Source: an uncultured Chitinophagaceae bacterium (GTDB taxonomy: Bacteria; Bacteroidota; Bacteroidia; Chitinophagales; Chitinophagaceae). Taken from it: DNA of 55,063 nt. The translations under genes were made by a program, and so were the position numbers. The notes under the pieces are model-generated. The model saw nothing but the letters and a program-made list of their open reading frames with translations, was not told the origin of the DNA and did no database searches. Each line of letters starts with the position of its first letter. Within the stretch, counting starts at the first letter, position 1. This document shows, piece by piece, positions 1-55,063 of the stretch. Where the stretch lies: positions 1 through 55,063 of the forward strand of contig CAITVK010000102.1 in assembly GCA_903895845.1 (NCBI GenBank), in the 5' to 3' direction.

Positions 1-99
1 ACGCTTATTCACTAGATTTTTTACTGCGGATTTCTTCAAAGCATCAGAGAATATCCTTCGTTCCCTGACCACTAACTTTTCTTTCGTAGACTCCTTCAT
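1..99 (-). CDS. Partial transposase-like protein (N-terminus only)
   Basis: An open frame starts at an ATG complementary to 97-99 and runs off the left edge after 33 codons. The peptide is very basic and contains R-E-R-R-I-F-S-D-A-L-K-K, which resembles the start of orfA-type helix-turn-helix transposase proteins of Bacteroidota insertion sequences. An 18-bp perfect inverted repeat (102-119, GTTGAC-T6-GTCAAC) lies just upstream of its start. Too little is present to name the IS family, and it could be another small DNA-binding protein. Confidence 0.4.
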   Translation of the reverse strand, partial: MKESTKEKLVVRERRIFSDALKKSAVKNLVNKR

Positions 100-101
100 A
101 A

Positions 102-119
102 GTTGACTTTTTTGTCAAC
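102..119. repeat. Short perfect inverted repeat upstream of the edge gene
   Basis: Six-base arms GTTGAC and GTCAAC flank six T residues. The position just upstream of the transposase-like start fits an operator, an IS terminal structure or a weak terminator. The sequence does not decide between these. Confidence 0.4.
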
Positions 120-141
120 CTATATCAGGCAGGAACATCTA

Positions 142-180
142 TTATCTACTATCTCATAACTACTATCTACTATCTAACTA
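142..180. repeat. Tandem heptamer-like repeat (TATCTAC variants)
   Basis: The stretch is built from variants of TATCTAC and ATCTAACT repeated about five times with small slips. It resembles the other 7-base microsatellites in this window (37533-37604, 51146-51308) in unit length, but I see no inverted partner here. Confidence 0.6.
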
Positions 181-212
181 TCCAGCTTTCATCATTATTA
201 AATTGGCTTACA

Positions 213-1283
213 ATGACAAACAGACAAGCGGCTCAGGAGACAAGGAATGTTACGGTATGTGCATTTTTGCAAGTTCCGGCAAATGCGGCTATCTATGCGG
301 GTAGTGTTGCGTTTAGTACGATTGCTACTAAGATGCAAACTGATAGTGATGCGGCTGTGGTGGCTGGCAATAACGCCTTGGCTGATAATACGGGGTATAG
401 TCTGGATAAGGTTGTAGCTAAGGAAGCGGCTAGTGAAGTAGCTGCACAATTGTGTGCCAGCAGTAAAGTGAAGCTAGACCTTTTGGGTAATAATGCTATT
501 TCTGATTTGTTGCATAGTGCTGTTACCTATTACTCTACTGCCAAAGATGCCATTTGTGGTAACAGGTTGATGAGCGTGTACAATGCTATGTATACTAACC
601 TGGAAATGATTACAGCAGATTATTTGACTGAAACTGAACTAACAACTTTACTTACTAAAATAAATAGTTATACCGCACTGAAGGGATCGAGCAGTTTGGT
701 AAATAACAATAGCCCTGTGCTGACAAAGGAATATAATACTGCTATAAAATTGACTAGTACCGATGTGGCAACCATTAAGGAACTAGCGAAGTTTTATAAA
801 AAGCCCCAACCTCTTTTTTATGCTGGCATTATGAAGGCTTGTAAAATGCCGGCCGTTACGGTGCGTCATACGCCGGTAATTATTACTATTACGGATGCTA
901 GTACCACTGGTGTATTGGCTGGCGTGACAGGCACATTGACTAAATCTGCGGAGACACCTGTTAGTAATGTAGCAGGTATTATGACTTATGCCACAGTTTC
1001 GGCTGGTAGTGCTACTGGAACATTTGCGAAAACGGGTTTTATTACTACCATCAGAACTATTAACATTTTGAGAGGCAAAACAAACTCCTATTCTGTTGCA
1101 TTGGTGCCGGGCATAATGACTGCTGAACAGGAAGAAGCGATTAGCACGAGATTGGCACAAGTTATTGCTGATGACAAGGCAGCAATAGCGGCAAAGAAGA
1201 AGGCTAGAAAAGATGCGATTGATGCTGTAGCCGCTGCTAAATTGCTTGAAACAGAAGCAATTACAGTGAACAGTGAGGAGTGA
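213..1283 (+). CDS. Hypothetical Ala/Thr-rich protein with a carboxypeptidase-regulatory-like segment
   Basis: This 356-residue protein starts at ATG 213. I do not recognise a named family. Residues about 1-200 are helical and rich in Ala, Thr and Ser. Residues about 222-292 have alternating hydrophobic beta-strand character with a G-V-L-A-G-V pattern like carboxypeptidase-regulatory (prealbumin-like) domains. The C-terminus (about 320-350) is a charged Ala/Lys helix. No signal peptide or membrane segment is visible. A strong hairpin terminator follows 13 bases after the stop, so it is probably a single-gene unit. Its composition resembles the other unassigned protein at 47639-48352. Being a real gene is likely; its function is unknown. 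Confidence 0.7.
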   Translation: MTNRQAAQETRNVTVCAFLQVPANAAIYAGSVAFSTIATKMQTDSDAAVVAGNNALADNTGYSLDKVVAKEAASEVAAQLCASSKVKLDLLGNNAISDLLHSAVTYYSTAKDAICGNRLMSVYNAMYTNLEMITADYLTETELTTLLTKINSYTALKGSSSLVNNNSPVLTKEYNTAIKLTSTDVATIKELAKFYKKPQPLFYAGIMKACKMPAVTVRHTPVIITITDASTTGVLAGVTGTLTKSAETPVSNVAGIMTYATVSAGSATGTFAKTGFITTIRTINILRGKTNSYSVALVPGIMTAEQEEAISTRLAQVIADDKAAIAAKKKARKDAIDAVAAAKLLETEAITVNSEE

Positions 1284-1296
1284 TTAATGATAAGTG

Positions 1297-1338
1297 ATAA
1301 AGAAGCCCTTGAAACTGAAGTTTCAAGGGCTTCTTTAT
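1297..1338 (+). terminator. Rho-independent-type terminator
   Basis: A perfect 19-bp stem (1297-1315 with 1320-1338) closes a TGAA loop, directly after the hypothetical gene. The descending arm ends in CTTCTTTAT. The CCCTTGAA...TTCAAGGG core recurs in the terminator at 30802-30830. Confidence 0.85.
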
Positions 1339-1678
1339 GTGTAGATTTTAATATCTAAACAACTTTATATACCTAATCTCGTCAAGTTCCAAACCAACAT
1401 CAATCTTTTAATAATCTTACAACCTATCTTACTTTCAATTACAAGAACTAGATGTTAAGCTTTCCTCCCATCTCCCTACTACATCCTTCCCGTTTCCAAA
1501 AGTGCTACACTATAGAAGTGCAACGCCAATGCAAGAGGTTCCAAAACCAAATCCAACAACAATAAAGCAGATAAACCCACTTCAATTGCGCCCACTTCTT
1601 TTGATATCCGATATTGGTAGGCCGCTTTTCGGCTAAACTTACTTTTGCTTTCTGCCAACACTTAACTTCGCCGCGTAT
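1339..1678. other. Intergenic region upstream of rimO
   Basis: No convincing gene is present. The only signal is TACTTTTG at 1640-1647, a match to the Bacteroidota -7 element TAnnTTTG, 31 bases before the rimO start. A TTGG lies at 1614-1617, a little farther upstream than usual for the -33 element. The 60-codon reverse frame across 1479-1661 looks like chance. Confidence 0.5.
1640..1647 (+). promoter_or_regulatory. Putative rimO-bshC promoter (-7 box)
   Basis: TACTTTTG fits the TAnnTTTG -7 consensus of the Bacteroidota housekeeping sigma factor. It lies 31 bases upstream of the ATG at 1679. Confidence 0.5.
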
Positions 1679-2986
1679 ATGAAGGCAAGGACAACAAAAA
1701 AAGACAAGGTAAACATCATTACGCTGGGTTGTAGCAAAAACTTGGTGGATAGCGAGGTGCTTAGTGGGCAACTAGCGGCAAACGCCATAGATGTGGTGCA
1801 CGAAAATAAAAAGCTAGATCACAACATCGTGGTCGTAAACACCTGTGGCTTTATTGATAAGGCAAAAGAAGAAAGTATCAACACAATATTGGATCAGCTG
1901 GAACTGAAACGCAGGGGCAAACTAGACAAAGTTTATGTAACTGGTTGTTTGAGCGAGCGTTATAGGACCGATCTGGAAGTAGAGATGCCCGAAGTAGATG
2001 CTTGGTTCGGCACAATGGAACTGCCTTTGATGCTAAAACAGTTTGAAGCCGACTATAAAACAGAACTTATTGGAGAAAGATTGCTGAGTACGCCCCAACA
2101 CTATGCTTATTTGAAGATAAGTGAAGGTTGCAACCGTACTTGTTCCTTTTGCGCTATTCCATTGATGCGTGGTCAGCATGTGAGTAAGCCTATCGAAGAA
2201 CTAGTAGCCGAAGCAGAAGGATTAGTAAAGAAAGGAGTGAAAGAAGTGATGCTGATAGCGCAGGAACTTACTTACTATGGATTGGATATTTATAAAAAGA
2301 GGGACTTGCCGAGGTTGTTGAATGCATTGGCAGACGTAAAAGGGCTAGAATGGATACGGCTGCATTATGCTTACCCATCTAAGTTTCCGATGGAAGTATT
2401 GGATGTGATGCGCGAAAGGGATAATATTTGCAAATACCTGGATATGCCGTTGCAACATGCTAGTAATAATATGCTTAAAGCGATGAAACGCAATATTACC
2501 CGTGAAGAAATGGGTGAACTGATTGCACAGATAAGGGAAAGAGTACCGGGTATTTGTATCAGAACCACTTTGATTGCTGGCTTCCCGGGAGAAACAGAGG
2601 AAGATGTGGAAGAGCTAAAAGAATTCTTGATAGAACACAAGTTTGACAGAGTGGGTATATTTACTTACAGTCACGAGGAGAATACTTCTGCCCACCTATT
2701 GGAAGATGATGTAGACCAGGAAACAAAAGAACTGCGTGCGCAAGAAATAATGGAAGTGCAACAAGAGATTAGTCTGGAAAAGAATCAAGAGAAAGTAGGA
2801 AGGATATTGAAAGTAATGGTTGATAAGAAAGAAGCTGGGCGTTATTTGGGAAGAACGGAATTTGATAGCGTAGAAGTGGATAATGAAGTGATAATTAATA
2901 CAAAAAAGAAACTTTCTATCGGCGAATTTGTAATGGTAAAGATTACAAAAGCTTTTGATTACGACTTAGAGGCAGAACTTGTATAG
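1679..2986 (+). CDS. rimO: Ribosomal protein S12 methylthiotransferase RimO
   Basis: RimO is a radical-SAM enzyme that adds a methylthio group to an aspartate of ribosomal protein S12. The 435-residue protein has the family layout. The N-terminal UPF0004 domain carries three cluster cysteines (about C18, C56 and C90). The radical SAM motif C-N-R-T-C-S-F-C lies at about 151-158. A basic TRAM-like domain closes the protein. The opening ITLGCSKNLVDSE and the GCNRTCSFC surroundings favour RimO over the tRNA enzyme MiaB. The length is normal. bshC follows after 18 bases, so the two are probably co-transcribed. Confidence 0.95.
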   Translation: MKARTTKKDKVNIITLGCSKNLVDSEVLSGQLAANAIDVVHENKKLDHNIVVVNTCGFIDKAKEESINTILDQLELKRRGKLDKVYVTGCLSERYRTDLEVEMPEVDAWFGTMELPLMLKQFEADYKTELIGERLLSTPQHYAYLKISEGCNRTCSFCAIPLMRGQHVSKPIEELVAEAEGLVKKGVKEVMLIAQELTYYGLDIYKKRDLPRLLNALADVKGLEWIRLHYAYPSKFPMEVLDVMRERDNICKYLDMPLQHASNNMLKAMKRNITREEMGELIAQIRERVPGICIRTTLIAGFPGETEEDVEELKEFLIEHKFDRVGIFTYSHEENTSAHLLEDDVDQETKELRAQEIMEVQQEISLEKNQEKVGRILKVMVDKKEAGRYLGRTEFDSVEVDNEVIINTKKKLSIGEFVMVKITKAFDYDLEAELV

Positions 2987-3004
2987 GCACTTTTTACAAC
3001 AGTT

Positions 3005-4633
3005 ATGGTTAATCACGTAGAGTCTTCGCATCACATCAATCAAAAAGAGACAATAGATGTTTCTTATGAGTCCACAGGATTCTTTTCTAAACTAGTTGCA
3101 GATTATTTATCCGGTAATGAGAACCTGCGTGAATTTTATAAACATCCTGTTTCCATAGAAGGAATAAGGGCATCGATACAGGAACGGAAAGCTTTCAAGA
3201 CCAACCGGAAGTTATTGGTTGCTTCACTAACAAAACAATATGAAGGGATACATTTAAACGCCCTACAGGAGCAGAACTTACAATCGCTTTTAGGGGAAGA
3301 TACTTTCACGATTACAACGGCACATCAGCCCAATATTTTTACTGGACCCTTGTATTTCATTTACAAGATTCTTCACGCTATTAAGTTGGCAAATGAACTG
3401 AAACTTCAATTGCCAGAATATGATTTTGTTCCGGTTTATTATATGGGAAGCGAAGATGCTGACTTAGATGAACTTGGATATATTTATCTGAATGGAGAAA
3501 AGCGCATCTGGGAAACAAATCAAACAGGTGCGGTTGGAAGAATGAAAATTGACAAGGCATTCTTGCAATTGATAGATTCTATTGAAGGTCAGCTAGGGAT
3601 TCATCCATTTGGGAATCGGTTGATTGCTGTTTTTAGAGAATGTTATTCAATCGGTAAAACTATCCAACAAGCTACGCTGGAATTAGTCAACAATCTATTT
3701 GCTTCTTATGGCCTGTTAATAGTGATACCAGACAATGCTGCACTCAAACAAAGTTTTAATAGCTTTATCAAGAAAGAGTTGGAAGAACAGTTTTCCAATA
3801 AAGCTGTTTCCGAGACTATCCATGAACTAAGCAAACATTATAAACCACAAGCAGGTGGAAGAGAATTGAATTTATTTTACCTGATAGAAGATAAGCGAGA
3901 AAGAATAGAACTTTCAACAAAGGGATATACAGTTACTAGCCTGAACAAAAACTGGACTTTAAATGAAATATTGCAAGAGCTGGAACAATACCCAGAAAGA
4001 TTTAGTGCCAATGTGATTTTAAGGGGTGTATTTCAAGAAACCATCCTGCCTAATATTGCTTTTATTGGAGGAGGAGGGGAATTGGCCTATTGGCTTGAAT
4101 TGAAAAAAGTGTTTGAGGCAGTACAAGTTCCTTACCCAATGCTTGTTTTGCGCAATTCTTTCTTGCTGGTGAAACAAAGTTTTATTGAAAGAATCAAAAA
4201 ACTTTGTTTTAAGATAGAAGACTTTTTTGCAGATGAAATGGTTTTGATAAATAAACTGGTGAAAAGAGATTCTGAAAATAGATTAACTCTTGACGATGAA
4301 ATAAAAGCCATTGAGTCGACTTATAACAGTTTGAGAAATACTGCCGCCACCGTTGACACGACACTTTTGCTACACATTGATTCTTTACAAAAAAATGCTT
4401 TGAAAAAAATAAATGAACTAGAGAAGAAATTGCTGCGGGCTGAGAAAAGGAAATTCAAAGATGAACAGCATCAGATTGCAACAATTAAAAGGATACTCTT
4501 CCCCAGAAACAGCTTGCAGGAAAGGATAGACAATTTTGCACCGTTTTATGCTATAGGGGGTAAAGAATGGATAGATTTCGTTTACAACCATACATTTGCA
4601 TTTGAACAACTATTTCGCATCATAGAATATTAG
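3005..4633 (+). CDS. bshC: Bacillithiol biosynthesis cysteine-adding enzyme BshC
   Basis: BshC performs the last step of bacillithiol synthesis, adding cysteine to glucosaminyl-malate. The 542-residue protein shows the family hallmark around residues 98-125 (T-T-A-H-Q-P-N-I-F-T-G-P-L-Y-F, then IYKILHAIKLANEL). It also has the MGSEDADLDELGYIYLNG segment near 150-165 and a long coiled-coil region at about 450-500, as expected for BshC. It lies 18 bases after rimO. No other bsh gene is in the window. The length matches the family, and the assignment is based on motif recognition. Confidence 0.93.
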   Translation: MVNHVESSHHINQKETIDVSYESTGFFSKLVADYLSGNENLREFYKHPVSIEGIRASIQERKAFKTNRKLLVASLTKQYEGIHLNALQEQNLQSLLGEDTFTITTAHQPNIFTGPLYFIYKILHAIKLANELKLQLPEYDFVPVYYMGSEDADLDELGYIYLNGEKRIWETNQTGAVGRMKIDKAFLQLIDSIEGQLGIHPFGNRLIAVFRECYSIGKTIQQATLELVNNLFASYGLLIVIPDNAALKQSFNSFIKKELEEQFSNKAVSETIHELSKHYKPQAGGRELNLFYLIEDKRERIELSTKGYTVTSLNKNWTLNEILQELEQYPERFSANVILRGVFQETILPNIAFIGGGGELAYWLELKKVFEAVQVPYPMLVLRNSFLLVKQSFIERIKKLCFKIEDFFADEMVLINKLVKRDSENRLTLDDEIKAIESTYNSLRNTAATVDTTLLLHIDSLQKNALKKINELEKKLLRAEKRKFKDEQHQIATIKRILFPRNSLQERIDNFAPFYAIGGKEWIDFVYNHTFAFEQLFRIIEY

Positions 4634-4698
4634 CTTGTTATTGTAACCAATTTAGATTAAACATATTTTTCAACCCCTTTCTTAATTACACCCCATTT

Positions 4699-5127
4699 AT
4701 GAGTACAGCTAGTTTATGGCCTTCTTTTGGAGAGACCCCCATTGTTAAGACACCCAAAATTATTCTTCAAGAACAAGCAAAACACCTGGAGAAGATTACA
4801 CTTGGCTATATCAAAGCAGAAGTTATTACTACTAAGCATCCTACATTATTAAATAAAATATCCCATCTGTTAAAAATAACTGCACCACATGTAGAAGGCT
4901 ATAGTACAATCATTGTTGAAGTAGATCATGATGTAATAAAGCTATACCCCTTAACTGTTGTTTCGAGAATTAAACCTATGCCAGTTACTTTTACCGCTAC
5001 AAATGATGCTGAATTTTTTGCAATGCTAAATAGGGTTTTTGAGGAAAGGGAAACAATTGACACCATTCAAAGCTTGCTGGTTCAAAGTAAGTCTAATGAA
5101 AGTTATATAAAAGGCACATTGGTTTAG
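4699..5127 (+). CDS. Hypothetical protein, 142 aa
   Basis: The protein starts at ATG 4699, 65 bases after bshC, and has no signal peptide or membrane segment. It looks like a small soluble alpha/beta protein. I recognise no family motif. It may be co-transcribed with rimO-bshC. It ends just before a 50-bp perfect palindrome that separates it from the convergent gene at 5202-6164. The codon usage looks like its neighbours. A role in thiol metabolism would be guesswork. Confidence 0.7.
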   Translation: MSTASLWPSFGETPIVKTPKIILQEQAKHLEKITLGYIKAEVITTKHPTLLNKISHLLKITAPHVEGYSTIIVEVDHDVIKLYPLTVVSRIKPMPVTFTATNDAEFFAMLNRVFEERETIDTIQSLLVQSKSNESYIKGTLV

Positions 5128-5135
5128 AAGAGCTT

Positions 5136-5185
5136 TATACAAACAAAGCGCGCAGTACAATTGTACTGCGCGCTTTGTTTGTATA
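5136..5185. terminator. Perfect 50-bp spacerless palindrome between convergent genes
   Basis: Positions 5136-5160 are the exact reverse complement of 5161-5185. There is no central spacer and the centre is CAATTG. It sits between stops at 5127 (+) and 5202 (-), so it probably works as a bidirectional terminator. The inner part CGCGCAGTAC is G+C rich. Confidence 0.8.
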
Positions 5186-5201
5186 ATCAGAATTGTTTAA
5201 A

Positions 5202-6164
5202 TTACAATCCTAGAAACGTACTCTTCTTTAAGGTTTTCACACCTTCTCCAATCTTAAATCCGTTATTGTAAATTGATATTTTGTAATCACCAACCTGATA
5301 CTTGCCTGTTGTATTTTTCCAATCAGCCTTAATCGTTTTTCTTTTGCCTTGTTCGTAAGTTGAATCAACTCTAAGAGTATAAACTTTCGCACCTTCCTCC
5401 CTACTAACAAATGTTGAACCGTCTGTAATTGCCTTCCCATCGGGGCCTGTAACAGCGATGTAAATTTGTTTTACACCACTCGGAGAAACCATATTTTCGT
5501 CCAAGTCAAAAGTGAACCGCAGTAAATCGGCTTTCTTAGCTGTCGAAGTAAGGACTTCCTTACCGCTACTTTTCTTTTCTATCGCTGCAATTGAAATATT
5601 AGATGCATGAAGTGTTGATGCAAGATCTTCTACATTTCTTTTTGCAGCCTCTGTATTACTTAGATTTTGCTGTAAAGTCTTTGTTGCTGCATTCAAACTA
5701 TCCTTTTGTGTAGTTAGTTGAGCATTTGCGGAAGTCAATACCTTATTTTCTCCCTTTAGTCTCTCAATTTCCGCCGAATAGCCTTCTATTTCAGTTTTCA
5801 ATTGTCCTATTTCATCTTTTGCTCTTTTCAATTCCTCATCTGTTGCATTCCTCTTATTAAGGATGCTACTAATGTCTGACTTTAGCTTTGATATCTTATC
5901 ATTTTGTTCAGCCAATGCCCCTTGAAACTTTGTATTACTTGTTTGCAAAGAATCCAATTTAGAGCTTGCACTGTTAAAAGCCAGTTGAATAGAATCCTTC
6001 TCGGAGTTCACAGTCAATATTTGTGAGTCTCTTTGTGCGATAGTTTCCTTAGTTTTACTTTTATCATAAATAATATAGCTCCAGGTGCCAAGCAAAAGGG
6101 CTATCAAGATTCCGTACCATAATTTACGGCTATCTGTTTGTTGTGAATCATTTGCAGTACTCAT
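5202..6164 (-). CDS. Membrane-anchored coiled-coil protein
   Basis: The 320-residue protein has a short polar N-terminus, one membrane segment at about residues 15-33 (LWYGILIALLLGTWSYIIY) and then a long coiled coil (about 38-195) rich in Lys, Glu, Gln, Asn and Ser. The C-terminal ~120 residues look like a beta-rich globular domain, containing DLDENMVSPSG and KISIYNNGFKIGEG. It is likely anchored in the inner membrane with the coil in the periplasm. Similar proteins are common but unnamed in Bacteroidota. The gene is convergent with 4699-5127 and divergent from the exonuclease gene. Confidence 0.75.
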   Translation of the reverse strand: MSTANDSQQTDSRKLWYGILIALLLGTWSYIIYDKSKTKETIAQRDSQILTVNSEKDSIQLAFNSASSKLDSLQTSNTKFQGALAEQNDKISKLKSDISSILNKRNATDEELKRAKDEIGQLKTEIEGYSAEIERLKGENKVLTSANAQLTTQKDSLNAATKTLQQNLSNTEAAKRNVEDLASTLHASNISIAAIEKKSSGKEVLTSTAKKADLLRFTFDLDENMVSPSGVKQIYIAVTGPDGKAITDGSTFVSREEGAKVYTLRVDSTYEQGKRKTIKADWKNTTGKYQVGDYKISIYNNGFKIGEGVKTLKKSTFLGL

Positions 6165-6200
6165 TTTTTCTGTTTTTTAGTGTTTTTTTAAAATTAGTTT

Positions 6201-6914
6201 ATGTTAAGCAATTTGTTCCTTTTAGATATAGAAACCGTACCACAGTTGGAAGACTACGATTCTCTATCGCCGAGTTGGCAAACCCTTTGGATTGACAAAA
6301 TATCTAAAACCGTGCCTGAAAACACGCCAGCTAAGGAAAGTTATCGGCAAAAAGCAGGTATCTTAGCTGAATTTGGCAAAATTGTTTGCATATCTACCGC
6401 TTTCTTTTTTGATGATAAAGACAGAGAAACTTCTTTGAAGGTAAAAAGCATTTATGGTGACGATGAAAAAGAGCTTCTGCAATCCTTTGTTTTATTGTGC
6501 AATAAAGTATATTCCCGTAACCCTCAATTTCAGTTTGCTGGACATAATATCAAAGAGTTTGATATCCCCTTCATTTGTCGTAGAATGATAGTAAATGGTG
6601 TATCATTACCTGAATATTTACAGCTTTATGAACGGAAACCTTGGGAAGTAAAAATGTTTGATACTCTCAATTGGTGGAAATTTGGTGATCACAAAAACTA
6701 TATCTCACTTCATCTGCTTGCAAATGTACTTGGTCTGCAAACATCTAAAACAGATATGGATGGCAGTATGGTTCAAGATGTATACTATAAAGATAATAAC
6801 CTAAGGCGAATTGCGGATTACTGCGAAAGGGATGTGATAGTAACTGCCAATGTTGTTTTAAAATTTCTCAACCTTCCAGTCATAACAGAAGGAAAGGTGA
6901 TTATTGTACCCTGA
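6201..6914 (+). CDS. Predicted 3'-5' exonuclease (PolB-type DEDD family)
   Basis: The 237-residue protein opens with L-F-L-L-D-I-E-T-V-P, the Exo I motif of DEDDy exonucleases. Exo II is at A-G-H-N-I-K-E-F-D-I-P (about 113-123). An Exo III-like Y-C-E-R-D-V-I-V-T lies near 206-214, with the Y and D in the expected relation. This matches the stand-alone 'PolB-related 3'-5' exonuclease' family, inferred to act on DNA or RNA ends. It begins 36 bases from the divergent coiled-coil gene and precedes holA by 51 bases. Confidence 0.88.
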   Translation: MLSNLFLLDIETVPQLEDYDSLSPSWQTLWIDKISKTVPENTPAKESYRQKAGILAEFGKIVCISTAFFFDDKDRETSLKVKSIYGDDEKELLQSFVLLCNKVYSRNPQFQFAGHNIKEFDIPFICRRMIVNGVSLPEYLQLYERKPWEVKMFDTLNWWKFGDHKNYISLHLLANVLGLQTSKTDMDGSMVQDVYYKDNNLRRIADYCERDVIVTANVVLKFLNLPVITEGKVIIVP

Positions 6915-6952
6915 TTTGTCCTCCAATTATCCAAATTAGTTTCCTTAACAGT

Positions 6953-6960
6953 TACTTTTG
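6953..6960 (+). promoter_or_regulatory. Putative holA promoter (-7 box), near-leaderless
   Basis: TACTTTTG matches TAnnTTTG and ends only five bases before the holA ATG at 6966. Transcription would be expected to begin at or next to the start codon. Confidence 0.5.
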
Positions 6961-6965
6961 CGCTA

Positions 6966-7964
6966 ATGTCAGCAGAAAAGATACTTTCCGATTTAAAGAA
7001 TAAGAAGTTTAAACCCGTTTATTGGCTGGAGGGGGACGAACCATACTTTATAGATGAAATAATGAATTTTGCCGAACACAAAATTCTATCGGAGAGTGAG
7101 GCTAGTTTCAACCTGACCGTTTTCTATGGTCGTGATGCCAATTGGGCAGATGTACTGAACGCTTGCAAACGTTACCCCATGTTTGCCGAATTGCAAGTGG
7201 TATTGCTGAAAGAGGCGCAGTACATGAAAGACATAGACAGGCTGGAGAGTTATATAGACAATCCGTTGGTATCTACTTTGTTTTTTGTAAGCTACAAAGA
7301 AAAGAAAATAGATGGAAGGGGTAAACTTGCTAAGATATTAAAGACAAAATGTGAGTTGCTGACTACCAAGAAGATGTATGATAACCAACTCCCCGATTGG
7401 GCTGGGCAAATGATTCAATCTCTTGGTTTGAGTATCAATCAGAAGGCATTGTTGTTGTTGGTAGATCATATTGGCAATGACCTAAGCCGGATGCAAAATG
7501 AGATTGAGAAACTCGCCATTAACTTAAACGGTCGCAAAAGCATTACGGAAGATGATATTGAAAAGTACATCGGTATCAGCAAAGAATTCAATGTATTTGA
7601 ATTGCAGGATGCCCTTGCAAAGAAAAATTTACCCAAAGCTATCCGTATCAATCAATATTTTGCTGCCAACCCCAAAGCTGCCCCCATTCAGATGGTTTTG
7701 CCTGCGCTATACAACTTCTTTAGCAAAGTGTACATGATTTTTGGTGCAGGCACCAATGACGAAAGGGCTATTGCAACTGCCATCGGTATTAATCCGTACT
7801 TTATAAAAGATTATATGGCGGCGGTTAAAAATTATGGTCAACAAGGGGTAGAAACAATTCTTATTTTGTTGCACGAATATAACCTACGAAGTATTGGCAT
7901 CAACGATACTGGCACAGACGACGGTGAATTGATGAAAGAATTGATTGTAAAAATGATTGCCTAA
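6966..7964 (+). CDS. holA: DNA polymerase III subunit delta
   Basis: HolA is the delta subunit of the clamp loader, which opens the beta clamp during replication. The 332-residue protein has the family pattern. An N-terminal AAA+-like region contains K-P-V-Y-W-L-E-G-D-E-P-Y-F-I-D-E at about 17-32. A middle lid region reads QALLLLVDHIGNDLSRMQNEIEKL (first residues KALLLL), and a helical C-terminal collar follows. There is no complete Walker A motif, as is normal for delta. The start is chosen because a TAnnTTTG box ends five bases upstream. It is convergent with the NUDIX gene across only 17 bases. Confidence 0.93.
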   Translation: MSAEKILSDLKNKKFKPVYWLEGDEPYFIDEIMNFAEHKILSESEASFNLTVFYGRDANWADVLNACKRYPMFAELQVVLLKEAQYMKDIDRLESYIDNPLVSTLFFVSYKEKKIDGRGKLAKILKTKCELLTTKKMYDNQLPDWAGQMIQSLGLSINQKALLLLVDHIGNDLSRMQNEIEKLAINLNGRKSITEDDIEKYIGISKEFNVFELQDALAKKNLPKAIRINQYFAANPKAAPIQMVLPALYNFFSKVYMIFGAGTNDERAIATAIGINPYFIKDYMAAVKNYGQQGVETILILLHEYNLRSIGINDTGTDDGELMKELIVKMIA

Positions 7965-7981
7965 TTATTAGTCGCGACTTT

Positions 7982-8419
7982 TTAGGCAAGCTCAAGTTCT
8001 GGAAACAGACTTAGATACTGCCTGATAATTGTTTCAATATTCGAGTAACTATTGGTCAGAAAAGTTGGTATTGCATCCACTGATACCCATTTTATCTCAG
8101 TAATATTTTCCTCTAGTTGTGGATTCAGCAATTGATTGCTGCTGGTTCTCATTGCATACCAATGACTTTCTTTTATTGCTTGGGAATTTATAAACCGATC
8201 GTGGTATTCATGTTTTGTGATGCCTATAAACGCACCCAACGTCACATCTTTTAATCCTGTTTCTTCTCTTACTTCTCTCACCGCACATGTTTCTATCGAC
8301 TCGCCTTCGTCTAATTTCCCCTTGGGCAAATCCCATTTTTCTTGTCTAAAAATCATCAACAATTCATTCTTCTCATTCCACACAAGCCCACCTGCTGCAA
8401 CTATAATCGGTATATTCAT
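7982..8419 (-). CDS. NUDIX hydrolase
   Basis: The 145-residue protein has a full Nudix box (G-K-L-D-E-G-E-S-I then R-E-V-R-E-E-T-G-L) near residues 34-56, which binds Mg2+ and cleaves nucleoside diphosphates linked to another group. The substrate cannot be read from sequence. I start it at the ATG complementary to 8417-8419 (MNIPIIVAAGG), because the longer frame up to 8473 would overlap the pyrE promoter and the added 18 residues are atypical. It is divergent from pyrE with a 77-base gap. Confidence 0.88.
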   Translation of the reverse strand: MNIPIIVAAGGLVWNEKNELLMIFRQEKWDLPKGKLDEGESIETCAVREVREETGLKDVTLGAFIGITKHEYHDRFINSQAIKESHWYAMRTSSNQLLNPQLEENITEIKWVSVDAIPTFLTNSYSNIETIIRQYLSLFPELELA

Positions 8420-8463
8420 ATCATAAAAATAACAAAAATGATTCCAAATTAGTTCAAAAAGAA

Positions 8464-8492
8464 TTGGGTTCACAATTTCCGCTTTACTTTCG
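8464..8492 (+). promoter_or_regulatory. pyrE promoter (-33 TTG, -7 TACTTTCG)
   Basis: TTGGG at 8464-8468 and TACTTTCG at 8485-8492 are separated by 18 bases counted from TTG, which matches the Bacteroidota promoter TTG-N17-20-TAnnTTTG with one mismatch. The ATG follows four bases later, so the transcript is predicted to be leaderless. Confidence 0.6.
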
Positions 8493-8496
8493 TGTG

Positions 8497-9126
8497 ATGA
8501 CTAATAAGAAATTGGTAGCAGAAAAGTTGCTACAAGTAAATGCGGTAAAGCTGCGACCAGAGCAGCCTTTCACTTGGGCCAGCGGTTGGAAAAGCCCTAT
8601 TTATTGTGATAACAGAAAGGTTCTTTCTTTTCCTTACGTCAGGGAGTTTATAAAGAGCGAATTGTGTAATGTTATTTTCTCCGAGTATCCCGATGCAGAA
8701 TGTCTGGCAGGGGTGGCAACGGCTGGTATCGCTTGGGGTGCCATGGTGGCCGACCAATTGAAGCTTCCTTATATATATGTTCGTCCCAAACCAAAAGAAC
8801 ACGGATTGGGGAATCAGATAGAAGGTGCCTACACCACTGGGCAAAAAGTTGTAGTAATTGAAGATTTGATTTCTACAGGTAAAAGTAGCCTGCAAGTGGT
8901 TGAAGTGTTGCGTGCTGCCGGAATGGAAGTAGTGGCAATGGTGTCCATTTTTAATTATGGGTTTGATGTGGCCGCGCGAGCTTTTGCGAATGCAGGTGTC
9001 CCGTATATTTCATTGAGCGATTATAAGACATTGATCACATTGGCCTTGGAAAAAGGGACTATCTCAGCTGAAACAGAGAAAATTCTGTTAGAATGGAGTA
9101 AAGCCCCGTCTGAGTGGGGTATCTAA
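8497..9126 (+). CDS. pyrE: Orotate phosphoribosyltransferase
   Basis: PyrE transfers phosphoribose from PRPP to orotate in pyrimidine synthesis. The protein of 209 residues has S-G-W-K-S-P-I-Y-C-D-N-R (about 30-41), R-P-K-P-K-E-H-G (about 95-102), and the PRPP-binding loop V-V-V-I-E-D-L-I-S-T-G-K-S-S (about 117-130). The start at 8497 is preferred over 8464 because the family begins with this methionine and the promoter lies immediately upstream. A small secreted CxxC protein gene follows after 19 bases. Confidence 0.95.
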   Translation: MTNKKLVAEKLLQVNAVKLRPEQPFTWASGWKSPIYCDNRKVLSFPYVREFIKSELCNVIFSEYPDAECLAGVATAGIAWGAMVADQLKLPYIYVRPKPKEHGLGNQIEGAYTTGQKVVVIEDLISTGKSSLQVVEVLRAAGMEVVAMVSIFNYGFDVAARAFANAGVPYISLSDYKTLITLALEKGTISAETEKILLEWSKAPSEWGI

Positions 9127-9145
9127 TTGTTTTTAAATCATTGAT

Positions 9146-9556
9146 ATGAAAAAGATTATTTTTCCAGCCTTATTGTTGTTGCTGTCAGCTTCAAAAATCA
9201 ACGCACAAGTGATGTCCAATAAGCCACAGTGGATTACCATCAAATCGGAAAACTTACATTGCTGGGAATGCAAAGAGCGGTTGGATGCCTATCTTCTTGG
9301 TGAAAACAGGGCGAATATGGACAATGGAATGCTTCAATGGAAGTTCAACCTCATAAATGGAGAATTGAAAGTGCAATATCTCCCAGACAGGGTAAGTGTA
9401 GATGAAATTCGTACTGCTATGAACAATGCTGGCTTTGATGCAGATACTGCCAAAGCCGAACCATCTGTTTATGCCAAATTACCTCCTGCCTGCAAGCGAA
9501 TTGCAGATGGCGGTGGTCCCAAAAAAGGTATCCCTTGCCATTTGCAACCAGATTAG
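9146..9556 (+). CDS. Secreted HMA-like protein with CxxC motif
   Basis: The 136-residue protein has a signal peptide (MKKIIFPALLLLLSASKINA). It is followed by a domain whose layout resembles heavy-metal-associated (HMA) domains: beta strand, H-C-W-E-C-K-E-R at about 40-47, a helix, and DEIRTAMNNAGFDADTAKAE at about 90-109. The tail (YAKLPPACKRI) resembles the end of the HMA segment in the TonB receptor at 23702-26269 (YNKLPSCCKYE). It is inferred to bind a soft metal, perhaps copper, in the periplasm. It lies 19 bases after pyrE and ends before a hairpin terminator. Confidence 0.78.
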   Translation: MKKIIFPALLLLLSASKINAQVMSNKPQWITIKSENLHCWECKERLDAYLLGENRANMDNGMLQWKFNLINGELKVQYLPDRVSVDEIRTAMNNAGFDADTAKAEPSVYAKLPPACKRIADGGGPKKGIPCHLQPD

Positions 9557-9661
9557 TAACAAGCTATAATCAAACCAATAACAATCACCACGTACCTCTA
9601 TTCAGAGTGAACTATCAGTTGATTGTTTTGAACAAATAAATATTGGTGATTAAAAATAGCC

Positions 9662-9693
9662 GGTGGCTACACGGAGGTGTAGTCACCTTTTTT
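9662..9693 (+). terminator. Hairpin terminator after the pyrE-HMA unit
   Basis: An 11-bp stem (9662-9672 with 9677-9687, one G-T pair) closes a GGAG loop and is followed by six T residues. Confidence 0.8.
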
Positions 9694-9785
9694 GTTTTAA
9701 AACTTTCAAAATTTAAAATCCCAGCACTCATTATTATCAAATTGTTACCATTTACTAACACCGATTTTAAGATATTCTTAGCAGA

Positions 9786-9793
9786 TACTTTTG
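9786..9793 (+). promoter_or_regulatory. Putative promoter of the TonB receptor operon
   Basis: TACTTTTG matches the TAnnTTTG -7 element and ends 25 bases before the ATG at 9819. A T-rich stretch occurs at the -33 distance but has no exact TTG. Confidence 0.5.
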
Positions 9794-9818
9794 CAGCGTA
9801 ATAGAAAAATCTACTCGT

Positions 9819-12692
9819 ATGCATTATTTGAAATGTCTGTTATTTACAGTGTTTCTTGCTTTTGGTTATGTTATTGCATTTGCAGGAACAGTAAAAGGCA
9901 AGGTTACTGACGCTAAAACTGGTGAGCCGCTGATAGGTGCAACAGTAACCCTGACAGGAAGTGGCAAAAAGCTAACTACAAGTGTTAATCTGGATGGTTC
10001 ATACATATTCAGGAACGTACCTGTTGGAAAGTATAAGATAAAAATAAATTTTGCTGGATATAAAAGTCAAGAAGATTTAGTAGCAGAGGTTAAATCTGCT
10101 TACGATATTGTTGTTGCTGGGGCTGAATTAAAAGAAGATGTTACAGAACTTAACGGTGTTGAAGTAACTGGCTATAAAAGTAAAGAAAGTGCAGAGGCAG
10201 CCAGAACAATCCAAAAGAATAGCGATATTGTTACCAATATAATGTCTGCCAAAACAATCGAATTATCACCAGATGTTACTGTAGCAAACTCCCTACAAAG
10301 AATGAGTGGTGTTTCATTTGCTTCAAGCAGAAGTGGAGAAGGCAGATTTGCTATCATCAGGGGTATGGATGCTCGTTACAATACAACCTTGGTTAATGGT
10401 ATAGAAATACCTAGTCCCAATGATCAGTCTAGATTTGTGCCAATGAATGTTTTTCCAGCCGACATACTTCAAAGATTAGAAGTTATCAAAACATTGACGC
10501 CAAACATGGAAGCCAATGCCATAGGAGGAGTAATGAATCTGGTAATGAAAGATGCTCCAAATAAAGAAGAATTCAAAGTATTTGTAGCTGGTGGAACGAA
10601 TACATTCTTTGGAAATAACGGCAGCTATACTGGTTTTTATCACAGCACAATCAACAAAACCTCTCCTTATGAACAAAATCCTACACAAGCAGTTTCTCAA
10701 TCTAATTTTCCAGGTAGTAATCTAACTCTTTACTCAAAGTCTAGACCTATAGATTTACAAACAGGATTAACTTATGGCAATCGCTATCTTAATAAAAAGC
10801 TGGGCTTTGTATTAAGTCTAAGTTACCAAGACTTATTTCGTGCTACAGATCAACAGTTAATTGCTCGGGATGCGAATTCAACAGCTATACCAAATTCTTA
10901 TGGTACACATGGAGATACTTTAAATAATTATCCTCTGTTCGATGATGTTTACCATAACAGAATTTTTACAGAACAAAAGCGTTTTGCTTTAAATAATAAG
11001 ATTGATTATGTAATTAACAATAGAAACAAGATATCCCTGTACAACTTATATGTTCACATGGATGAATTTCAAACCCGTTTACAATCTGATACAAACATAA
11101 CTACTGGAGAATTGGATTATTCAACTAGGACTTTATGGATTATTCAATCTATTTACAACAGCACTTTACATGGCGAACATCAATTAGCTCCTAGAGTGTC
11201 CCTAAACTGGTCTGCAGCTTATTCTCTAGCAAAACAAAATCAACCAGACTATGCCTCTTTCACTTACAAAAACAGTTATGATGTTGCTAACTCAGTTGCA
11301 AATTCACACTTCTATGGACAAGATACGGGTACTTCAGGCTCAATGAGTAGATCCTGGGAACATAACAAAGACCAAGATGTTGCAGCATACTTAAATCTGA
11401 TTCTTAAAAGAAGTATTGCAAAAAGAGAAGTTCAGTTTGATTTTGGAGGTATGTATCGTCATAAGAATAGAGATAATTTCTATTGGGCTTATTCTTTAAG
11501 TCCATCTTCTAAAAAAGTTTATGACTACAGCAATAATTATAGCATTAATGATTCTGTTCCTTATAAAACTTCTTCCAATGACACCATTGGAAGTGGCGGT
11601 CAGGCGAGAAACTATTCAATTGTAGAAGATGTTTCAGGTGGTTATGCCCAAGCTAAATTTATGGCTACTCCACAGTTACAAGTATTAGGGGGTGTTAGAT
11701 TAGAAACAACAGACCAGACATACTCCACAGATTTAAGTGTATTGGATAATGGTAAAACTGGGCATATTTATTATTACGACATCTTACCAAGCTTGCATCT
11801 AAAATATGACATTAAGAACGGACAAGAAGTAAGAGCTTCCTATTTCAGGAGTCTAATCAGACCAAGTTTTGGAGAAATTATACCATACAATATTCCTGCA
11901 ACTCAAAATGACGCTTATGCATCTCAGGGTAATCCTTACTTAAAACATACTACTGCTGATAATTTTGACATTCGTTATGGATATTATCCTGCTAAAAGTT
12001 CCGATGAATTTTTAGTAGGTGCTTTCTTAAAGAATATCTACAATCCCGTTGAAGTAGGTTTTCAGGCTAAAAATGTTACCATACCCGATAATCTTACCTC
12101 CAACCTTGGTTCCATTATCCTAACTCCTATCAATGTAGGCACCGTTACCAATGAAGGGTTAGAATTTTTAGGGGTAAAATACTTTGGTCATTTCGGTATA
12201 AGCGCCAACTATACCTACACGCACAGTGCTACTACCCAACAAAAGTTATTTGTTTATTATGACCCGTTAAAAGGACAACAGTCTAAATTTATAAACCAAG
12301 TACGCCCATTACAAGGTCAGGCAGCTAATATTGGCAATGTATCTCTATTATTTAAAAACAAAAAAATTGGACTAGACATGCAACTGGCATATGTATATAC
12401 AGGAGAAAGAATTCAGTATGTAAGCAATTTTTACAACCTTGATACATGGCAATCACCTTTTGGTCAATTAGATTTCTCTTTTACCAAACGCTTCAATAAA
12501 CGATTTGAACTTTATGGAAAGGTGTTAAACATTACCAACGAGCATACAAGTTATTATATTAAAACACCTTACTACAGTTATAATGGCTATAATAATTCTA
12601 TTCCATTCCAGGATAATCCATCAAAACACATTTTGGTTGAAAAAGACGTGTTCAAAACATCCATATTCTTAGGAGTAAGATATAAATTTTAA
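9819..12692 (+). CDS. TonB-dependent receptor with carboxypeptidase-like N-terminal domain
   Basis: The 957-residue outer-membrane receptor begins with a signal peptide (MHYLKCLLFTVFLAFGYVIAFA). A carboxypeptidase-regulatory-like beta domain follows at about 23-110 (GKVTDAKTGEPLIGATV). The plug domain at about 140-250 contains I-I-R-G-M-D-A-R-Y-N-T-T-L-V-N-G, and a long beta barrel ends in VFKTSIFLGVRYKF. Such receptors import substrates using TonB energy; the substrate is not evident. Its lipoprotein partner starts 12 bases downstream, so they probably form one operon and complex. No SusD homologue is present, so this is not a classical glycan system. Confidence 0.92.
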   Translation: MHYLKCLLFTVFLAFGYVIAFAGTVKGKVTDAKTGEPLIGATVTLTGSGKKLTTSVNLDGSYIFRNVPVGKYKIKINFAGYKSQEDLVAEVKSAYDIVVAGAELKEDVTELNGVEVTGYKSKESAEAARTIQKNSDIVTNIMSAKTIELSPDVTVANSLQRMSGVSFASSRSGEGRFAIIRGMDARYNTTLVNGIEIPSPNDQSRFVPMNVFPADILQRLEVIKTLTPNMEANAIGGVMNLVMKDAPNKEEFKVFVAGGTNTFFGNNGSYTGFYHSTINKTSPYEQNPTQAVSQSNFPGSNLTLYSKSRPIDLQTGLTYGNRYLNKKLGFVLSLSYQDLFRATDQQLIARDANSTAIPNSYGTHGDTLNNYPLFDDVYHNRIFTEQKRFALNNKIDYVINNRNKISLYNLYVHMDEFQTRLQSDTNITTGELDYSTRTLWIIQSIYNSTLHGEHQLAPRVSLNWSAAYSLAKQNQPDYASFTYKNSYDVANSVANSHFYGQDTGTSGSMSRSWEHNKDQDVAAYLNLILKRSIAKREVQFDFGGMYRHKNRDNFYWAYSLSPSSKKVYDYSNNYSINDSVPYKTSSNDTIGSGGQARNYSIVEDVSGGYAQAKFMATPQLQVLGGVRLETTDQTYSTDLSVLDNGKTGHIYYYDILPSLHLKYDIKNGQEVRASYFRSLIRPSFGEIIPYNIPATQNDAYASQGNPYLKHTTADNFDIRYGYYPAKSSDEFLVGAFLKNIYNPVEVGFQAKNVTIPDNLTSNLGSIILTPINVGTVTNEGLEFLGVKYFGHFGISANYTYTHSATTQQKLFVYYDPLKGQQSKFINQVRPLQGQAANIGNVSLLFKNKKIGLDMQLAYVYTGERIQYVSNFYNLDTWQSPFGQLDFSFTKRFNKRFELYGKVLNITNEHTSYYIKTPYYSYNGYNNSIPFQDNPSKHILVEKDVFKTSIFLGVRYKF

Positions 12693-12704
12693 ATTATAAA
12701 TAGT

Positions 12705-14204
12705 ATGAAATACAAATTATCAATATACGCTTTATTAATCTGTTGTGCTTTTTATACAAGCTCTTGCACAAAATTCAGCACAGACAACAATATCATTTCT
12801 TCCGCAGTTACCCCACCTGTTGTACCAATCAGCGATTCGGTACCATTGTGTGGAAGTATTAGTGGTACTATGCTAGCGGGGAAAACCTACAATATCAATG
12901 GCGATATAACAGTGCAAGCTGGTGATAGTCTGGTAATTCAGCCTGGTGCCAAGTTGATTTTTAATAACCAGTCCGGATTAATTGTACTAGGAAATATGTT
13001 TTCATTAGGTACTAAAGCAGCACCAATTTATTTAACCGTTGCCAATCAGTTACATACAGATAACCCCGTTGCAAACTATAATTATAAAAACGATTCTGCT
13101 TTTGTTGGTCATTGGAAAGGAATTGCGGCTGGGCCAACCTGTCAATATTTGATTATGAAATGGACGCATGTAGAATATGCTGGCGCAAATGCAGGTGCAG
13201 GATATACTTGCACTGCTGCGGGTGAAGTAGCTTCCAATTTTTATACTTATCAAAGTTTAAGTAAAGCTTCGAAAACCAGTTACCCAATTTTCTTTGGTGC
13301 AACTGCAGGGTTGTTTGTTTTTGAAGACTCGTGGATTTATGGCACCCCTGATGACGCTATTCGTGTATTTAGTAATGGTGGGGCAGCTTATTTTGCTATC
13401 ATGAGAAGTACGTTCGAAAAATGTGGCACTACTGGTGGTGATGGGGTGAATGTAAAAGCAGGCGGAGTGGGCATCATCGCCTACAACCTTTGTATTGGTG
13501 GAGCTACCAATTCACTCAAGGCATCCAACAAAGGGACTGCGCCTGGATTACCAACTTGCAATATAGATTGCTATAATAATACTATTATTAACTCAGGATT
13601 CAGAAATGCCTCTTCCGGTAAAGGCGGGTCTATCAACTACGAGCAAGGTTCAAGAGGACAAGCGTATAACAACCTGATTGTAAATTGTAAGTATGGATTA
13701 AGATTAAATGGCACTTTGATTCCAGATACTTCTTATATGTATGGCAACTATGGGTATAATTATTATTGGGCCGATAATGTTTCAATAGCCAATGGTTTTA
13801 TTCCTTTCACGCCAATCTCCGTAAATAAGCCAGTACCTACAGATATCCCGAATATGACCAATCTGTTAGGCCCTAATTACGTCTATTCCCCACAAGATGC
13901 ACCTTATGATGGCACTTCTTTGGTACAGGCACCAGGAACTAACCCAACCTTTGTAAATTATCCTTTACCTACTACTGGCGGGTATGCAGTTACAGACATC
14001 ACCGCAGTAGGAAACTTTAACTTTAACCTGCAACCAGGCTCACCTTGTCAAGGAAAAGGATATTTTGGATTTACGCCTAATCTACTTTCCTCGGCACAAC
14101 CACCTTTCCCAATAGTTGATCCTAAATATGGATTAACTACATTAACCTTACCCGGCCTAGACATTGGTGCATATCAACTTAATGGCTCTGGTAACCAACA
14201 TTAA
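12705..14204 (+). CDS. Surface lipoprotein, beta-helix-like, partner of the TonB receptor
   Basis: The 499-residue protein has a lipoprotein signal ending in T-S-S-C, so the cysteine near residue 21 should be lipidated. The body is rich in Gly, Asn, Thr and Tyr. It has repeated short strands such as SGTMLAGKTYNINGDITVQ and 'YNNTIINSG', consistent with a right-handed parallel beta-helix. This is a family-level inference from composition. Located 12 bases after the receptor gene, it probably captures ligand at the cell surface. The ligand is unknown. The gene ends before a strong terminator. Confidence 0.8.
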   Translation: MKYKLSIYALLICCAFYTSSCTKFSTDNNIISSAVTPPVVPISDSVPLCGSISGTMLAGKTYNINGDITVQAGDSLVIQPGAKLIFNNQSGLIVLGNMFSLGTKAAPIYLTVANQLHTDNPVANYNYKNDSAFVGHWKGIAAGPTCQYLIMKWTHVEYAGANAGAGYTCTAAGEVASNFYTYQSLSKASKTSYPIFFGATAGLFVFEDSWIYGTPDDAIRVFSNGGAAYFAIMRSTFEKCGTTGGDGVNVKAGGVGIIAYNLCIGGATNSLKASNKGTAPGLPTCNIDCYNNTIINSGFRNASSGKGGSINYEQGSRGQAYNNLIVNCKYGLRLNGTLIPDTSYMYGNYGYNYYWADNVSIANGFIPFTPISVNKPVPTDIPNMTNLLGPNYVYSPQDAPYDGTSLVQAPGTNPTFVNYPLPTTGGYAVTDITAVGNFNFNLQPGSPCQGKGYFGFTPNLLSSAQPPFPIVDPKYGLTTLTLPGLDIGAYQLNGSGNQH

Positions 14205-14231
14205 TTCTTCATTCATCAATCATAGTTGTCA

Positions 14232-14263
14232 AGCTCTGTAGTCTTTACTACAGGGCTTTTTTT
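14232..14263 (+). terminator. Terminator of the TonB receptor operon
   Basis: An 11-bp stem (14232-14242 with 14247-14257, one G-T pair) closes a CTTT loop and runs into seven T residues. Confidence 0.85.
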
Positions 14264-14284
14264 ATTCTACACTACCCTTACTCA

Positions 14285-14370
14285 ATGCCATTGTTTATAC
14301 TATCGATACCAATGTTTGAACTCCCGATGCCATACATTATTACGCATACCCCACTCCTATCCTAATGTTT
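14285..14370. repeat. Short degenerate array, ~21-bp spacing
   Basis: ATGCCA at 14285, ATACCA at 14306 and ATGCCA at 14327 are exactly 21 bases apart, and the first two are followed by a TTGTTT/TGTTTG core. Weaker copies continue at 14346 and 14365 with 19-base steps. This looks like a small relative of the larger phased arrays at 15901 and 47092. Confidence 0.5.
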
Positions 14371-14413
14371 TGCCTAAAATGTTTAAATCAAATGTTCAAG
14401 TATAGTTATCACT

Positions 14414-14445
14414 TACTTTTGCGACCTATGAAACAACTCGCTTAA
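14414..14445 (+). promoter_or_regulatory. Promoter with an immediately following five-codon mini-ORF
   Basis: TACTTTTG (14414-14421) fits the -7 consensus. Six bases later an ATG begins a complete mini-ORF (14428-14445) encoding M-K-Q-L-A and a stop. The lipid kinase start lies 58 bases after that stop. The mini-ORF could be chance or a leader peptide. Confidence 0.4.
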
Positions 14446-14503
14446 AGATAAAAAGTTCAGTTGCTGATTGTCGGGTTGTTTTGCTTGCTTAAAGAATGAA
14501 ATT

Positions 14504-15403
14504 ATGGAAAGAAGAATGGTGTACCTGATAAACCCAATTTCAGGCACTTATAAGAAGGAAGACATCAAGAAATTAATACACGAAATAACCACAGAAAAGA
14601 ATATTCCTTTCGAGATTGTTCCAACAAATGCAAGCGGCAATTACGGATTCCTCAAGGAGAAAATAGAAGCAGAAAACATCACCGACTTAATTATTGTTGG
14701 AGGCGATGGCACAGTCAATCAGATCGTAAATTCTCTTCACAAATTAGTCGACGTAAACTTCGGAATTATTCCTGTTGGTTCAGGTAATGGTTTGGCTTAT
14801 GCCGCAGGGATTCCCAAAAAGCCAAAAGATGCCATCCTTCACTTGTTCAAAGGAACCCCTCAGTACATAGATGCATTTCGCATCAACGATAGGTTTTCTT
14901 GCATGCTTAGTGGGTTAGGTTTCGATGCCAAAGTAGCGCAAGATTTCTCTACAAGTGCCAGTCGTGGGCTGCTTACTTACACACAACAAAGCCTGCTGAA
15001 CTTCTTTAAGGCTCAACCCTATCAGTTCGAGGTCACCGTAGAAGACTTTACTTTCTTCACCGAATCGTACTTCATCAGCATTGCAAATGGCAATCAGTTT
15101 GGCAACAATATAACGATAGCACCTCAGGCCAACCTTACCGATGGTATGCTGGATGTAGTCATTGTGCAAAAGATGAGCAAGGCGCAATTGCCTTTCGCGG
15201 TTTTACGTCAGATTCGTGGCAACAACAAATTGCAGAACCTGGTAAAAGAAATAAGTACCCAGAATATACTGTACTTCCAGACGCCAAAGCTTTCTATCCG
15301 CAATTTGAAACTTGCCCCCCTTCACATAGATGGCGAGCCTACCGAAACAACCGATTTCTTTGAAGTAAATGTGCTAAAGGATTGTTTCAAATTGATACTC
15401 TAA
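14504..15403 (+). CDS. Diacylglycerol/lipid kinase family protein (YegS/DagK-like)
   Basis: The protein of about 299 residues has the catalytic signature G-G-D-G-T-V-N-Q near residues 66-73 and the following G-S-G-N-G-L-A-Y-A-A. These bind ATP and define the DAGK catalytic family that phosphorylates diacylglycerol or sphingoid lipids. It opens with VYLINPISGTYKK, also typical. The C-terminal beta domain ends in the LHIDGEPTE pattern. I start at ATG 14504 because upstream residues in the longer frame are atypical; the ATG at 14516 is also possible. The gene stands alone, with tRNA-Phe downstream. Confidence 0.9.
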   Translation: MERRMVYLINPISGTYKKEDIKKLIHEITTEKNIPFEIVPTNASGNYGFLKEKIEAENITDLIIVGGDGTVNQIVNSLHKLVDVNFGIIPVGSGNGLAYAAGIPKKPKDAILHLFKGTPQYIDAFRINDRFSCMLSGLGFDAKVAQDFSTSASRGLLTYTQQSLLNFFKAQPYQFEVTVEDFTFFTESYFISIANGNQFGNNITIAPQANLTDGMLDVVIVQKMSKAQLPFAVLRQIRGNNKLQNLVKEISTQNILYFQTPKLSIRNLKLAPLHIDGEPTETTDFFEVNVLKDCFKLIL

Positions 15404-15471
15404 TAAATACAATCTGAAAATTACTAAATAAAAAAAGGGCAGAACGAGTACATATATTGATAAAATCCCCC

Positions 15472-15479
15472 TATATTTG
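15472..15479 (+). promoter_or_regulatory. Putative tRNA-Phe promoter (-7 box)
   Basis: TATATTTG matches TAnnTTTG exactly and ends 15 bases before the mature 5' end of the tRNA. Confidence 0.5.
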
Positions 15480-15494
15480 CACTCCTTTACGGAT

Positions 15495-15567
15495 GGTGCG
15501 GTAGCTCAGTCGGTAGAGCAAAGGACTGAAAATCCTTGTGTCGCCGGTTCGATCCCGGCTCACACCA
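15495..15567 (+). tRNA. tRNA-Phe (GAA)
   Basis: The cloverleaf is clear. The D-stem is GCTC/GAGC. The anticodon arm AGGAC-TGAAAAT-CCTT has anticodon GAA. The T-arm is GCCGG-TTCGATC-CCGGC and the discriminator base is A at 15567. The acceptor stem GGTGCGG (15495-15501) pairs with TCACACC (15560-15566), with one C-A mismatch at the fifth pair and one terminal G-T pair. The CCA end is not encoded. A terminator follows two bases later. Confidence 0.95.
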
Positions 15568-15568
15568 C

Positions 15569-15600
15569 AAAAAGACTCAGAGTAATCTGGGTCTTTTTTA
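15569..15600 (+). terminator. Terminator of tRNA-Phe
   Basis: A 13-bp stem (15569-15581 with 15586-15598, one G-T pair) closes a GTAA loop and runs into T residues. Confidence 0.85.
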
Positions 15601-15900
15601 TTTTTATACGATTGCAAAAGACAGAAGCCAGAAAATAGTTTGATTGATTGATAACGAAACAGAAAAGCGGTATCGGTGTAGAGAAGGATTACAACCTGTC
15701 TCTAATTCAATAAACAAAGATTATGAGCCTTCAGTTTCTCAACTTCCAACTTGTAACTCTAATCAATTCTAATCTCAAAGCTAATTTAATCGTTAATAAT
15801 CAGGCTTTGTCAATTGTAGCCACAAACCTGTGAAGCCCTTTACTATCAAGCATTATAGCTTTTTCTAGTCCTTCTTTTATTCTTAAATCCGGCTTTCTTG
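15601..15900. other. Intergenic, no recognisable feature
   Basis: The AT-rich stretch between the tRNA terminator and the phased array has no supported gene, promoter or hairpin that I can point to. Confidence 0.5.
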
Positions 15901-16116
15901 CACCCGAGTGGGACTTAGAACCAAGTGAGGGAACGAAAGATTCACGTGAGTGAGGTGCTTATTCAAGTGAGTCAGCGCCTGCCGCACGTGAGTGAGGCGC
16001 TGACTCACTTGAGTGGAACCCCGCCCCACGTGAATCTTTCGCTCCCTCACTTGCGGCTGACTCTGCCGCACCTGCGGGAAGCTCAGACTCAGGTGCAAGA
16101 ATTGCCCACTTACGAG
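15901..16116. repeat. 21-bp-phased palindromic array of CAnnTG hexamers
   Basis: CAnnTG cores start at 15922, 15943, 15964, 15985, 16006, 16027, 16048, 16069 and 16090, nine in a row exactly 21 bases apart. Degenerate units flank both ends. The cores are CAAGTG, CACGTG, CAAGTG, CACGTG, CACTTG, CACGTG, CACTTG, CACCTG and CAGGTG. The central 132 bp (15922-16053) is a near-palindrome centred on CACGTG at 15985-15990. The outer units match as reverse complements at 20 of 21 bases and the 17 bases 15964-15980 match 15995-16011 perfectly. It lies between tRNA-Phe and the 3' end of a surface-protein gene. Confidence 0.93.
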
Positions 16117-16236
16117 GGTGAGGCTATCTCGCCTGTAAAAACTAACAGGTTGTGCGCAATTGGAAAGGCAACTTTATCGAGAGAGGGAAGAGTTGAGGAT
16201 ATGTCTCTACACAAACTGAGAAGTTGAAAGCGGTTG

Positions 16237-17205
16237 CTATTTCTTTTTCAAATCTTCTAATTGCTTCTTGGTGGCATCAAGTTCCTTTTTCAAGTCGAGA
16301 ACATCGAGGGTGAGTTCTTCAATTTTCTTTAGAAGGATGCCATTCATTTTTCCTAAATCCAACCCATCTTTCATAACGGCTTCGGTTGTAGGTACATCTG
16401 GCAAATGCCTATGCTGCTTAATGTAATTGTCCAGGTCATTCATAGACATTCTTTTGTAGGAATCCTTAAAAACATTGTCATACCAATCATCCGAGTTCTT
16501 CACAGCTACTTTCACTTTCTCGGTCAATATGCCTTCTTCAACAAATAGCTTGTATCCATCTATCAATTCATTCACATTACCAATTTTCACTTTTCCTTGA
16601 TAGGAATTAATGGAGAAATATTCTTTGTCATTGTCTTCGCCGGGAGCTTTGAAGCAAACCTTGAATGTTTGCGGTGTTTTCAATACATTATCTCCAGAAA
16701 CCCGTGCGCCCACAGTCCAGTAGCTTGTGTTTTTGGGGTCACTCAAATCGCCGTTGGAAAACATCATTGAAGGCTCATTCTGACCAGCATCTGCCCATAC
16801 ATTGCTCAATTGCAACAAAATGTTTTTACCTGCAATATTTCCTACACCTTTTTTTATTTCCAAGGGTGCCTGCGGAATTTTAGTCCCGATTCCTGCGTTG
16901 CCATTAAGCGGAAACTGATTCTCGCTATTGGGGAAAGTGGTATCGATATACTCATAAACAACTTGTTGCTTGATAGGATTTGTATTTGGGAATATGGCAG
17001 GCGACTGACCAAGCATCGACTTAGTTTTTGTAGCAGAAACCTTTGTAATGGATGTAGACTTAATTGCAGTTGGCTTTTGAGCCGTATGCACTTTGTATTT
17101 AATACTGGGTGTAAGTTGGACAGGTGGGGTAAGCTGTGCAGTGGCAATGCAACTTCCGCCCGCCAAAAGCATCATCAACAACCCGATATTCTTGTTCATT
17201 TGCAA
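16237..17205 (-). CDS. Secreted surface/tail-fibre-like protein with C-terminal coiled coil
   Basis: The 322-residue protein has a signal peptide (MNKNIGLLMMLLAGGSCIATA, from the second Met). It contains the G-N-A-G-I-G-T-K-I-P-Q-A-P-L-E-I motif near 99-114 that is typical of Bacteroidota tail-fibre-like or cell-surface proteins. Near the C-terminus is the recurrent H-R-H-L-P-D-V-P-T-T-E-A-V segment, then LGKMNGILLKKIEELTLDVL and a Lys/Glu/Leu coiled coil. These C-termini resemble trimeric tail-fibre stalks. The exact function is unknown. A hairpin at 17230-17263 separates it from phoH upstream. Confidence 0.82.
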   Translation of the reverse strand: MQMNKNIGLLMMLLAGGSCIATAQLTPPVQLTPSIKYKVHTAQKPTAIKSTSITKVSATKTKSMLGQSPAIFPNTNPIKQQVVYEYIDTTFPNSENQFPLNGNAGIGTKIPQAPLEIKKGVGNIAGKNILLQLSNVWADAGQNEPSMMFSNGDLSDPKNTSYWTVGARVSGDNVLKTPQTFKVCFKAPGEDNDKEYFSINSYQGKVKIGNVNELIDGYKLFVEEGILTEKVKVAVKNSDDWYDNVFKDSYKRMSMNDLDNYIKQHRHLPDVPTTEAVMKDGLDLGKMNGILLKKIEELTLDVLDLKKELDATKKQLEDLKKK

Positions 17206-17229
17206 CTAATTTATTCAGGGTATAAACGA

Positions 17230-17263
17230 AACATAGATGCTAAAAAGTATTAGCATCTATGTT
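17230..17263 (-). terminator. Hairpin downstream of phoH
   Basis: A perfect 13-bp stem (17230-17242 with 17251-17263) lies about 50 bases after the phoH stop on its strand and before the next gene. The T run after it is weak, so a processing or attenuation role is possible. Confidence 0.5.
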
Positions 17264-17312
17264 ATTTAAAAAATATTAAATAATTCAATCACAACCAAAA
17301 GGCAAAATCCTC

Positions 17313-18299
17313 TTATTTGTGGTTCTTTTGGTAGTGATCTTCCTCTTCTTTATGATCTTTATCGTACGCCTTGATGATTGCTTTCACCAATTTGTGCCTC
17401 ACCACATCCTCTTCATCAAGTATTACATGTGCTATCCCATTGATGTTTTGCAATATACGTGTTGCTTTTTCAAGACCACTACGTTGATTTCGAGGTAAAT
17501 CTATTTGTGTAGGGTCACCCGTAATGATGGCTTTTGCATTGGCACCAATACGAGTCAGAAACATTTTCAATTGTAGGTCGTTGGTGTTTTGCGATTCATC
17601 CAAAATAATAAACGCATTATCCAATGTACGGCCTCTCATATACGCCAACGGGGCGATCTCTATGGTGCGGGTACTCATATAATACCCCAATTTGTCGGCA
17701 GGTATCATATCGTCCAAGGCATCATAAAGAGGACGTAAATACGGGTCGATCTTTTCCTTTAAATCACCCGGTAAAAATCCGAGGCTTTCACCTGCTTCAA
17801 CAGCAGGACGTGTCAAGATGATTTTCTTTACGACTTTATTTTTCAATGCCCTTACTGCCAAAGCAACAGCTGTGTAAGTTTTACCCGTACCGGCAGGCCC
17901 AATAGCGAAGACAATATCATTTTTGTCTGCAGCCTGAACCATTTTCTTTTGGTTGGCAGTCCTTGCCCTTACGGTCTTTCCGTTTGGACCAAAAACTAAA
18001 ATGTCATTAGGGTTTTTCTCTACAAAATGATCCACTGTTTCTGCATCATCCCCACCAAGGATTTGTTCGAAATAGTTCTCACTCAAATGCCCATTTCTCT
18101 CTAGGTATTGAACAATGAGATCAATCTTTTCTTTTGCAATGTCAATCTGTTCTGGAGAGCCGCTGATCTTTAGCTGCGTCCCTCTGGATAAGATTTTCAA
18201 TAGTGGAAACCTTTTTTTAAGCACATCGAGTTTTCCATTGTTTACACCAAAGAACTCTATGGGATTTACTGAATCTAGATTGATAATTGTTTCAGTCAA
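17313..18299 (-). CDS. PhoH family ATPase (PhoH-like)
   Basis: The 328-residue protein has a P-loop G-P-A-G-T-G-K-T near 133-140 and a Walker B-like A-F-I-I-L-D-E-S-Q-N near 228-237. The ITGDPTQIDLP motif near 258-268 is diagnostic of PhoH-like ATPases, linked to RNA metabolism. The N-terminal region resembles a KH-type RNA-binding fold. The apparent start is TTG (complement of 18297-18299), in the usual family position; no in-frame ATG gives a better start. A minus-strand TAAATTTG box (18344-18351) could be its promoter. Confidence 0.92.
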   Translation of the reverse strand: MTETIINLDSVNPIEFFGVNNGKLDVLKKRFPLLKILSRGTQLKISGSPEQIDIAKEKIDLIVQYLERNGHLSENYFEQILGGDDAETVDHFVEKNPNDILVFGPNGKTVRARTANQKKMVQAADKNDIVFAIGPAGTGKTYTAVALAVRALKNKVVKKIILTRPAVEAGESLGFLPGDLKEKIDPYLRPLYDALDDMIPADKLGYYMSTRTIEIAPLAYMRGRTLDNAFIILDESQNTNDLQLKMFLTRIGANAKAIITGDPTQIDLPRNQRSGLEKATRILQNINGIAHVILDEEDVVRHKLVKAIIKAYDKDHKEEEDHYQKNHK

Positions 18300-18671
18300 A
18301 GCAATGTGATTTAATGATGAATAAATAAAACAGTATTATTTTTCAAATTTATCGAAATGGGCTACAAGTGTGATTAAGGGTTATACACAGTTTGTGGATA
18401 GATGTATTGACGACTTATCAAGAGACATCAATTCCGTCTTTCATGCAATGATGTGAAAAAATTCCTCCGCTTAATTACATCTTCACAACAAGATTCCGTA
18501 AACATTAAATGATATGGTATAATCTGAAGGTGTTCGACTTTATTATTTTTTACTTCCATGATCTATATTATTTTAACTAACGATAGAGAAAATAATGAAA
18601 TAAAAGCCGTTGCTTTGCTGAAAAGTATAATCCTTACTAAAAGATTCTACTTCGCTAAAATAAATTGAATT
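18300..18671. other. Intergenic, divergent promoter region
   Basis: No gene is visible in this 372-bp AT-rich stretch. On the minus strand TAAATTTG (18351-18344) is a good -7 box for phoH. On the plus strand TACTTCGC (18648-18655) is a weak -7 candidate 16 bases before the gene at 18672. Confidence 0.45.
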
Positions 18672-19226
18672 ATGAAAAAGTTATTTTCTATCACTTGCAT
18701 CCTATTTCTCATGGTTGTAGTGTCAAAGGCGCAGTACACACAACAATTAACAACCGTACGTGAACAGGCTAGGATTTTTACTGAAGCAACTATAAAAAGA
18801 GATTACAAAACAGTTATGCAATACACCAACCTAGAGGGCTTCCCAAAAGGCAAACTCAGTAAAATGACGGAGGAAAGGGTATTAAAAATATTGCAAACCT
18901 CCGATGAACAGATGGTTCAACAAGGGCGAGAAATAAAATCAATTCAGATTGGGGATGTTTTATCCATTGTAAAAGTTGGTTTTGAATTCCAATGTACTTT
19001 AGAGCAAATAACAGACACCAAAATGCAATATGGCAGCATTATTTCCAAAACCACATTGCTTGCAATATCTGAAGACAATGGTAAAACATGGAAGTTTACC
19101 GATGGAACAGGACGCGACTTAAATGATATGAGGAAGATTATTCCTCATTTGAGTGATAAATTAGTATTTGCCAGAACAGAGTCCCCCAAGTTAATTAAAG
19201 ATCCAGTTATTAAAAAACAGCCATAA
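18672..19226 (+). CDS. Secreted hypothetical protein, NTF2-like size
   Basis: The 184-residue protein has a clear signal peptide (MKKLFSITCILFLMVVVSKA, cleavage before QYTQQ). Its opening helices (TVREQARIFTEATIKRDYKTVMQYT) and the later beta strands ending in the SEDNGKTWKFTDGTG turn resemble small secreted NTF2-fold proteins. That is an inference from pattern. It starts a three-gene plus-strand run with the NUDIX hydrolase (16 bases later) and the ATP-grasp-like protein. The exact role is unknown. Confidence 0.75.
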   Translation: MKKLFSITCILFLMVVVSKAQYTQQLTTVREQARIFTEATIKRDYKTVMQYTNLEGFPKGKLSKMTEERVLKILQTSDEQMVQQGREIKSIQIGDVLSIVKVGFEFQCTLEQITDTKMQYGSIISKTTLLAISEDNGKTWKFTDGTGRDLNDMRKIIPHLSDKLVFARTESPKLIKDPVIKKQP

Positions 19227-19242
19227 CACAATATCGTTAACC

Positions 19243-19791
19243 ATGAAAAAAAATAACCCTGCAACAACTGTTTCAGATTCAAAAAACACTGAACCTTCTA
19301 TTATAAGTTCATTCACTATCCGCGTTTATGGAATCTTAATGGATGACAAGAAACGGATTCTTGTAAGCGATGAATTTATTAGAGGAAATTACTTTACAAA
19401 ATTCCTAGGCGGAGGATTGGAGTTGGGAGAAGGCACAAAAGATTGTTTAAAAAGGGAGTTTAAAGAAGAAACAGGGATGGATGTTATCATTGGAAACCAC
19501 ATTTATACAACAGATTACTACCAACAATCGGCATTTAATAGTAGCCAACAAATTATAGCCATTTATTATTTTGCAAAAAGTGTAGATACAATCCATGTAG
19601 AAGCTAAGTTGACTCCATTCGACTTCACTCCCCAACAAACAGCAGATCCAAATGGGCAAAGTGAAGTCTTGCGCTGGGTTAGTTGGGATGATCTGACAGA
19701 AGATACGGTTCACTTACCCATCGATAAAATAGTAGTGCGCCTGATAAAAAAAGAGTACACAAGTTATTTAGAAAAAAGAGTATCACTCTAA
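19243..19791 (+). CDS. NUDIX hydrolase
   Basis: The 182-residue protein has a Nudix box G-G-G-L-E-L-G-E-G then R-E-F-K-E-E-T-G-M near residues 49-74, with the metal-binding glutamates in place. Residues about 18-40 form the expected first strands (FTIRVYGILMDDKKRILVS). The substrate cannot be inferred. The N-terminal 18 residues are polar and probably disordered. It lies 16 bases after the secreted-protein gene and 57 bases before the ATP-grasp-like gene. It is only distantly similar to the NUDIX protein at 7982-8419. Confidence 0.88.
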   Translation: MKKNNPATTVSDSKNTEPSIISSFTIRVYGILMDDKKRILVSDEFIRGNYFTKFLGGGLELGEGTKDCLKREFKEETGMDVIIGNHIYTTDYYQQSAFNSSQQIIAIYYFAKSVDTIHVEAKLTPFDFTPQQTADPNGQSEVLRWVSWDDLTEDTVHLPIDKIVVRLIKKEYTSYLEKRVSL

Positions 19792-19848
19792 TCCTGTTGG
19801 TTCTTCGTATTCATTAATATTCTGTACGAAATCAATTAAATACTGCAA

Positions 19849-21045
19849 ATGATACCTAGCATCCGGAAAAGTTTTAATGATAAATTTACGCTTGGTCAAT
19901 ATAACGCTTTTTTAGAGGCAATTAAAAGCAAATTCCCTGGCTCTATTGAATTCCGTCTTGCCGAAACCCCTGTTTTTATTGACAAAGGATTCAAAGAGAA
20001 GATGATTTCGACCTGTGAAAGCATCATTGATTTGATAGTAGCCCCCAGCTTCAAATCCTTAACAAGTAATTCCGTTCCAACAGGATTTAATATTCCTGCT
20101 GAAAGCAATTATTCAGACTTCATCGCTTTTGATTTTGGCATTTGCACTAATGAGAAAGAGGAATTAGAGCCACAATTAGTAGAAATGCAAGGTTTTGCCA
20201 GCCTATTTGCTTTCGAAGTATGGCATGATGAAATATTTAGAGCACAATTTGAGATTCCAGATCACTTTAGTCCCTATTTAAGTGGCCTAAATAAAGAATC
20301 TTATCTCAAATTATTGAAAGAAATAATCACAGATGGGTGTCCGATTGAAAATGTGGTATTACTAGAATTGCTACCTGAGGAACAAAAGACTAAAGTTGAT
20401 TTTTATTTTACCAAAGAGTACATTGGCATCGAGACAGTCTGCTTAACAGCATTAATTAAAGAGGGCAAACAATTGTTTTACCTGAAAGAGGGAAAGAAGA
20501 CTCAAATAAAAAGGATATTCAACCGTATCGTTTTCGATGATTTATCTCATCAACCAATAGAAATACAAGAAAAAGGAAAGATTTTATTAGAAGATCTGGA
20601 GGTTGAATGGGTTCCTCATCCTAATTGGTTTTATAGAATCAGCAAATACACATTGCCCTTTATCAAACATCCGTATGTTCCTGAAACAGTCTTTCTAAAT
20701 GATGCTATGATTAACCCGTCTACATTGGAAGATTACGTTCTAAAACCCCTTTTCTCATTTGCAGGGCAAGGAGTAGTGATAGATGTTACCCCAGAAGACA
20801 TTGCTGCTGTTGAAGATCCTCAGAATTGGATATTACAACGCAAAGTGACATACGCAGATGTGATAAAAACGCCGAATGAACCCGCCAAGGCGGAAATACG
20901 TATCTTTTATTTCTGGCCTAAAGGAGCAGAACGCCCCATTCCAACTTGCAATCTGACGCGAATAAGTAAAGGAAAGATGATTGGGGTTCGTTATAATGCC
21001 GACAAAGACTGGGTTGGTGGTAGCATTGCCTATTTTGAAGAATAG
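19849..21045 (+). CDS. ATP-grasp-like hypothetical protein
   Basis: The 398-residue protein has no signal peptide. The segment Y-V-L-K-P-L-F-S-F-A-G-Q-G-V-V-I near 294-309 looks like the ATP-grasp nucleotide-binding strand and glycine-rich loop. WILQRKV near 328-334 and the AEIRIFYFW segment near 348 resemble the strands that carry later ATP-binding and metal residues. I infer a circularly permuted ATP-grasp ligase, perhaps of the glutathionylspermidine-synthase type, but no family is certain. It follows the NUDIX gene and is convergent with the anti-sigma-like gene. Confidence 0.7.
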   Translation: MIPSIRKSFNDKFTLGQYNAFLEAIKSKFPGSIEFRLAETPVFIDKGFKEKMISTCESIIDLIVAPSFKSLTSNSVPTGFNIPAESNYSDFIAFDFGICTNEKEELEPQLVEMQGFASLFAFEVWHDEIFRAQFEIPDHFSPYLSGLNKESYLKLLKEIITDGCPIENVVLLELLPEEQKTKVDFYFTKEYIGIETVCLTALIKEGKQLFYLKEGKKTQIKRIFNRIVFDDLSHQPIEIQEKGKILLEDLEVEWVPHPNWFYRISKYTLPFIKHPYVPETVFLNDAMINPSTLEDYVLKPLFSFAGQGVVIDVTPEDIAAVEDPQNWILQRKVTYADVIKTPNEPAKAEIRIFYFWPKGAERPIPTCNLTRISKGKMIGVRYNADKDWVGGSIAYFEE

Positions 21046-21068
21046 ATTCGATTACTTTTTTGTTGAAT

Positions 21069-21428
21069 CTATCGTCCTCCTTGCAAGTGAATGATAAAAT
21101 AGGTGATTATACTCAAAAATAACACAACAACTACTGCAAGCATCGCCCATTGATTGGCTGGCAGCCTACGCTTCTGTTTTCGTTTCGTTTTATTTTGTAC
21201 AAGCTTATTTAAGTGCTGATTTAACTCTGCTATTGATTGATTAATCTGGTCTTCATCGGTCACTTCATTCAGTCCTTCAACTGCATCCATCAAAAAAGGG
21301 TCTTCCGCAATATTCTTCTCCACCATTTGTTGCGCCTCGGTTGACAAATTATGCTTTACAAATTCAAGCAGTTGCTGTTCGTCCACCACTTCCTTTTCGC
21401 TCTTTATTATTTTATGTAAATCTTTCAT
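21069..21428 (-). CDS. Anti-sigma-factor-like membrane protein
   Basis: The 119-residue protein has a soluble acidic N-terminus with E-D-P-F-L-M-D-A-V-E-G-L near 42-53, common in Bacteroidota anti-sigma and related regulators. A Lys/Arg-rich linker follows (NKTKRKQKRRL) and then one membrane segment near 91-113. A cytoplasmic domain with a single transmembrane helix fits an anti-sigma factor. It lies two bases after the truncated ECF sigma gene, its expected partner. Because that partner is broken by the inversion, this protein may now be an orphan. Confidence 0.72.
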   Translation of the reverse strand: MKDLHKIIKSEKEVVDEQQLLEFVKHNLSTEAQQMVEKNIAEDPFLMDAVEGLNEVTDEDQINQSIAELNQHLNKLVQNKTKRKQKRRLPANQWAMLAVVVVLFLSIITYFIIHLQGGR

Positions 21429-21430
21429 CG

Positions 21431-21823
21431 CTATTGTTTCAAATGATTCTCTACCAAAATCTTTAGGTTCCGTTTTCCGTTTTGTATGTAGCTTTTCACT
21501 TCCAGCATAGAGTAGTTTGTGATACTACTTACTTCCTGATAGCTCTTCTTTTGCAAATAAAACAATGTAAGGCAAGTGCCTTGCTCTTTATTTAACAATG
21601 GCAGGCAAAGTTCAATTGCTGTTAAGGTTATTTCGTTGTGTTGTAAGGCAAAAAAATCTGTTTCTTCAGCCAATAACGGCAATTCATCCCCTAACTGCAA
21701 CGTATTGTTTTTATTTCGTAGCAACAACAAACAATGATTCTTGACAACCGTGTACAACCAAGTCTTAAAATAGGTGACCCTATATCTTTTCAGCTCGGTA
21801 ATTGTCTTTAAAAACACTTGTTG
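21431..21823 (-). pseudogene. ECF RNA polymerase sigma factor, 3' part (cut by inversion)
   Basis: The frame from GTG at 21817 encodes 128 residues: the end of region 2 (V-F-L-K-T-I-T-E-L-K-R-Y-R-V, then YFKTWLYTVVKNHCLLLLRN) and region 4 (LNKEQGTCLTLFYLQKKSYQEV...). The first ~58 residues of the sigma factor are missing here. They are found on the other strand at 27563-27736. The CAACAA sequence (minus strand 21823-21818) codes for the two shared glutamines at the join. The joined frame is 186 residues, normal for an ECF sigma factor. As it stands it lacks sigma region 2.1-2.2 and is probably non-functional. Confidence 0.9.
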
Positions 21824-21990
21824 GCTAATGCTTTTACCCCGATAGCAACGTCTGCATTCAGGTCAATTTTATTGAGGACCAACATCTCCACAATGGGACT
21901 ATCGTCCCCATCCATCTTCATTTTAGACACTATGTTTTCCAAAAAAGCGGTTTGTTCCTCGATAGCTGAGGGATAATTGATGCGTGCCAT
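21808..21990 (-). pseudogene. Two-repeat hypothetical protein, 5' part (cut by inversion)
   Basis: From the ATG complementary to 21988-21990 the frame encodes M-A-R-I-N-Y-P-S-A-I-E-E-Q and ends in ...I-G-V-K-A-L-A-N, then runs out in foreign sequence to a stop at 21808. The remaining part lies at 27737-28502. Joining the two at the CAACAA hexamer gives one 312-residue protein with the frame kept. This N-terminal part aligns with the start of the second repeat in the distant part (KITYPSDTEERIK), showing they were one protein. Confidence 0.88.
21818..21823. other. Left inversion junction (TTGTTG)
   Basis: The hexamer TTGTTG on the plus strand is the inverse of CAACAA at 27731-27736. Swapping the strand of everything between the two restores both cut genes. 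Confidence 0.88.
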
Positions 21991-22214
21991 TCGTATGTAC
22001 TTATATGGAGCAAAAGGGCTCTTGTTAAGAAAGCACACAAGCTACCACTAATGCGGGATAATCAATGAAAAGGGTATATTATTCTGGATTAATATCCCTA
22101 ATTGTATGAAATGAGCGTTTGAAAACAGAAAGTGCAAACGGAATAATCCTGAAACAGCATTTGTGGGTAAGCATCCCTGCCAAACAGTTATCTTTACGCA
22201 ACAATAAACTAGCA

Positions 22215-22787
22215 ATGGAATTATATATAAAGAACATGGTATGTCCCCGTTGCAAGATGGCGGTTGAAACAATACTGAAAGAGGAGGATTTGCAATATAT
22301 AAAAGTAGAATTGGGGGAAGTATTGTTGAAAAATGAGGCGGCAGGATGGCAACTGGAACGATTAAAACGCAAATTGGAGGCAGTAGGGTTTGAATTGTTG
22401 GACGATCATCGGAAAATGTTGATTGATAAGGCAAAAAATCTACTGATTGAGCTTGTGCAGCAAGGTAACATAGACGAACACTTTGCCTTGAGTGTATATA
22501 TCTCCAAAAACATTCACAAAGAATATTCAACAGTGTCTAAATTGTTTACACAACTGGAAAGTATTACGCTGGAACAATATTTTATCCTTCAAAAAATAGA
22601 AAAAGTAAAAGAATGGCTGGTATATGACGAGTTTTCATTGTCTGAAATCTCCTATAAACTGGGATATAGCAGTGTTGGTTATCTCAGTAATCAGTTTAAG
22701 CGAATAACGGGGCTTACACCATCGGCATTTAAGGCCAATCATAAGGGATTGAGAAAAACATTAGATAATGTGAATGAGAATAAGTAG
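22215..22787 (+). CDS. AraC-type regulator with CxxC metal-binding-like N-terminus
   Basis: The protein of about 190 residues starts at ATG 22215 with M-E-L-Y-I-K-N-M-V-C-P-R-C-K-M-A-V-E. The C-P-R-C motif and following strand resemble an HMA metal-binding fold. The C-terminal region from about 90 is a pair of AraC helix-turn-helix units (FALSVYISKNIHKEYSTVSKLF, then SLSEISYKLGYSSVGYLSNQFKRITGLTPSAFK). It probably senses copper or a related metal and controls the genes that follow (HMA chaperone, HYC_CC_PP, TonB receptor). The longer frame from 22119 adds atypical residues and is rejected. Confidence 0.88.
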   Translation: MELYIKNMVCPRCKMAVETILKEEDLQYIKVELGEVLLKNEAAGWQLERLKRKLEAVGFELLDDHRKMLIDKAKNLLIELVQQGNIDEHFALSVYISKNIHKEYSTVSKLFTQLESITLEQYFILQKIEKVKEWLVYDEFSLSEISYKLGYSSVGYLSNQFKRITGLTPSAFKANHKGLRKTLDNVNENK

Positions 22788-22902
22788 CAAGTTGCAGTTT
22801 GAAAGAATGTAAAAACTCGTTTAACTACAAATCATTTCCCTAATAGTGTAACAAATGAGGGTTTAGAAAGGGTCATCTTTGCGGTTGATTAAAAAAGATA
22901 AG

Positions 22903-23112
22903 ATGGAAAATAAGCTTTTCAAGACGAATATTAATTGCGATAGTTGCAAAGCCAAGGTTACAAATACGCTAAATGAATTGGTTGGTGAGGACAATTGGAC
23001 TGTTGATACCACTACCCCCATAAAACTATTGACGATAGATAATGAGGCTGTTTCTGCTAGCACAATTTCGGAGGCATTGAGCAAGATTGGGTATTCGGCG
23101 ATTGCGATTTGA
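22903..23112 (+). CDS. HMA-domain copper chaperone
   Basis: The protein of 69 residues starts at ATG 22903 (MENKLFKTNINCDSCKA). It is a single HMA domain. N-C-D-S-C-K near residues 10-15 supplies the CxxC metal site, and TISEALSKIGYSAIAI at the end is the closing helix and strand. It has no signal peptide, so it should act in the cytoplasm as a CopZ-like copper carrier. It sits between the AraC-type regulator and the HYC_CC_PP gene, supporting a metal-handling operon. Confidence 0.88.
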   Translation: MENKLFKTNINCDSCKAKVTNTLNELVGEDNWTVDTTTPIKLLTIDNEAVSASTISEALSKIGYSAIAI

Positions 23113-23212
23113 TAAACAATTGATAATAAAAGTAGGAGATGATGAGAGTCACTAAAAATAATTAGATCAGCAGTTACTTTTACACTCATAAAGAAAAGAA
23201 CATACAGAAAAA

Positions 23213-23605
23213 ATGAAAAAGGTAGTCGTCATATTGTTGTTATTTGCTTACGGTATTTCATCGTTTGGCGCGACTATACACGAGCATTACTGTATGGACA
23301 AACTAGTTTCGTCTAGTTTGGAAAACAAGATAGGCGGATGCGGTAGCAAAGGCACGATGGGCGGGATGCAGAAGGGCAAATGCTGCAAACATGTGTACAA
23401 ACAAGTAAAAGTTGAGAACCATTATAAGGATGCTGTAGCCGGAATGAGCTATGAAAAATTCATCGCGTCAGCTATTCCTACTTATTATGATCCGATTACT
23501 ACCGAAAACATTACCTCTACAAATAATAATGCCTATCTAAAACAACCTTTCAGGCGAAAAACCAACAATAAAATCTATATCCTAGACTGCGTCTACAGAA
23601 TTTAA
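23213..23605 (+). CDS. HYC_CC_PP family secreted protein
   Basis: The 130-residue protein has a signal peptide (MKKVVVILLLFAYGISSFGA). It carries E-H-Y-C-M near 24-28 and G-K-C-C-K-H near 56-61, the HYC and CC motifs of the HYC_CC_PP family, which co-occurs with copper-linked TonB receptors in Bacteroidota. The third motif is only weakly matched (Q-P-F-R near 109), so the PP part may be degenerate. It is inferred to bind a soft metal in the periplasm. It precedes the HMA-TonB receptor by 96 bases. Confidence 0.8.
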   Translation: MKKVVVILLLFAYGISSFGATIHEHYCMDKLVSSSLENKIGGCGSKGTMGGMQKGKCCKHVYKQVKVENHYKDAVAGMSYEKFIASAIPTYYDPITTENITSTNNNAYLKQPFRRKTNNKIYILDCVYRI

Positions 23606-23701
23606 TACTTAGCATATTTAGTTTAGTACTTATCAAGCATAAAGCTCACCGTTTTTGCTTGTGACAAGTACGTTATTAATTTATTCTAACTATTAAATAA
23701 A

Positions 23702-26269
23702 ATGAAAACGATATATCTATTGTTGTTGTGCTTGTTGATTGGCGTTACATCTGCCATAGCGCAAAGGAAACATGCAAAAACAGATTCATTAATGGTCTAT
23801 GGCAACTGTAGCCAATGCAAAGACCGCATAGAAAACGCATTAAAAGACTATGGCATTGCCAAAGTAAACTGGGATATTGACACAAAAATGCTCACCGTAT
23901 CCTTTGATAGCAGTAAGTACTCCCTTGCGGGCATTCAAAAGCAATTGGCAGAGGTGGGGCATGATACAAAGACCATAAAAGCCACAGATGCAGCCTATAA
24001 TAAGTTGCCAAGCTGTTGTAAATATGAACGTGAATTGAGTGGATTGGGTACAAATGCTACGATTGATACTGCGCACGCATCCATTGCTGCACCTATAATG
24101 GGCGTTGTATTGGAAGAGAACAAAAAAGGGATGTTTTTACCCATTTCGAATGCAACAATAAGGCAGCTAACAAGCGCTTATGCCACCGTTACAGATAGTT
24201 TGGGGGTATTTAAATTGCCTTATCACACACTGCCCACCAAAGTAGTGGTGAGTTTTGTGGGATATGTGTCTGATACACTCACGATAACCAATACCCGTGA
24301 GGTAAAAGTGATTTTACGCAACGATAAAACCCATACGTTGCAGGAAGTAACCGTGAAATCGGGGAGAGGCTTCTCCTCTTATGTATCAACTGTCAGCACA
24401 CTGAATACTTTGAACATTGGTTCGAGGGAAATTGCCAAAGCAGCGTGTTGTAATCTCTCCGAAAGCTTTGAAACGACGCCATCAGTTGACGTTTCTTACA
24501 GTGATGCCGTAACAGGAATCAAGCAAATACAACTTTTGGGGTTATCAGGCAACTATACGCAGATAACAACAGAGAATATTCCCGAGATAAGGGGACTAGC
24601 AGGGGCTTATGGGCTGACATTTATTCCTGGGCCGTGGCTAGAATCGGTGCAAGTGACCAAAGGAACCGGCTCTGTTGCCAATGGATATGAAAGTATTGCA
24701 GGACAGATAAATATTGAAGAGAAAAAGCCCGATGCCCCTGAGAAACTGTTGGTAAATGGGTATGCTAACATGCTGGGAAGGCTAGAAGCAAGCGTGAATA
24801 TGGGACATAAAATCAGTAACCGATGGGCAACCACTTTGTTGATGCACGCAAACAACACTTCTGTGAAAACAGATGACAATAATGATGGCTTTCTGGATGT
24901 ACCAATTGGTCATCAGTTGAATTTTTTGAACAGATGGCGTTATGCCGATAACAAAGGCGTGATTGTTCAGTTTGGGATAAAGGTATTGAGTGATCATCGG
25001 CAGGCTGGTCAGGTAAGTTTTAATCCAGACAATGATAAATTAACGACCAATGCGTATGGTGTAGGTATCAACATCAAACAACAGGAGGCATTTGGTAAGG
25101 TAGGGTATATATTTCCGGGGAAAAAGTATAAGAGTGTAGGTTTTATCTTTTCGGCGAAGGATTATACCAATGATTCTTATTACGGACTGAATGGGTATAA
25201 TGGCAAGCAAAGTTCTATTTATGCTAATTTAATCTATCAGTCCATCATAAATACAACAGCTCATAAGTTTAGAACAGGATTCAGTTTCGCAAATGATACG
25301 TATAAAGAAACTTTTTCTGCAAACAGCTACAAAAGGACAGAAACGGTGCCGGGAGCTTTCTTTGAATATACCTATTCTCCCAATGATAAGTTTACTGCGA
25401 TTCTAGGTTTGAGAGAAGATTACCATAATCAGTTCGGTTTTATCACCACGCCACGTTTACACGTTAAATATGACCTAACACCTAAAACGAATGTGCGGTT
25501 TTCGGCAGGTTCTGGGTTCAGAGTGGCAAACATCTTTGCAGAAAATACAGGTTTGTTCATCAGTAGCAGGCAGTATGCGATACTTAATCCAACCAATAGT
25601 TATGGCTATGGTTTGAATCCGGAGAAAGCGTGGAATTATGGCATCAACTTCACCCATCAGTTCCAGATTAATAAAAGAAAAGGCTCTTTTGGTGTAGATG
25701 TGTACCGTACTGACTTCACAAGTCAAACAATTGCAGATGTAGATGCCAATCCGCAGCAGATAAACTTCTATAACCTAGATGGAAAGTCCTATTCAAACAG
25801 TGTTCAGGTGGAATCTAACTACCAGTTGGCAGAACGGTTGGATGTTCGATTAGCTTATCGGTGGTTGGATGTACAAACGACCTATCATGGGCAATTGATG
25901 GAGAAGCCATTGAAAGCAAAACACCGTGCTTTTGTGAATCTGGCGTATGAAACGAAGAATCATTTCAAGTTCGATTTCACCACACAATGGTTTAGCAGCA
26001 AACGATTGCCCAATACCCAAAGTAATCCTGCTGGCTTGCAGCAATCAGCCAATTCGCCTTCCTATTTTCAACTGGCAGGACAGGTTACGAAGGTTTGGGG
26101 AAAGAAATGGGAGGTTTATGTGGGAGGAGAAAACCTGACGAATTACAAACAACAACAATTGTTTATAGATGGTGCGCATCCATTTAGTAACTATTTTGAT
26201 GGAAGCATGGTGTGGGGGCCGATTGCGGGAAGAATGTTTTATGTAGGGTTCAGATTTAAAGTATTGTAA
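23702..26269 (+). CDS. TonB-dependent receptor with periplasmic HMA domain (copper type)
   Basis: The 855-residue outer-membrane receptor has a signal peptide (MKTIYLLLLCLLIGVTSAIA), then an HMA-like domain with G-N-C-S-Q-C-K at about 34-40 ending in L-P-S-C-C-K near 101-106. A carboxypeptidase-like domain follows at about 130-205, then a plug with A-A-C-C-N-L-S-E-S-F near 246-255 and the LLGLSGNYTQITTENIPEIRG segment. A beta barrel ending in FYVGFRFKVL completes it. The added metal-binding domain and CC motif suggest copper import or sensing. It is downstream of the regulator, chaperone and HYC_CC_PP genes. Confidence 0.9.
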   Translation: MKTIYLLLLCLLIGVTSAIAQRKHAKTDSLMVYGNCSQCKDRIENALKDYGIAKVNWDIDTKMLTVSFDSSKYSLAGIQKQLAEVGHDTKTIKATDAAYNKLPSCCKYERELSGLGTNATIDTAHASIAAPIMGVVLEENKKGMFLPISNATIRQLTSAYATVTDSLGVFKLPYHTLPTKVVVSFVGYVSDTLTITNTREVKVILRNDKTHTLQEVTVKSGRGFSSYVSTVSTLNTLNIGSREIAKAACCNLSESFETTPSVDVSYSDAVTGIKQIQLLGLSGNYTQITTENIPEIRGLAGAYGLTFIPGPWLESVQVTKGTGSVANGYESIAGQINIEEKKPDAPEKLLVNGYANMLGRLEASVNMGHKISNRWATTLLMHANNTSVKTDDNNDGFLDVPIGHQLNFLNRWRYADNKGVIVQFGIKVLSDHRQAGQVSFNPDNDKLTTNAYGVGINIKQQEAFGKVGYIFPGKKYKSVGFIFSAKDYTNDSYYGLNGYNGKQSSIYANLIYQSIINTTAHKFRTGFSFANDTYKETFSANSYKRTETVPGAFFEYTYSPNDKFTAILGLREDYHNQFGFITTPRLHVKYDLTPKTNVRFSAGSGFRVANIFAENTGLFISSRQYAILNPTNSYGYGLNPEKAWNYGINFTHQFQINKRKGSFGVDVYRTDFTSQTIADVDANPQQINFYNLDGKSYSNSVQVESNYQLAERLDVRLAYRWLDVQTTYHGQLMEKPLKAKHRAFVNLAYETKNHFKFDFTTQWFSSKRLPNTQSNPAGLQQSANSPSYFQLAGQVTKVWGKKWEVYVGGENLTNYKQQQLFIDGAHPFSNYFDGSMVWGPIAGRMFYVGFRFKVL

Positions 26270-26438
26270 CCGGGAATAGCATTCGACGGGGAATTTATAG
26301 AGGGGTTTTAGATTGTTATTCCATGGGCGTAGTTAGCAAAAAATGATGGGTGGTAATTTCATACAACATTTTTTATGAATAAAATCATATTTATGTATTG
26401 TGAATACCATTACCTTCATTTTTTAAATTAGGAACTAT

Positions 26439-27494
26439 ATGAAACATTTGAAGGTTTACAGTAAGCAGGATGTATTGGCAAACACAACGATTCGTCGTTT
26501 CGAAACTAAGATAGGCGAACGCATACAAGTGATTAAAGATGCCAAACAATTGGAAGAATCACTACAAAGTTCGAATGCACGGTATGTGATTGTTGGGGTT
26601 TTGGAGGCAATCGGGGCTAAAGGCAACCTGAGTACGATAGAAACGGAGAGTGTGTGGCAGCCATTTCTAAAATCTTTCTTGAATGTGCAGAGTAATGACT
26701 TTCTGGAAGGGGGAGAATTGTTGTTGTTGGGACATTTTGATTTTGGAGATGTGGCAAATATTATAGAACAATCGGCACAAACCTTCGATGAAAAGGTAGA
26801 CGCGTATCGTCATGCAGTGAATATAATAGATGCTGAAGTAGAACAGATTGTGCACATGATTACGCAAAATAAAAAGTTGCCAATTATAATAGGAGGGGGG
26901 CAAAACAACGCATATCCTTGTATAAAGGGTTCGGCCAAAGGGTGGTTTAAGAGCGGGGTGATACCATTTGCACAGATTAATGCCATTAATGTTGATACCT
27001 GCGCAGACTACAGACCATTGGAAGGCAGACATAGTGGGAATGCGTTCAGATATGCTGAAGAAGATGGGTATCTGGAGAAATATTGCGTAGTAGGACTCCA
27101 TGAAAACGAAATACAGCAGAATGTATGGTTGGATATTGTGAATAATCCGTTTATGGATTGCATCACTTTTGAAGATATTTTCTTGCATGAGAAAAGAACT
27201 TTCTTAGAAGCAATCGATCATGCCACCGAATTTACCATTGATACCTTGTGTGGAATAGAACTAGACTTGGGAAGTATAGAAAACAGTGCAACTTCAAATA
27301 CGCATTCAACAGGAATTACTTCTATTCAAGCAAGACAGTATTTATATTTTGCTGCATTGGATAGTCAACCAGCTTATTTGCACATTTGTGAGGGAGGTCG
27401 AAACGTTGCCAAGGACGGCGACGGAGCAGCAACCGGATCATTGGTAAGTTATCTGGTAACTGATTTTATAAAAGCCTTGTTGCAAGGATATTAA
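26439..27494 (+). CDS. Arginase/formimidoylglutamase-family protein with altered metal site
   Basis: The 351-residue protein has the ureohydrolase fold pattern. Near 150 it reads G-G-G-Q-N-N-A-Y-P where the family usually has G-G-G-H. Near 188 it has N-V-D-T-C-A-D-Y-R instead of N-x-D-A-H-x-D. Near 272 it has E-L-D-L-G-S-I-E-N instead of L-D-L-D. Thus three of the six manganese ligands (two His, one Asp) are changed, although the rest (RPLEGRHSGN, GLHEN) is conserved. It may be a pseudoenzyme or bind another metal. It lies inside the inverted segment, just upstream of the sigma fragment. Confidence 0.85.
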   Translation: MKHLKVYSKQDVLANTTIRRFETKIGERIQVIKDAKQLEESLQSSNARYVIVGVLEAIGAKGNLSTIETESVWQPFLKSFLNVQSNDFLEGGELLLLGHFDFGDVANIIEQSAQTFDEKVDAYRHAVNIIDAEVEQIVHMITQNKKLPIIIGGGQNNAYPCIKGSAKGWFKSGVIPFAQINAINVDTCADYRPLEGRHSGNAFRYAEEDGYLEKYCVVGLHENEIQQNVWLDIVNNPFMDCITFEDIFLHEKRTFLEAIDHATEFTIDTLCGIELDLGSIENSATSNTHSTGITSIQARQYLYFAALDSQPAYLHICEGGRNVAKDGDGAATGSLVSYLVTDFIKALLQGY

Positions 27495-27562
27495 AAAAAA
27501 GGTTGTGTCCCTTTATGGAAAAGTATGCTTAGTGTATCTAACTAATAATCAACTTTTGTTTT

Positions 27563-27760
27563 GTGCCAGCAGAAAAATATAATAACCTATCGGACGAAGA
27601 ATTGCTATCCTGCTATTACAAAGACGGCGATAGTGAATGGTTGGGCGTTTTATTGCAACGGTATACACTTTTATTGTACGGCGTTGCAATGAAATACCTG
27701 AAAAATGATGCGGAAGCGCAGGATGCTGTGCAACAATACACTCTTTCTGGCATTGGATAA
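27563..27760 (+). pseudogene. ECF sigma factor, 5' part (cut by inversion)
   Basis: From GTG at 27563 the first 58 codons encode sigma region 2.1-2.2: E-K-Y-N-N-L-S-D-E-E-L-L-S-C, then VLLQRYTLLLYGVAMKYL, ending in E-A-Q-D-A-V-Q-Q at the CAACAA of 27731-27736. The seven codons after it (Y-T-L-S-G-I-G) and the stop are foreign. The missing rest, starting with V-F-L-K, is on the opposite strand at 21817-21431. A possible -7 element (AACTTTTG) lies upstream of the start. Confidence 0.9.
27731..27736. other. Right inversion junction (CAACAA)
   Basis: This hexamer is the inverse copy of the left junction at 21818-21823. To the left is the sigma factor 5' part, to the right the 3' part of the two-repeat protein. 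Only six bases are shared. Confidence 0.88.
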
Positions 27761-28502
27761 GAAGGCGCATAACCATCGCCAGCAGCGCGATAAAGTGATG
27801 AAACCCATTCTTAAACACCTGAGGGGCTGCTTCAGATTCCTAAAAGAATGGTCAATGCCCAACTTTAAAGCAATAGGCGATTGGGGTGGTACTATTACGG
27901 ATGGAGGTAAAATTACTTACCCTTCAGACACAGAAGAAAGAATCAAATTGTTATTATTATTGAAGAAAAAACATGATAGTTACACCGATTCCGACAGCCC
28001 TTTATTGCCTTTTCTCACTGCAAACCAGATTAGTCTGGAGGATGATGCAACAAGTGGGGCAACAGCTATCGAAAATAATTTTGCTTTTAATGCGTTGATG
28101 AAAGAAGCCCTGAAAGCACGTGAGGATAGGGATAAAGATTGGAAGGACCCAATGAAACACATCCGGAAAGTGGGACAATACCTAAAAACTTCATACCCAA
28201 AAAACGTAAATATGCTCGGACTTTATGGCTTTTTGGTTGTTTTGGCAGCAAAAGTTGCCAAAAAGAGAAGCATCAAAATGGGTATTTCAGCTAATAAGCT
28301 AGGATTGAGGACAAAAGTGGGACGCATAATTGAAAACCTAGGCACGGGCGACTTATACATCTACAAAGGAAAACTACTGACAGGCACTCCCCTCCTATTA
28401 AAGGCCGCAATCAAACTCAGTATGACAAAGGGATACAGCATTTTTTCGGTCAGCAATCCTTCCACTACCGAACCAGGAAAATTTCTGTACTTTCCATTGT
28501 AA
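27731..28502 (+). pseudogene. Two-repeat hypothetical protein, 3' part (cut by inversion)
   Basis: After the junction the frame reads T-L-F-L-A-L-D-K-K-A-H-N-H-R-Q-Q-R-D-K and continues for about 255 residues to a stop at 28502. It contains the end of repeat 1 (KHLRGCFRFLKEW...GDWGG), a complete repeat 2 (KITYPSDTEERIK...KHIRKVGQYLK) and a C-terminal basic domain. Its N-terminal 58 residues are at 21990-21818 on the minus strand. The frame upstream of the junction (from 27705) is not real. The function is unknown. It is perhaps expressed as a chimera with the sigma fragment. Confidence 0.86.
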
Positions 28503-29008
28503 TTTATTGCTCAACAAGACTTTATTTTAGCCAATAATCTCCCAATTATTACTAATACGCCTCCATTTCTTACACAAACGAGCCATTTTCTTACCCATTA
28601 TTTAACTGTTTTGGTGCGTAATAACCTGATTCTTGCTCAAATAAGCCCCTTAGTTTGAGAAAACCCCTCTGTTTCGGTAATATTTGGAGGGTATTTAGAC
28701 GAAAAATGCCTCGTTTGTGTAAAAACAGTTGAATAATGAGTAAAAAAAGAAGGGGGATGATGACAAAAAGGGAAAAGATTAAGTAAGAAATAAGCGTGTT
28801 GTTGCAAGAAATAGGTCGTGCTATGCCGTGCCTACGGCACTATTCGCTGTTTATGGGTTTGATTGCTACCAATAGTTCGTCCCTAGTGGAACTTTTTAAA
28901 CTGCATGAGGAAGGAAGGTTTGGTTTATTGAAGGAGGAAGGATATATTTGATTTTTACTTGATAATTTTATCAACTCTTAAATAATTCCAAATTCAAAAA
29001 TTCAAATT
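28503..29008. other. Intergenic region with degenerate repeats
   Basis: The 506-bp gap holds a degenerate ~21-bp array (28541-28740) and a short hairpin GTGCC-TAC-GGCAC at 28828-28840. I see no gene. Just before the next gene the sequence is AT-rich with repeated AAATTCAA. Confidence 0.55.
28541..28740. repeat. Degenerate ~21-bp array with permuted inverted blocks
   Basis: CC/CT-led units (about 28563, 28583, 28605, 28625, 28647, 28667) and GTTT/GTAT-led units (28671, 28691, 28713) are spaced about 20-22 bases. Two blocks recur inverted: 28572-28590 matches 28701-28720 and 28596-28612 matches 28722-28738 (one mismatch). Their order is A, B, A', B' rather than a nested palindrome. The period is weaker than in the other arrays. 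Confidence 0.5.
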
Positions 29009-29509
29009 ATGGCTAGAATAAAAATAAGAATTGGAGATATTTTTTCTGTTTCAACCGAAAACGACAAAAAAAAATACTTTCAATACATAACAAATGACTT
29101 ATTACAACTTAATAGCGATGTGATAAGGGTATTTAAGAAGGAATATTCAATATTTATTGAACCTCAATTATCTGAAATAGTTACCAATGAAGTTGATTTT
29201 GTAGCTCATACTATGCTTAAAGTAGGTCTTAAAATGGATTTATGGAAAATAGAAGGGAACATTGCTTATAATGAAAAAGAAAAAACTATTTTCAGAAATA
29301 CAAACGACTACGGCTCAAGACCAGGAGAGCAAATAGAGACTTCTGAGAGATGGTACGTATGGAAAATTGGTGATAGTGATTTTAAAAGAGTTGGAAAATT
29401 GAATGGAGAGAATAGGAAATCTGAAATAGGTGTAGTAATAAATCCTTTAAGTATTGTTCATAAAATGAAAACTGGTGAATATGATTTTTTTTATCCAAAT
29501 TATGACTAG
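29009..29509 (+). CDS. Imm26-like hypothetical protein
   Basis: The 166-residue protein begins M-A-R-I-K-I-R-I-G-D-I-F-S-V and continues with KKYFQYITNDLLQLNSDVI, a pattern like Imm26-type immunity proteins (IGDIF-S followed by strands). It has no signal peptide. Such proteins normally neutralise a toxin encoded nearby, but I find no toxin gene here. It lies in an AT-rich accessory-looking patch beside the degenerate array. The family call is tentative. Confidence 0.55.
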   Translation: MARIKIRIGDIFSVSTENDKKKYFQYITNDLLQLNSDVIRVFKKEYSIFIEPQLSEIVTNEVDFVAHTMLKVGLKMDLWKIEGNIAYNEKEKTIFRNTNDYGSRPGEQIETSERWYVWKIGDSDFKRVGKLNGENRKSEIGVVINPLSIVHKMKTGEYDFFYPNYD

Positions 29510-29547
29510 GCTTTTCTCATTCCATCCAATAAAATACATTTACTCTT

Positions 29548-30690
29548 ATGATTTCTAAGCTTCCCAACGTTGGTACCACCATTTTTACGGTCATGAGCGC
29601 GCTAGCGGCAAAGCATCAGGCCATAAACCTGGGACAAGGCTTTCCCGATTACCCCATGAGTGAGGCTTTAACGCAACTAGTGGCAAAAGCAATGCGGGAT
29701 GGCTTTAATCAGTATATGCCCATGGCAGGTTATGGCCCATTATTGGAAGCTATTGCCGCCAAAGTGGAGTTATTATACGGCACACAGTTGAAAGCACAGT
29801 CCGAAATAACCATTACGCCCGGTGGCACATACGCTATCTACTCCGCCATCACCGCAATGATTCATAAAGGGGATGAAGTCATCGTTTTTGAACCTGCTTA
29901 TGATAGTTATATCCCCAATATTGAAGTAAATGGTGGTATTGCTGTACGGATTCCGCTGCAACATCCCTCCTACTCCATCAATTGGGAGGCCGTGCGGGCA
30001 GCTATCACGCCCCGTACGAAAATGATTGTCATCAATTCGCCCCATAACCCAACGGGGGCAGTGCTTTCAGCCTACGATATAGAACAATTGAGGCAAGTGG
30101 TGGCGGATACCTCCATTACTATCATCAGCGATGAAGTATATGAACACCTTATCTTCGATAACCTGCCCCATCTGAGCCTTTTGCGGTATCCTGACCTTCG
30201 GGAAAGGGCGTTTATCTGCTTCTCCTTTGGTAAAGTCTACAACTGTACAGGCTGGAAAATGGGTTATTGCATTGCACCCGAAGCCTTAACGAAAGAATTT
30301 AGAAAAGTACATCAGTTTAATTGCTTTAGCGTGAATAGTCCCATGCAAGTAGCACTGGCAACGCACCTTTTTCAGCAAGAAGACTACCTGCAACTGTCGG
30401 GAATACTCCAACAAAAGCGCGATTATTTTAGGGAACTGATGCAAGGAACACCTTTTGAAGTGCTTCCATCCTACGGTAGCTATTTTGAGCTGTACAGTTA
30501 TGCCAGTTTTAGTGAGGAAAGTGAGCAAGCATTGGCAGAACGACTAGTAACGGAATGCGGTGTGGCAACCATCCCTGCATCGGCATTCTACAAAGACGGC
30601 ACCGACCACAAAGTATTGCGTTTCTGCTTCGCAAAGAAAGAATCTACGCTAGAAGAAGCCGTATACAGATTGAAAAAAGAGCTAAGTTGA
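29548..30690 (+). CDS. PLP-dependent aminotransferase, methionine aminotransferase type
   Basis: The 380-residue class I aminotransferase has S-P-H-N-P-T-G-A near 168-175, S-D-E-V-Y-E-H near 200-206, and the PLP-lysine motif S-F-G-K-V-Y-N-C-T-G-W-K-M-G-Y near 226-240. The opening GTTIFTVMSALAAKHQAINL and GQGFPDYP match the YbdL/methionine aminotransferase group. Such enzymes often act on methionine or aromatic amino acids, in methionine salvage for example. A strong terminator lies downstream. Confidence 0.9.
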   Translation: MISKLPNVGTTIFTVMSALAAKHQAINLGQGFPDYPMSEALTQLVAKAMRDGFNQYMPMAGYGPLLEAIAAKVELLYGTQLKAQSEITITPGGTYAIYSAITAMIHKGDEVIVFEPAYDSYIPNIEVNGGIAVRIPLQHPSYSINWEAVRAAITPRTKMIVINSPHNPTGAVLSAYDIEQLRQVVADTSITIISDEVYEHLIFDNLPHLSLLRYPDLRERAFICFSFGKVYNCTGWKMGYCIAPEALTKEFRKVHQFNCFSVNSPMQVALATHLFQQEDYLQLSGILQQKRDYFRELMQGTPFEVLPSYGSYFELYSYASFSEESEQALAERLVTECGVATIPASAFYKDGTDHKVLRFCFAKKESTLEEAVYRLKKELS

Positions 30691-30801
30691 TTAGTGTAGA
30701 TAATTGATTACCAATAAACAAAGAATAATTTCATCCATAAGCCTCTTTTAGTAAACAGCATTGGTTATCAGTACCTAACACTAGCATTATTGGAAAATAA
30801 A

Positions 30802-30832
30802 AATCCCTTGAAGCGAATCTTCAAGGGATTTT
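30802..30832. terminator. Bidirectional terminator
   Basis: A perfect 12-bp stem (30802-30813 with 30819-30830) closes a CGAAT loop between convergent genes and has T/A runs on both sides. Its CCCTTGAAG core resembles the terminator at 1297-1338. Confidence 0.85.
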
Positions 30833-30867
30833 ATATAAGTTCACAACCCATCATTCAAAACAACTAT

Positions 30868-33321
30868 CTATCTTCTTACTCGCTGATAAATCGACATAAA
30901 GAAACCTAGTACGGTAATGATTACGCCTATCCATAGTACCAATATCATCGGGAACTCATATACTTTCAGGGTTACAAGGTCTGTGATAGCTGCGCTTTCT
31001 TTCACGCCTAGTTCCAGTTTACCTTGCTTTTGATCGATTACTTTATTGAATTTAAAGATAAGATTCTGTGAGATTACACTATCAGGCAAATCTCTCAACT
31101 CGGTACCCTTCAACGCAATACCCGGGAATGCCTTATAGCGCCTGCCATCTTTTGCAATCACTTCCAAGTTCATAAACAAAGAAGTCTCGCCCTCTTTTAC
31201 ACGATCTTTCTGCTCTGCAGGATTCACGTCTACCTTGTGCAATATCATCAATCCACTACTATAAAACAAGGTATCCCCTACCTTCAGTTCACGCCCAACA
31301 AACTTGGCAGTATCTGCGGCATTATTCTCTTTGTAGGAAGAAATGTAAACGAATATATCTTTATACCAATAGTGTTTGCTGGCAGGATTAGCGGCAAACC
31401 CCTCTGCACCCTTGTTATTTTTAATTAAATCGGGATATAGAAAGAACTGCTCATCGGATGTTTTAGAGGCAAATTTTATCTCGAAGAAACGCTTACGTTC
31501 TTTCTCATTAAAAGTATCTCTGCCATACGTAACCATGTACTTACCCATGTCTGTAGCAACTCCTTTAAAGAGGGTAATATTCTCGGCGGGATCTTCTTTT
31601 TTATCCTTTTGGAAAACAGAAATACCTGTTGTATTCCAACTAAGCACTGTCTTCTTGCTTGAGGAGATTAATATACCAACGAGTATCAATCCAAAGCCAA
31701 CATGTGCCACAGATGCACCAGCCGCCTTTATTTTCCCTCTCAAAACCAACAATATATAGCCTGCATTGGCAACGGTTGCATAGACAGAAGCGAAGATGGC
31801 CACATGGATTGCACCTAAGAAACCCGCCCCTTTCTGGTTGTAATTGATAGAGCCGAACACGCTGATTAACACACTAACCAATAATGCAACAGCAGTAGGC
31901 AACCATATCTTTTTGGTAAATTGTCCACGAGGGGTATCCTTATATTTCAGGTACTGCGTTACGGCAGTCAATAATCCAAGAATAATACAGACAAAAACCT
32001 GTACCTGGTTATAAGCAAAAACAGGATCTTCGGAAGAAGCTAATGTTTGATCGAATAGTTTATTGTAGATAGGAACTGAGGTTTTAAGGATAATTAATAT
32101 GGCAGAAAGGAATAGTACCAACGAGCCTATAAACATCCAGAATTCCCGACTGTAAGTGCTTTCTTCTTTGACAATAGTGGGGATTGATTTGTAGCGGATA
32201 CCATAAATGAGAAAAGCTGGGAATACAAATATCAACAGGAATATAAGCAACTGTGTGTTCATACCAAGGTCGGTAAAGGCGTGTACAGAAGTATCGCCCA
32301 ATACGCCACTACGGGTAAGGAAAGTGGAATATAATACCAGCAAAAAGCTGAGTGTATAAAACAGATAAGTGGTGCGAAGACTATAGCCTGTTGTTTTGTA
32401 AATCATGTTGGTATGCAATCCGGCCACCATCACCATCCAAGGTACCAGAGAAGCATTCTCTACAGGATCCCAGGCCCAATACCCCCCGAAAGTTAAACTT
32501 TCATAGGCCCAAGCAGCCCCCATCATGATACCCAGACATAGGATACCACCACTAAAAGCAGCCCATGGCAAAGCAGGTTTCACCCAACAATGGTCTCTAT
32601 TATATAACCCTGCCATGGCAAAGGCAAAAGGCACGATTGTACTAGCGAAACCCAAGAATAAGATAGGGGGATGTATCACCATCCAATAGTTTTGCAATAG
32701 GGTATTCAACCCCTGACCATCTTTTATCAGTGTAAGATAATCACTACGTAATCCTCCATTTATTACATCTTGAAAGATGGGTGCGTTGTCAAGGATTCCC
32801 TCATTACGAAGCAAAGCAAAGGGGCTGCTGCCCAACTTGGCTCCATAAAAATAGAAGCCAACAAGCATACTAGCCAAACAGAATTGGGCAAAACTGATAA
32901 CAGTCAATGTACCCGCTTCCCAGTCTTTTGCACGCCAAATCAATAACCATCCAAGAACACAATTCCAGAAAGTCCACAACATAAAGCTTCCTTCCTGACC
33001 TTCCCAGAAACAACTGAAAAGATATTGCACTTGCAAGCCTTTGTCGCTATGCTCCCAAGCGTATTTGTATTCGAATAAATGATGAGAGATGATATAGTAT
33101 AACGTAGCAAAGCCAACAAGTACAGAAACAGTTTCTATAAAGAAACAAAGCCTTGCAAAACGTAACCAACTTTGTTTTTCTTGTATGAGTGAAGCACTTT
33201 CTGCCTTTATATTATTTGACCAAAAGAAGGCGATAGTGGCTAACAAAGAGGCTATAAAAGAAAGAATATTGAAGAAATGACCAATCTGACCGTATAATAA
33301 ATGTTCGTCCGTATAATGCAT
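30868..33321 (-). CDS. ccmF: Cytochrome c biogenesis protein CcmF-type (haem lyase component)
   Basis: The 817-residue protein is an integral membrane protein with more than a dozen hydrophobic segments. The haem-handling tryptophan motif (G-G-Y-W-A-W-D-P-V-E-N-A-S-L-V-P-W) lies near residues 275-291. A large C-terminal soluble region at about 560-780 precedes a last membrane segment. This is CcmF, which attaches haem to apocytochrome c with CcmH. ccmE is 67 bases upstream on the same strand. No other ccm genes are in the window. Confidence 0.92.
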   Translation of the reverse strand: MHYTDEHLLYGQIGHFFNILSFIASLLATIAFFWSNNIKAESASLIQEKQSWLRFARLCFFIETVSVLVGFATLYYIISHHLFEYKYAWEHSDKGLQVQYLFSCFWEGQEGSFMLWTFWNCVLGWLLIWRAKDWEAGTLTVISFAQFCLASMLVGFYFYGAKLGSSPFALLRNEGILDNAPIFQDVINGGLRSDYLTLIKDGQGLNTLLQNYWMVIHPPILFLGFASTIVPFAFAMAGLYNRDHCWVKPALPWAAFSGGILCLGIMMGAAWAYESLTFGGYWAWDPVENASLVPWMVMVAGLHTNMIYKTTGYSLRTTYLFYTLSFLLVLYSTFLTRSGVLGDTSVHAFTDLGMNTQLLIFLLIFVFPAFLIYGIRYKSIPTIVKEESTYSREFWMFIGSLVLFLSAILIILKTSVPIYNKLFDQTLASSEDPVFAYNQVQVFVCIILGLLTAVTQYLKYKDTPRGQFTKKIWLPTAVALLVSVLISVFGSINYNQKGAGFLGAIHVAIFASVYATVANAGYILLVLRGKIKAAGASVAHVGFGLILVGILISSSKKTVLSWNTTGISVFQKDKKEDPAENITLFKGVATDMGKYMVTYGRDTFNEKERKRFFEIKFASKTSDEQFFLYPDLIKNNKGAEGFAANPASKHYWYKDIFVYISSYKENNAADTAKFVGRELKVGDTLFYSSGLMILHKVDVNPAEQKDRVKEGETSLFMNLEVIAKDGRRYKAFPGIALKGTELRDLPDSVISQNLIFKFNKVIDQKQGKLELGVKESAAITDLVTLKVYEFPMILVLWIGVIITVLGFFMSIYQRVRR

Positions 33322-33388
33322 AAAGCGTGTTTAAACTATTCCCCCTTGGGTGCAATAAATTGAGAATGTGTAATTGTGTGCGGTAGGA

Positions 33389-33862
33389 TTAATAAGCAGA
33401 ATTCGCTTTTTTAGCAATACTGTCTGCACTTGTATAACCACCATTTGTAGCAGACTCGCCAGCAGTTTGGGCGGCATTGGTAGCAGCAGCAGCATCGTCT
33501 TTATATTTGCTAGGGCATTTCAAAAGAATGTCTTTACATTCAAAGTGGTCTCCTTGCATTTTGCCTTTCAACACAATCCTTTCGCACTTCTCCATATCCT
33601 GCGGTTTGGTATTACGGTAAATCACTTTCACCTTGCTTCCCAAAGTATCTACCGCAGTAAATGTGAGATAGTTAGGATCTTTTGCAGCATCATATTCCAT
33701 TGGTTGGGACTTATCTAATTTGGCGATCAGATTTACGAACTTACCATCTTTTTGTTTGGCAGATGCGATGGTTTCATAAGTAGTTAGATTACCTGTGAAA
33801 CTTATCAAAACTGTGATAGCAACCACTATCAAAACCAGCATTGCAATATGTGTCTTTTTCAT
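33389..33862 (-). CDS. ccmE: Cytochrome c-type biogenesis haem chaperone CcmE (CxxxY type)
   Basis: CcmE carries haem in the periplasm for attachment to cytochrome c. The 157-residue protein has an N-terminal membrane anchor (about 7-23) and an OB-fold. At about residue 114 it has L-L-K-C-P-S-K-Y where most proteobacterial CcmE proteins have H-x-x-x-Y; the haem-binding His is replaced by Cys. CxxxY variants are known in other bacteria and archaea. The Ala/Ser-rich tail is unstructured. It forms a two-gene unit with ccmF. A minus-strand TACTTTTG box (33883-33890) is the likely promoter. Confidence 0.92.
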   Translation of the reverse strand: MKKTHIAMLVLIVVAITVLISFTGNLTTYETIASAKQKDGKFVNLIAKLDKSQPMEYDAAKDPNYLTFTAVDTLGSKVKVIYRNTKPQDMEKCERIVLKGKMQGDHFECKDILLKCPSKYKDDAAAATNAAQTAGESATNGGYTSADSIAKKANSAY

Positions 33863-33882
33863 TTATCTTTTTTATTCTGTCG

Positions 33883-33890
33883 CAAAAGTA
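33883..33890 (-). promoter_or_regulatory. Putative ccmE-ccmF promoter (-7 box)
   Basis: On the minus strand TACTTTTG matches TAnnTTTG and lies 20 bases upstream of the ccmE start. Confidence 0.5.
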
Positions 33891-34066
33891 ACTTAAAATA
33901 ATTTCTTTAAAGTTGATGATTGTTAGCTAGAAAGGATAAAACATAAGCAATTAACAACAATTGTTGAGAAATGTTAATGTAATTGCGCTGTTGAGATATT
34001 ACCTAACATCTTATTCGCTGCTTTACTATTTTTTAAATTCGCTCATCGTTTACAGCTTGTAGCACT

Positions 34067-34074
34067 TAGTTTTG
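34067..34074 (+). promoter_or_regulatory. Putative fmt promoter (-7 box), near-leaderless
   Basis: TAGTTTTG matches TAnnTTTG and ends four bases before the fmt ATG, so the message may start at the ATG. Confidence 0.5.
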
Positions 34075-34078
34075 CCAC

Positions 34079-35080
34079 ATGACATTAGCTGATTTACGTA
34101 TTATTTTCTTAGGGACACCCGATTTTGCAGTAGCATCTCTTGATGCATTGGTCCAAGCGGGATGTACTATTGTTGGCGTAGTTACTGCACCAGACAAACC
34201 AGCGGGAAGAGGAATGAACCTGACTGAAAGTGCCGTTAAGAAATATGCAGTATCGAAGGGATTGAATGTATTACAACCAGAAAAACTAAAAAATCCCCTA
34301 TTCTTAGAAGAACTGAAAGCATTGAAAGCAGATGTACAAGTAGTAGTTGCATTCAGGATGTTGCCTGTTGTTGTCTGGGATATGCCACCAATGGGTACCA
34401 TCAATGTCCATGGGTCTTTATTGCCGCAATATCGCGGTGCTGCCCCCATCAATTGGGCAGTTATCAATGGGGAGAAGGTGACAGGAGTAACTACTTTCAA
34501 GTTGCAACATGCGATAGATACCGGAGATATTTTATTACAAACCCCAATTCCTATTGGAGAGAATGAAACTGCTGGCGAACTACACGACCGCATGATGTTG
34601 GTTGGAGCTTCCACCTTAGTAGATACAATAAAGGGATTGTTGGATGGCAGTATTGTTGCAAAAAGGCAAGAAGAGGTAATACCGTCAACCGTTTACCGTT
34701 TACCGTTTACCGATGAAGGACAACCGATTGTGGTTGACGGTAATCTGTTAGCGGAAAACGCACTTAAACATGCCCCTAAGATATTCACTGAAACTTGTCA
34801 GATAGATTGGAATCAATCAAAAGAAAGTATTCACAACAAGATAAGGGGATTGTCCCCCTACCCTGCTGCGTTTACCTTTATTAATGAAAAGAAGTTAAAG
34901 ATATTTGCTTGCACCAAAGAAATCGCTACACACAACATTGTTGTTGGAACCATCTCAACAGATAATAAAACTTACCTGAAATTCAGCTGCAAAGACGGAT
35001 ATATTTATGTTACCGACTTACAACTGGAAGGAAAGAAACGTATGCCTGTAGAAGAATTCTTAAGAGGCTTCAGGCTTTAG
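34079..35080 (+). CDS. fmt: Methionyl-tRNA formyltransferase
   Basis: Fmt formylates initiator Met-tRNA. The 333-residue protein has the catalytic N-V-H-G-S-L-L-P motif near 109-116 and D-T-G-D-I-L-L near 146-152, with the C-terminal tRNA-binding domain after about 230. Between the domains, residues about 201-222 are encoded by a palindromic repeat (34680-34742: 11-bp inverted arms and three tandem GTTTACC copies), giving a V-Y-R-L-P-F-T-D stretch that does not look like the family. It ends by overlapping the convergent proS stop by a few bases. Confidence 0.93.
34680..34742. repeat. GTTTACC/GTCAACC palindromic element inside fmt
   Basis: TACCGTCAACC at 34680-34690 pairs with GGTTGACGGTA at 34732-34742, and GTTTACC is repeated three times at 34691-34711. 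The element is in frame with the gene and relates to those at 37048-37111 and 49785-49869. Confidence 0.8.
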
Positions 35081-36555
35081 TAGGCTCTGGCAAATAATAC
35101 TCTTTGTGAAGAGTGATTGCCCGTAAGAATACATCTACCATTTTCCAAAGGATTATTTAAAGGAATACAACGGATTGTAGCCTTAGTCAGTTCCTTTATC
35201 TTTTCTTCCGTCTCTGGTGTGCCATCCCAATGTGCAGAGATAAACCCTGTTTTATTATCCAACAAGTCAATAAACTCTTCCCAAGAATTGGCGGGGGTAA
35301 TATGATCTTCGGTATATTGCTTTGCCTTATTGAAGATGTGCAATTGAATTTCGTCTAGCAATTCTTTTATATAGAAAGAGATACCATTGATATCTACTGT
35401 AACCTTGGCTTTTGTATCCCTCCTTGCAACTTCCACCACATTATTCTCCAAATCTCTGGCACCAATAGCTATCCGAACGGGTACACCTTGCATTTCGTAT
35501 TGCGCAAACTTCCAACCTGGACGCGTATTCTCATTATCATCATACTTCACACGGATGCCTAACTCTTTCAGTTGTTTTATAATCTCCCTTACTTTGTTAT
35601 CTATCATAGCCTTTTGTTCGTCACCTTTAAAGATGGGAACAATCACAACTTGCAGAGGCGCAATCTTAGGAGGAAGCACCAATCCATCATCATCGCTATG
35701 TGCCATTACCAATGCCCCAATCAAACGGGTGCTTACGCCCCAGCTTGTTGCCCACACATAATCTAGTTTATTTTCTTTATCACTAAACTTCACATCAAAT
35801 GCTTTGGCAAAGTTCTGTCCCAAGAAATGTGAGGTACCTGCTTGCAATGCTTTGCCATCTTGCATCAAAGCTTCTATGCAATAAGTTTCTTCTGCGCCAG
35901 CAAAACGTTCATTCGGGCTTTTAATCCCTTTTATAACTGGCATTGCCATATAGTTCTCAGCAAAGTCTGCATATACTTCCAGCATTCTTTCTGCCTCTTC
36001 TACTGCTTCTTTTTTTGTTGCATGCGCAGTATGACCTTCTTGCCAAAGAAACTCGGCAGTACGAAGAAATAAACGTGTACGCATCTCCCAACGAACCACA
36101 TTCGCCCACTGATTGATTAATATTGGCAAGTCGCGGTAGCTTTGAATCCAGCCTTTGTATGTACTCCAGATAATAGCTTCACTGGTAGGACGTACTATCA
36201 GTTCTTCTTCTAACTTAGCCTCTGGGTCTACTATCAATTTTGCTTTGTTATTAGGATCTGTCTTCAAACGGTAGTGTGTTACCACTGCACATTCTTTGGC
36301 AAAGCCTTCTGCATTCTTTTCTTCTGCTTCAAACAAGCTCTTAGGTACAAACAAAGGAAAGTAAGCATTCTGATGTCCGGTGTCTTTAAACATTTTATCC
36401 AACACATCACGCATATTTTCCCAGAGGGCAAACCCGTAAGGCTTAATTACCATACAACCACGCACAGCAGTGTAATCTGCCAAGCCGCCTTTTATTATCA
36501 AATCGTTATACCACTGCGAATAGTCTTGTTCTCTCGATGTAATTTCTTTGCTCAT
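35077..36555 (-). CDS. proS: Prolyl-tRNA synthetase (archaeal/eukaryotic-like type)
   Basis: The 492-residue enzyme charges tRNA-Pro. It opens with the class II N-terminus ([32 protein letters not shown]). It has the motif 2-like V-V-R-W-E-M-R-T-R near 146-154, with [18 protein letters not shown] near 157-174. The C-terminal anticodon-binding domain follows around 285-400, and it ends in the RVLFARAY tail typical of ProS type 3. The short length, lacking the INS editing domain, fits this type. It is convergent with fmt and overlaps it by four bases (35077-35080). Confidence 0.93.
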
Positions 36556-36862
36556 TCGTTATTTTCTTTTGTTAACCCAAATCCTTGGGCGGTAAAAGTA
36601 ATGACTTAGCATTTATCTAACTCGTTAAACGTACTGCTATTTGATAAAGAGGCGATTTTCTATTCAAAACACCCTCCTTTACAATTGATTTTAGTACTGT
36701 TTCTATTCTTATTTTAAAGACCAGAGAAAAGAATATCTTACTACCTGACAAAACAAGGCTGTTGATTAGCCTTCAATTCATCATTTTGAACTTATCTATT
36801 CCGAAACCCACTAATTTTAGCCGCTCTTATCATTTAAGTCATAGATAGTGAGTACTTTGATT
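36556..36862. other. Divergent promoter region proS / ABC ATPase
   Basis: The 307-bp gap holds a minus-strand -7-like TACTTTTA (36593-36600) upstream of proS. Before the ABC gene TACTTTG lies at 36852-36858, one base short of the consensus. No gene is visible. Confidence 0.45.
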
Positions 36863-37528
36863 ATGCAAATTCAATTAAACAATACGGGCAAACGTTTTAA
36901 CAGAGAATGGATATTCCGTAACTGCAATTATACTTTCAATGCAGGAACTGCTTATGCCATTACTGGCCCGAATGGTAGTGGGAAAAGTACATTATTGCAA
37001 ACAATCGCAGGAGCTATCAATGCGAGTGAAGGCAGCATTGAGGTATTCCGTTTACCGTTAACCGTTAACAGAGACGGCTCATCGGTCAACGGTCAACGGT
37101 TAACGGTTGACAGCGCCTCGCTCTACCAACACCTCTCCATTGCGGCGCCTTACCTGGAATTGGTGGAAGAAATGACTGCCACAGAAGCCCTTGAGTTTCA
37201 TGCGGCCTTTAAACCTTTGTTGAAAGGGATTAGCATTGAAGAGATTCTGAACATTATCGGACTAAAAGCTGCCGCGCACAAACAGATACGTTACTATAGT
37301 AGCGGGATGAAGCAACGGATGAAACTGGCACAAGCCATTTTCTCGGATGTGCCTATCCTTTTGCTCGATGAACCTTGTACTAATTTAGATGCCATTGGTT
37401 ATTCTTTGTATCATCAACTTATAAAGGACTATTGTGCCCACAAATTGGTGATTGTCTGTAGCAACGACCCGCAGGAATATGACTTCTGTACCGAGAAACT
37501 AGATATTATGGATTATAAACCGACTTAG
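36863..37528 (+). CDS. ABC transporter ATP-binding protein with repeat-derived insertion
   Basis: The protein of about 221 residues has Walker A G-P-N-G-S-G-K-S-T near 35-43, the ABC signature-like Y-Y-S-S-G-M-K-Q-R near 144-152, and Walker B I-L-L-L-D-E-P near 164-170. No permease gene lies nearby. Residues about 62-83 (F-R-L-P-L-T-V-N-R-D-G and on) are encoded by an inverted GTTAACGG repeat at 37048-37111 and look inserted between Walker A and the Q-loop region. I start at ATG 36863; a GTG at 36848 is also possible. Confidence 0.88.
   Translation: MQIQLNNTGKRFNREWIFRNCNYTFNAGTAYAITGPNGSGKSTLLQTIAGAINASEGSIEVFRLPLTVNRDGSSVNGQRLTVDSASLYQHLSIAAPYLELVEEMTATEALEFHAAFKPLLKGISIEEILNIIGLKAAAHKQIRYYSSGMKQRMKLAQAIFSDVPILLLDEPCTNLDAIGYSLYHQLIKDYCAHKLVIVCSNDPQEYDFCTEKLDIMDYKPT
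37048..37111. repeat. GTTAACGG palindromic element inside the ABC gene
   Basis: CCGTTAACCGTTAAC (37055-37069) pairs with GTCAACGGTTAACGG (37092-37106) with one mismatch. Related units flank both arms. It stays in frame. Confidence 0.8.
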
Positions 37529-37532
37529 TTTT

Positions 37533-37604
37533 GAGTTATAAGTTATGAGTTATGAGTTAACCTATATTAAATCGTGATCATCACTCATAACTCATCACTC
37601 ACAA
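37533..37604. repeat. Inverted AGTTATG heptamer repeat between convergent genes
   Basis: Left: variants of GAGTTAT/AAGTTAT repeated at 37533-37560. Right: their inverse at 37581-37604 (TCACTCATAACTCATCACTC). The two arms can form a hairpin between stops at 37528 (+) and 37616 (-). It probably helps transcription stop. Confidence 0.6.
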
Positions 37605-37615
37605 CTTTCTTCTCT

Positions 37616-40600
37616 CTACACTATCGGCAATCTGATGATGAAAGTTGTCCCTTTACCTATCTCTGTCTGGAAGCCGATGTATCCCTTTAGCTTCTCTACG
37701 ATGCCTTTACTGATTGCCAATCCCAAACCCGTTCCAGATGTTTTAGTAGTGAAGTTCGGTTGGAAGATATGTGCTGCCATTTCTGGCTCAATCCCCTTTC
37801 CATCGTCCTTGATGGTGATAGTCAGGTGACTATCAGTTACTATCTGTGTAATATCTATCGTAGCAATGCGTCCTTCCACAGCCTCTATCGCATTCTTTAT
37901 CAGATTAGTGAATAACCGACTTATCTGCACCTTATCTCCCAGCACAAAAACGGGAGGATGGGTTTCATAATTAATAATAACAGACTCCGATTGCCTGTAC
38001 AATTGCACGATACTCTCCAGTTTTTCACTGATGTCTACTTTTTCCATCTCCACATTGTCAATATTAGCAAACTGAGAGAAGTCGCCTGCTATTTTTGCTA
38101 ACTCATCAATCTGTGTGATCAATGTTTTGGCAACACTCTGCGTCAGTTCTTTGGCATTTGGCAAATCATTGTCAATAGCTCTTTGCAAATACTGAATACT
38201 TAGTTTCATTGGTGTAAGCGGATTCTTAATTTCATGGGCAACTTGTCTCGCCATCTCCCTCCATGCGCCTTCACGCTCACTTTGGGCAAGCGCATTGGCA
38301 CTCGCTTCTAGCTTTTGCACCATCTTATTGTATTCTGCAACCAATCCGCCTATCTCATCATTCTTTTTCCATACAATCGCTTCATTCTTTTTGCCGATGC
38401 TTACCTCTTTCATCTTGTTGGCGATGATGCTAAAGGAAACAACCACGCGCTGTGTGATTAAAAATGAAATGGCTCCTGCAATCAGAAATATAAAAGCATT
38501 CAGGTTAATGATGGTTGCGATAAAACTAGAAATCTCCTGATTCAACTCTAGCTGCGAATTGAGATAAGGGATATTAATATACGCGTACGCCTCTCCTGCA
38601 TCATCCAGAACAGGCATATACATACTCAGATATTCGAGGTTTCCAATCCTTTCTTTCTGTACATAATGACTACGTCCATCATATTGCAGATGATAAAAGG
38701 CTTTTGGGTTAATTCTGGAGTTCAATATTTGCTTGCTATAGATATTGGGTTGTGTAGACGCAATCAGACTGCCTGTAAGACTATAAAAATTGATGTCTAC
38801 ATTGTGCGTTTCGGATACTTCTGCAATGTTACGTTCCAGATTATTGGCAATACCGGCATCGTTGCTATATAAACTATCATCCAACAGCTTCTGCGATTCC
38901 ACTTGTTGCAATCTTCCTGATATTTCGTTGGCAATTGCTTCGATAGAAGAAGATAATCGCTGCTGACTCGTTTCATCAAACCGGTTAATGAAGTACGAAA
39001 TGGTTGCTGCCCCAATTACTACGAAAGAAAATACACTGATAAAGATAACCGTTGCATGAATCTGCGACTGCATGTCTACGCCAATGATGTTTCGCAAAGA
39101 CAATTTATTGAAATTGGCCCTCAATACGTAATTAGCCGCGTACAAAGAAGCAATCAACACCAGAAAAGTAAAAAACAGGTATGCAAATAGGGTCACCAGT
39201 TCTATAAAACGGTTCTCTGTTTGGGCAATCACCACCATTTTCCCCTTACCTGCGTTGTACCAAAGCTCGTTTGAGTTATCATTATAGCTTTCTGCGAACT
39301 CATGGGGCAACAACTTGGTATTCTTTACCTTTAAAGGGAAATCATAGTCGTTCGATTTGCTGATTAGCCGCCCATTCAGGTACAATGCTTGGGCATAATC
39401 GTTCTGTCCCGTAAAATTATTGTCATCATCCGACTGACTAAACAACACCGGATACAAGGCTTCACTCTTATACTTCTTTGGTTTTGCAACTAAGAACATA
39501 TAACCCATCGGATTATCCTGCGAACCGATGGTAATGGAATAAATATAACTTACCTGATCGGGACTATTCTCCCAGGTGTACAGGTTTGGCACATCTGTCT
39601 GCTTACTTCTGATGAAAATGATAGAAGTAAGCGATGGATAATTAAATGTTGTGTCCTCATTAAACAACGGTTGGTAGAACTGATTGAATGTATAGATACT
39701 TGTCTCGAACCGATTGAGGTAACCCGTAAAATTTTCATTGAGAATGCTGTCCTTTATCTTCTTATTGGTGGCTTCTTGCAGCAGGCGGGGAAAGTTGTTC
39801 TCCAACGCCTTCTCATTGATGTTCGACAGGGCAATACTTAGCACATTTTCGCCATTGGCATCGTTCTGCAGCACCACTCTTTCCGCTATTTTCTTCCGTT
39901 GTGCTAGGTCGAGTGTTTTGTTTTGCCAGCTAATGAGCAGGGTAATGCTCAAGGCAAAAAACATAATCCAGAAAAGAAAGAAGGATGATTTCTGAATGGA
40001 TATATTGATGTCTTGTTTGCGACGATTAACGATAATCAGGTAGACAATTACCCACAATAAAATCAAAAAATAGAGCTCAGTGGCCGTACTGATGGTAAAA
40101 GTGATATAAAATAGCCCTGCAACCATTGCTGTCAGGAGCTGAAAGTGCAAAGGTGTGTTGGTATTGAGTACCGGACGCAACATTACGTGCGACAAATGGT
40201 AGAATGTTACTCCCAAAAAGGCGAGAACAATAAAACTGACCACACTAAACAGTGTAAGGCTAAAGAAATGGGTTACATCGAAGGAAATTTTGGAATCTAG
40301 TATCAGCGTACTGATGATACGTGTGAGAACAAAGGCCAACGCCACCAGCAAAACGATGTTCAGGTACTTTACAAACGCATATTTGGCATACAAATAAGAC
40401 GGTTTGCTTTTAAGGGTACTGAATTTCCAGAAGCCTACCAGCCAAAACAGCAAGATACTGTTCACCAATAGCTGCCCTAACGACGAATGCAGTGCATTAG
40501 AAGCATAAACCGACGGATCGAACAGGCTTAACCGACTAAAATCGAACGGAAAAGGGAAGTAATAAGTGATTATCCTTATTGTTCCCACCACACTCACCAG

Positions 40601-41353
40601 CAAAATCATGGCAACACGCGCTCCATGCACCCTAGAGATATCGATGGCGCTTCTGTTGAGGAACATAATGAGTGCCAACACAAAAAGTACCCGCAGAAAT
40701 ATCGTAAAGAAGTCGTATCCTGCATAAATATGCCCCTCTTTCTGGCTTATCTTAAACAAAGTCTCCCCTTGCGAATTAATAATCGGCAAGGCATTGGTGT
40801 CATTACTTATCTCATATTGCTCACTCAGCTTAGGGAAGCCGTCAAAGTCTTTGTGCAGGTAATCATTGTCTATAAAATAGCTCCATCTGATGGGGATTAC
40901 TGCCATCAACAGTATCTTTTTGTTTGGTAAGTTGATGGTTTGCTTTACAACTTCCTGCTCCCCGTTCTGTCTGGTGGCAAAGTAATAACCATCTCTCTGC
41001 AACAGGTCTTCGGGAAGTATGGTAAAGGTATTATTGTTCCAATAAGTGAGTATGGGGCTGCCTACATCATTTGTTTTGTACAGAAAAAGGCCAAAAGATT
41101 GCTTGGTAAGGTCTAGTTTTTTCTCGGCAGCGGTATCGGTTATCAGCAATTGCAACAAATCGGTATCGACAGCAATGCGTTGAATGCCCTTTTCGGCTTG
41201 AGTAAGTTTAAATTCCAGTTTATCCTTCACTTTGGCAGGCGAAGAGTCGTACGCCCAATAGTTAGTGATTACAAAAGAAATGGTGTACAGCCACGCTGCT
41301 ATGATAAGCAGGTATCCATGTTTATAAAATGCTGTACGTAGTGTATTAATCAA
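37616..41353 (-). CDS. NtrY-like membrane sensor histidine kinase
   Basis: The 1245-residue protein has an N-terminal membrane segment (about 13-31), a periplasmic region, then about eight hydrophobic segments near 210-470. A second large extracytoplasmic region follows at about 480-730, and further membrane segments near 735-760 and 965-985. A HAMP-like region leads to the histidine motif V-A-H-E-I-K-N-P-L-T-P-M near 1050. Next come the ATPase N-box (FTNLIKNAIEAVEG) and G boxes (DDGKGI, GTGLGLAI). The architecture resembles NtrY-type kinases in Bacteroidota. No response regulator gene is adjacent. The stimulus is unknown. Confidence 0.9.
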   Translation of the reverse strand: MINTLRTAFYKHGYLLIIAAWLYTISFVITNYWAYDSSPAKVKDKLEFKLTQAEKGIQRIAVDTDLLQLLITDTAAEKKLDLTKQSFGLFLYKTNDVGSPILTYWNNNTFTILPEDLLQRDGYYFATRQNGEQEVVKQTINLPNKKILLMAVIPIRWSYFIDNDYLHKDFDGFPKLSEQYEISNDTNALPIINSQGETLFKISQKEGHIYAGYDFFTIFLRVLFVLALIMFLNRSAIDISRVHGARVAMILLVSVVGTIRIITYYFPFPFDFSRLSLFDPSVYASNALHSSLGQLLVNSILLFWLVGFWKFSTLKSKPSYLYAKYAFVKYLNIVLLVALAFVLTRIISTLILDSKISFDVTHFFSLTLFSVVSFIVLAFLGVTFYHLSHVMLRPVLNTNTPLHFQLLTAMVAGLFYITFTISTATELYFLILLWVIVYLIIVNRRKQDINISIQKSSFFLFWIMFFALSITLLISWQNKTLDLAQRKKIAERVVLQNDANGENVLSIALSNINEKALENNFPRLLQEATNKKIKDSILNENFTGYLNRFETSIYTFNQFYQPLFNEDTTFNYPSLTSIIFIRSKQTDVPNLYTWENSPDQVSYIYSITIGSQDNPMGYMFLVAKPKKYKSEALYPVLFSQSDDDNNFTGQNDYAQALYLNGRLISKSNDYDFPLKVKNTKLLPHEFAESYNDNSNELWYNAGKGKMVVIAQTENRFIELVTLFAYLFFTFLVLIASLYAANYVLRANFNKLSLRNIIGVDMQSQIHATVIFISVFSFVVIGAATISYFINRFDETSQQRLSSSIEAIANEISGRLQQVESQKLLDDSLYSNDAGIANNLERNIAEVSETHNVDINFYSLTGSLIASTQPNIYSKQILNSRINPKAFYHLQYDGRSHYVQKERIGNLEYLSMYMPVLDDAGEAYAYINIPYLNSQLELNQEISSFIATIINLNAFIFLIAGAISFLITQRVVVSFSIIANKMKEVSIGKKNEAIVWKKNDEIGGLVAEYNKMVQKLEASANALAQSEREGAWREMARQVAHEIKNPLTPMKLSIQYLQRAIDNDLPNAKELTQSVAKTLITQIDELAKIAGDFSQFANIDNVEMEKVDISEKLESIVQLYRQSESVIINYETHPPVFVLGDKVQISRLFTNLIKNAIEAVEGRIATIDITQIVTDSHLTITIKDDGKGIEPEMAAHIFQPNFTTKTSGTGLGLAISKGIVEKLKGYIGFQTEIGKGTTFIIRLPIV

Positions 41354-41718
41354 GTAATTCTATTTATCTATTTACTTATACGCAAAAACATAACCAAAGA
41401 GGACATAAAGGGTTATTTTCTGCCTTACTGTAAAACAATTTTTTTTGAGAACCCCTATCCTTCGTGGAGAATTCTTTCTTTTTTTCATGGCTGATTGATA
41501 TTTATTTTCCTCAATATTCTTCGGTATAAATCTCAACATTCCCTTTACTTATTCTGCTCCCAAAGATGCAATAAATAAGTTAATAACTTAAGAATAGTAC
41601 GAAACCCAATTCAAGTATGGGGTAAAAAAGGTGCATACTCCTTAGCTATGCCAAGCCAGAGGATTACAATGCAAATTCAGAGAAGTGCGATGCTGAGTAA
41701 ATATGCTGCTGATTGAAG
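41354..41718. other. Intergenic, no clear feature
   Basis: The 365-bp gap lies between the kinase start and the stop of the phospholipase-like gene, both on the minus strand. A minus-strand TATGTTTTTG close to the kinase start could be part of its promoter. I see no gene or strong hairpin. Confidence 0.45.
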
Positions 41719-43380
41719 TTAAAGTTTCTCAAAATGCCTGATGACTTTATTTGAATCCCCCACCACTTCCAAGTAGTAGCCACCATTTGCAAAGTGAGAA
41801 ACATCAACATCAATCGTCGATTGAGTAGTTACATTGTAATGGGCAATCTTATTTCCTAAGGCATCATATAAATTGATAGATTTGGTTTTCAGAGGCAATA
41901 AAACATGTACTTTATTGTTAGCAGGACTCGGATAGATACTTACAGCGGCAGTAGCACGATCATAAATGTCTACCACCTTAGAAAAAGTAAAGCCTCCATC
42001 TTCATCAACCTCTTTTATTCTGTAATAGTTGATGCCTTCATTAGGGGATTGATCGATAAGTTGGTATTTACCACTTGTTTCATCGGTTACAATACCAATG
42101 CGTTCATAATGTTGTCCATCCAACGACCGCTCTACTTCAAAATGATTCGTATTTATTTCGGCAGCAGTTTCCCAATGTAGGGCAACCTGGTTATTGGTTG
42201 TGATACTCGCATCAAACGAAACCCAATTTACCGGCAAGGGTGACACACAGGCACTACCACCATTTACAGTAATATCGTTACAAATAGATTGATAATATTG
42301 GTTGGCAATAACAGAATCGTGCACGATAACCATGTTTTCGTCATTGATGTTTTCACCAGCCGAAGTCCAATCGAATGAACCAGTTGCTACCTGAGGATCT
42401 GACGAGGGTAACAATGCATCAACTACCATTATTTTATTATGATACAATGAGTTAGCCCCTCCGTTATAAATGATAAAGTCTTTGCCCAACGGACCACTTA
42501 ATGTGGTATATGGTGAAAAAGTTTGACTATAAACATCTAAAACACACCTAACATTTATCTTACTATTAAACTTTTTTAGAACAACCTGAGCAAGCGTGTT
42601 ATCTGTAAAAGTATACATGCCGATGGTAAGGTCGTTGTTAGCAGAGTTGGCAACTTTAGTTATATAAGCCCCACAAGAGTCTTTTGGACTAAAGTGTACA
42701 TCTACAAGAGTGCCGTTCACATTAAAATAGTGGGTCGCAGAAGCTAATTTGTGTGTTCCAAAAGCACTAGTGGTTGTATTAGGTACACTGTCTGTACCAC
42801 CCCACATCTGATTGAACTGATTATAAAATGCAGTAGCAACTTGTTGGTTTTGTATAATTAAAAGATTATTATAGTCTGAAGTCGTTTGTTCTACAGAATA
42901 GTTATACGAACCTGTAATAACACAAGCATCATTTGAATCCGGCGAATTCACATCTACAACTAAAAATTTATTGTGCATAATTCCATAGCCAGAACCTTTA
43001 GGGCTACTTATCCGTGGTATCGACGTATTTAACAGGCTCATACCTTTATTGCTGGAGGAACCATTGTTGATCCAGCGAATCTTTACCCCCCTTTTTAAAG
43101 CATTATTTGCAGCAGTTGCTATTTTAGAAACCTGATCATTGGCAACAGAAGTAAAATCGTAGACAGCGAAGTCTAGTGTGTACTTGGCATTGTTGATATA
43201 ATATACAATTGTATCGGGGAATGTTCCCTTTAAATAAGTTGCATTTACACCGTTGGACAAGTTATTGTTCACAGGATGATTAAAGTAACATCTTATCTTG
43301 GGATTCTGAGCAAAGACTTTAGTAACCGCGACAAAAGATAAGGCGACAAAAAGAAGTTTTTGAGGGTGTAGTGTATTCAT
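41719..43380 (-). CDS. Secreted phospholipase D-like protein with T9SS sorting tail
   Basis: The 553-residue protein has a signal peptide (ends V-F-A before QNPKIR). It has two PLD-type HKD motifs: H-N-K-F-L-V-V-D near 136-143, followed by ITGSYNYS, and H-N-K-I-M-V-V-D near 315-322, followed by ATGSFDWTSAGEN. A fibronectin-like segment follows (VNWVSFDASITTNNQVALHW, then HFEVERSLDG). A C-terminal type A T9SS domain contains I-Y-P-S-P-A-N-N-K-V and ends HFEKL. It should be exported and act on phosphodiesters such as phospholipids or nucleic acids. Confidence 0.9.
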   Translation of the reverse strand: MNTLHPQKLLFVALSFVAVTKVFAQNPKIRCYFNHPVNNNLSNGVNATYLKGTFPDTIVYYINNAKYTLDFAVYDFTSVANDQVSKIATAANNALKRGVKIRWINNGSSSNKGMSLLNTSIPRISSPKGSGYGIMHNKFLVVDVNSPDSNDACVITGSYNYSVEQTTSDYNNLLIIQNQQVATAFYNQFNQMWGGTDSVPNTTTSAFGTHKLASATHYFNVNGTLVDVHFSPKDSCGAYITKVANSANNDLTIGMYTFTDNTLAQVVLKKFNSKINVRCVLDVYSQTFSPYTTLSGPLGKDFIIYNGGANSLYHNKIMVVDALLPSSDPQVATGSFDWTSAGENINDENMVIVHDSVIANQYYQSICNDITVNGGSACVSPLPVNWVSFDASITTNNQVALHWETAAEINTNHFEVERSLDGQHYERIGIVTDETSGKYQLIDQSPNEGINYYRIKEVDEDGGFTFSKVVDIYDRATAAVSIYPSPANNKVHVLLPLKTKSINLYDALGNKIAHYNVTTQSTIDVDVSHFANGGYYLEVVGDSNKVIRHFEKL

Positions 43381-43672
43381 TTGTTAGTATGTTGAGAGAT
43401 TATTTAAAATAAGACTTTAGTGAGTTAGGGTGATTTGAAAAAATATTTAAATGCTGCCTAAGTAACTACCATCAATTCTGCTGAGTATAACATCAAAGCG
43501 AAGATGCTGAATAAAATTAAATATTTTATCGAGACAGTGCAAATATTGCAGAAATATCGGCTAATTTTCCACTTTAAGCAAGTTTTTATTCACATTGATA
43601 ACAATTTGTTAATACAAAGTGTTTTTTCTAAAAAGAAAATACCCTATGTTTGTAAAAATAAACAAATTAATT
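43381..43672. other. Divergent intergenic region
   Basis: The 292-bp AT-rich gap between two divergent T9SS-exported genes holds no recognisable gene. The open frame across 43504-43672 appears to be a chance frame and lacks family features. Confidence 0.4.
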
Positions 43673-44872
43673 ATGAAGCAAAAATTTACACTCCTCCTCT
43701 TCACAATCTTTACTACTTTACTAGTAGTAAACAAGTCGTCAGCACAAATAACAGACTTGAATGTTATTAAAGCTTTGTACACTGGTACAGCAACTACAAT
43801 CCCTAGTGGTTATTTTCTTAATGGGGTTGTTATTTCTGACACCATCAACAAGAATGTATCTGCTGCCAACACTATTGTTCAAGCAAATGGAACTGGTATT
43901 ATCATTTATTTCGGTAAAGGTGCTGGTCATTATTACAATGCGGGTGATTCTATCTCCTTAGACCTTACTGGCTGGGGGCTTACTGCCTATAATGGTGCAG
44001 ATGAGCTTACACCACCAACCGGAACCACCAGTTTTCCTCCACCAGTTGCAACTGGTGTTGTTGTTACGCCAATGGTTGTTACAATCGATTATTTAAACAA
44101 TAACTACAATCAAATTGCATACACAATGTTATTGATACACCATGCGATTATTACTTCTACGTCTGGTGTATTTGCGGGTTCTAACAACCTTACAGATGCA
44201 ACAGGAACAATAGTGCTATATACAGGTGCAAACGCAACCTATGTAGATTCTACGCTTCCTGCAGATACGATGGATTTTGTAGGTTATGCAACTATCTATA
44301 AGACGGCTCCGGAGTTTGACATCAGAAGTTTTAGCGAAATCCATTGGGCGTTACCTCTAAGCTTCAAAGCTTTCTCAGTTGAGGCAAAGGGAACTACTGC
44401 TTTACTTAGCTGGAGCACTGCAAATGAAGTGAACACCAGCAAAATTGCAATCGAGAAAAGTTTAGATGGAATAAATTATGCCTCTTTAGGTACAATTCCT
44501 TCAAAGGGTAAACCTAGCAATAGTTACGTTTTTACAGATGCAAGTAACAAAAGTGGAACTGTGGCTTACTATCGTTTGAAATCTATAGACAATGCTGGTT
44601 CTTTTGCATACAGCAGTGTACAAAAAGTAGCATTCTCTGCCGCAACCAAACTTACTGCTTATCCTAACCCTACATCAGGCACAACTAAATTGTCTTATGT
44701 TGCCTCAACTACAGATGCAATTGCACGTGTTTTGAGCATAGATGGCAAAGTTGTAAAACAAGTTAACCTAAAAGCAGGTACAACAACTACAGACTTGCAA
44801 CTTGCTGGTTTGGCAAAGGGAATATACACTGTAGAAACAGGTAATAATACTATTAAAATAGCAAAGAACTAA
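43673..44872 (+). CDS. Secreted protein with nucleic-acid-binding-like fold and T9SS sorting tail
   Basis: The protein of about 399 residues starts at ATG 43673, because the signal peptide MKQKFTLLLFTIFTTLLVV...SSAQ begins here. The N-terminal half (about 27-205) shows repeated strands like IIIYFGKGAGHYYNAGDSIS, similar to the OB-like DUF5689-type domains of Bacteroidota exported proteins. Residues about 225-320 form an Fn3-like domain (LPLSFKAFSVEAKGTTALLS). The last ~75 are a type A T9SS domain with A-Y-P-N-P-T-S-G-T. The substrate is unknown. It ends before a strong hairpin. Confidence 0.85.
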   Translation: MKQKFTLLLFTIFTTLLVVNKSSAQITDLNVIKALYTGTATTIPSGYFLNGVVISDTINKNVSAANTIVQANGTGIIIYFGKGAGHYYNAGDSISLDLTGWGLTAYNGADELTPPTGTTSFPPPVATGVVVTPMVVTIDYLNNNYNQIAYTMLLIHHAIITSTSGVFAGSNNLTDATGTIVLYTGANATYVDSTLPADTMDFVGYATIYKTAPEFDIRSFSEIHWALPLSFKAFSVEAKGTTALLSWSTANEVNTSKIAIEKSLDGINYASLGTIPSKGKPSNSYVFTDASNKSGTVAYYRLKSIDNAGSFAYSSVQKVAFSAATKLTAYPNPTSGTTKLSYVASTTDAIARVLSIDGKVVKQVNLKAGTTTTDLQLAGLAKGIYTVETGNNTIKIAKN

Positions 44873-44893
44873 ATTATATAGGTTCTTTAAACT

Positions 44894-44940
44894 AAAAGAC
44901 CTTGTCTGATAAATTGATTTTATCAGACAAGGTCTTTTTA
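44894..44940. terminator. Bidirectional terminator with a perfect 20-bp stem
   Basis: 44894-44913 is the reverse complement of 44918-44937, with loop TTGA. A-rich and T-rich flanks serve both convergent genes (stop at 44872 plus, 44965 minus). Confidence 0.9.
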
Positions 44941-44964
44941 ATTTTGCAAGATTCTATCCTGCAA

Positions 44965-45990
44965 TTAATTATTTGCTTTCCCCATTTTCTTAACTGTAAA
45001 TACATCCTGATCGGTGGAGTCTCCCATTTCTTGCAGTTTACCAAAAGCGGCTGCGGTAGCATAGTTAAGTACTTCCTGTGGTGGATTTTGATTGTATAAT
45101 CCATATATTAACCCAGCCATAAAACAATCCCCGCTCCCACTTCTGTCTACAACACCTTCGCACTTAAATTCTGGTGAAGCGTAGTGCTTTCCTTCCGTAT
45201 ACAATCCAGTATAGTAATGCAAATTATTTCCATTGCTATCAAACCTAAATGTATTTGCAACCACTTTGCACTTGGGAAATTGTTCGATAATGGCTTTCGC
45301 GGTCTTTTCGGAATGACTCAAGTAAGCTTCTTTACTTTTCTTGTCATGAATATGTTCGTCCAATTCAATACCCAGTAATGTATGTGCACTCCAGATATTA
45401 CCCATAATAACGTCGCAATATTCTGCAAGTTTAGGCATTACTTCAACTGGTTGTTTACCATACTTCCAAAGTCGCGCACGATAATTTAGGTCCAATGAGA
45501 TTGTAATCCCTTTTTTGGAAGCTGCTTCAACTGCCTCCAAACAAACATCTGCAATATTTTGATTGAGTGCGGGGCTGATAGCTGTAAAATCCAACCAAGA
45601 CACGTCTCTAAATACCTTATCCCAATCAATTACACCAGTTGTTAACTCTGAAAAGGAAGATCTATCCCGGTCATAAACCATTTTCCCCTTTAAATCTGCC
45701 CCTCTTTCCAAGAAATAAATACCTATCCTGTTTCCTGCATACAATATGGAGGATGTAAAAATTCCTTTATATTCCAGATAGTCTACCACATGCCTACTCA
45801 TAAAATTATCTGGCAATACAGTACAATATTTAACAGGAATATTCCAGCCAGCCAAAGCAGTTGCAACATTAGCTTCTGCACCTCCCATATACAATAGCAT
45901 AGGTTGCTTCTCTGAAAACTCATCTTCTGTGGCTGCTGGGGATATGCGTAACAATAACTCTCCAAAACAAAGTACTTTTTTCTTGTGCAT
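44965..45990 (-). CDS. PfkB-family sugar kinase (2-keto-3-deoxygluconate kinase-like)
   Basis: The protein of about 341 residues starts at the ATG complementary to 45988-45990 (MHKKKVLCFGELLLRIS). The PfkB signatures are M-G-G-A-E-A-N-V-A near 33-41 and the ATP/substrate D-R-S-G-S-G-D-C-F near 285-293, with the catalytic Asp. The family resembles 2-keto-3-deoxygluconate kinases, used in hexuronate breakdown, but the sugar is inferred only from similarity of pattern. The next minus-strand gene downstream is none; a terminator lies 3'. Confidence 0.88.
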   Translation of the reverse strand: MHKKKVLCFGELLLRISPAATEDEFSEKQPMLLYMGGAEANVATALAGWNIPVKYCTVLPDNFMSRHVVDYLEYKGIFTSSILYAGNRIGIYFLERGADLKGKMVYDRDRSSFSELTTGVIDWDKVFRDVSWLDFTAISPALNQNIADVCLEAVEAASKKGITISLDLNYRARLWKYGKQPVEVMPKLAEYCDVIMGNIWSAHTLLGIELDEHIHDKKSKEAYLSHSEKTAKAIIEQFPKCKVVANTFRFDSNGNNLHYYTGLYTEGKHYASPEFKCEGVVDRSGSGDCFMAGLIYGLYNQNPPQEVLNYATAAAFGKLQEMGDSTDQDVFTVKKMGKANN

Positions 45991-46138
45991 AGTCCATTCA
46001 ATTAAGTAGAAACGATAATGGTATAATCCTTTGTGCGAAGTAACGGTTTTTGAAGGATTTATAACTGTAGATCTGCCCTTTAACCACAAGAATTAAAAAA
46101 AACGATGTCGCTGATATCATCAGATTACCCCGAGAATT

Positions 46139-46618
46139 CTACACATCAATCACAACACTTCTACTAAAGCTTTCCTCCAATGAGATGAGGGTCTCTGTGC
46201 GTTCTATACCCTTTATTTTTTGCAGTTCATCATGCAACACATATCTGAGCTGAACAATATCCTTGCAAACAATTTCGGCAAACATGCTATAGTTACCCGT
46301 GGTATAGTTTACCCTTACTACTTGCGGTATTTTCTTTAGTTCTTTTGCTACATCATCATACAAAGAACTCTTCTCCAGATAAATGCCAATAAAAGCAATA
46401 ACATCATAGCCAAGCGCACGAACGTCTATCGATAATTTTTTGCCTGTAACAACCTTCAATTCCTCCAATTTTTTTATTCGCACGTGAATAGTTCCTCCCG
46501 ATACAAAAAGCTTTTTACCCAAATCGGCATAAGAAATCTCTGCATCGTTCATCATTTCACGAATAATCTGAAGATCAAGTTTATCAAGTTGTAGTCTTAA
46601 AGAAGCCCTGCTATCCAT
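46139..46618 (-). CDS. Lrp/AsnC family transcriptional regulator
   Basis: The 159-residue protein has an N-terminal winged helix-turn-helix (KLDLQIIREMMNDAEISYADL then FVSGGTIHVRIKKLE) and a C-terminal RAM-type ligand domain (AFIGIYLE then VNYTTGNYSMFAEIVCKD), the standard Lrp/AsnC layout. Such proteins respond to amino acids. It lies 149 bases before the sugar kinase gene on the same strand. It may control itself or nearby genes. Its ligand cannot be read from sequence. Confidence 0.92.
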   Translation of the reverse strand: MDSRASLRLQLDKLDLQIIREMMNDAEISYADLGKKLFVSGGTIHVRIKKLEELKVVTGKKLSIDVRALGYDVIAFIGIYLEKSSLYDDVAKELKKIPQVVRVNYTTGNYSMFAEIVCKDIVQLRYVLHDELQKIKGIERTETLISLEESFSRSVVIDV

Positions 46619-46714
46619 ATTAGAAATTATTTAAAATAAAAGCTAAAATACTGCTTAATTTCTAAACTTTCAAAAAAAAGTTTAAAATATTTGCAACATA
46701 TCGAGAGATATACT

Positions 46715-46722
46715 TAATATTG
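46715..46722 (+). promoter_or_regulatory. Possible promoter of the tRNA-like RNA (-7 box)
   Basis: TAATATTG is close to TAnnTTTG and lies about 42 bases before the folded RNA. It is a weak candidate. Confidence 0.35.
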
Positions 46723-46764
46723 CACTCTCAAATCGAAAAACGGTATGAGAACAGTTCTTAATAC

Positions 46765-46935
46765 TGTGGGGTGATGAAACTTTTGGCAGACATGCCCTCT
46801 TGTCTCGGGGGTGAGGATTACGGGATAAACATAGCATAGAGCCGGATTGTAGCAATACTTACTCGACCAGGGTGGACCACTGAACTTTGTACTATCGCTA
46901 ACTGCCTCGTGGAGGTTCGACCCCTCCCCCTACAG
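46765..46935 (+). ncRNA. Unusual tRNA-like RNA with a tRNA-Leu-type body and ~99-nt variable region
   Basis: The acceptor stem TGTGGGG (46765-46771) pairs with CCCTACA (46928-46934), with a G discriminator at 46935. The D-arm is ATG...CAT with an AAACTTTTGGCAGA loop like tRNA-Leu. The anticodon arm is CCCTC-TTGTCTC-GGGGG, formally anticodon GTC. The T-arm is GGAGG-TTCGACC-CCTCC. Between the anticodon arm and T-arm lie 99 nt (46812-46910), closed by TGAGG/CCTCG, with an inner TAGCATAG/CTATCGCTA pairing. A terminator follows at 46945-46984, so it is a transcribed gene. It is not a standard tRNA or tmRNA. The function is unknown. Confidence 0.6.
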
Positions 46936-46944
46936 CTACTCACT

Positions 46945-46984
46945 AAAGTGAAACTCTTTATCAATAAGGGTTTCACTTTTTTTA
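46945..46984 (+). terminator. Terminator of the tRNA-like RNA
   Basis: A perfect 10-bp stem (46945-46954 with 46970-46979) is followed by T residues. It supports transcription of the RNA on the plus strand. Confidence 0.8.
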
Positions 46985-47091
46985 TTGCCCTAAACAGCGC
47001 CTGCTTTGTAAATGCAGCCATATTGACATTGGCTGAAAGTGTGTTTTACTCCACATTGATAACTTTTGGGGCGAGTTCCACCACTAACATC
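46985..47091. other. Intergenic spacer before the second array
   Basis: No gene is visible here. The sequence may contain faint, degenerate 20-22-base repeats leading into the array. Confidence 0.4.
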
Positions 47092-47520
47092 CATGGCACG
47101 AATCAGTTTTTTCATGGTTCGGTTCAGTTTTTTCATGGCAGGTACTACCACTCCTCATGGCACAGATGAGTATTTTCATGGTTCGGTTCAGTTTTTTCAT
47201 GGCAGGTACTACCACTCCTCATGGCACGAACCAGCTTTTTCATGGCACGGTTCAGTTTTTTCATGGCAGGTACTACCACTCCTCATGGCATGAACCATCA
47301 TCAGGCATGGCATGATCAGTTTTTTCATGGTAGCCACAATGAAAGTTGATGGCACGGTTCAGTTTTTTTATAGGTCGAATCAACTACAATCATGGTTCTA
47401 ATCAACAATGACTATGGCACGGTTCAGTTTTTTGGTGGCAGGTATCTACTGAATCATAGTACGAATCAACTAAGACTACATTCCTAATCAGCAATTAAGA
47501 TGGGCTATTTCAAATTATGA
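47092..47520. repeat. Second phased array: CATGG-led units of 21-22 bp
   Basis: CATGG (or near copies) begins at 47092, 47113, 47134, 47156, 47177, 47198, 47220, 47241, 47262, 47284, 47306, 47326 and continues in degenerate form to about 47499, about 20 units. Steps are 21, 21, 22, repeated, making a 64-bp higher-order unit seen three times. Each higher-order unit carries GGTTCAGTTTTTT and GGTACTACCACTCCT blocks. Because of the 22-base steps no reading frame runs through, so it is not coding. It lies between the RNA terminator and the stop of the gene at 47639. Confidence 0.92.
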
Positions 47521-47638
47521 TATATAAGAACCAAATAGAAACCTCTTATCGCATTGTGAGTTGAATTGGGCATAAAAAAAAGGCGATTCAATAAAGAACC
47601 AACCTTTTCAAGTATCAATTAAAAAATCATCCATTCAT

Positions 47639-48352
47639 TTACGACTGTATAAACAAGCTGAATGCGCCTTCGGCCAATGCACTCACATTGGTAACTACAA
47701 TTTTAGCCCATCCTGTAGGCACCAATACGCCCGCACCAGGGAAAATTGTAATAGCGTCAGCAACTAGCCCCCCAACTTTTAGAAATGAGAGGATTGTTAC
47801 ACCACTATTGGTGAGAAACTTGCCTGTAACCACTCCGCTGATGGTAATAGCAGCAGCAGGGGCTATGGTATAACCGGTGGGCGTTTTTTTGGCGGCTGCT
47901 GATTTAGAAAAGAATTCAGCCGTTATTTCATCGACAATTGTTTGGATAGCGGGTACTGTTTTGCCCATTAACCTAGCGTTATCCAAACATTGCAAAGCAA
48001 AAAACATCCTGTTATTCTGCACCACCTGCCCATGTCCGCCAACGATGGCAGCCAATGCCAAAAGCATCGCTTCGAGCGTATCGGAGTCGATTGCTTCCTG
48101 GGTAAGCGCATCAAAAGAAGCCAAGGTGAAGGAAGAAGTAATTGTTTCGGGATGACCTTTAATTAATTTGGTGTAAATGGTTGCTATCTCCGACATCCGG
48201 ATGGGGCCTACCTTATATAGTCCTTTGGTTTGAAGCTCGGTAAGTGATATTTTTATAATATCCAATATGGTATGAAGCCCAGTGATACCTGTTTCGGTAC
48301 TAGTAACCATTGCTGGGGTAAGTGGATTGTTGATAGCGATGTTTGCTGTCAT
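47639..48352 (-). CDS. Hypothetical protein, 237 aa
   Basis: The protein starts at the ATG complementary to 48350-48352. I recognise no family. Residues about 1-150 are helical with Ala/Leu/Thr-rich segments (ITSSFTLASFDALTQEAIDS then LEAMLLALAAIVGGHGQVVQ). The C-terminus from about 160 looks beta-rich with Gly-Val-Thr repeats. There is no signal peptide or strong membrane helix. Composition resembles the unassigned protein at 213-1283. The second phased array lies directly downstream of its stop. A TAACTTTT box upstream could be a promoter. Confidence 0.65.
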   Translation of the reverse strand: MTANIAINNPLTPAMVTSTETGITGLHTILDIIKISLTELQTKGLYKVGPIRMSEIATIYTKLIKGHPETITSSFTLASFDALTQEAIDSDTLEAMLLALAAIVGGHGQVVQNNRMFFALQCLDNARLMGKTVPAIQTIVDEITAEFFSKSAAAKKTPTGYTIAPAAAITISGVVTGKFLTNSGVTILSFLKVGGLVADAITIFPGAGVLVPTGWAKIVVTNVSALAEGAFSLFIQS

Positions 48353-48874
48353 AATAAATAATTTAAAAGTTAACTGAATAAAACTAGAAAGCGATGTGGG
48401 AGATGCTTCGTTTTAAGTGGATGCCGTTGTAGGCAGTTGTTAACTTTAAACTATATTACAAATCTTCGGGGCAATAGCGAATCGTTTTGATATTTGCTAT
48501 CTGATGCAATGATACAGCAAGGGAATGACAGCGATGATATGATTATAATCATAGGTATTGTGGTTGGGAGGAAATACTGATTGAAAAAGGGGGTTAATTG
48601 GGGAATTGGGCAGTTGTTGAATTAAAAATAGACGGATAAATATTCGTCTATACATAATTTCATCATAATCCTCTGTTTAGGTTCTCTGAGCATGGTGATA
48701 GCATAAATCCGATACTGCTTAATTTATTGATTTATGCTGAATTGGATTATAGAAAACTAAAAAGAGTCTGTTTCGGGTTAATACCTCAAAAAAGACTCTT
48801 TTGTTTTCTAAACCGACAGTTAATGATTAAATGTCAATCAATAATCATTAACCTTTAAACATTAATCACTAATT
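48353..48874. other. Intergenic with rfbD terminator and palindromes
   Basis: The 522-bp gap contains a 14-bp palindrome ATGATTATAATCAT (about 48538-48551), a small hairpin TAGACG...CGTCTA (48629-48650) and the terminator at 48751-48809. No gene is visible. Confidence 0.5.
48751..48809 (-). terminator. Terminator of the polysaccharide gene cluster
   Basis: AGAAAAC-(TA)-AAAAGAGTCT (48751-48769) pairs with AGACTCTTTT-GTTTTCT (48793-48809), giving a long stem 3' of rfbD on the minus strand. Confidence 0.7.
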
Positions 48875-49759
48875 CTACTTTCCGTTAATACCCATTGAGT
48901 AGATGCATTTCTTTAAACTGATTAACCAATCGGTCAGTTTAATCTCAAAATCTTTTGTAATAGATTCTTTGTCTAATACCGAATAGGCCGGACGTTTGGC
49001 TGGAGTGGGATAATCGGACGTGGGGATAGACAAGACATTGCAGTTGAACCCAGCAATTTTGTTGATGGCTACCGCAAAATCGTACCAGGAGATAACGCCG
49101 CTATTGCTGAAGTGATAGATGCCATAATGGGTAGCACCACTCTCTAATTGCTCAATAATTTGTATGATTGCTTCTGCTAGATCGGCAGCATAAGTGGGTG
49201 AACCTACCTGATCGCCCACTACTTTTATTTCGGGACGCTCCTTCATCAAACGAAGCATCGTTTTTACAAAGTTGTTGGCATGTGTACTATACACCCAAGA
49301 AGTACGGATGATGATAGTCTTTGGATTGTTTTGCAACGCCAATTGCTCGCCTTCTTGTTTAGTGAGTCCATAATAATTTAATGGATCGGTCGCCTGATTG
49401 GGCAAATAGGGAGAGGTTCCATTACCATCAAACACATAATCGGTAGAAATCGTAATCAATGTACACCCGATAGCGGCACACTCGGCAGCAATCACGCCCA
49501 CACTAGTTGCATTGATGGCACGCGTGAGTTCCCTCTCTGTTTCTGCCTTATCTACAAGGGTATAGGCGCCACAATTGACAAAATATTGGGGTTTGTGCTG
49601 CTTAAAAAAAGCAGGGATAGACGCGGGATTGGATAGATCCAACTCTTCCTTGTCTATAAAAAGGAAATCGAACTGAAAAGTGTTCAGTGCTTTTAGCTGC
49701 GCTAATTCCCAACCCAACTGACCATTCTTTCCGGTAACTACTACTAAAGGCTTATACAT
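48875..49759 (-). CDS. rfbD: dTDP-4-dehydrorhamnose reductase
   Basis: RfbD/RmlD reduces dTDP-4-dehydrorhamnose to dTDP-rhamnose, a cell-surface sugar precursor. The 294-residue SDR protein has G-K-N-G-Q-L-G-W-E near 10-18, S-T-D-Y-V-F-D-G near 104-111, and the Y-G-L-T-K catalytic YxxxK near 128-132. The length matches RmlD. It ends the minus-strand cluster. The rest of the rhamnose genes (rfbABC) are not in the window. A GTTAACGG inverted repeat lies just upstream. Confidence 0.9.
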   Translation of the reverse strand: MYKPLVVVTGKNGQLGWELAQLKALNTFQFDFLFIDKEELDLSNPASIPAFFKQHKPQYFVNCGAYTLVDKAETERELTRAINATSVGVIAAECAAIGCTLITISTDYVFDGNGTSPYLPNQATDPLNYYGLTKQEGEQLALQNNPKTIIIRTSWVYSTHANNFVKTMLRLMKERPEIKVVGDQVGSPTYAADLAEAIIQIIEQLESGATHYGIYHFSNSGVISWYDFAVAINKIAGFNCNVLSIPTSDYPTPAKRPAYSVLDKESITKDFEIKLTDWLISLKKCIYSMGINGK

Positions 49760-49784
49760 ATAATTTTCTGTTTATTTTTATTTT

Positions 49785-49869
49785 GTTAACCGTTAACCGA
49801 ATTACCGTTAACCGTAAAGGGAAACGAAACATTTGGTTGATGGTTAACGGTAATCGGTTAACGGTTAAC
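49785..49869. repeat. GTTAACGG inverted repeat between the nucleotide-sugar dehydrogenase gene and rfbD
   Basis: Variants of GTTAACCG fill 49785-49815 and their inverse 49835-49869, near-perfect except for an indel, with a 19-base loop. The same unit is inserted in frame within genes at 34680 and 37048. Confidence 0.85.
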
Positions 49870-49871
49870 TG

Positions 49872-51185
49872 CTACAGACTCCAATATTGTCTACTGCTTA
49901 TCTTCCCCCTATAAATTCCTTTTATATCCGCTATCAACGCATCTTTCTTTGTGATGGAAGCAAAATACGTATCATCGAAATCTTTGTAGGGACTGTGCGG
50001 CACGATAACAATAACCGCGTCATAATCCGAAGCAATATCACTGATTAAGGGGAACCCATACTCCGCTTTTAAAGCATCGCTATTAGCGAAAGCATCCGTA
50101 ACATCTACATTAAGATGGTAATCGTTGAGCGCTTTCACCACATCTGCCACTTTGCTGTTGCGGATGTCGGTAACATTTTCCTTAAAGGTTGCCCCCATCA
50201 CTAGCACTTTAGCAGCCTTCACATCCGAACTATGCTTAATGATATGCTGAATAACCTTCTTGGCAACATAGCTTCCCATTCCGTCATTGATGTAACGCCC
50301 CGCCGCAATAATCTTGGAAGCGTATCCCAGCTTTGCAGCCTTATAAGTAAGGTAATAAGGGTCTACGCCAATACAATGTCCGCCAACCAAGCCCGGCATA
50401 AACTTTAGGAAGTTCCATTTAGTGGCAGCAGCCTCCAAGACCTCGAAAGTATTAATACCCATTTTATCGAAGATGATGGAAAGCTCATTCATCAAGGCAA
50501 TGTTTAAATCGCGCTGTGTATTCTCTATAATCTTAGCAGCTTCCGCCACTTTGATACTCGATGCTTTGTGAATGCCTGCCTTTACAACGATAGAATAGAC
50601 CTTGGCAATCACTTCCAATGATTCTTCATCGCAACCAGCTACTACTTTGATGATATTCTCTAGTGTATGAACTTTATCTCCCGGATTAATTCTTTCAGGA
50701 GAATAGCCCAACTTGAAATCTATGCCAACTTTAAGTCCGCTTATCTTTTCGATGATAGGAAGGCAATCTTCTTCGGTACAACCGGGGTAAACAGTAGATT
50801 CGAAAACTACATAATCACCTTTGCCTATTACCTTTCCTACAGTTTCAGAAGCTCTTTTTAAAGAAGTAAGATCAGGGATATTGTGGGCATCTACAGCCGT
50901 AGGAACGGCAATGATGTAGAAAGAAGCTTGTTTTAAATCTTCAATTGAAGAAGTGAAGAGGATGTCGCAGTCTTTGAACTCTGCAGGAGGCAATTCGTTG
51001 CTAGGGTCTATGCCCTGCTTCATTAATCCGACCCTTTCATCGTTGATGTCGAAACCAATAACCGATAAGTGACGGGCAAAAGAAAGGGCTATGGGAAGCC
51101 CCACATAGCCCAAGCCGATTATAGCAATTTTGCTTTGTTTAGTTTTCAATAAGTCATAAGTCATAAGTGGTAAGTCGTAAGTCAT
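49872..51185 (-). CDS. Nucleotide-sugar dehydrogenase (UDP-HexNAc dehydrogenase, WbpA/TviB-like)
   Basis: The 437-residue protein has G-L-G-Y-V-G-L-P near 24-31 (NAD binding) and G-G-H-C-I-G-V-D-P-Y near 260-269 with the catalytic Cys. It oxidises a UDP-sugar to a uronic acid. The HCIGVDPYYL form resembles UDP-N-acetyl-hexosamine dehydrogenases rather than UDP-glucose dehydrogenase. The first codons (M-T-Y-D-L-P-L-M-T-Y-D-L) are encoded by TTATGAC repeat units, so the true start may be the inner ATG at 51164 or the TTG after it. Confidence 0.88.
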   Translation of the reverse strand: MTYDLPLMTYDLLKTKQSKIAIIGLGYVGLPIALSFARHLSVIGFDINDERVGLMKQGIDPSNELPPAEFKDCDILFTSSIEDLKQASFYIIAVPTAVDAHNIPDLTSLKRASETVGKVIGKGDYVVFESTVYPGCTEEDCLPIIEKISGLKVGIDFKLGYSPERINPGDKVHTLENIIKVVAGCDEESLEVIAKVYSIVVKAGIHKASSIKVAEAAKIIENTQRDLNIALMNELSIIFDKMGINTFEVLEAAATKWNFLKFMPGLVGGHCIGVDPYYLTYKAAKLGYASKIIAAGRYINDGMGSYVAKKVIQHIIKHSSDVKAAKVLVMGATFKENVTDIRNSKVADVVKALNDYHLNVDVTDAFANSDALKAEYGFPLISDIASDYDAVIVIVPHSPYKDFDDTYFASITKKDALIADIKGIYRGKISSRQYWSL

Positions 51186-51308
51186 AAGCAGTAAAATTTA
51201 ATAGCTAGTTTATTATTTATACCCTTTATTACTCATAACTTTTGTCTTATGCTTTATGACTTATGACTTATGACTTATGACTTATGACTTATGACTTATA
51301 ACTCATAA
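51146..51308. repeat. TTATGAC heptamer repeats, inverted pair
   Basis: AAGTCAT units at 51148-51188 (in the start of the gene on the minus strand) and a run of about five TTATGAC units at 51253-51308 face each other in inverse orientation. The right run abuts the stop of the UDP-xylose synthase gene. Confidence 0.85.
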
Positions 51309-51309
51309 C

Positions 51310-52287
51310 TTATTTATTACTTACAAACTCCTTTGGCAATTTCATCCACTCGGAGGAAGGAAGAGATTTGAAGTATTCATACGTAATCCTCAATCCTTCT
51401 GCACGACCCACTTTAGGCTCCCAACCTAATAGTTCCTTCGCCTTTGTAATATCTGGTTGACGTTGTTTTGGATCATCCTTAGGCAAGTCCTTATATACAA
51501 TCTTCACATCAGAACCTGTCAGTTTCAATACTTCTTCTGCAAAGTCCTTCAAAGAAATTTCATTAGGATTACCAATGTTTACTGGGTAAGCATAGTCACT
51601 TAATAAAAGTCTATAAATACCTTCAACCAGATCATCTACAAAGCAGAAGCTACGGGTTTGAGAACCATCACCAAATACGGTTAAGTCTTCACCACGCAAA
51701 GCCTGACCAATAAATGCAGGTAAAGCACGACCATCATTCAGACGCATCTTAGGACCATAGGTATTGAAGATCCGAACGATTCTTGTTTCCACACCGTGGA
51801 AAGTATGATAAGCCATGGTGATAGCTTCCTGAAAACGTTTTGCTTCATCATATACCCCACGAGGACCGATAGGGTTTACATTACCCCAATATTCTTCCGT
51901 TTGAGGATGCACCAAAGGATCGCCATAGACCTCACTGGTAGAAGCAATCAACATTCTCGCGCCTTTTGCTTTTGCCAGACCCAAACAGTTATGTGTTCCT
52001 AAAGAACCCACTTTAAGTGTCTGAATCGGTATTTTTAGATAATCTATCGGACTAGCGGGAGAAGCAAAATGAAGGATATAATCCAACTGACCAGGCACAT
52101 GGATAAACTTAGAAACATCGTGGTTATAAAACTCAAAATGCTCTAAAGGGAAAAGGTGCTCAATGTTCTTCAAGTCACCAGTAATCAGATTATCCATCCC
52201 AATGACGTGATATCCTTCTTTAATAAATCTATCACACAGGTGAGACCCAAGAAAACCTGCTGCACCGGTAATTAATACTCTTTTCAT
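51310..52287 (-). CDS. UDP-glucuronate decarboxylase (UDP-xylose synthase)
   Basis: The 325-residue SDR enzyme converts UDP-glucuronate to UDP-xylose. It has G-A-A-G-F-L-G-S-H near 8-16 (NAD), S-T-S-E-V-Y-G-D-P near 116-124 and Y-D-E-A-K near 146-150 (catalytic YxxxK). The [17 protein letters not shown] segment and [17 protein letters not shown] near the end are typical of UXS. It is downstream of the UDP-glucose dehydrogenase that makes its substrate, 34 bases away. Confidence 0.93.
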
Positions 52288-52321
52288 TTGTCTTATTTAT
52301 CAATTGTAAATTATCTTATTA

Positions 52322-53623
52322 TTATGGTCTACCAATACTTTCGTAATGATAGCCCTGTTCTCTCATCTGCTTAGAATCAAACAGGTTACGACCGTCAAAC
52401 AATACTTTTGCCTTTAATAGTTTCTCCATGAATTCAAAATCAGGTGTTCTGAACTCCGACCATTCAGTAGCAATAATCAATGCGTCGGCTTTATCCAATA
52501 CACTGTACTGACTTTTACCATAAGCGATTTTGTCGCCAACTACTCCTTTCACATTTTCAGCAGCTTCAGGGTCAAATGCAGCTACAGTTGCACCTGCCTC
52601 CAACAAGGCATCAATCAAGTACAAAGCAGGTGCTTCGCGAATGTCATCAGTATTTGGTTTGAACGCCAATCCCCACAAAGCAAAATGCTTTCCTTTCAAA
52701 TCATTATTATAGAATGCTTTAATCTTAGGAATCAAATGAAGCTTTTGCTTTTCATTTACATCCTCAACTGCCTTCAATATCTGAAAGTCGTATCCAACTT
52801 CTTCTGCAGACATAATCAACGCCTGAACATCTTTGGGAAAGCAACTACCACCATAACCGATTCCCGGAAAAAGGAAACGTTTACCAATCCGATCATCACT
52901 ACCAATACCGCGACGAACCATATCTACATCAGCACCTAGCCTTTCGCAAAGCTGAGCTATTTCGTTCATGAAAGAAATCTTAGTGGCAAGGAATGAGTTG
53001 GCAGCATACTTGGTAAGTTCTGCACTCTTCTCATCCATAAAGATTACCGGATTTCCTTGGCGTACATAAGGTGCATATAATTCACCCATTACTTTCTTTG
53101 CCCTGTCTGAACCAGCACCAATTACAACCCTATCAGGTTTCATAAAGTCTTCTACTGCAACACCCTCACGCAAAAATTCAGGGTTACTCACTACATCAAA
53201 TTCACCCTTGTAATTAGCAGCTATAGCAGCACGAACTTTGTCAGCCGTACCAACCGGAACCGTACTTTTATCTACAATGACTTTATAATCAGTCAATATC
53301 TTACCCAAATGGTCTGCAACGCCCAACACATATTTCAAGTCGGCACTACCATCGGCACCGGGAGGAGTCGGCAATGCTAGGAAGATAACAGCAGCATCTT
53401 TGATACCCTCTTCCAGATTGGTTGTAAACGTAAGTCTACCTTCATTGAGATTTCTCAAGAATATCTTCTCCAAACCAGGCTCATAAATGGTAATCTCACC
53501 ATTAGATAACTTCGTAACTTTTCTTTGATCAATATCTATACAAACTACTTTGTTACCAGTTTCAGCGAAACAAGTACCAGATACCAATCCTACATAACCA
53601 GTTCCAACAACGGCTATTTTCAT
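52322..53623 (-). CDS. ugd: UDP-glucose 6-dehydrogenase
   Basis: Ugd oxidises UDP-glucose to UDP-glucuronate. The 433-residue protein starts M-K-I-A-V-V-G-T-G-Y-V-G-L-V (NAD site, residues 1-14) and has G-G-S-C-F-P-K-D with the catalytic Cys near 262. PEFLREG and the KPD segment near 155-170 are also typical. The length is normal. Its product feeds the UXS enzyme encoded next. It lies eight bases after the DegT aminotransferase gene. Confidence 0.95.
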   Translation of the reverse strand: MKIAVVGTGYVGLVSGTCFAETGNKVVCIDIDQRKVTKLSNGEITIYEPGLEKIFLRNLNEGRLTFTTNLEEGIKDAAVIFLALPTPPGADGSADLKYVLGVADHLGKILTDYKVIVDKSTVPVGTADKVRAAIAANYKGEFDVVSNPEFLREGVAVEDFMKPDRVVIGAGSDRAKKVMGELYAPYVRQGNPVIFMDEKSAELTKYAANSFLATKISFMNEIAQLCERLGADVDMVRRGIGSDDRIGKRFLFPGIGYGGSCFPKDVQALIMSAEEVGYDFQILKAVEDVNEKQKLHLIPKIKAFYNNDLKGKHFALWGLAFKPNTDDIREAPALYLIDALLEAGATVAAFDPEAAENVKGVVGDKIAYGKSQYSVLDKADALIIATEWSEFRTPDFEFMEKLLKAKVLFDGRNLFDSKQMREQGYHYESIGRP

Positions 53624-53631
53624 AATTTATA

Positions 53632-54765
53632 TTATTTTGCTTGTTTAAATTTAAGTAACTCGGAAGATATAAAAGCTAATTGTTCTTGTTCCAGTTCGGT
53701 ATGGATGGGTAGCGAAATAACTCTTTCCGTTAGCCAGTCGGTAATTGGCAAATCAACATCATTCAACCCAAAGTTTGAAAACATTTTCTGTTTGTGTCCC
53801 GGAACAGGGTAATAAATCATGTTCGGAATCCCTTTAGAGGTCAGATAAGCACTTAGTTCATCTCTGTTTACCCCATTAAGTACAAGGGTGTACTGGTGAT
53901 GAACGTGGGTAGAATAAGGCGCCGTATATGGGGTAGTGATCCAATCTATACCTTCAAAAGCTTTTGTGTAATAGGCAGCAGCAGATTGACGGGCCGAATT
54001 GTAACTATCCAATCTTTTCAATTTCACATTCAATATGGCAGCCTGAATTGCATCTAATCTCGAATTGCATCCAACAAGGTCATGCAGATAACGAACTTTC
54101 TGACCATGATTTGCCGTCATTCTTATCTTCTCTGCCAATGCTTCATCATTGGTAAAAATAGCGCCCCCGTCACCGTACGCACCCAAATTTTTGCTAGGAT
54201 AGAAAGAAGTACAACCAATGTGGCCAATACTACCAGTTTTCTTAACCGTCCCATCGCTAAAGGTATAATCGCAACCAATGGCTTGGGCATTATCTTCAAT
54301 TACAAAAAGATTGTATTCTTTTGCGATAGCCATTATCTCTTCCATTGGCGCTGCATGACCGTATAAATGAACTGGAACAATGGCTTTTGTTTTGGGAGTA
54401 ATTGCTTTTCGGATAGCCTCTGGATCTATACAAAACGTTTTTTTATCTACTTCAACAAACACAGGCTTCAAGCGGAGTAAAGCCACCACTTCAGTAGTAG
54501 CAATGTAAGTGAAAGAAGGGGTTATAACTTCATCACCTGGTTGTAAATCCAATGCCATCATGGCTATTTGCAACGCATCGGTACCGTTGGCACAAGTAAT
54601 AGTGAACTTGCTACCGATATAAGCATTCAAAGCATTTCCAAATTCCTGAACCGCTTTCCCTCCAATATATGCTGCTGAATCTAAAACTTCGTGTATTGCC
54701 GCATCTACTTCTTCCTTTATTTTAAGATACTGAGTCTTTGTATCTACCATCTGCAATGCCTTCAT
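53632..54765 (-). CDS. DegT/DnrJ/EryC1/StrS family sugar aminotransferase
   Basis: The protein of 377 residues starts at the ATG complementary to 54763-54765 (MKALQMVDTKTQYL), the position normal for this family. The longer frame adds 31 atypical residues. G-T-D-A-L-Q-I-A near 60 binds PLP. The catalytic lysine is in F-Y-P-S-K-N-L-G near 182-189. Such enzymes transfer an amino group to a keto sugar for surface polysaccharide. It is first in the minus-strand cluster, with a hairpin-rich AT region upstream. Confidence 0.92.
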   Translation of the reverse strand: MKALQMVDTKTQYLKIKEEVDAAIHEVLDSAAYIGGKAVQEFGNALNAYIGSKFTITCANGTDALQIAMMALDLQPGDEVITPSFTYIATTEVVALLRLKPVFVEVDKKTFCIDPEAIRKAITPKTKAIVPVHLYGHAAPMEEIMAIAKEYNLFVIEDNAQAIGCDYTFSDGTVKKTGSIGHIGCTSFYPSKNLGAYGDGGAIFTNDEALAEKIRMTANHGQKVRYLHDLVGCNSRLDAIQAAILNVKLKRLDSYNSARQSAAAYYTKAFEGIDWITTPYTAPYSTHVHHQYTLVLNGVNRDELSAYLTSKGIPNMIYYPVPGHKQKMFSNFGLNDVDLPITDWLTERVISLPIHTELEQEQLAFISSELLKFKQAK

Positions 54766-54896
54766 AAGCTGTGTAATAGGCGACAAATCTATGGTAAAAT
54801 GACAAACAAATAGCTGCTTTTTGCTTAGTCGCAAGGCGTAAAAACCTTCTTTTGTCAAATAAACAAGACAATAAATAAAATAAACAAGCTAATAAA

Positions 54897-54921
54897 AACT
54901 TTTATTAAGCCAATAAAAGTT
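54897..54921. repeat. AT-rich hairpin upstream of the polysaccharide cluster
   Basis: AACTTTTATT (54897-54906) pairs with AATAAAAGTT (54912-54921) around AAGCC. It lies in the probable promoter region of the DegT-ugd-uxs cluster. Confidence 0.5.
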
Positions 54922-55004
54922 ATTAATTAACGCAAGTTGCTAGTTATAAAATAAGTGAGCATAAAAAGAGTTTAGAAAGTTACCACACAATCAGACTCTA
55001 TATT

Positions 55005-55063
55005 ATGCTCACAGAAGATAAAGTTATAGGAATTTATTGTTTGATCGATGACTTGTTGAAATG
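55005..55063 (+). CDS. Partial transposase-like protein (N-terminus only)
   Basis: From ATG 55005 the frame encodes M-L-T-E-D-K-V-I-G-I-Y-C-L-I-D-D-L-L-K and runs off the edge. The pattern of a Val/Ile-rich stretch then D-D-L-L-K resembles the N-terminus of IS982-like transposases of Bacteroidota. Only 19 codons are present, so this is tentative. Confidence 0.45.
   Translation, partial: MLTEDKVIGIYCLIDDLLK

Follow-up and report, generated by a model that had tools for sequence, protein, structure and literature searches.

A recent inversion of about 5.9 kb probably split an ECF sigma factor gene and a two-repeat protein gene in a Chitinophagaceae genome

The DNA analysed here, referred to as the window, comprises 55,063 nucleotides and represents one complete contig (G000:C102) of a 4.01-Mb draft genome of an uncultured Chitinophagaceae bacterium (138 contigs, 99.3% complete). 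A preliminary description had proposed that an inversion of about 5.9 kb cuts an ECF sigma factor gene and a gene encoding a protein with two internal repeats, and this observation turned out to be right to the base. The genes at the locus are listed below with their counterparts in two relatives, G001 and G010. The latter, MAG Ki1-1-6m_bin-0879 of an uncultured Chitinophagaceae bacterium, is the closest holder of the sigma gene, and its contig C120 corresponds to CAISCV010000120.1.

21069..21428, minus strand: anti-sigma-like gene, intact, 119 aa, downstream of the sigma C-terminal half; 81.5% identical in G010
21431..21817, minus strand: broken ECF sigma gene, C-terminal part (rest of region 2, region 4); Sigma70_r4_2 E 8.9e-7
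21818..21990, minus strand: broken two-repeat gene, N-terminal part; 73.7% identical to the N-terminus of the whole G001 copy
22119..22787, plus strand: AraC-type regulator gene, in the inverted segment; HTH_18 E 7.9e-14
22879..23112, plus strand: heavy-metal-associated (HMA) domain gene, in the inverted segment; assigned by Pfam, its DNA inside the G010-aligned block 22188-23606
23213..23605, plus strand: gene for a 130-aa protein, in the inverted segment; 79% identical in G010, same block, no Pfam family
23702..26269, plus strand: TonB-dependent receptor gene with HMA domain, in the inverted segment; assigned by Pfam, 92% identical in G010
26439..27494, plus strand: arginase-family gene, in the inverted segment; PF00491 E 7e-9, 92% identical in G010
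27563..27736, plus strand: broken ECF sigma gene, N-terminal part; 94.8% identical to residues 1-58 of the whole G010 sigma factor
27737..28502, plus strand: broken two-repeat gene, C-terminal part; 82.7% identical to the whole G001 copy

Coordinates, strands and frames of the four fragments were as originally claimed, and reading across the joins restored both genes. Joining 27563-27736 (plus strand) to 21817-21431 (minus strand) yielded an ECF sigma gene of 186 codons (58 + 128 residues), and joining 21990-21818 (minus strand) to 27737-28502 (plus strand) yielded a two-repeat gene of 312 codons. The Pfam matches of the two sigma fragments were complementary, the N-terminal fragment covering positions 1-28 of Sigma70_r2 and the C-terminal fragment positions 31-69 followed by Sigma70_r4_2. 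Both half matches to Sigma70_r2 (PF04542) remained under the curated cut-off, as expected of half domains, and Sigma70_r4_2 (PF08281) was over its cut-off. The intact G010 ortholog matched TIGR02937 over the cut-off, and window positions 21434-21829 matched residues 55-186 of this protein. Both genes are cut in the assembly; both would now be inactive, and neither is expected to give a full product.

The gene beside the sigma C-terminal half was found intact, as had been noted. No family matched it at its Pfam cut-off, and its putative anti-sigma-like role was assigned from its position and a hydrophobic C-terminal stretch. A homolog of this gene follows the sigma gene in six out of six compared flanked loci (L037, L043, L045, L047, L048 and L052, the match in L048 being partial), a count that leaves out the sigma loci of G005, G008, G011 and G012. 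Farther away in the window, the search against Rfam at gathering scores identified a single tRNA at 15495-15567.

The two-repeat proteins constitute a multi-copy family of about 312 residues. The internal repeats reported for the joined protein are genuine: in the intact G001 copy, repeat 1 aligned to repeat 2 with a score of 137, which was reached by none of 2000 shuffles (maximum 56). The family occurred in 12 of 39 genomes and 2 of 27 genera, including 11 of the 13 genomes of the genus to which the window belongs, and whole copies were read in G001, G004, G010 and on contig C103 of the window's own genome. This genome contains two more copies, on C103 and C37, and no other copy above 41% identity. 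Internal stops occurred in 4 of 46 two-repeat matches, such copies being present in G003, G006 and G012. The N-terminal fragment in the window matched no Pfam family and the C-terminal fragment gave only a match under the cut-off; likewise, no NCBIfam family was found for three whole copies, no Pfam family at E 0.01 for seven members, and no PDB match by profile at E 0.1. A fold predicted from the single sequence of the C-terminal half was discarded (mean pLDDT 40.2).

The positions of the two junctions were taken from alignments of the window to the corresponding loci of G010 (L037) and G001 (L038).

21818..21823, no strand: left inversion junction, TTGTTG (CAACAA on the minus strand); the L037 alignment stops at 21823, the L038 alignment starts at 21818
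27731..27736, no strand: right inversion junction, CAACAA; the L037 alignment stops at 27736, the L038 alignment starts at 27731

On the sigma side, window positions 20580-21823 (forward) and 23683-27736 (reversed) aligned to L037 1-1246 and 5292-1241, the two blocks overlapping by six bases (L037 1241-1246). On the two-repeat side, window positions 21818-22337 and 27731-28957 aligned to L038 5111-5630 and 5116-3891, again with an overlap of six bases (5111-5116). Both junctions were thus base-exact and reciprocal in the alignment against the relatives, with no base gained or lost, and the segment between them is oriented opposite to the relatives. As stated in the preliminary description, CAACAA/TTGTTG was the sole sequence common to both junctions, and no similarity continued beyond the hexamer. 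In addition, no longer inverted repeat spanning both breakpoints occurred among the 25 longest of 92 inverted pairs. With random breakpoints placed 5-7 kb apart in this window, junction homology of at least six bases arose with a chance of 0.002 (2 million trials), indicating that the breakpoints were probably brought together by short homology. The hexamer itself is unremarkable in the window, CAACAA occurring 58 times and its complement TTGTTG 53 times (111 in total). The sigma and two-repeat genes have 263 hexamer pairs and two 10-mer pairs in common, and that the longer 10-mers were not used counts against the inversion.

The check in relatives for whole genes, as had been suggested, identified the sigma gene whole in G010 and the two-repeat gene whole in G001. 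In G010 the sigma gene (186 codons) is flanked by the anti-sigma-like gene on one side and the arginase gene on the other, and C120 carries, in a single run, the anti-sigma-like gene, the whole sigma gene, the arginase gene, the TonB receptor gene, the 130-aa gene, the DNA of the HMA gene and the AraC-type gene. The orientation of these genes is that predicted by undoing the inversion; the AraC-type and anti-sigma-like genes, for example, share a strand in G010 and are on opposite strands in the window. The TonB receptor and 130-aa genes are separated in G010 by two extra genes, for which the window has no space. In G001, contig C245 harbours the whole two-repeat gene (312 codons) adjoining the start of an AraC-type-like gene, whose similarity to the window gene is only 52% over the part present before the contig ends. 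A short piece of the window's next gene, encoding an aminotransferase, is also located downstream of the two-repeat gene in G001. This piece (L038, G001:C245, 2625-2767) consists of 143 bases from the 5' part of the gene (window 29512-29654) and stands alone; a near full-length aminotransferase match was present on G001:C55, and the piece may represent a duplicated or left-behind gene fragment.

The two uninverted junctions are accordingly attested independently, each by one relative, the sigma side by G010 and the two-repeat side by G001. Both old junctions together were found in no single genome: G010 lacks the two-repeat gene at this place, and in G001 (88% complete) no sigma ortholog and no match to arginase were detected. 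As a control for gene order, blocks of window positions 1-19999 and 28000-47999 were mapped, which fell on many contigs of the fragmented G010 and G001 drafts; this comparison left out window positions 48000-55063 and the rest of the genome. Short sequences at window positions 28822-28895, and also at about 136-186, 1265-1340, 37030-37114 and 37523-37611, matched several to many contigs of both G010 and G001, some of them on both strands. These appear to be dispersed short repeats of the genus, palindromic or built from short words.

Among the 13 genomes of the genus, which include that of the window, a sigma ortholog (E at most 1e-57) occurred in one piece in 10 of the 12 others and was split in the window's genome only. 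The remaining two, G001 and G009, are the least complete genomes and showed distant sigma matches only. The 10 one-piece orthologs include a G002 copy that matches from residue 20 on and a G003 copy with an in-frame TGA. The TGA replaces codon 42 (L052, G003:C349, 5110-5667), which in G004 is TGC for Cys, and may be either a second independent loss of the sigma factor or a sequence error. As the sigma gene is in one piece in the relatives and split solely in the window's genome, the inverted arrangement is the derived state, and on comparison of these sequences we regard the direction of change as settled. The opposite view, that the halves are separate genes by descent and not broken pairs, could point to the possible start codons of the fragment ORFs. 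However, it is refuted by the relatives examined, that is, by the one-piece sigma orthologs and the four whole two-repeat copies (G001, G004, G010 and C103), and we assign it hardly any probability.

As a further line of evidence on the direction, the flank of the arginase gene was compared. This gene converges with gene 19849 in the four relatives that show both genes (L037, L042, L046 and L053), and in the window the two genes point in the same direction. The comparison comprised six arginase loci and nine further ones, of which L044, L049 and all nine further loci had no match to gene 19849; a tenth additional locus, L056, is a repeat of L037. In G003, G004 and G006 (L042, L046 and L053) the two genes are immediately adjacent and convergent, with the sigma/anti-sigma pair located on another contig, while in G010 the pair lies between them, suggesting that the pair has moved in or out.

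No nonsense codon or frameshift was present in the gene halves (1491 nt), which indicates that the break is young. Compared with G010, dN/dS was 0.05 for the N-terminal and 0.09 for the C-terminal sigma half, with values of 0.04-0.20 for five neighbouring genes (gene 19849, which had been set out of frame, excluded). Over 89 columns in which five outgroup genomes agree, the window and G010 had two private changes each. In the two-repeat alignment, the row of the window protein was one residue short at the join as it had been trimmed to whole codons. Divergence since the break was estimated at less than 0.0375 substitutions per site, a rough 95% bound which assumes that the halves are unconstrained, and synonymous divergence from G010 was 0.5 to 1.2.

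Regular return of a gene to the on state would leave the same picture, and the age test is therefore compatible also with a programmed reversible switch (inverton), in which a recombinase flips the segment and its orientation determines whether both genes are on or off. That all halves of the two genes have retained open, conserved reading frames, as if the intact state were revisited, would fit such a switch, as would the reciprocal exchange without loss. The genome encodes seven tyrosine recombinase matches, and according to the part of PMC5903667 that was available, a recombinase can be encoded at a distance from its site. However, none of the seven matches is on this contig, and a scan of 20 proteins or fragments from the 15.9-33.9 kb region gave no recombinase, although one encoded nearby would be common, if not obligatory, for an inverton. 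No serine recombinase (PF00239) was found in the genome. The inverted repeat at the ends extends to six bases only, as opposed to 10-40 nt (PMC11892184) or typically 10-20 (PMC5903667) in invertons as described in the available sections of these sources. Moreover, a hexamer present 58 times in one and 53 times in the other orientation in the window cannot alone be a recognition site, and no similarity continues outside it. Only one orientation was found in the draft, and in no relative examined were the sigma and two-repeat genes in one stretch, several contigs ending close by, so that no conserved switch was observed. A programmed switch is therefore very unlikely. An even less probable version is a slow reversible two-gene switch. 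Here a tyrosine recombinase encoded elsewhere would act at a crossover of six bases whose flanks are degenerate and flip the 5.9-kb metal/arginase segment; the ECF sigma factor and the two-repeat protein would be turned off jointly, and the anti-sigma-like gene and the two-repeat C-terminal half would exchange their leaders.

The junctions are known from one assembly alone, and a true order that is uninverted, with chimeric reads or a scaffolding step having flipped a contig, was considered as an assembly or library artefact. In favour of this, the window makes up a single entire contig within a draft of 138 contigs, and sequencing libraries are known to contain chimeric reads. For spontaneous inversions in Salmonella, the part of PMC3411829 (Sun et al., 2012) available to us gives confirmed junctions with over 10 bp, a deduced cut-off of at least 12 bp, and 7-9 bp as the length used to tell single-read junctions from library chimeras. 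The six bases found here are below all of these values, which argues against a confident call from single reads and against a full analogy. On the other hand, both reciprocal junctions are exact to the base at the same six bases with nothing lost, which makes an assembly error unlikely. The contig is also free of N, a k-mer assembler should not join sequences on six bases without reads crossing them, and two independent chimeras at matching positions would be improbable. In addition, the sigma C-terminal half had one match in the draft, the other two-repeat copies were at most 41% identical, and no contig with the alternative junctions was found. An artefact is hence unlikely.

The three options that had been left open initially were a recent inversion, a rare switch and an assembly error; of these, a recent inversion is best supported, its junctions being matched by two relatives. 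The locus is most probably the product of a single, recent and conservative inversion of about 5.9 kb at inverted six-base microhomology, by which both genes were lost. The inversion would have arisen in the lineage that this Chitinophagaceae genome represents, or in a part of its population. Its ends would have met at the inverted CAACAA copies in the sigma and two-repeat genes and been exchanged reciprocally without base loss or gain. No match to the Ku family was found in the genome (the control was positive in 1 of 14 genomes), and Ku-dependent end joining was rejected as the route; short-homology exchange or replication template switching may instead have served. As a result, the anti-sigma-like gene would have lost its partner and come to lie after the 5' end of the two-repeat gene. 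At the other junction, the two-repeat C-terminal half now follows the arginase gene and the sigma N-terminal half. The event may have been tolerated since further two-repeat copies exist and the genome carries other, distant ECF sigma matches, and tolerance of the double gene loss is plausible.

This kind of event is already known. A literature search yielded no report of this locus, a weak result as the queries named neither the locus nor the organism. The case nonetheless provides a clean natural example of an inversion that breaks genes at an inverted microhomology of six bases, here in a Bacteroidota genome in which Ku was not detected, with both junctions resolved against relatives, and it illustrates how an anti-sigma gene may be orphaned in one step. 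It is also a warning, as gene-by-gene annotation could list sigma fragments and hypothetical proteins and miss that one event underlies them. Should both orientations occur in the reads, the locus would become a candidate for an unusual switch.

Compared with known systems, the locus resembles ECF sigma/anti-sigma pairs in that regions 2 and 4 are present and an anti-sigma-like gene is positioned directly downstream. It differs in that the two parts of the sigma gene lie 5.9 kb from each other and on opposite strands, and in that the anti-sigma-like gene has no Pfam match over the cut-off. With invertons, as far as described in the available text of PMC11892184 and PMC5903667, it shares an inversion that is reciprocal and conservative and would alter gene states. 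In contrast to these, it has no repeats of 10-40 nt, no recombinase was found nearby, the breakpoints are inside two coding sequences, and the segment is far longer than the fimbrial switches of 296 and 266 bp (PMC5903667). The likeness to the Salmonella inversions, judged from the same portion of PMC3411829, consists of an inversion with short inverted homology at its ends; the junctions there were not near IS200 elements either, and inversions made by recombinases were set aside. However, the homology here amounts to six bases, both reciprocal junctions were seen, and the inverted form has reached an assembled genome.
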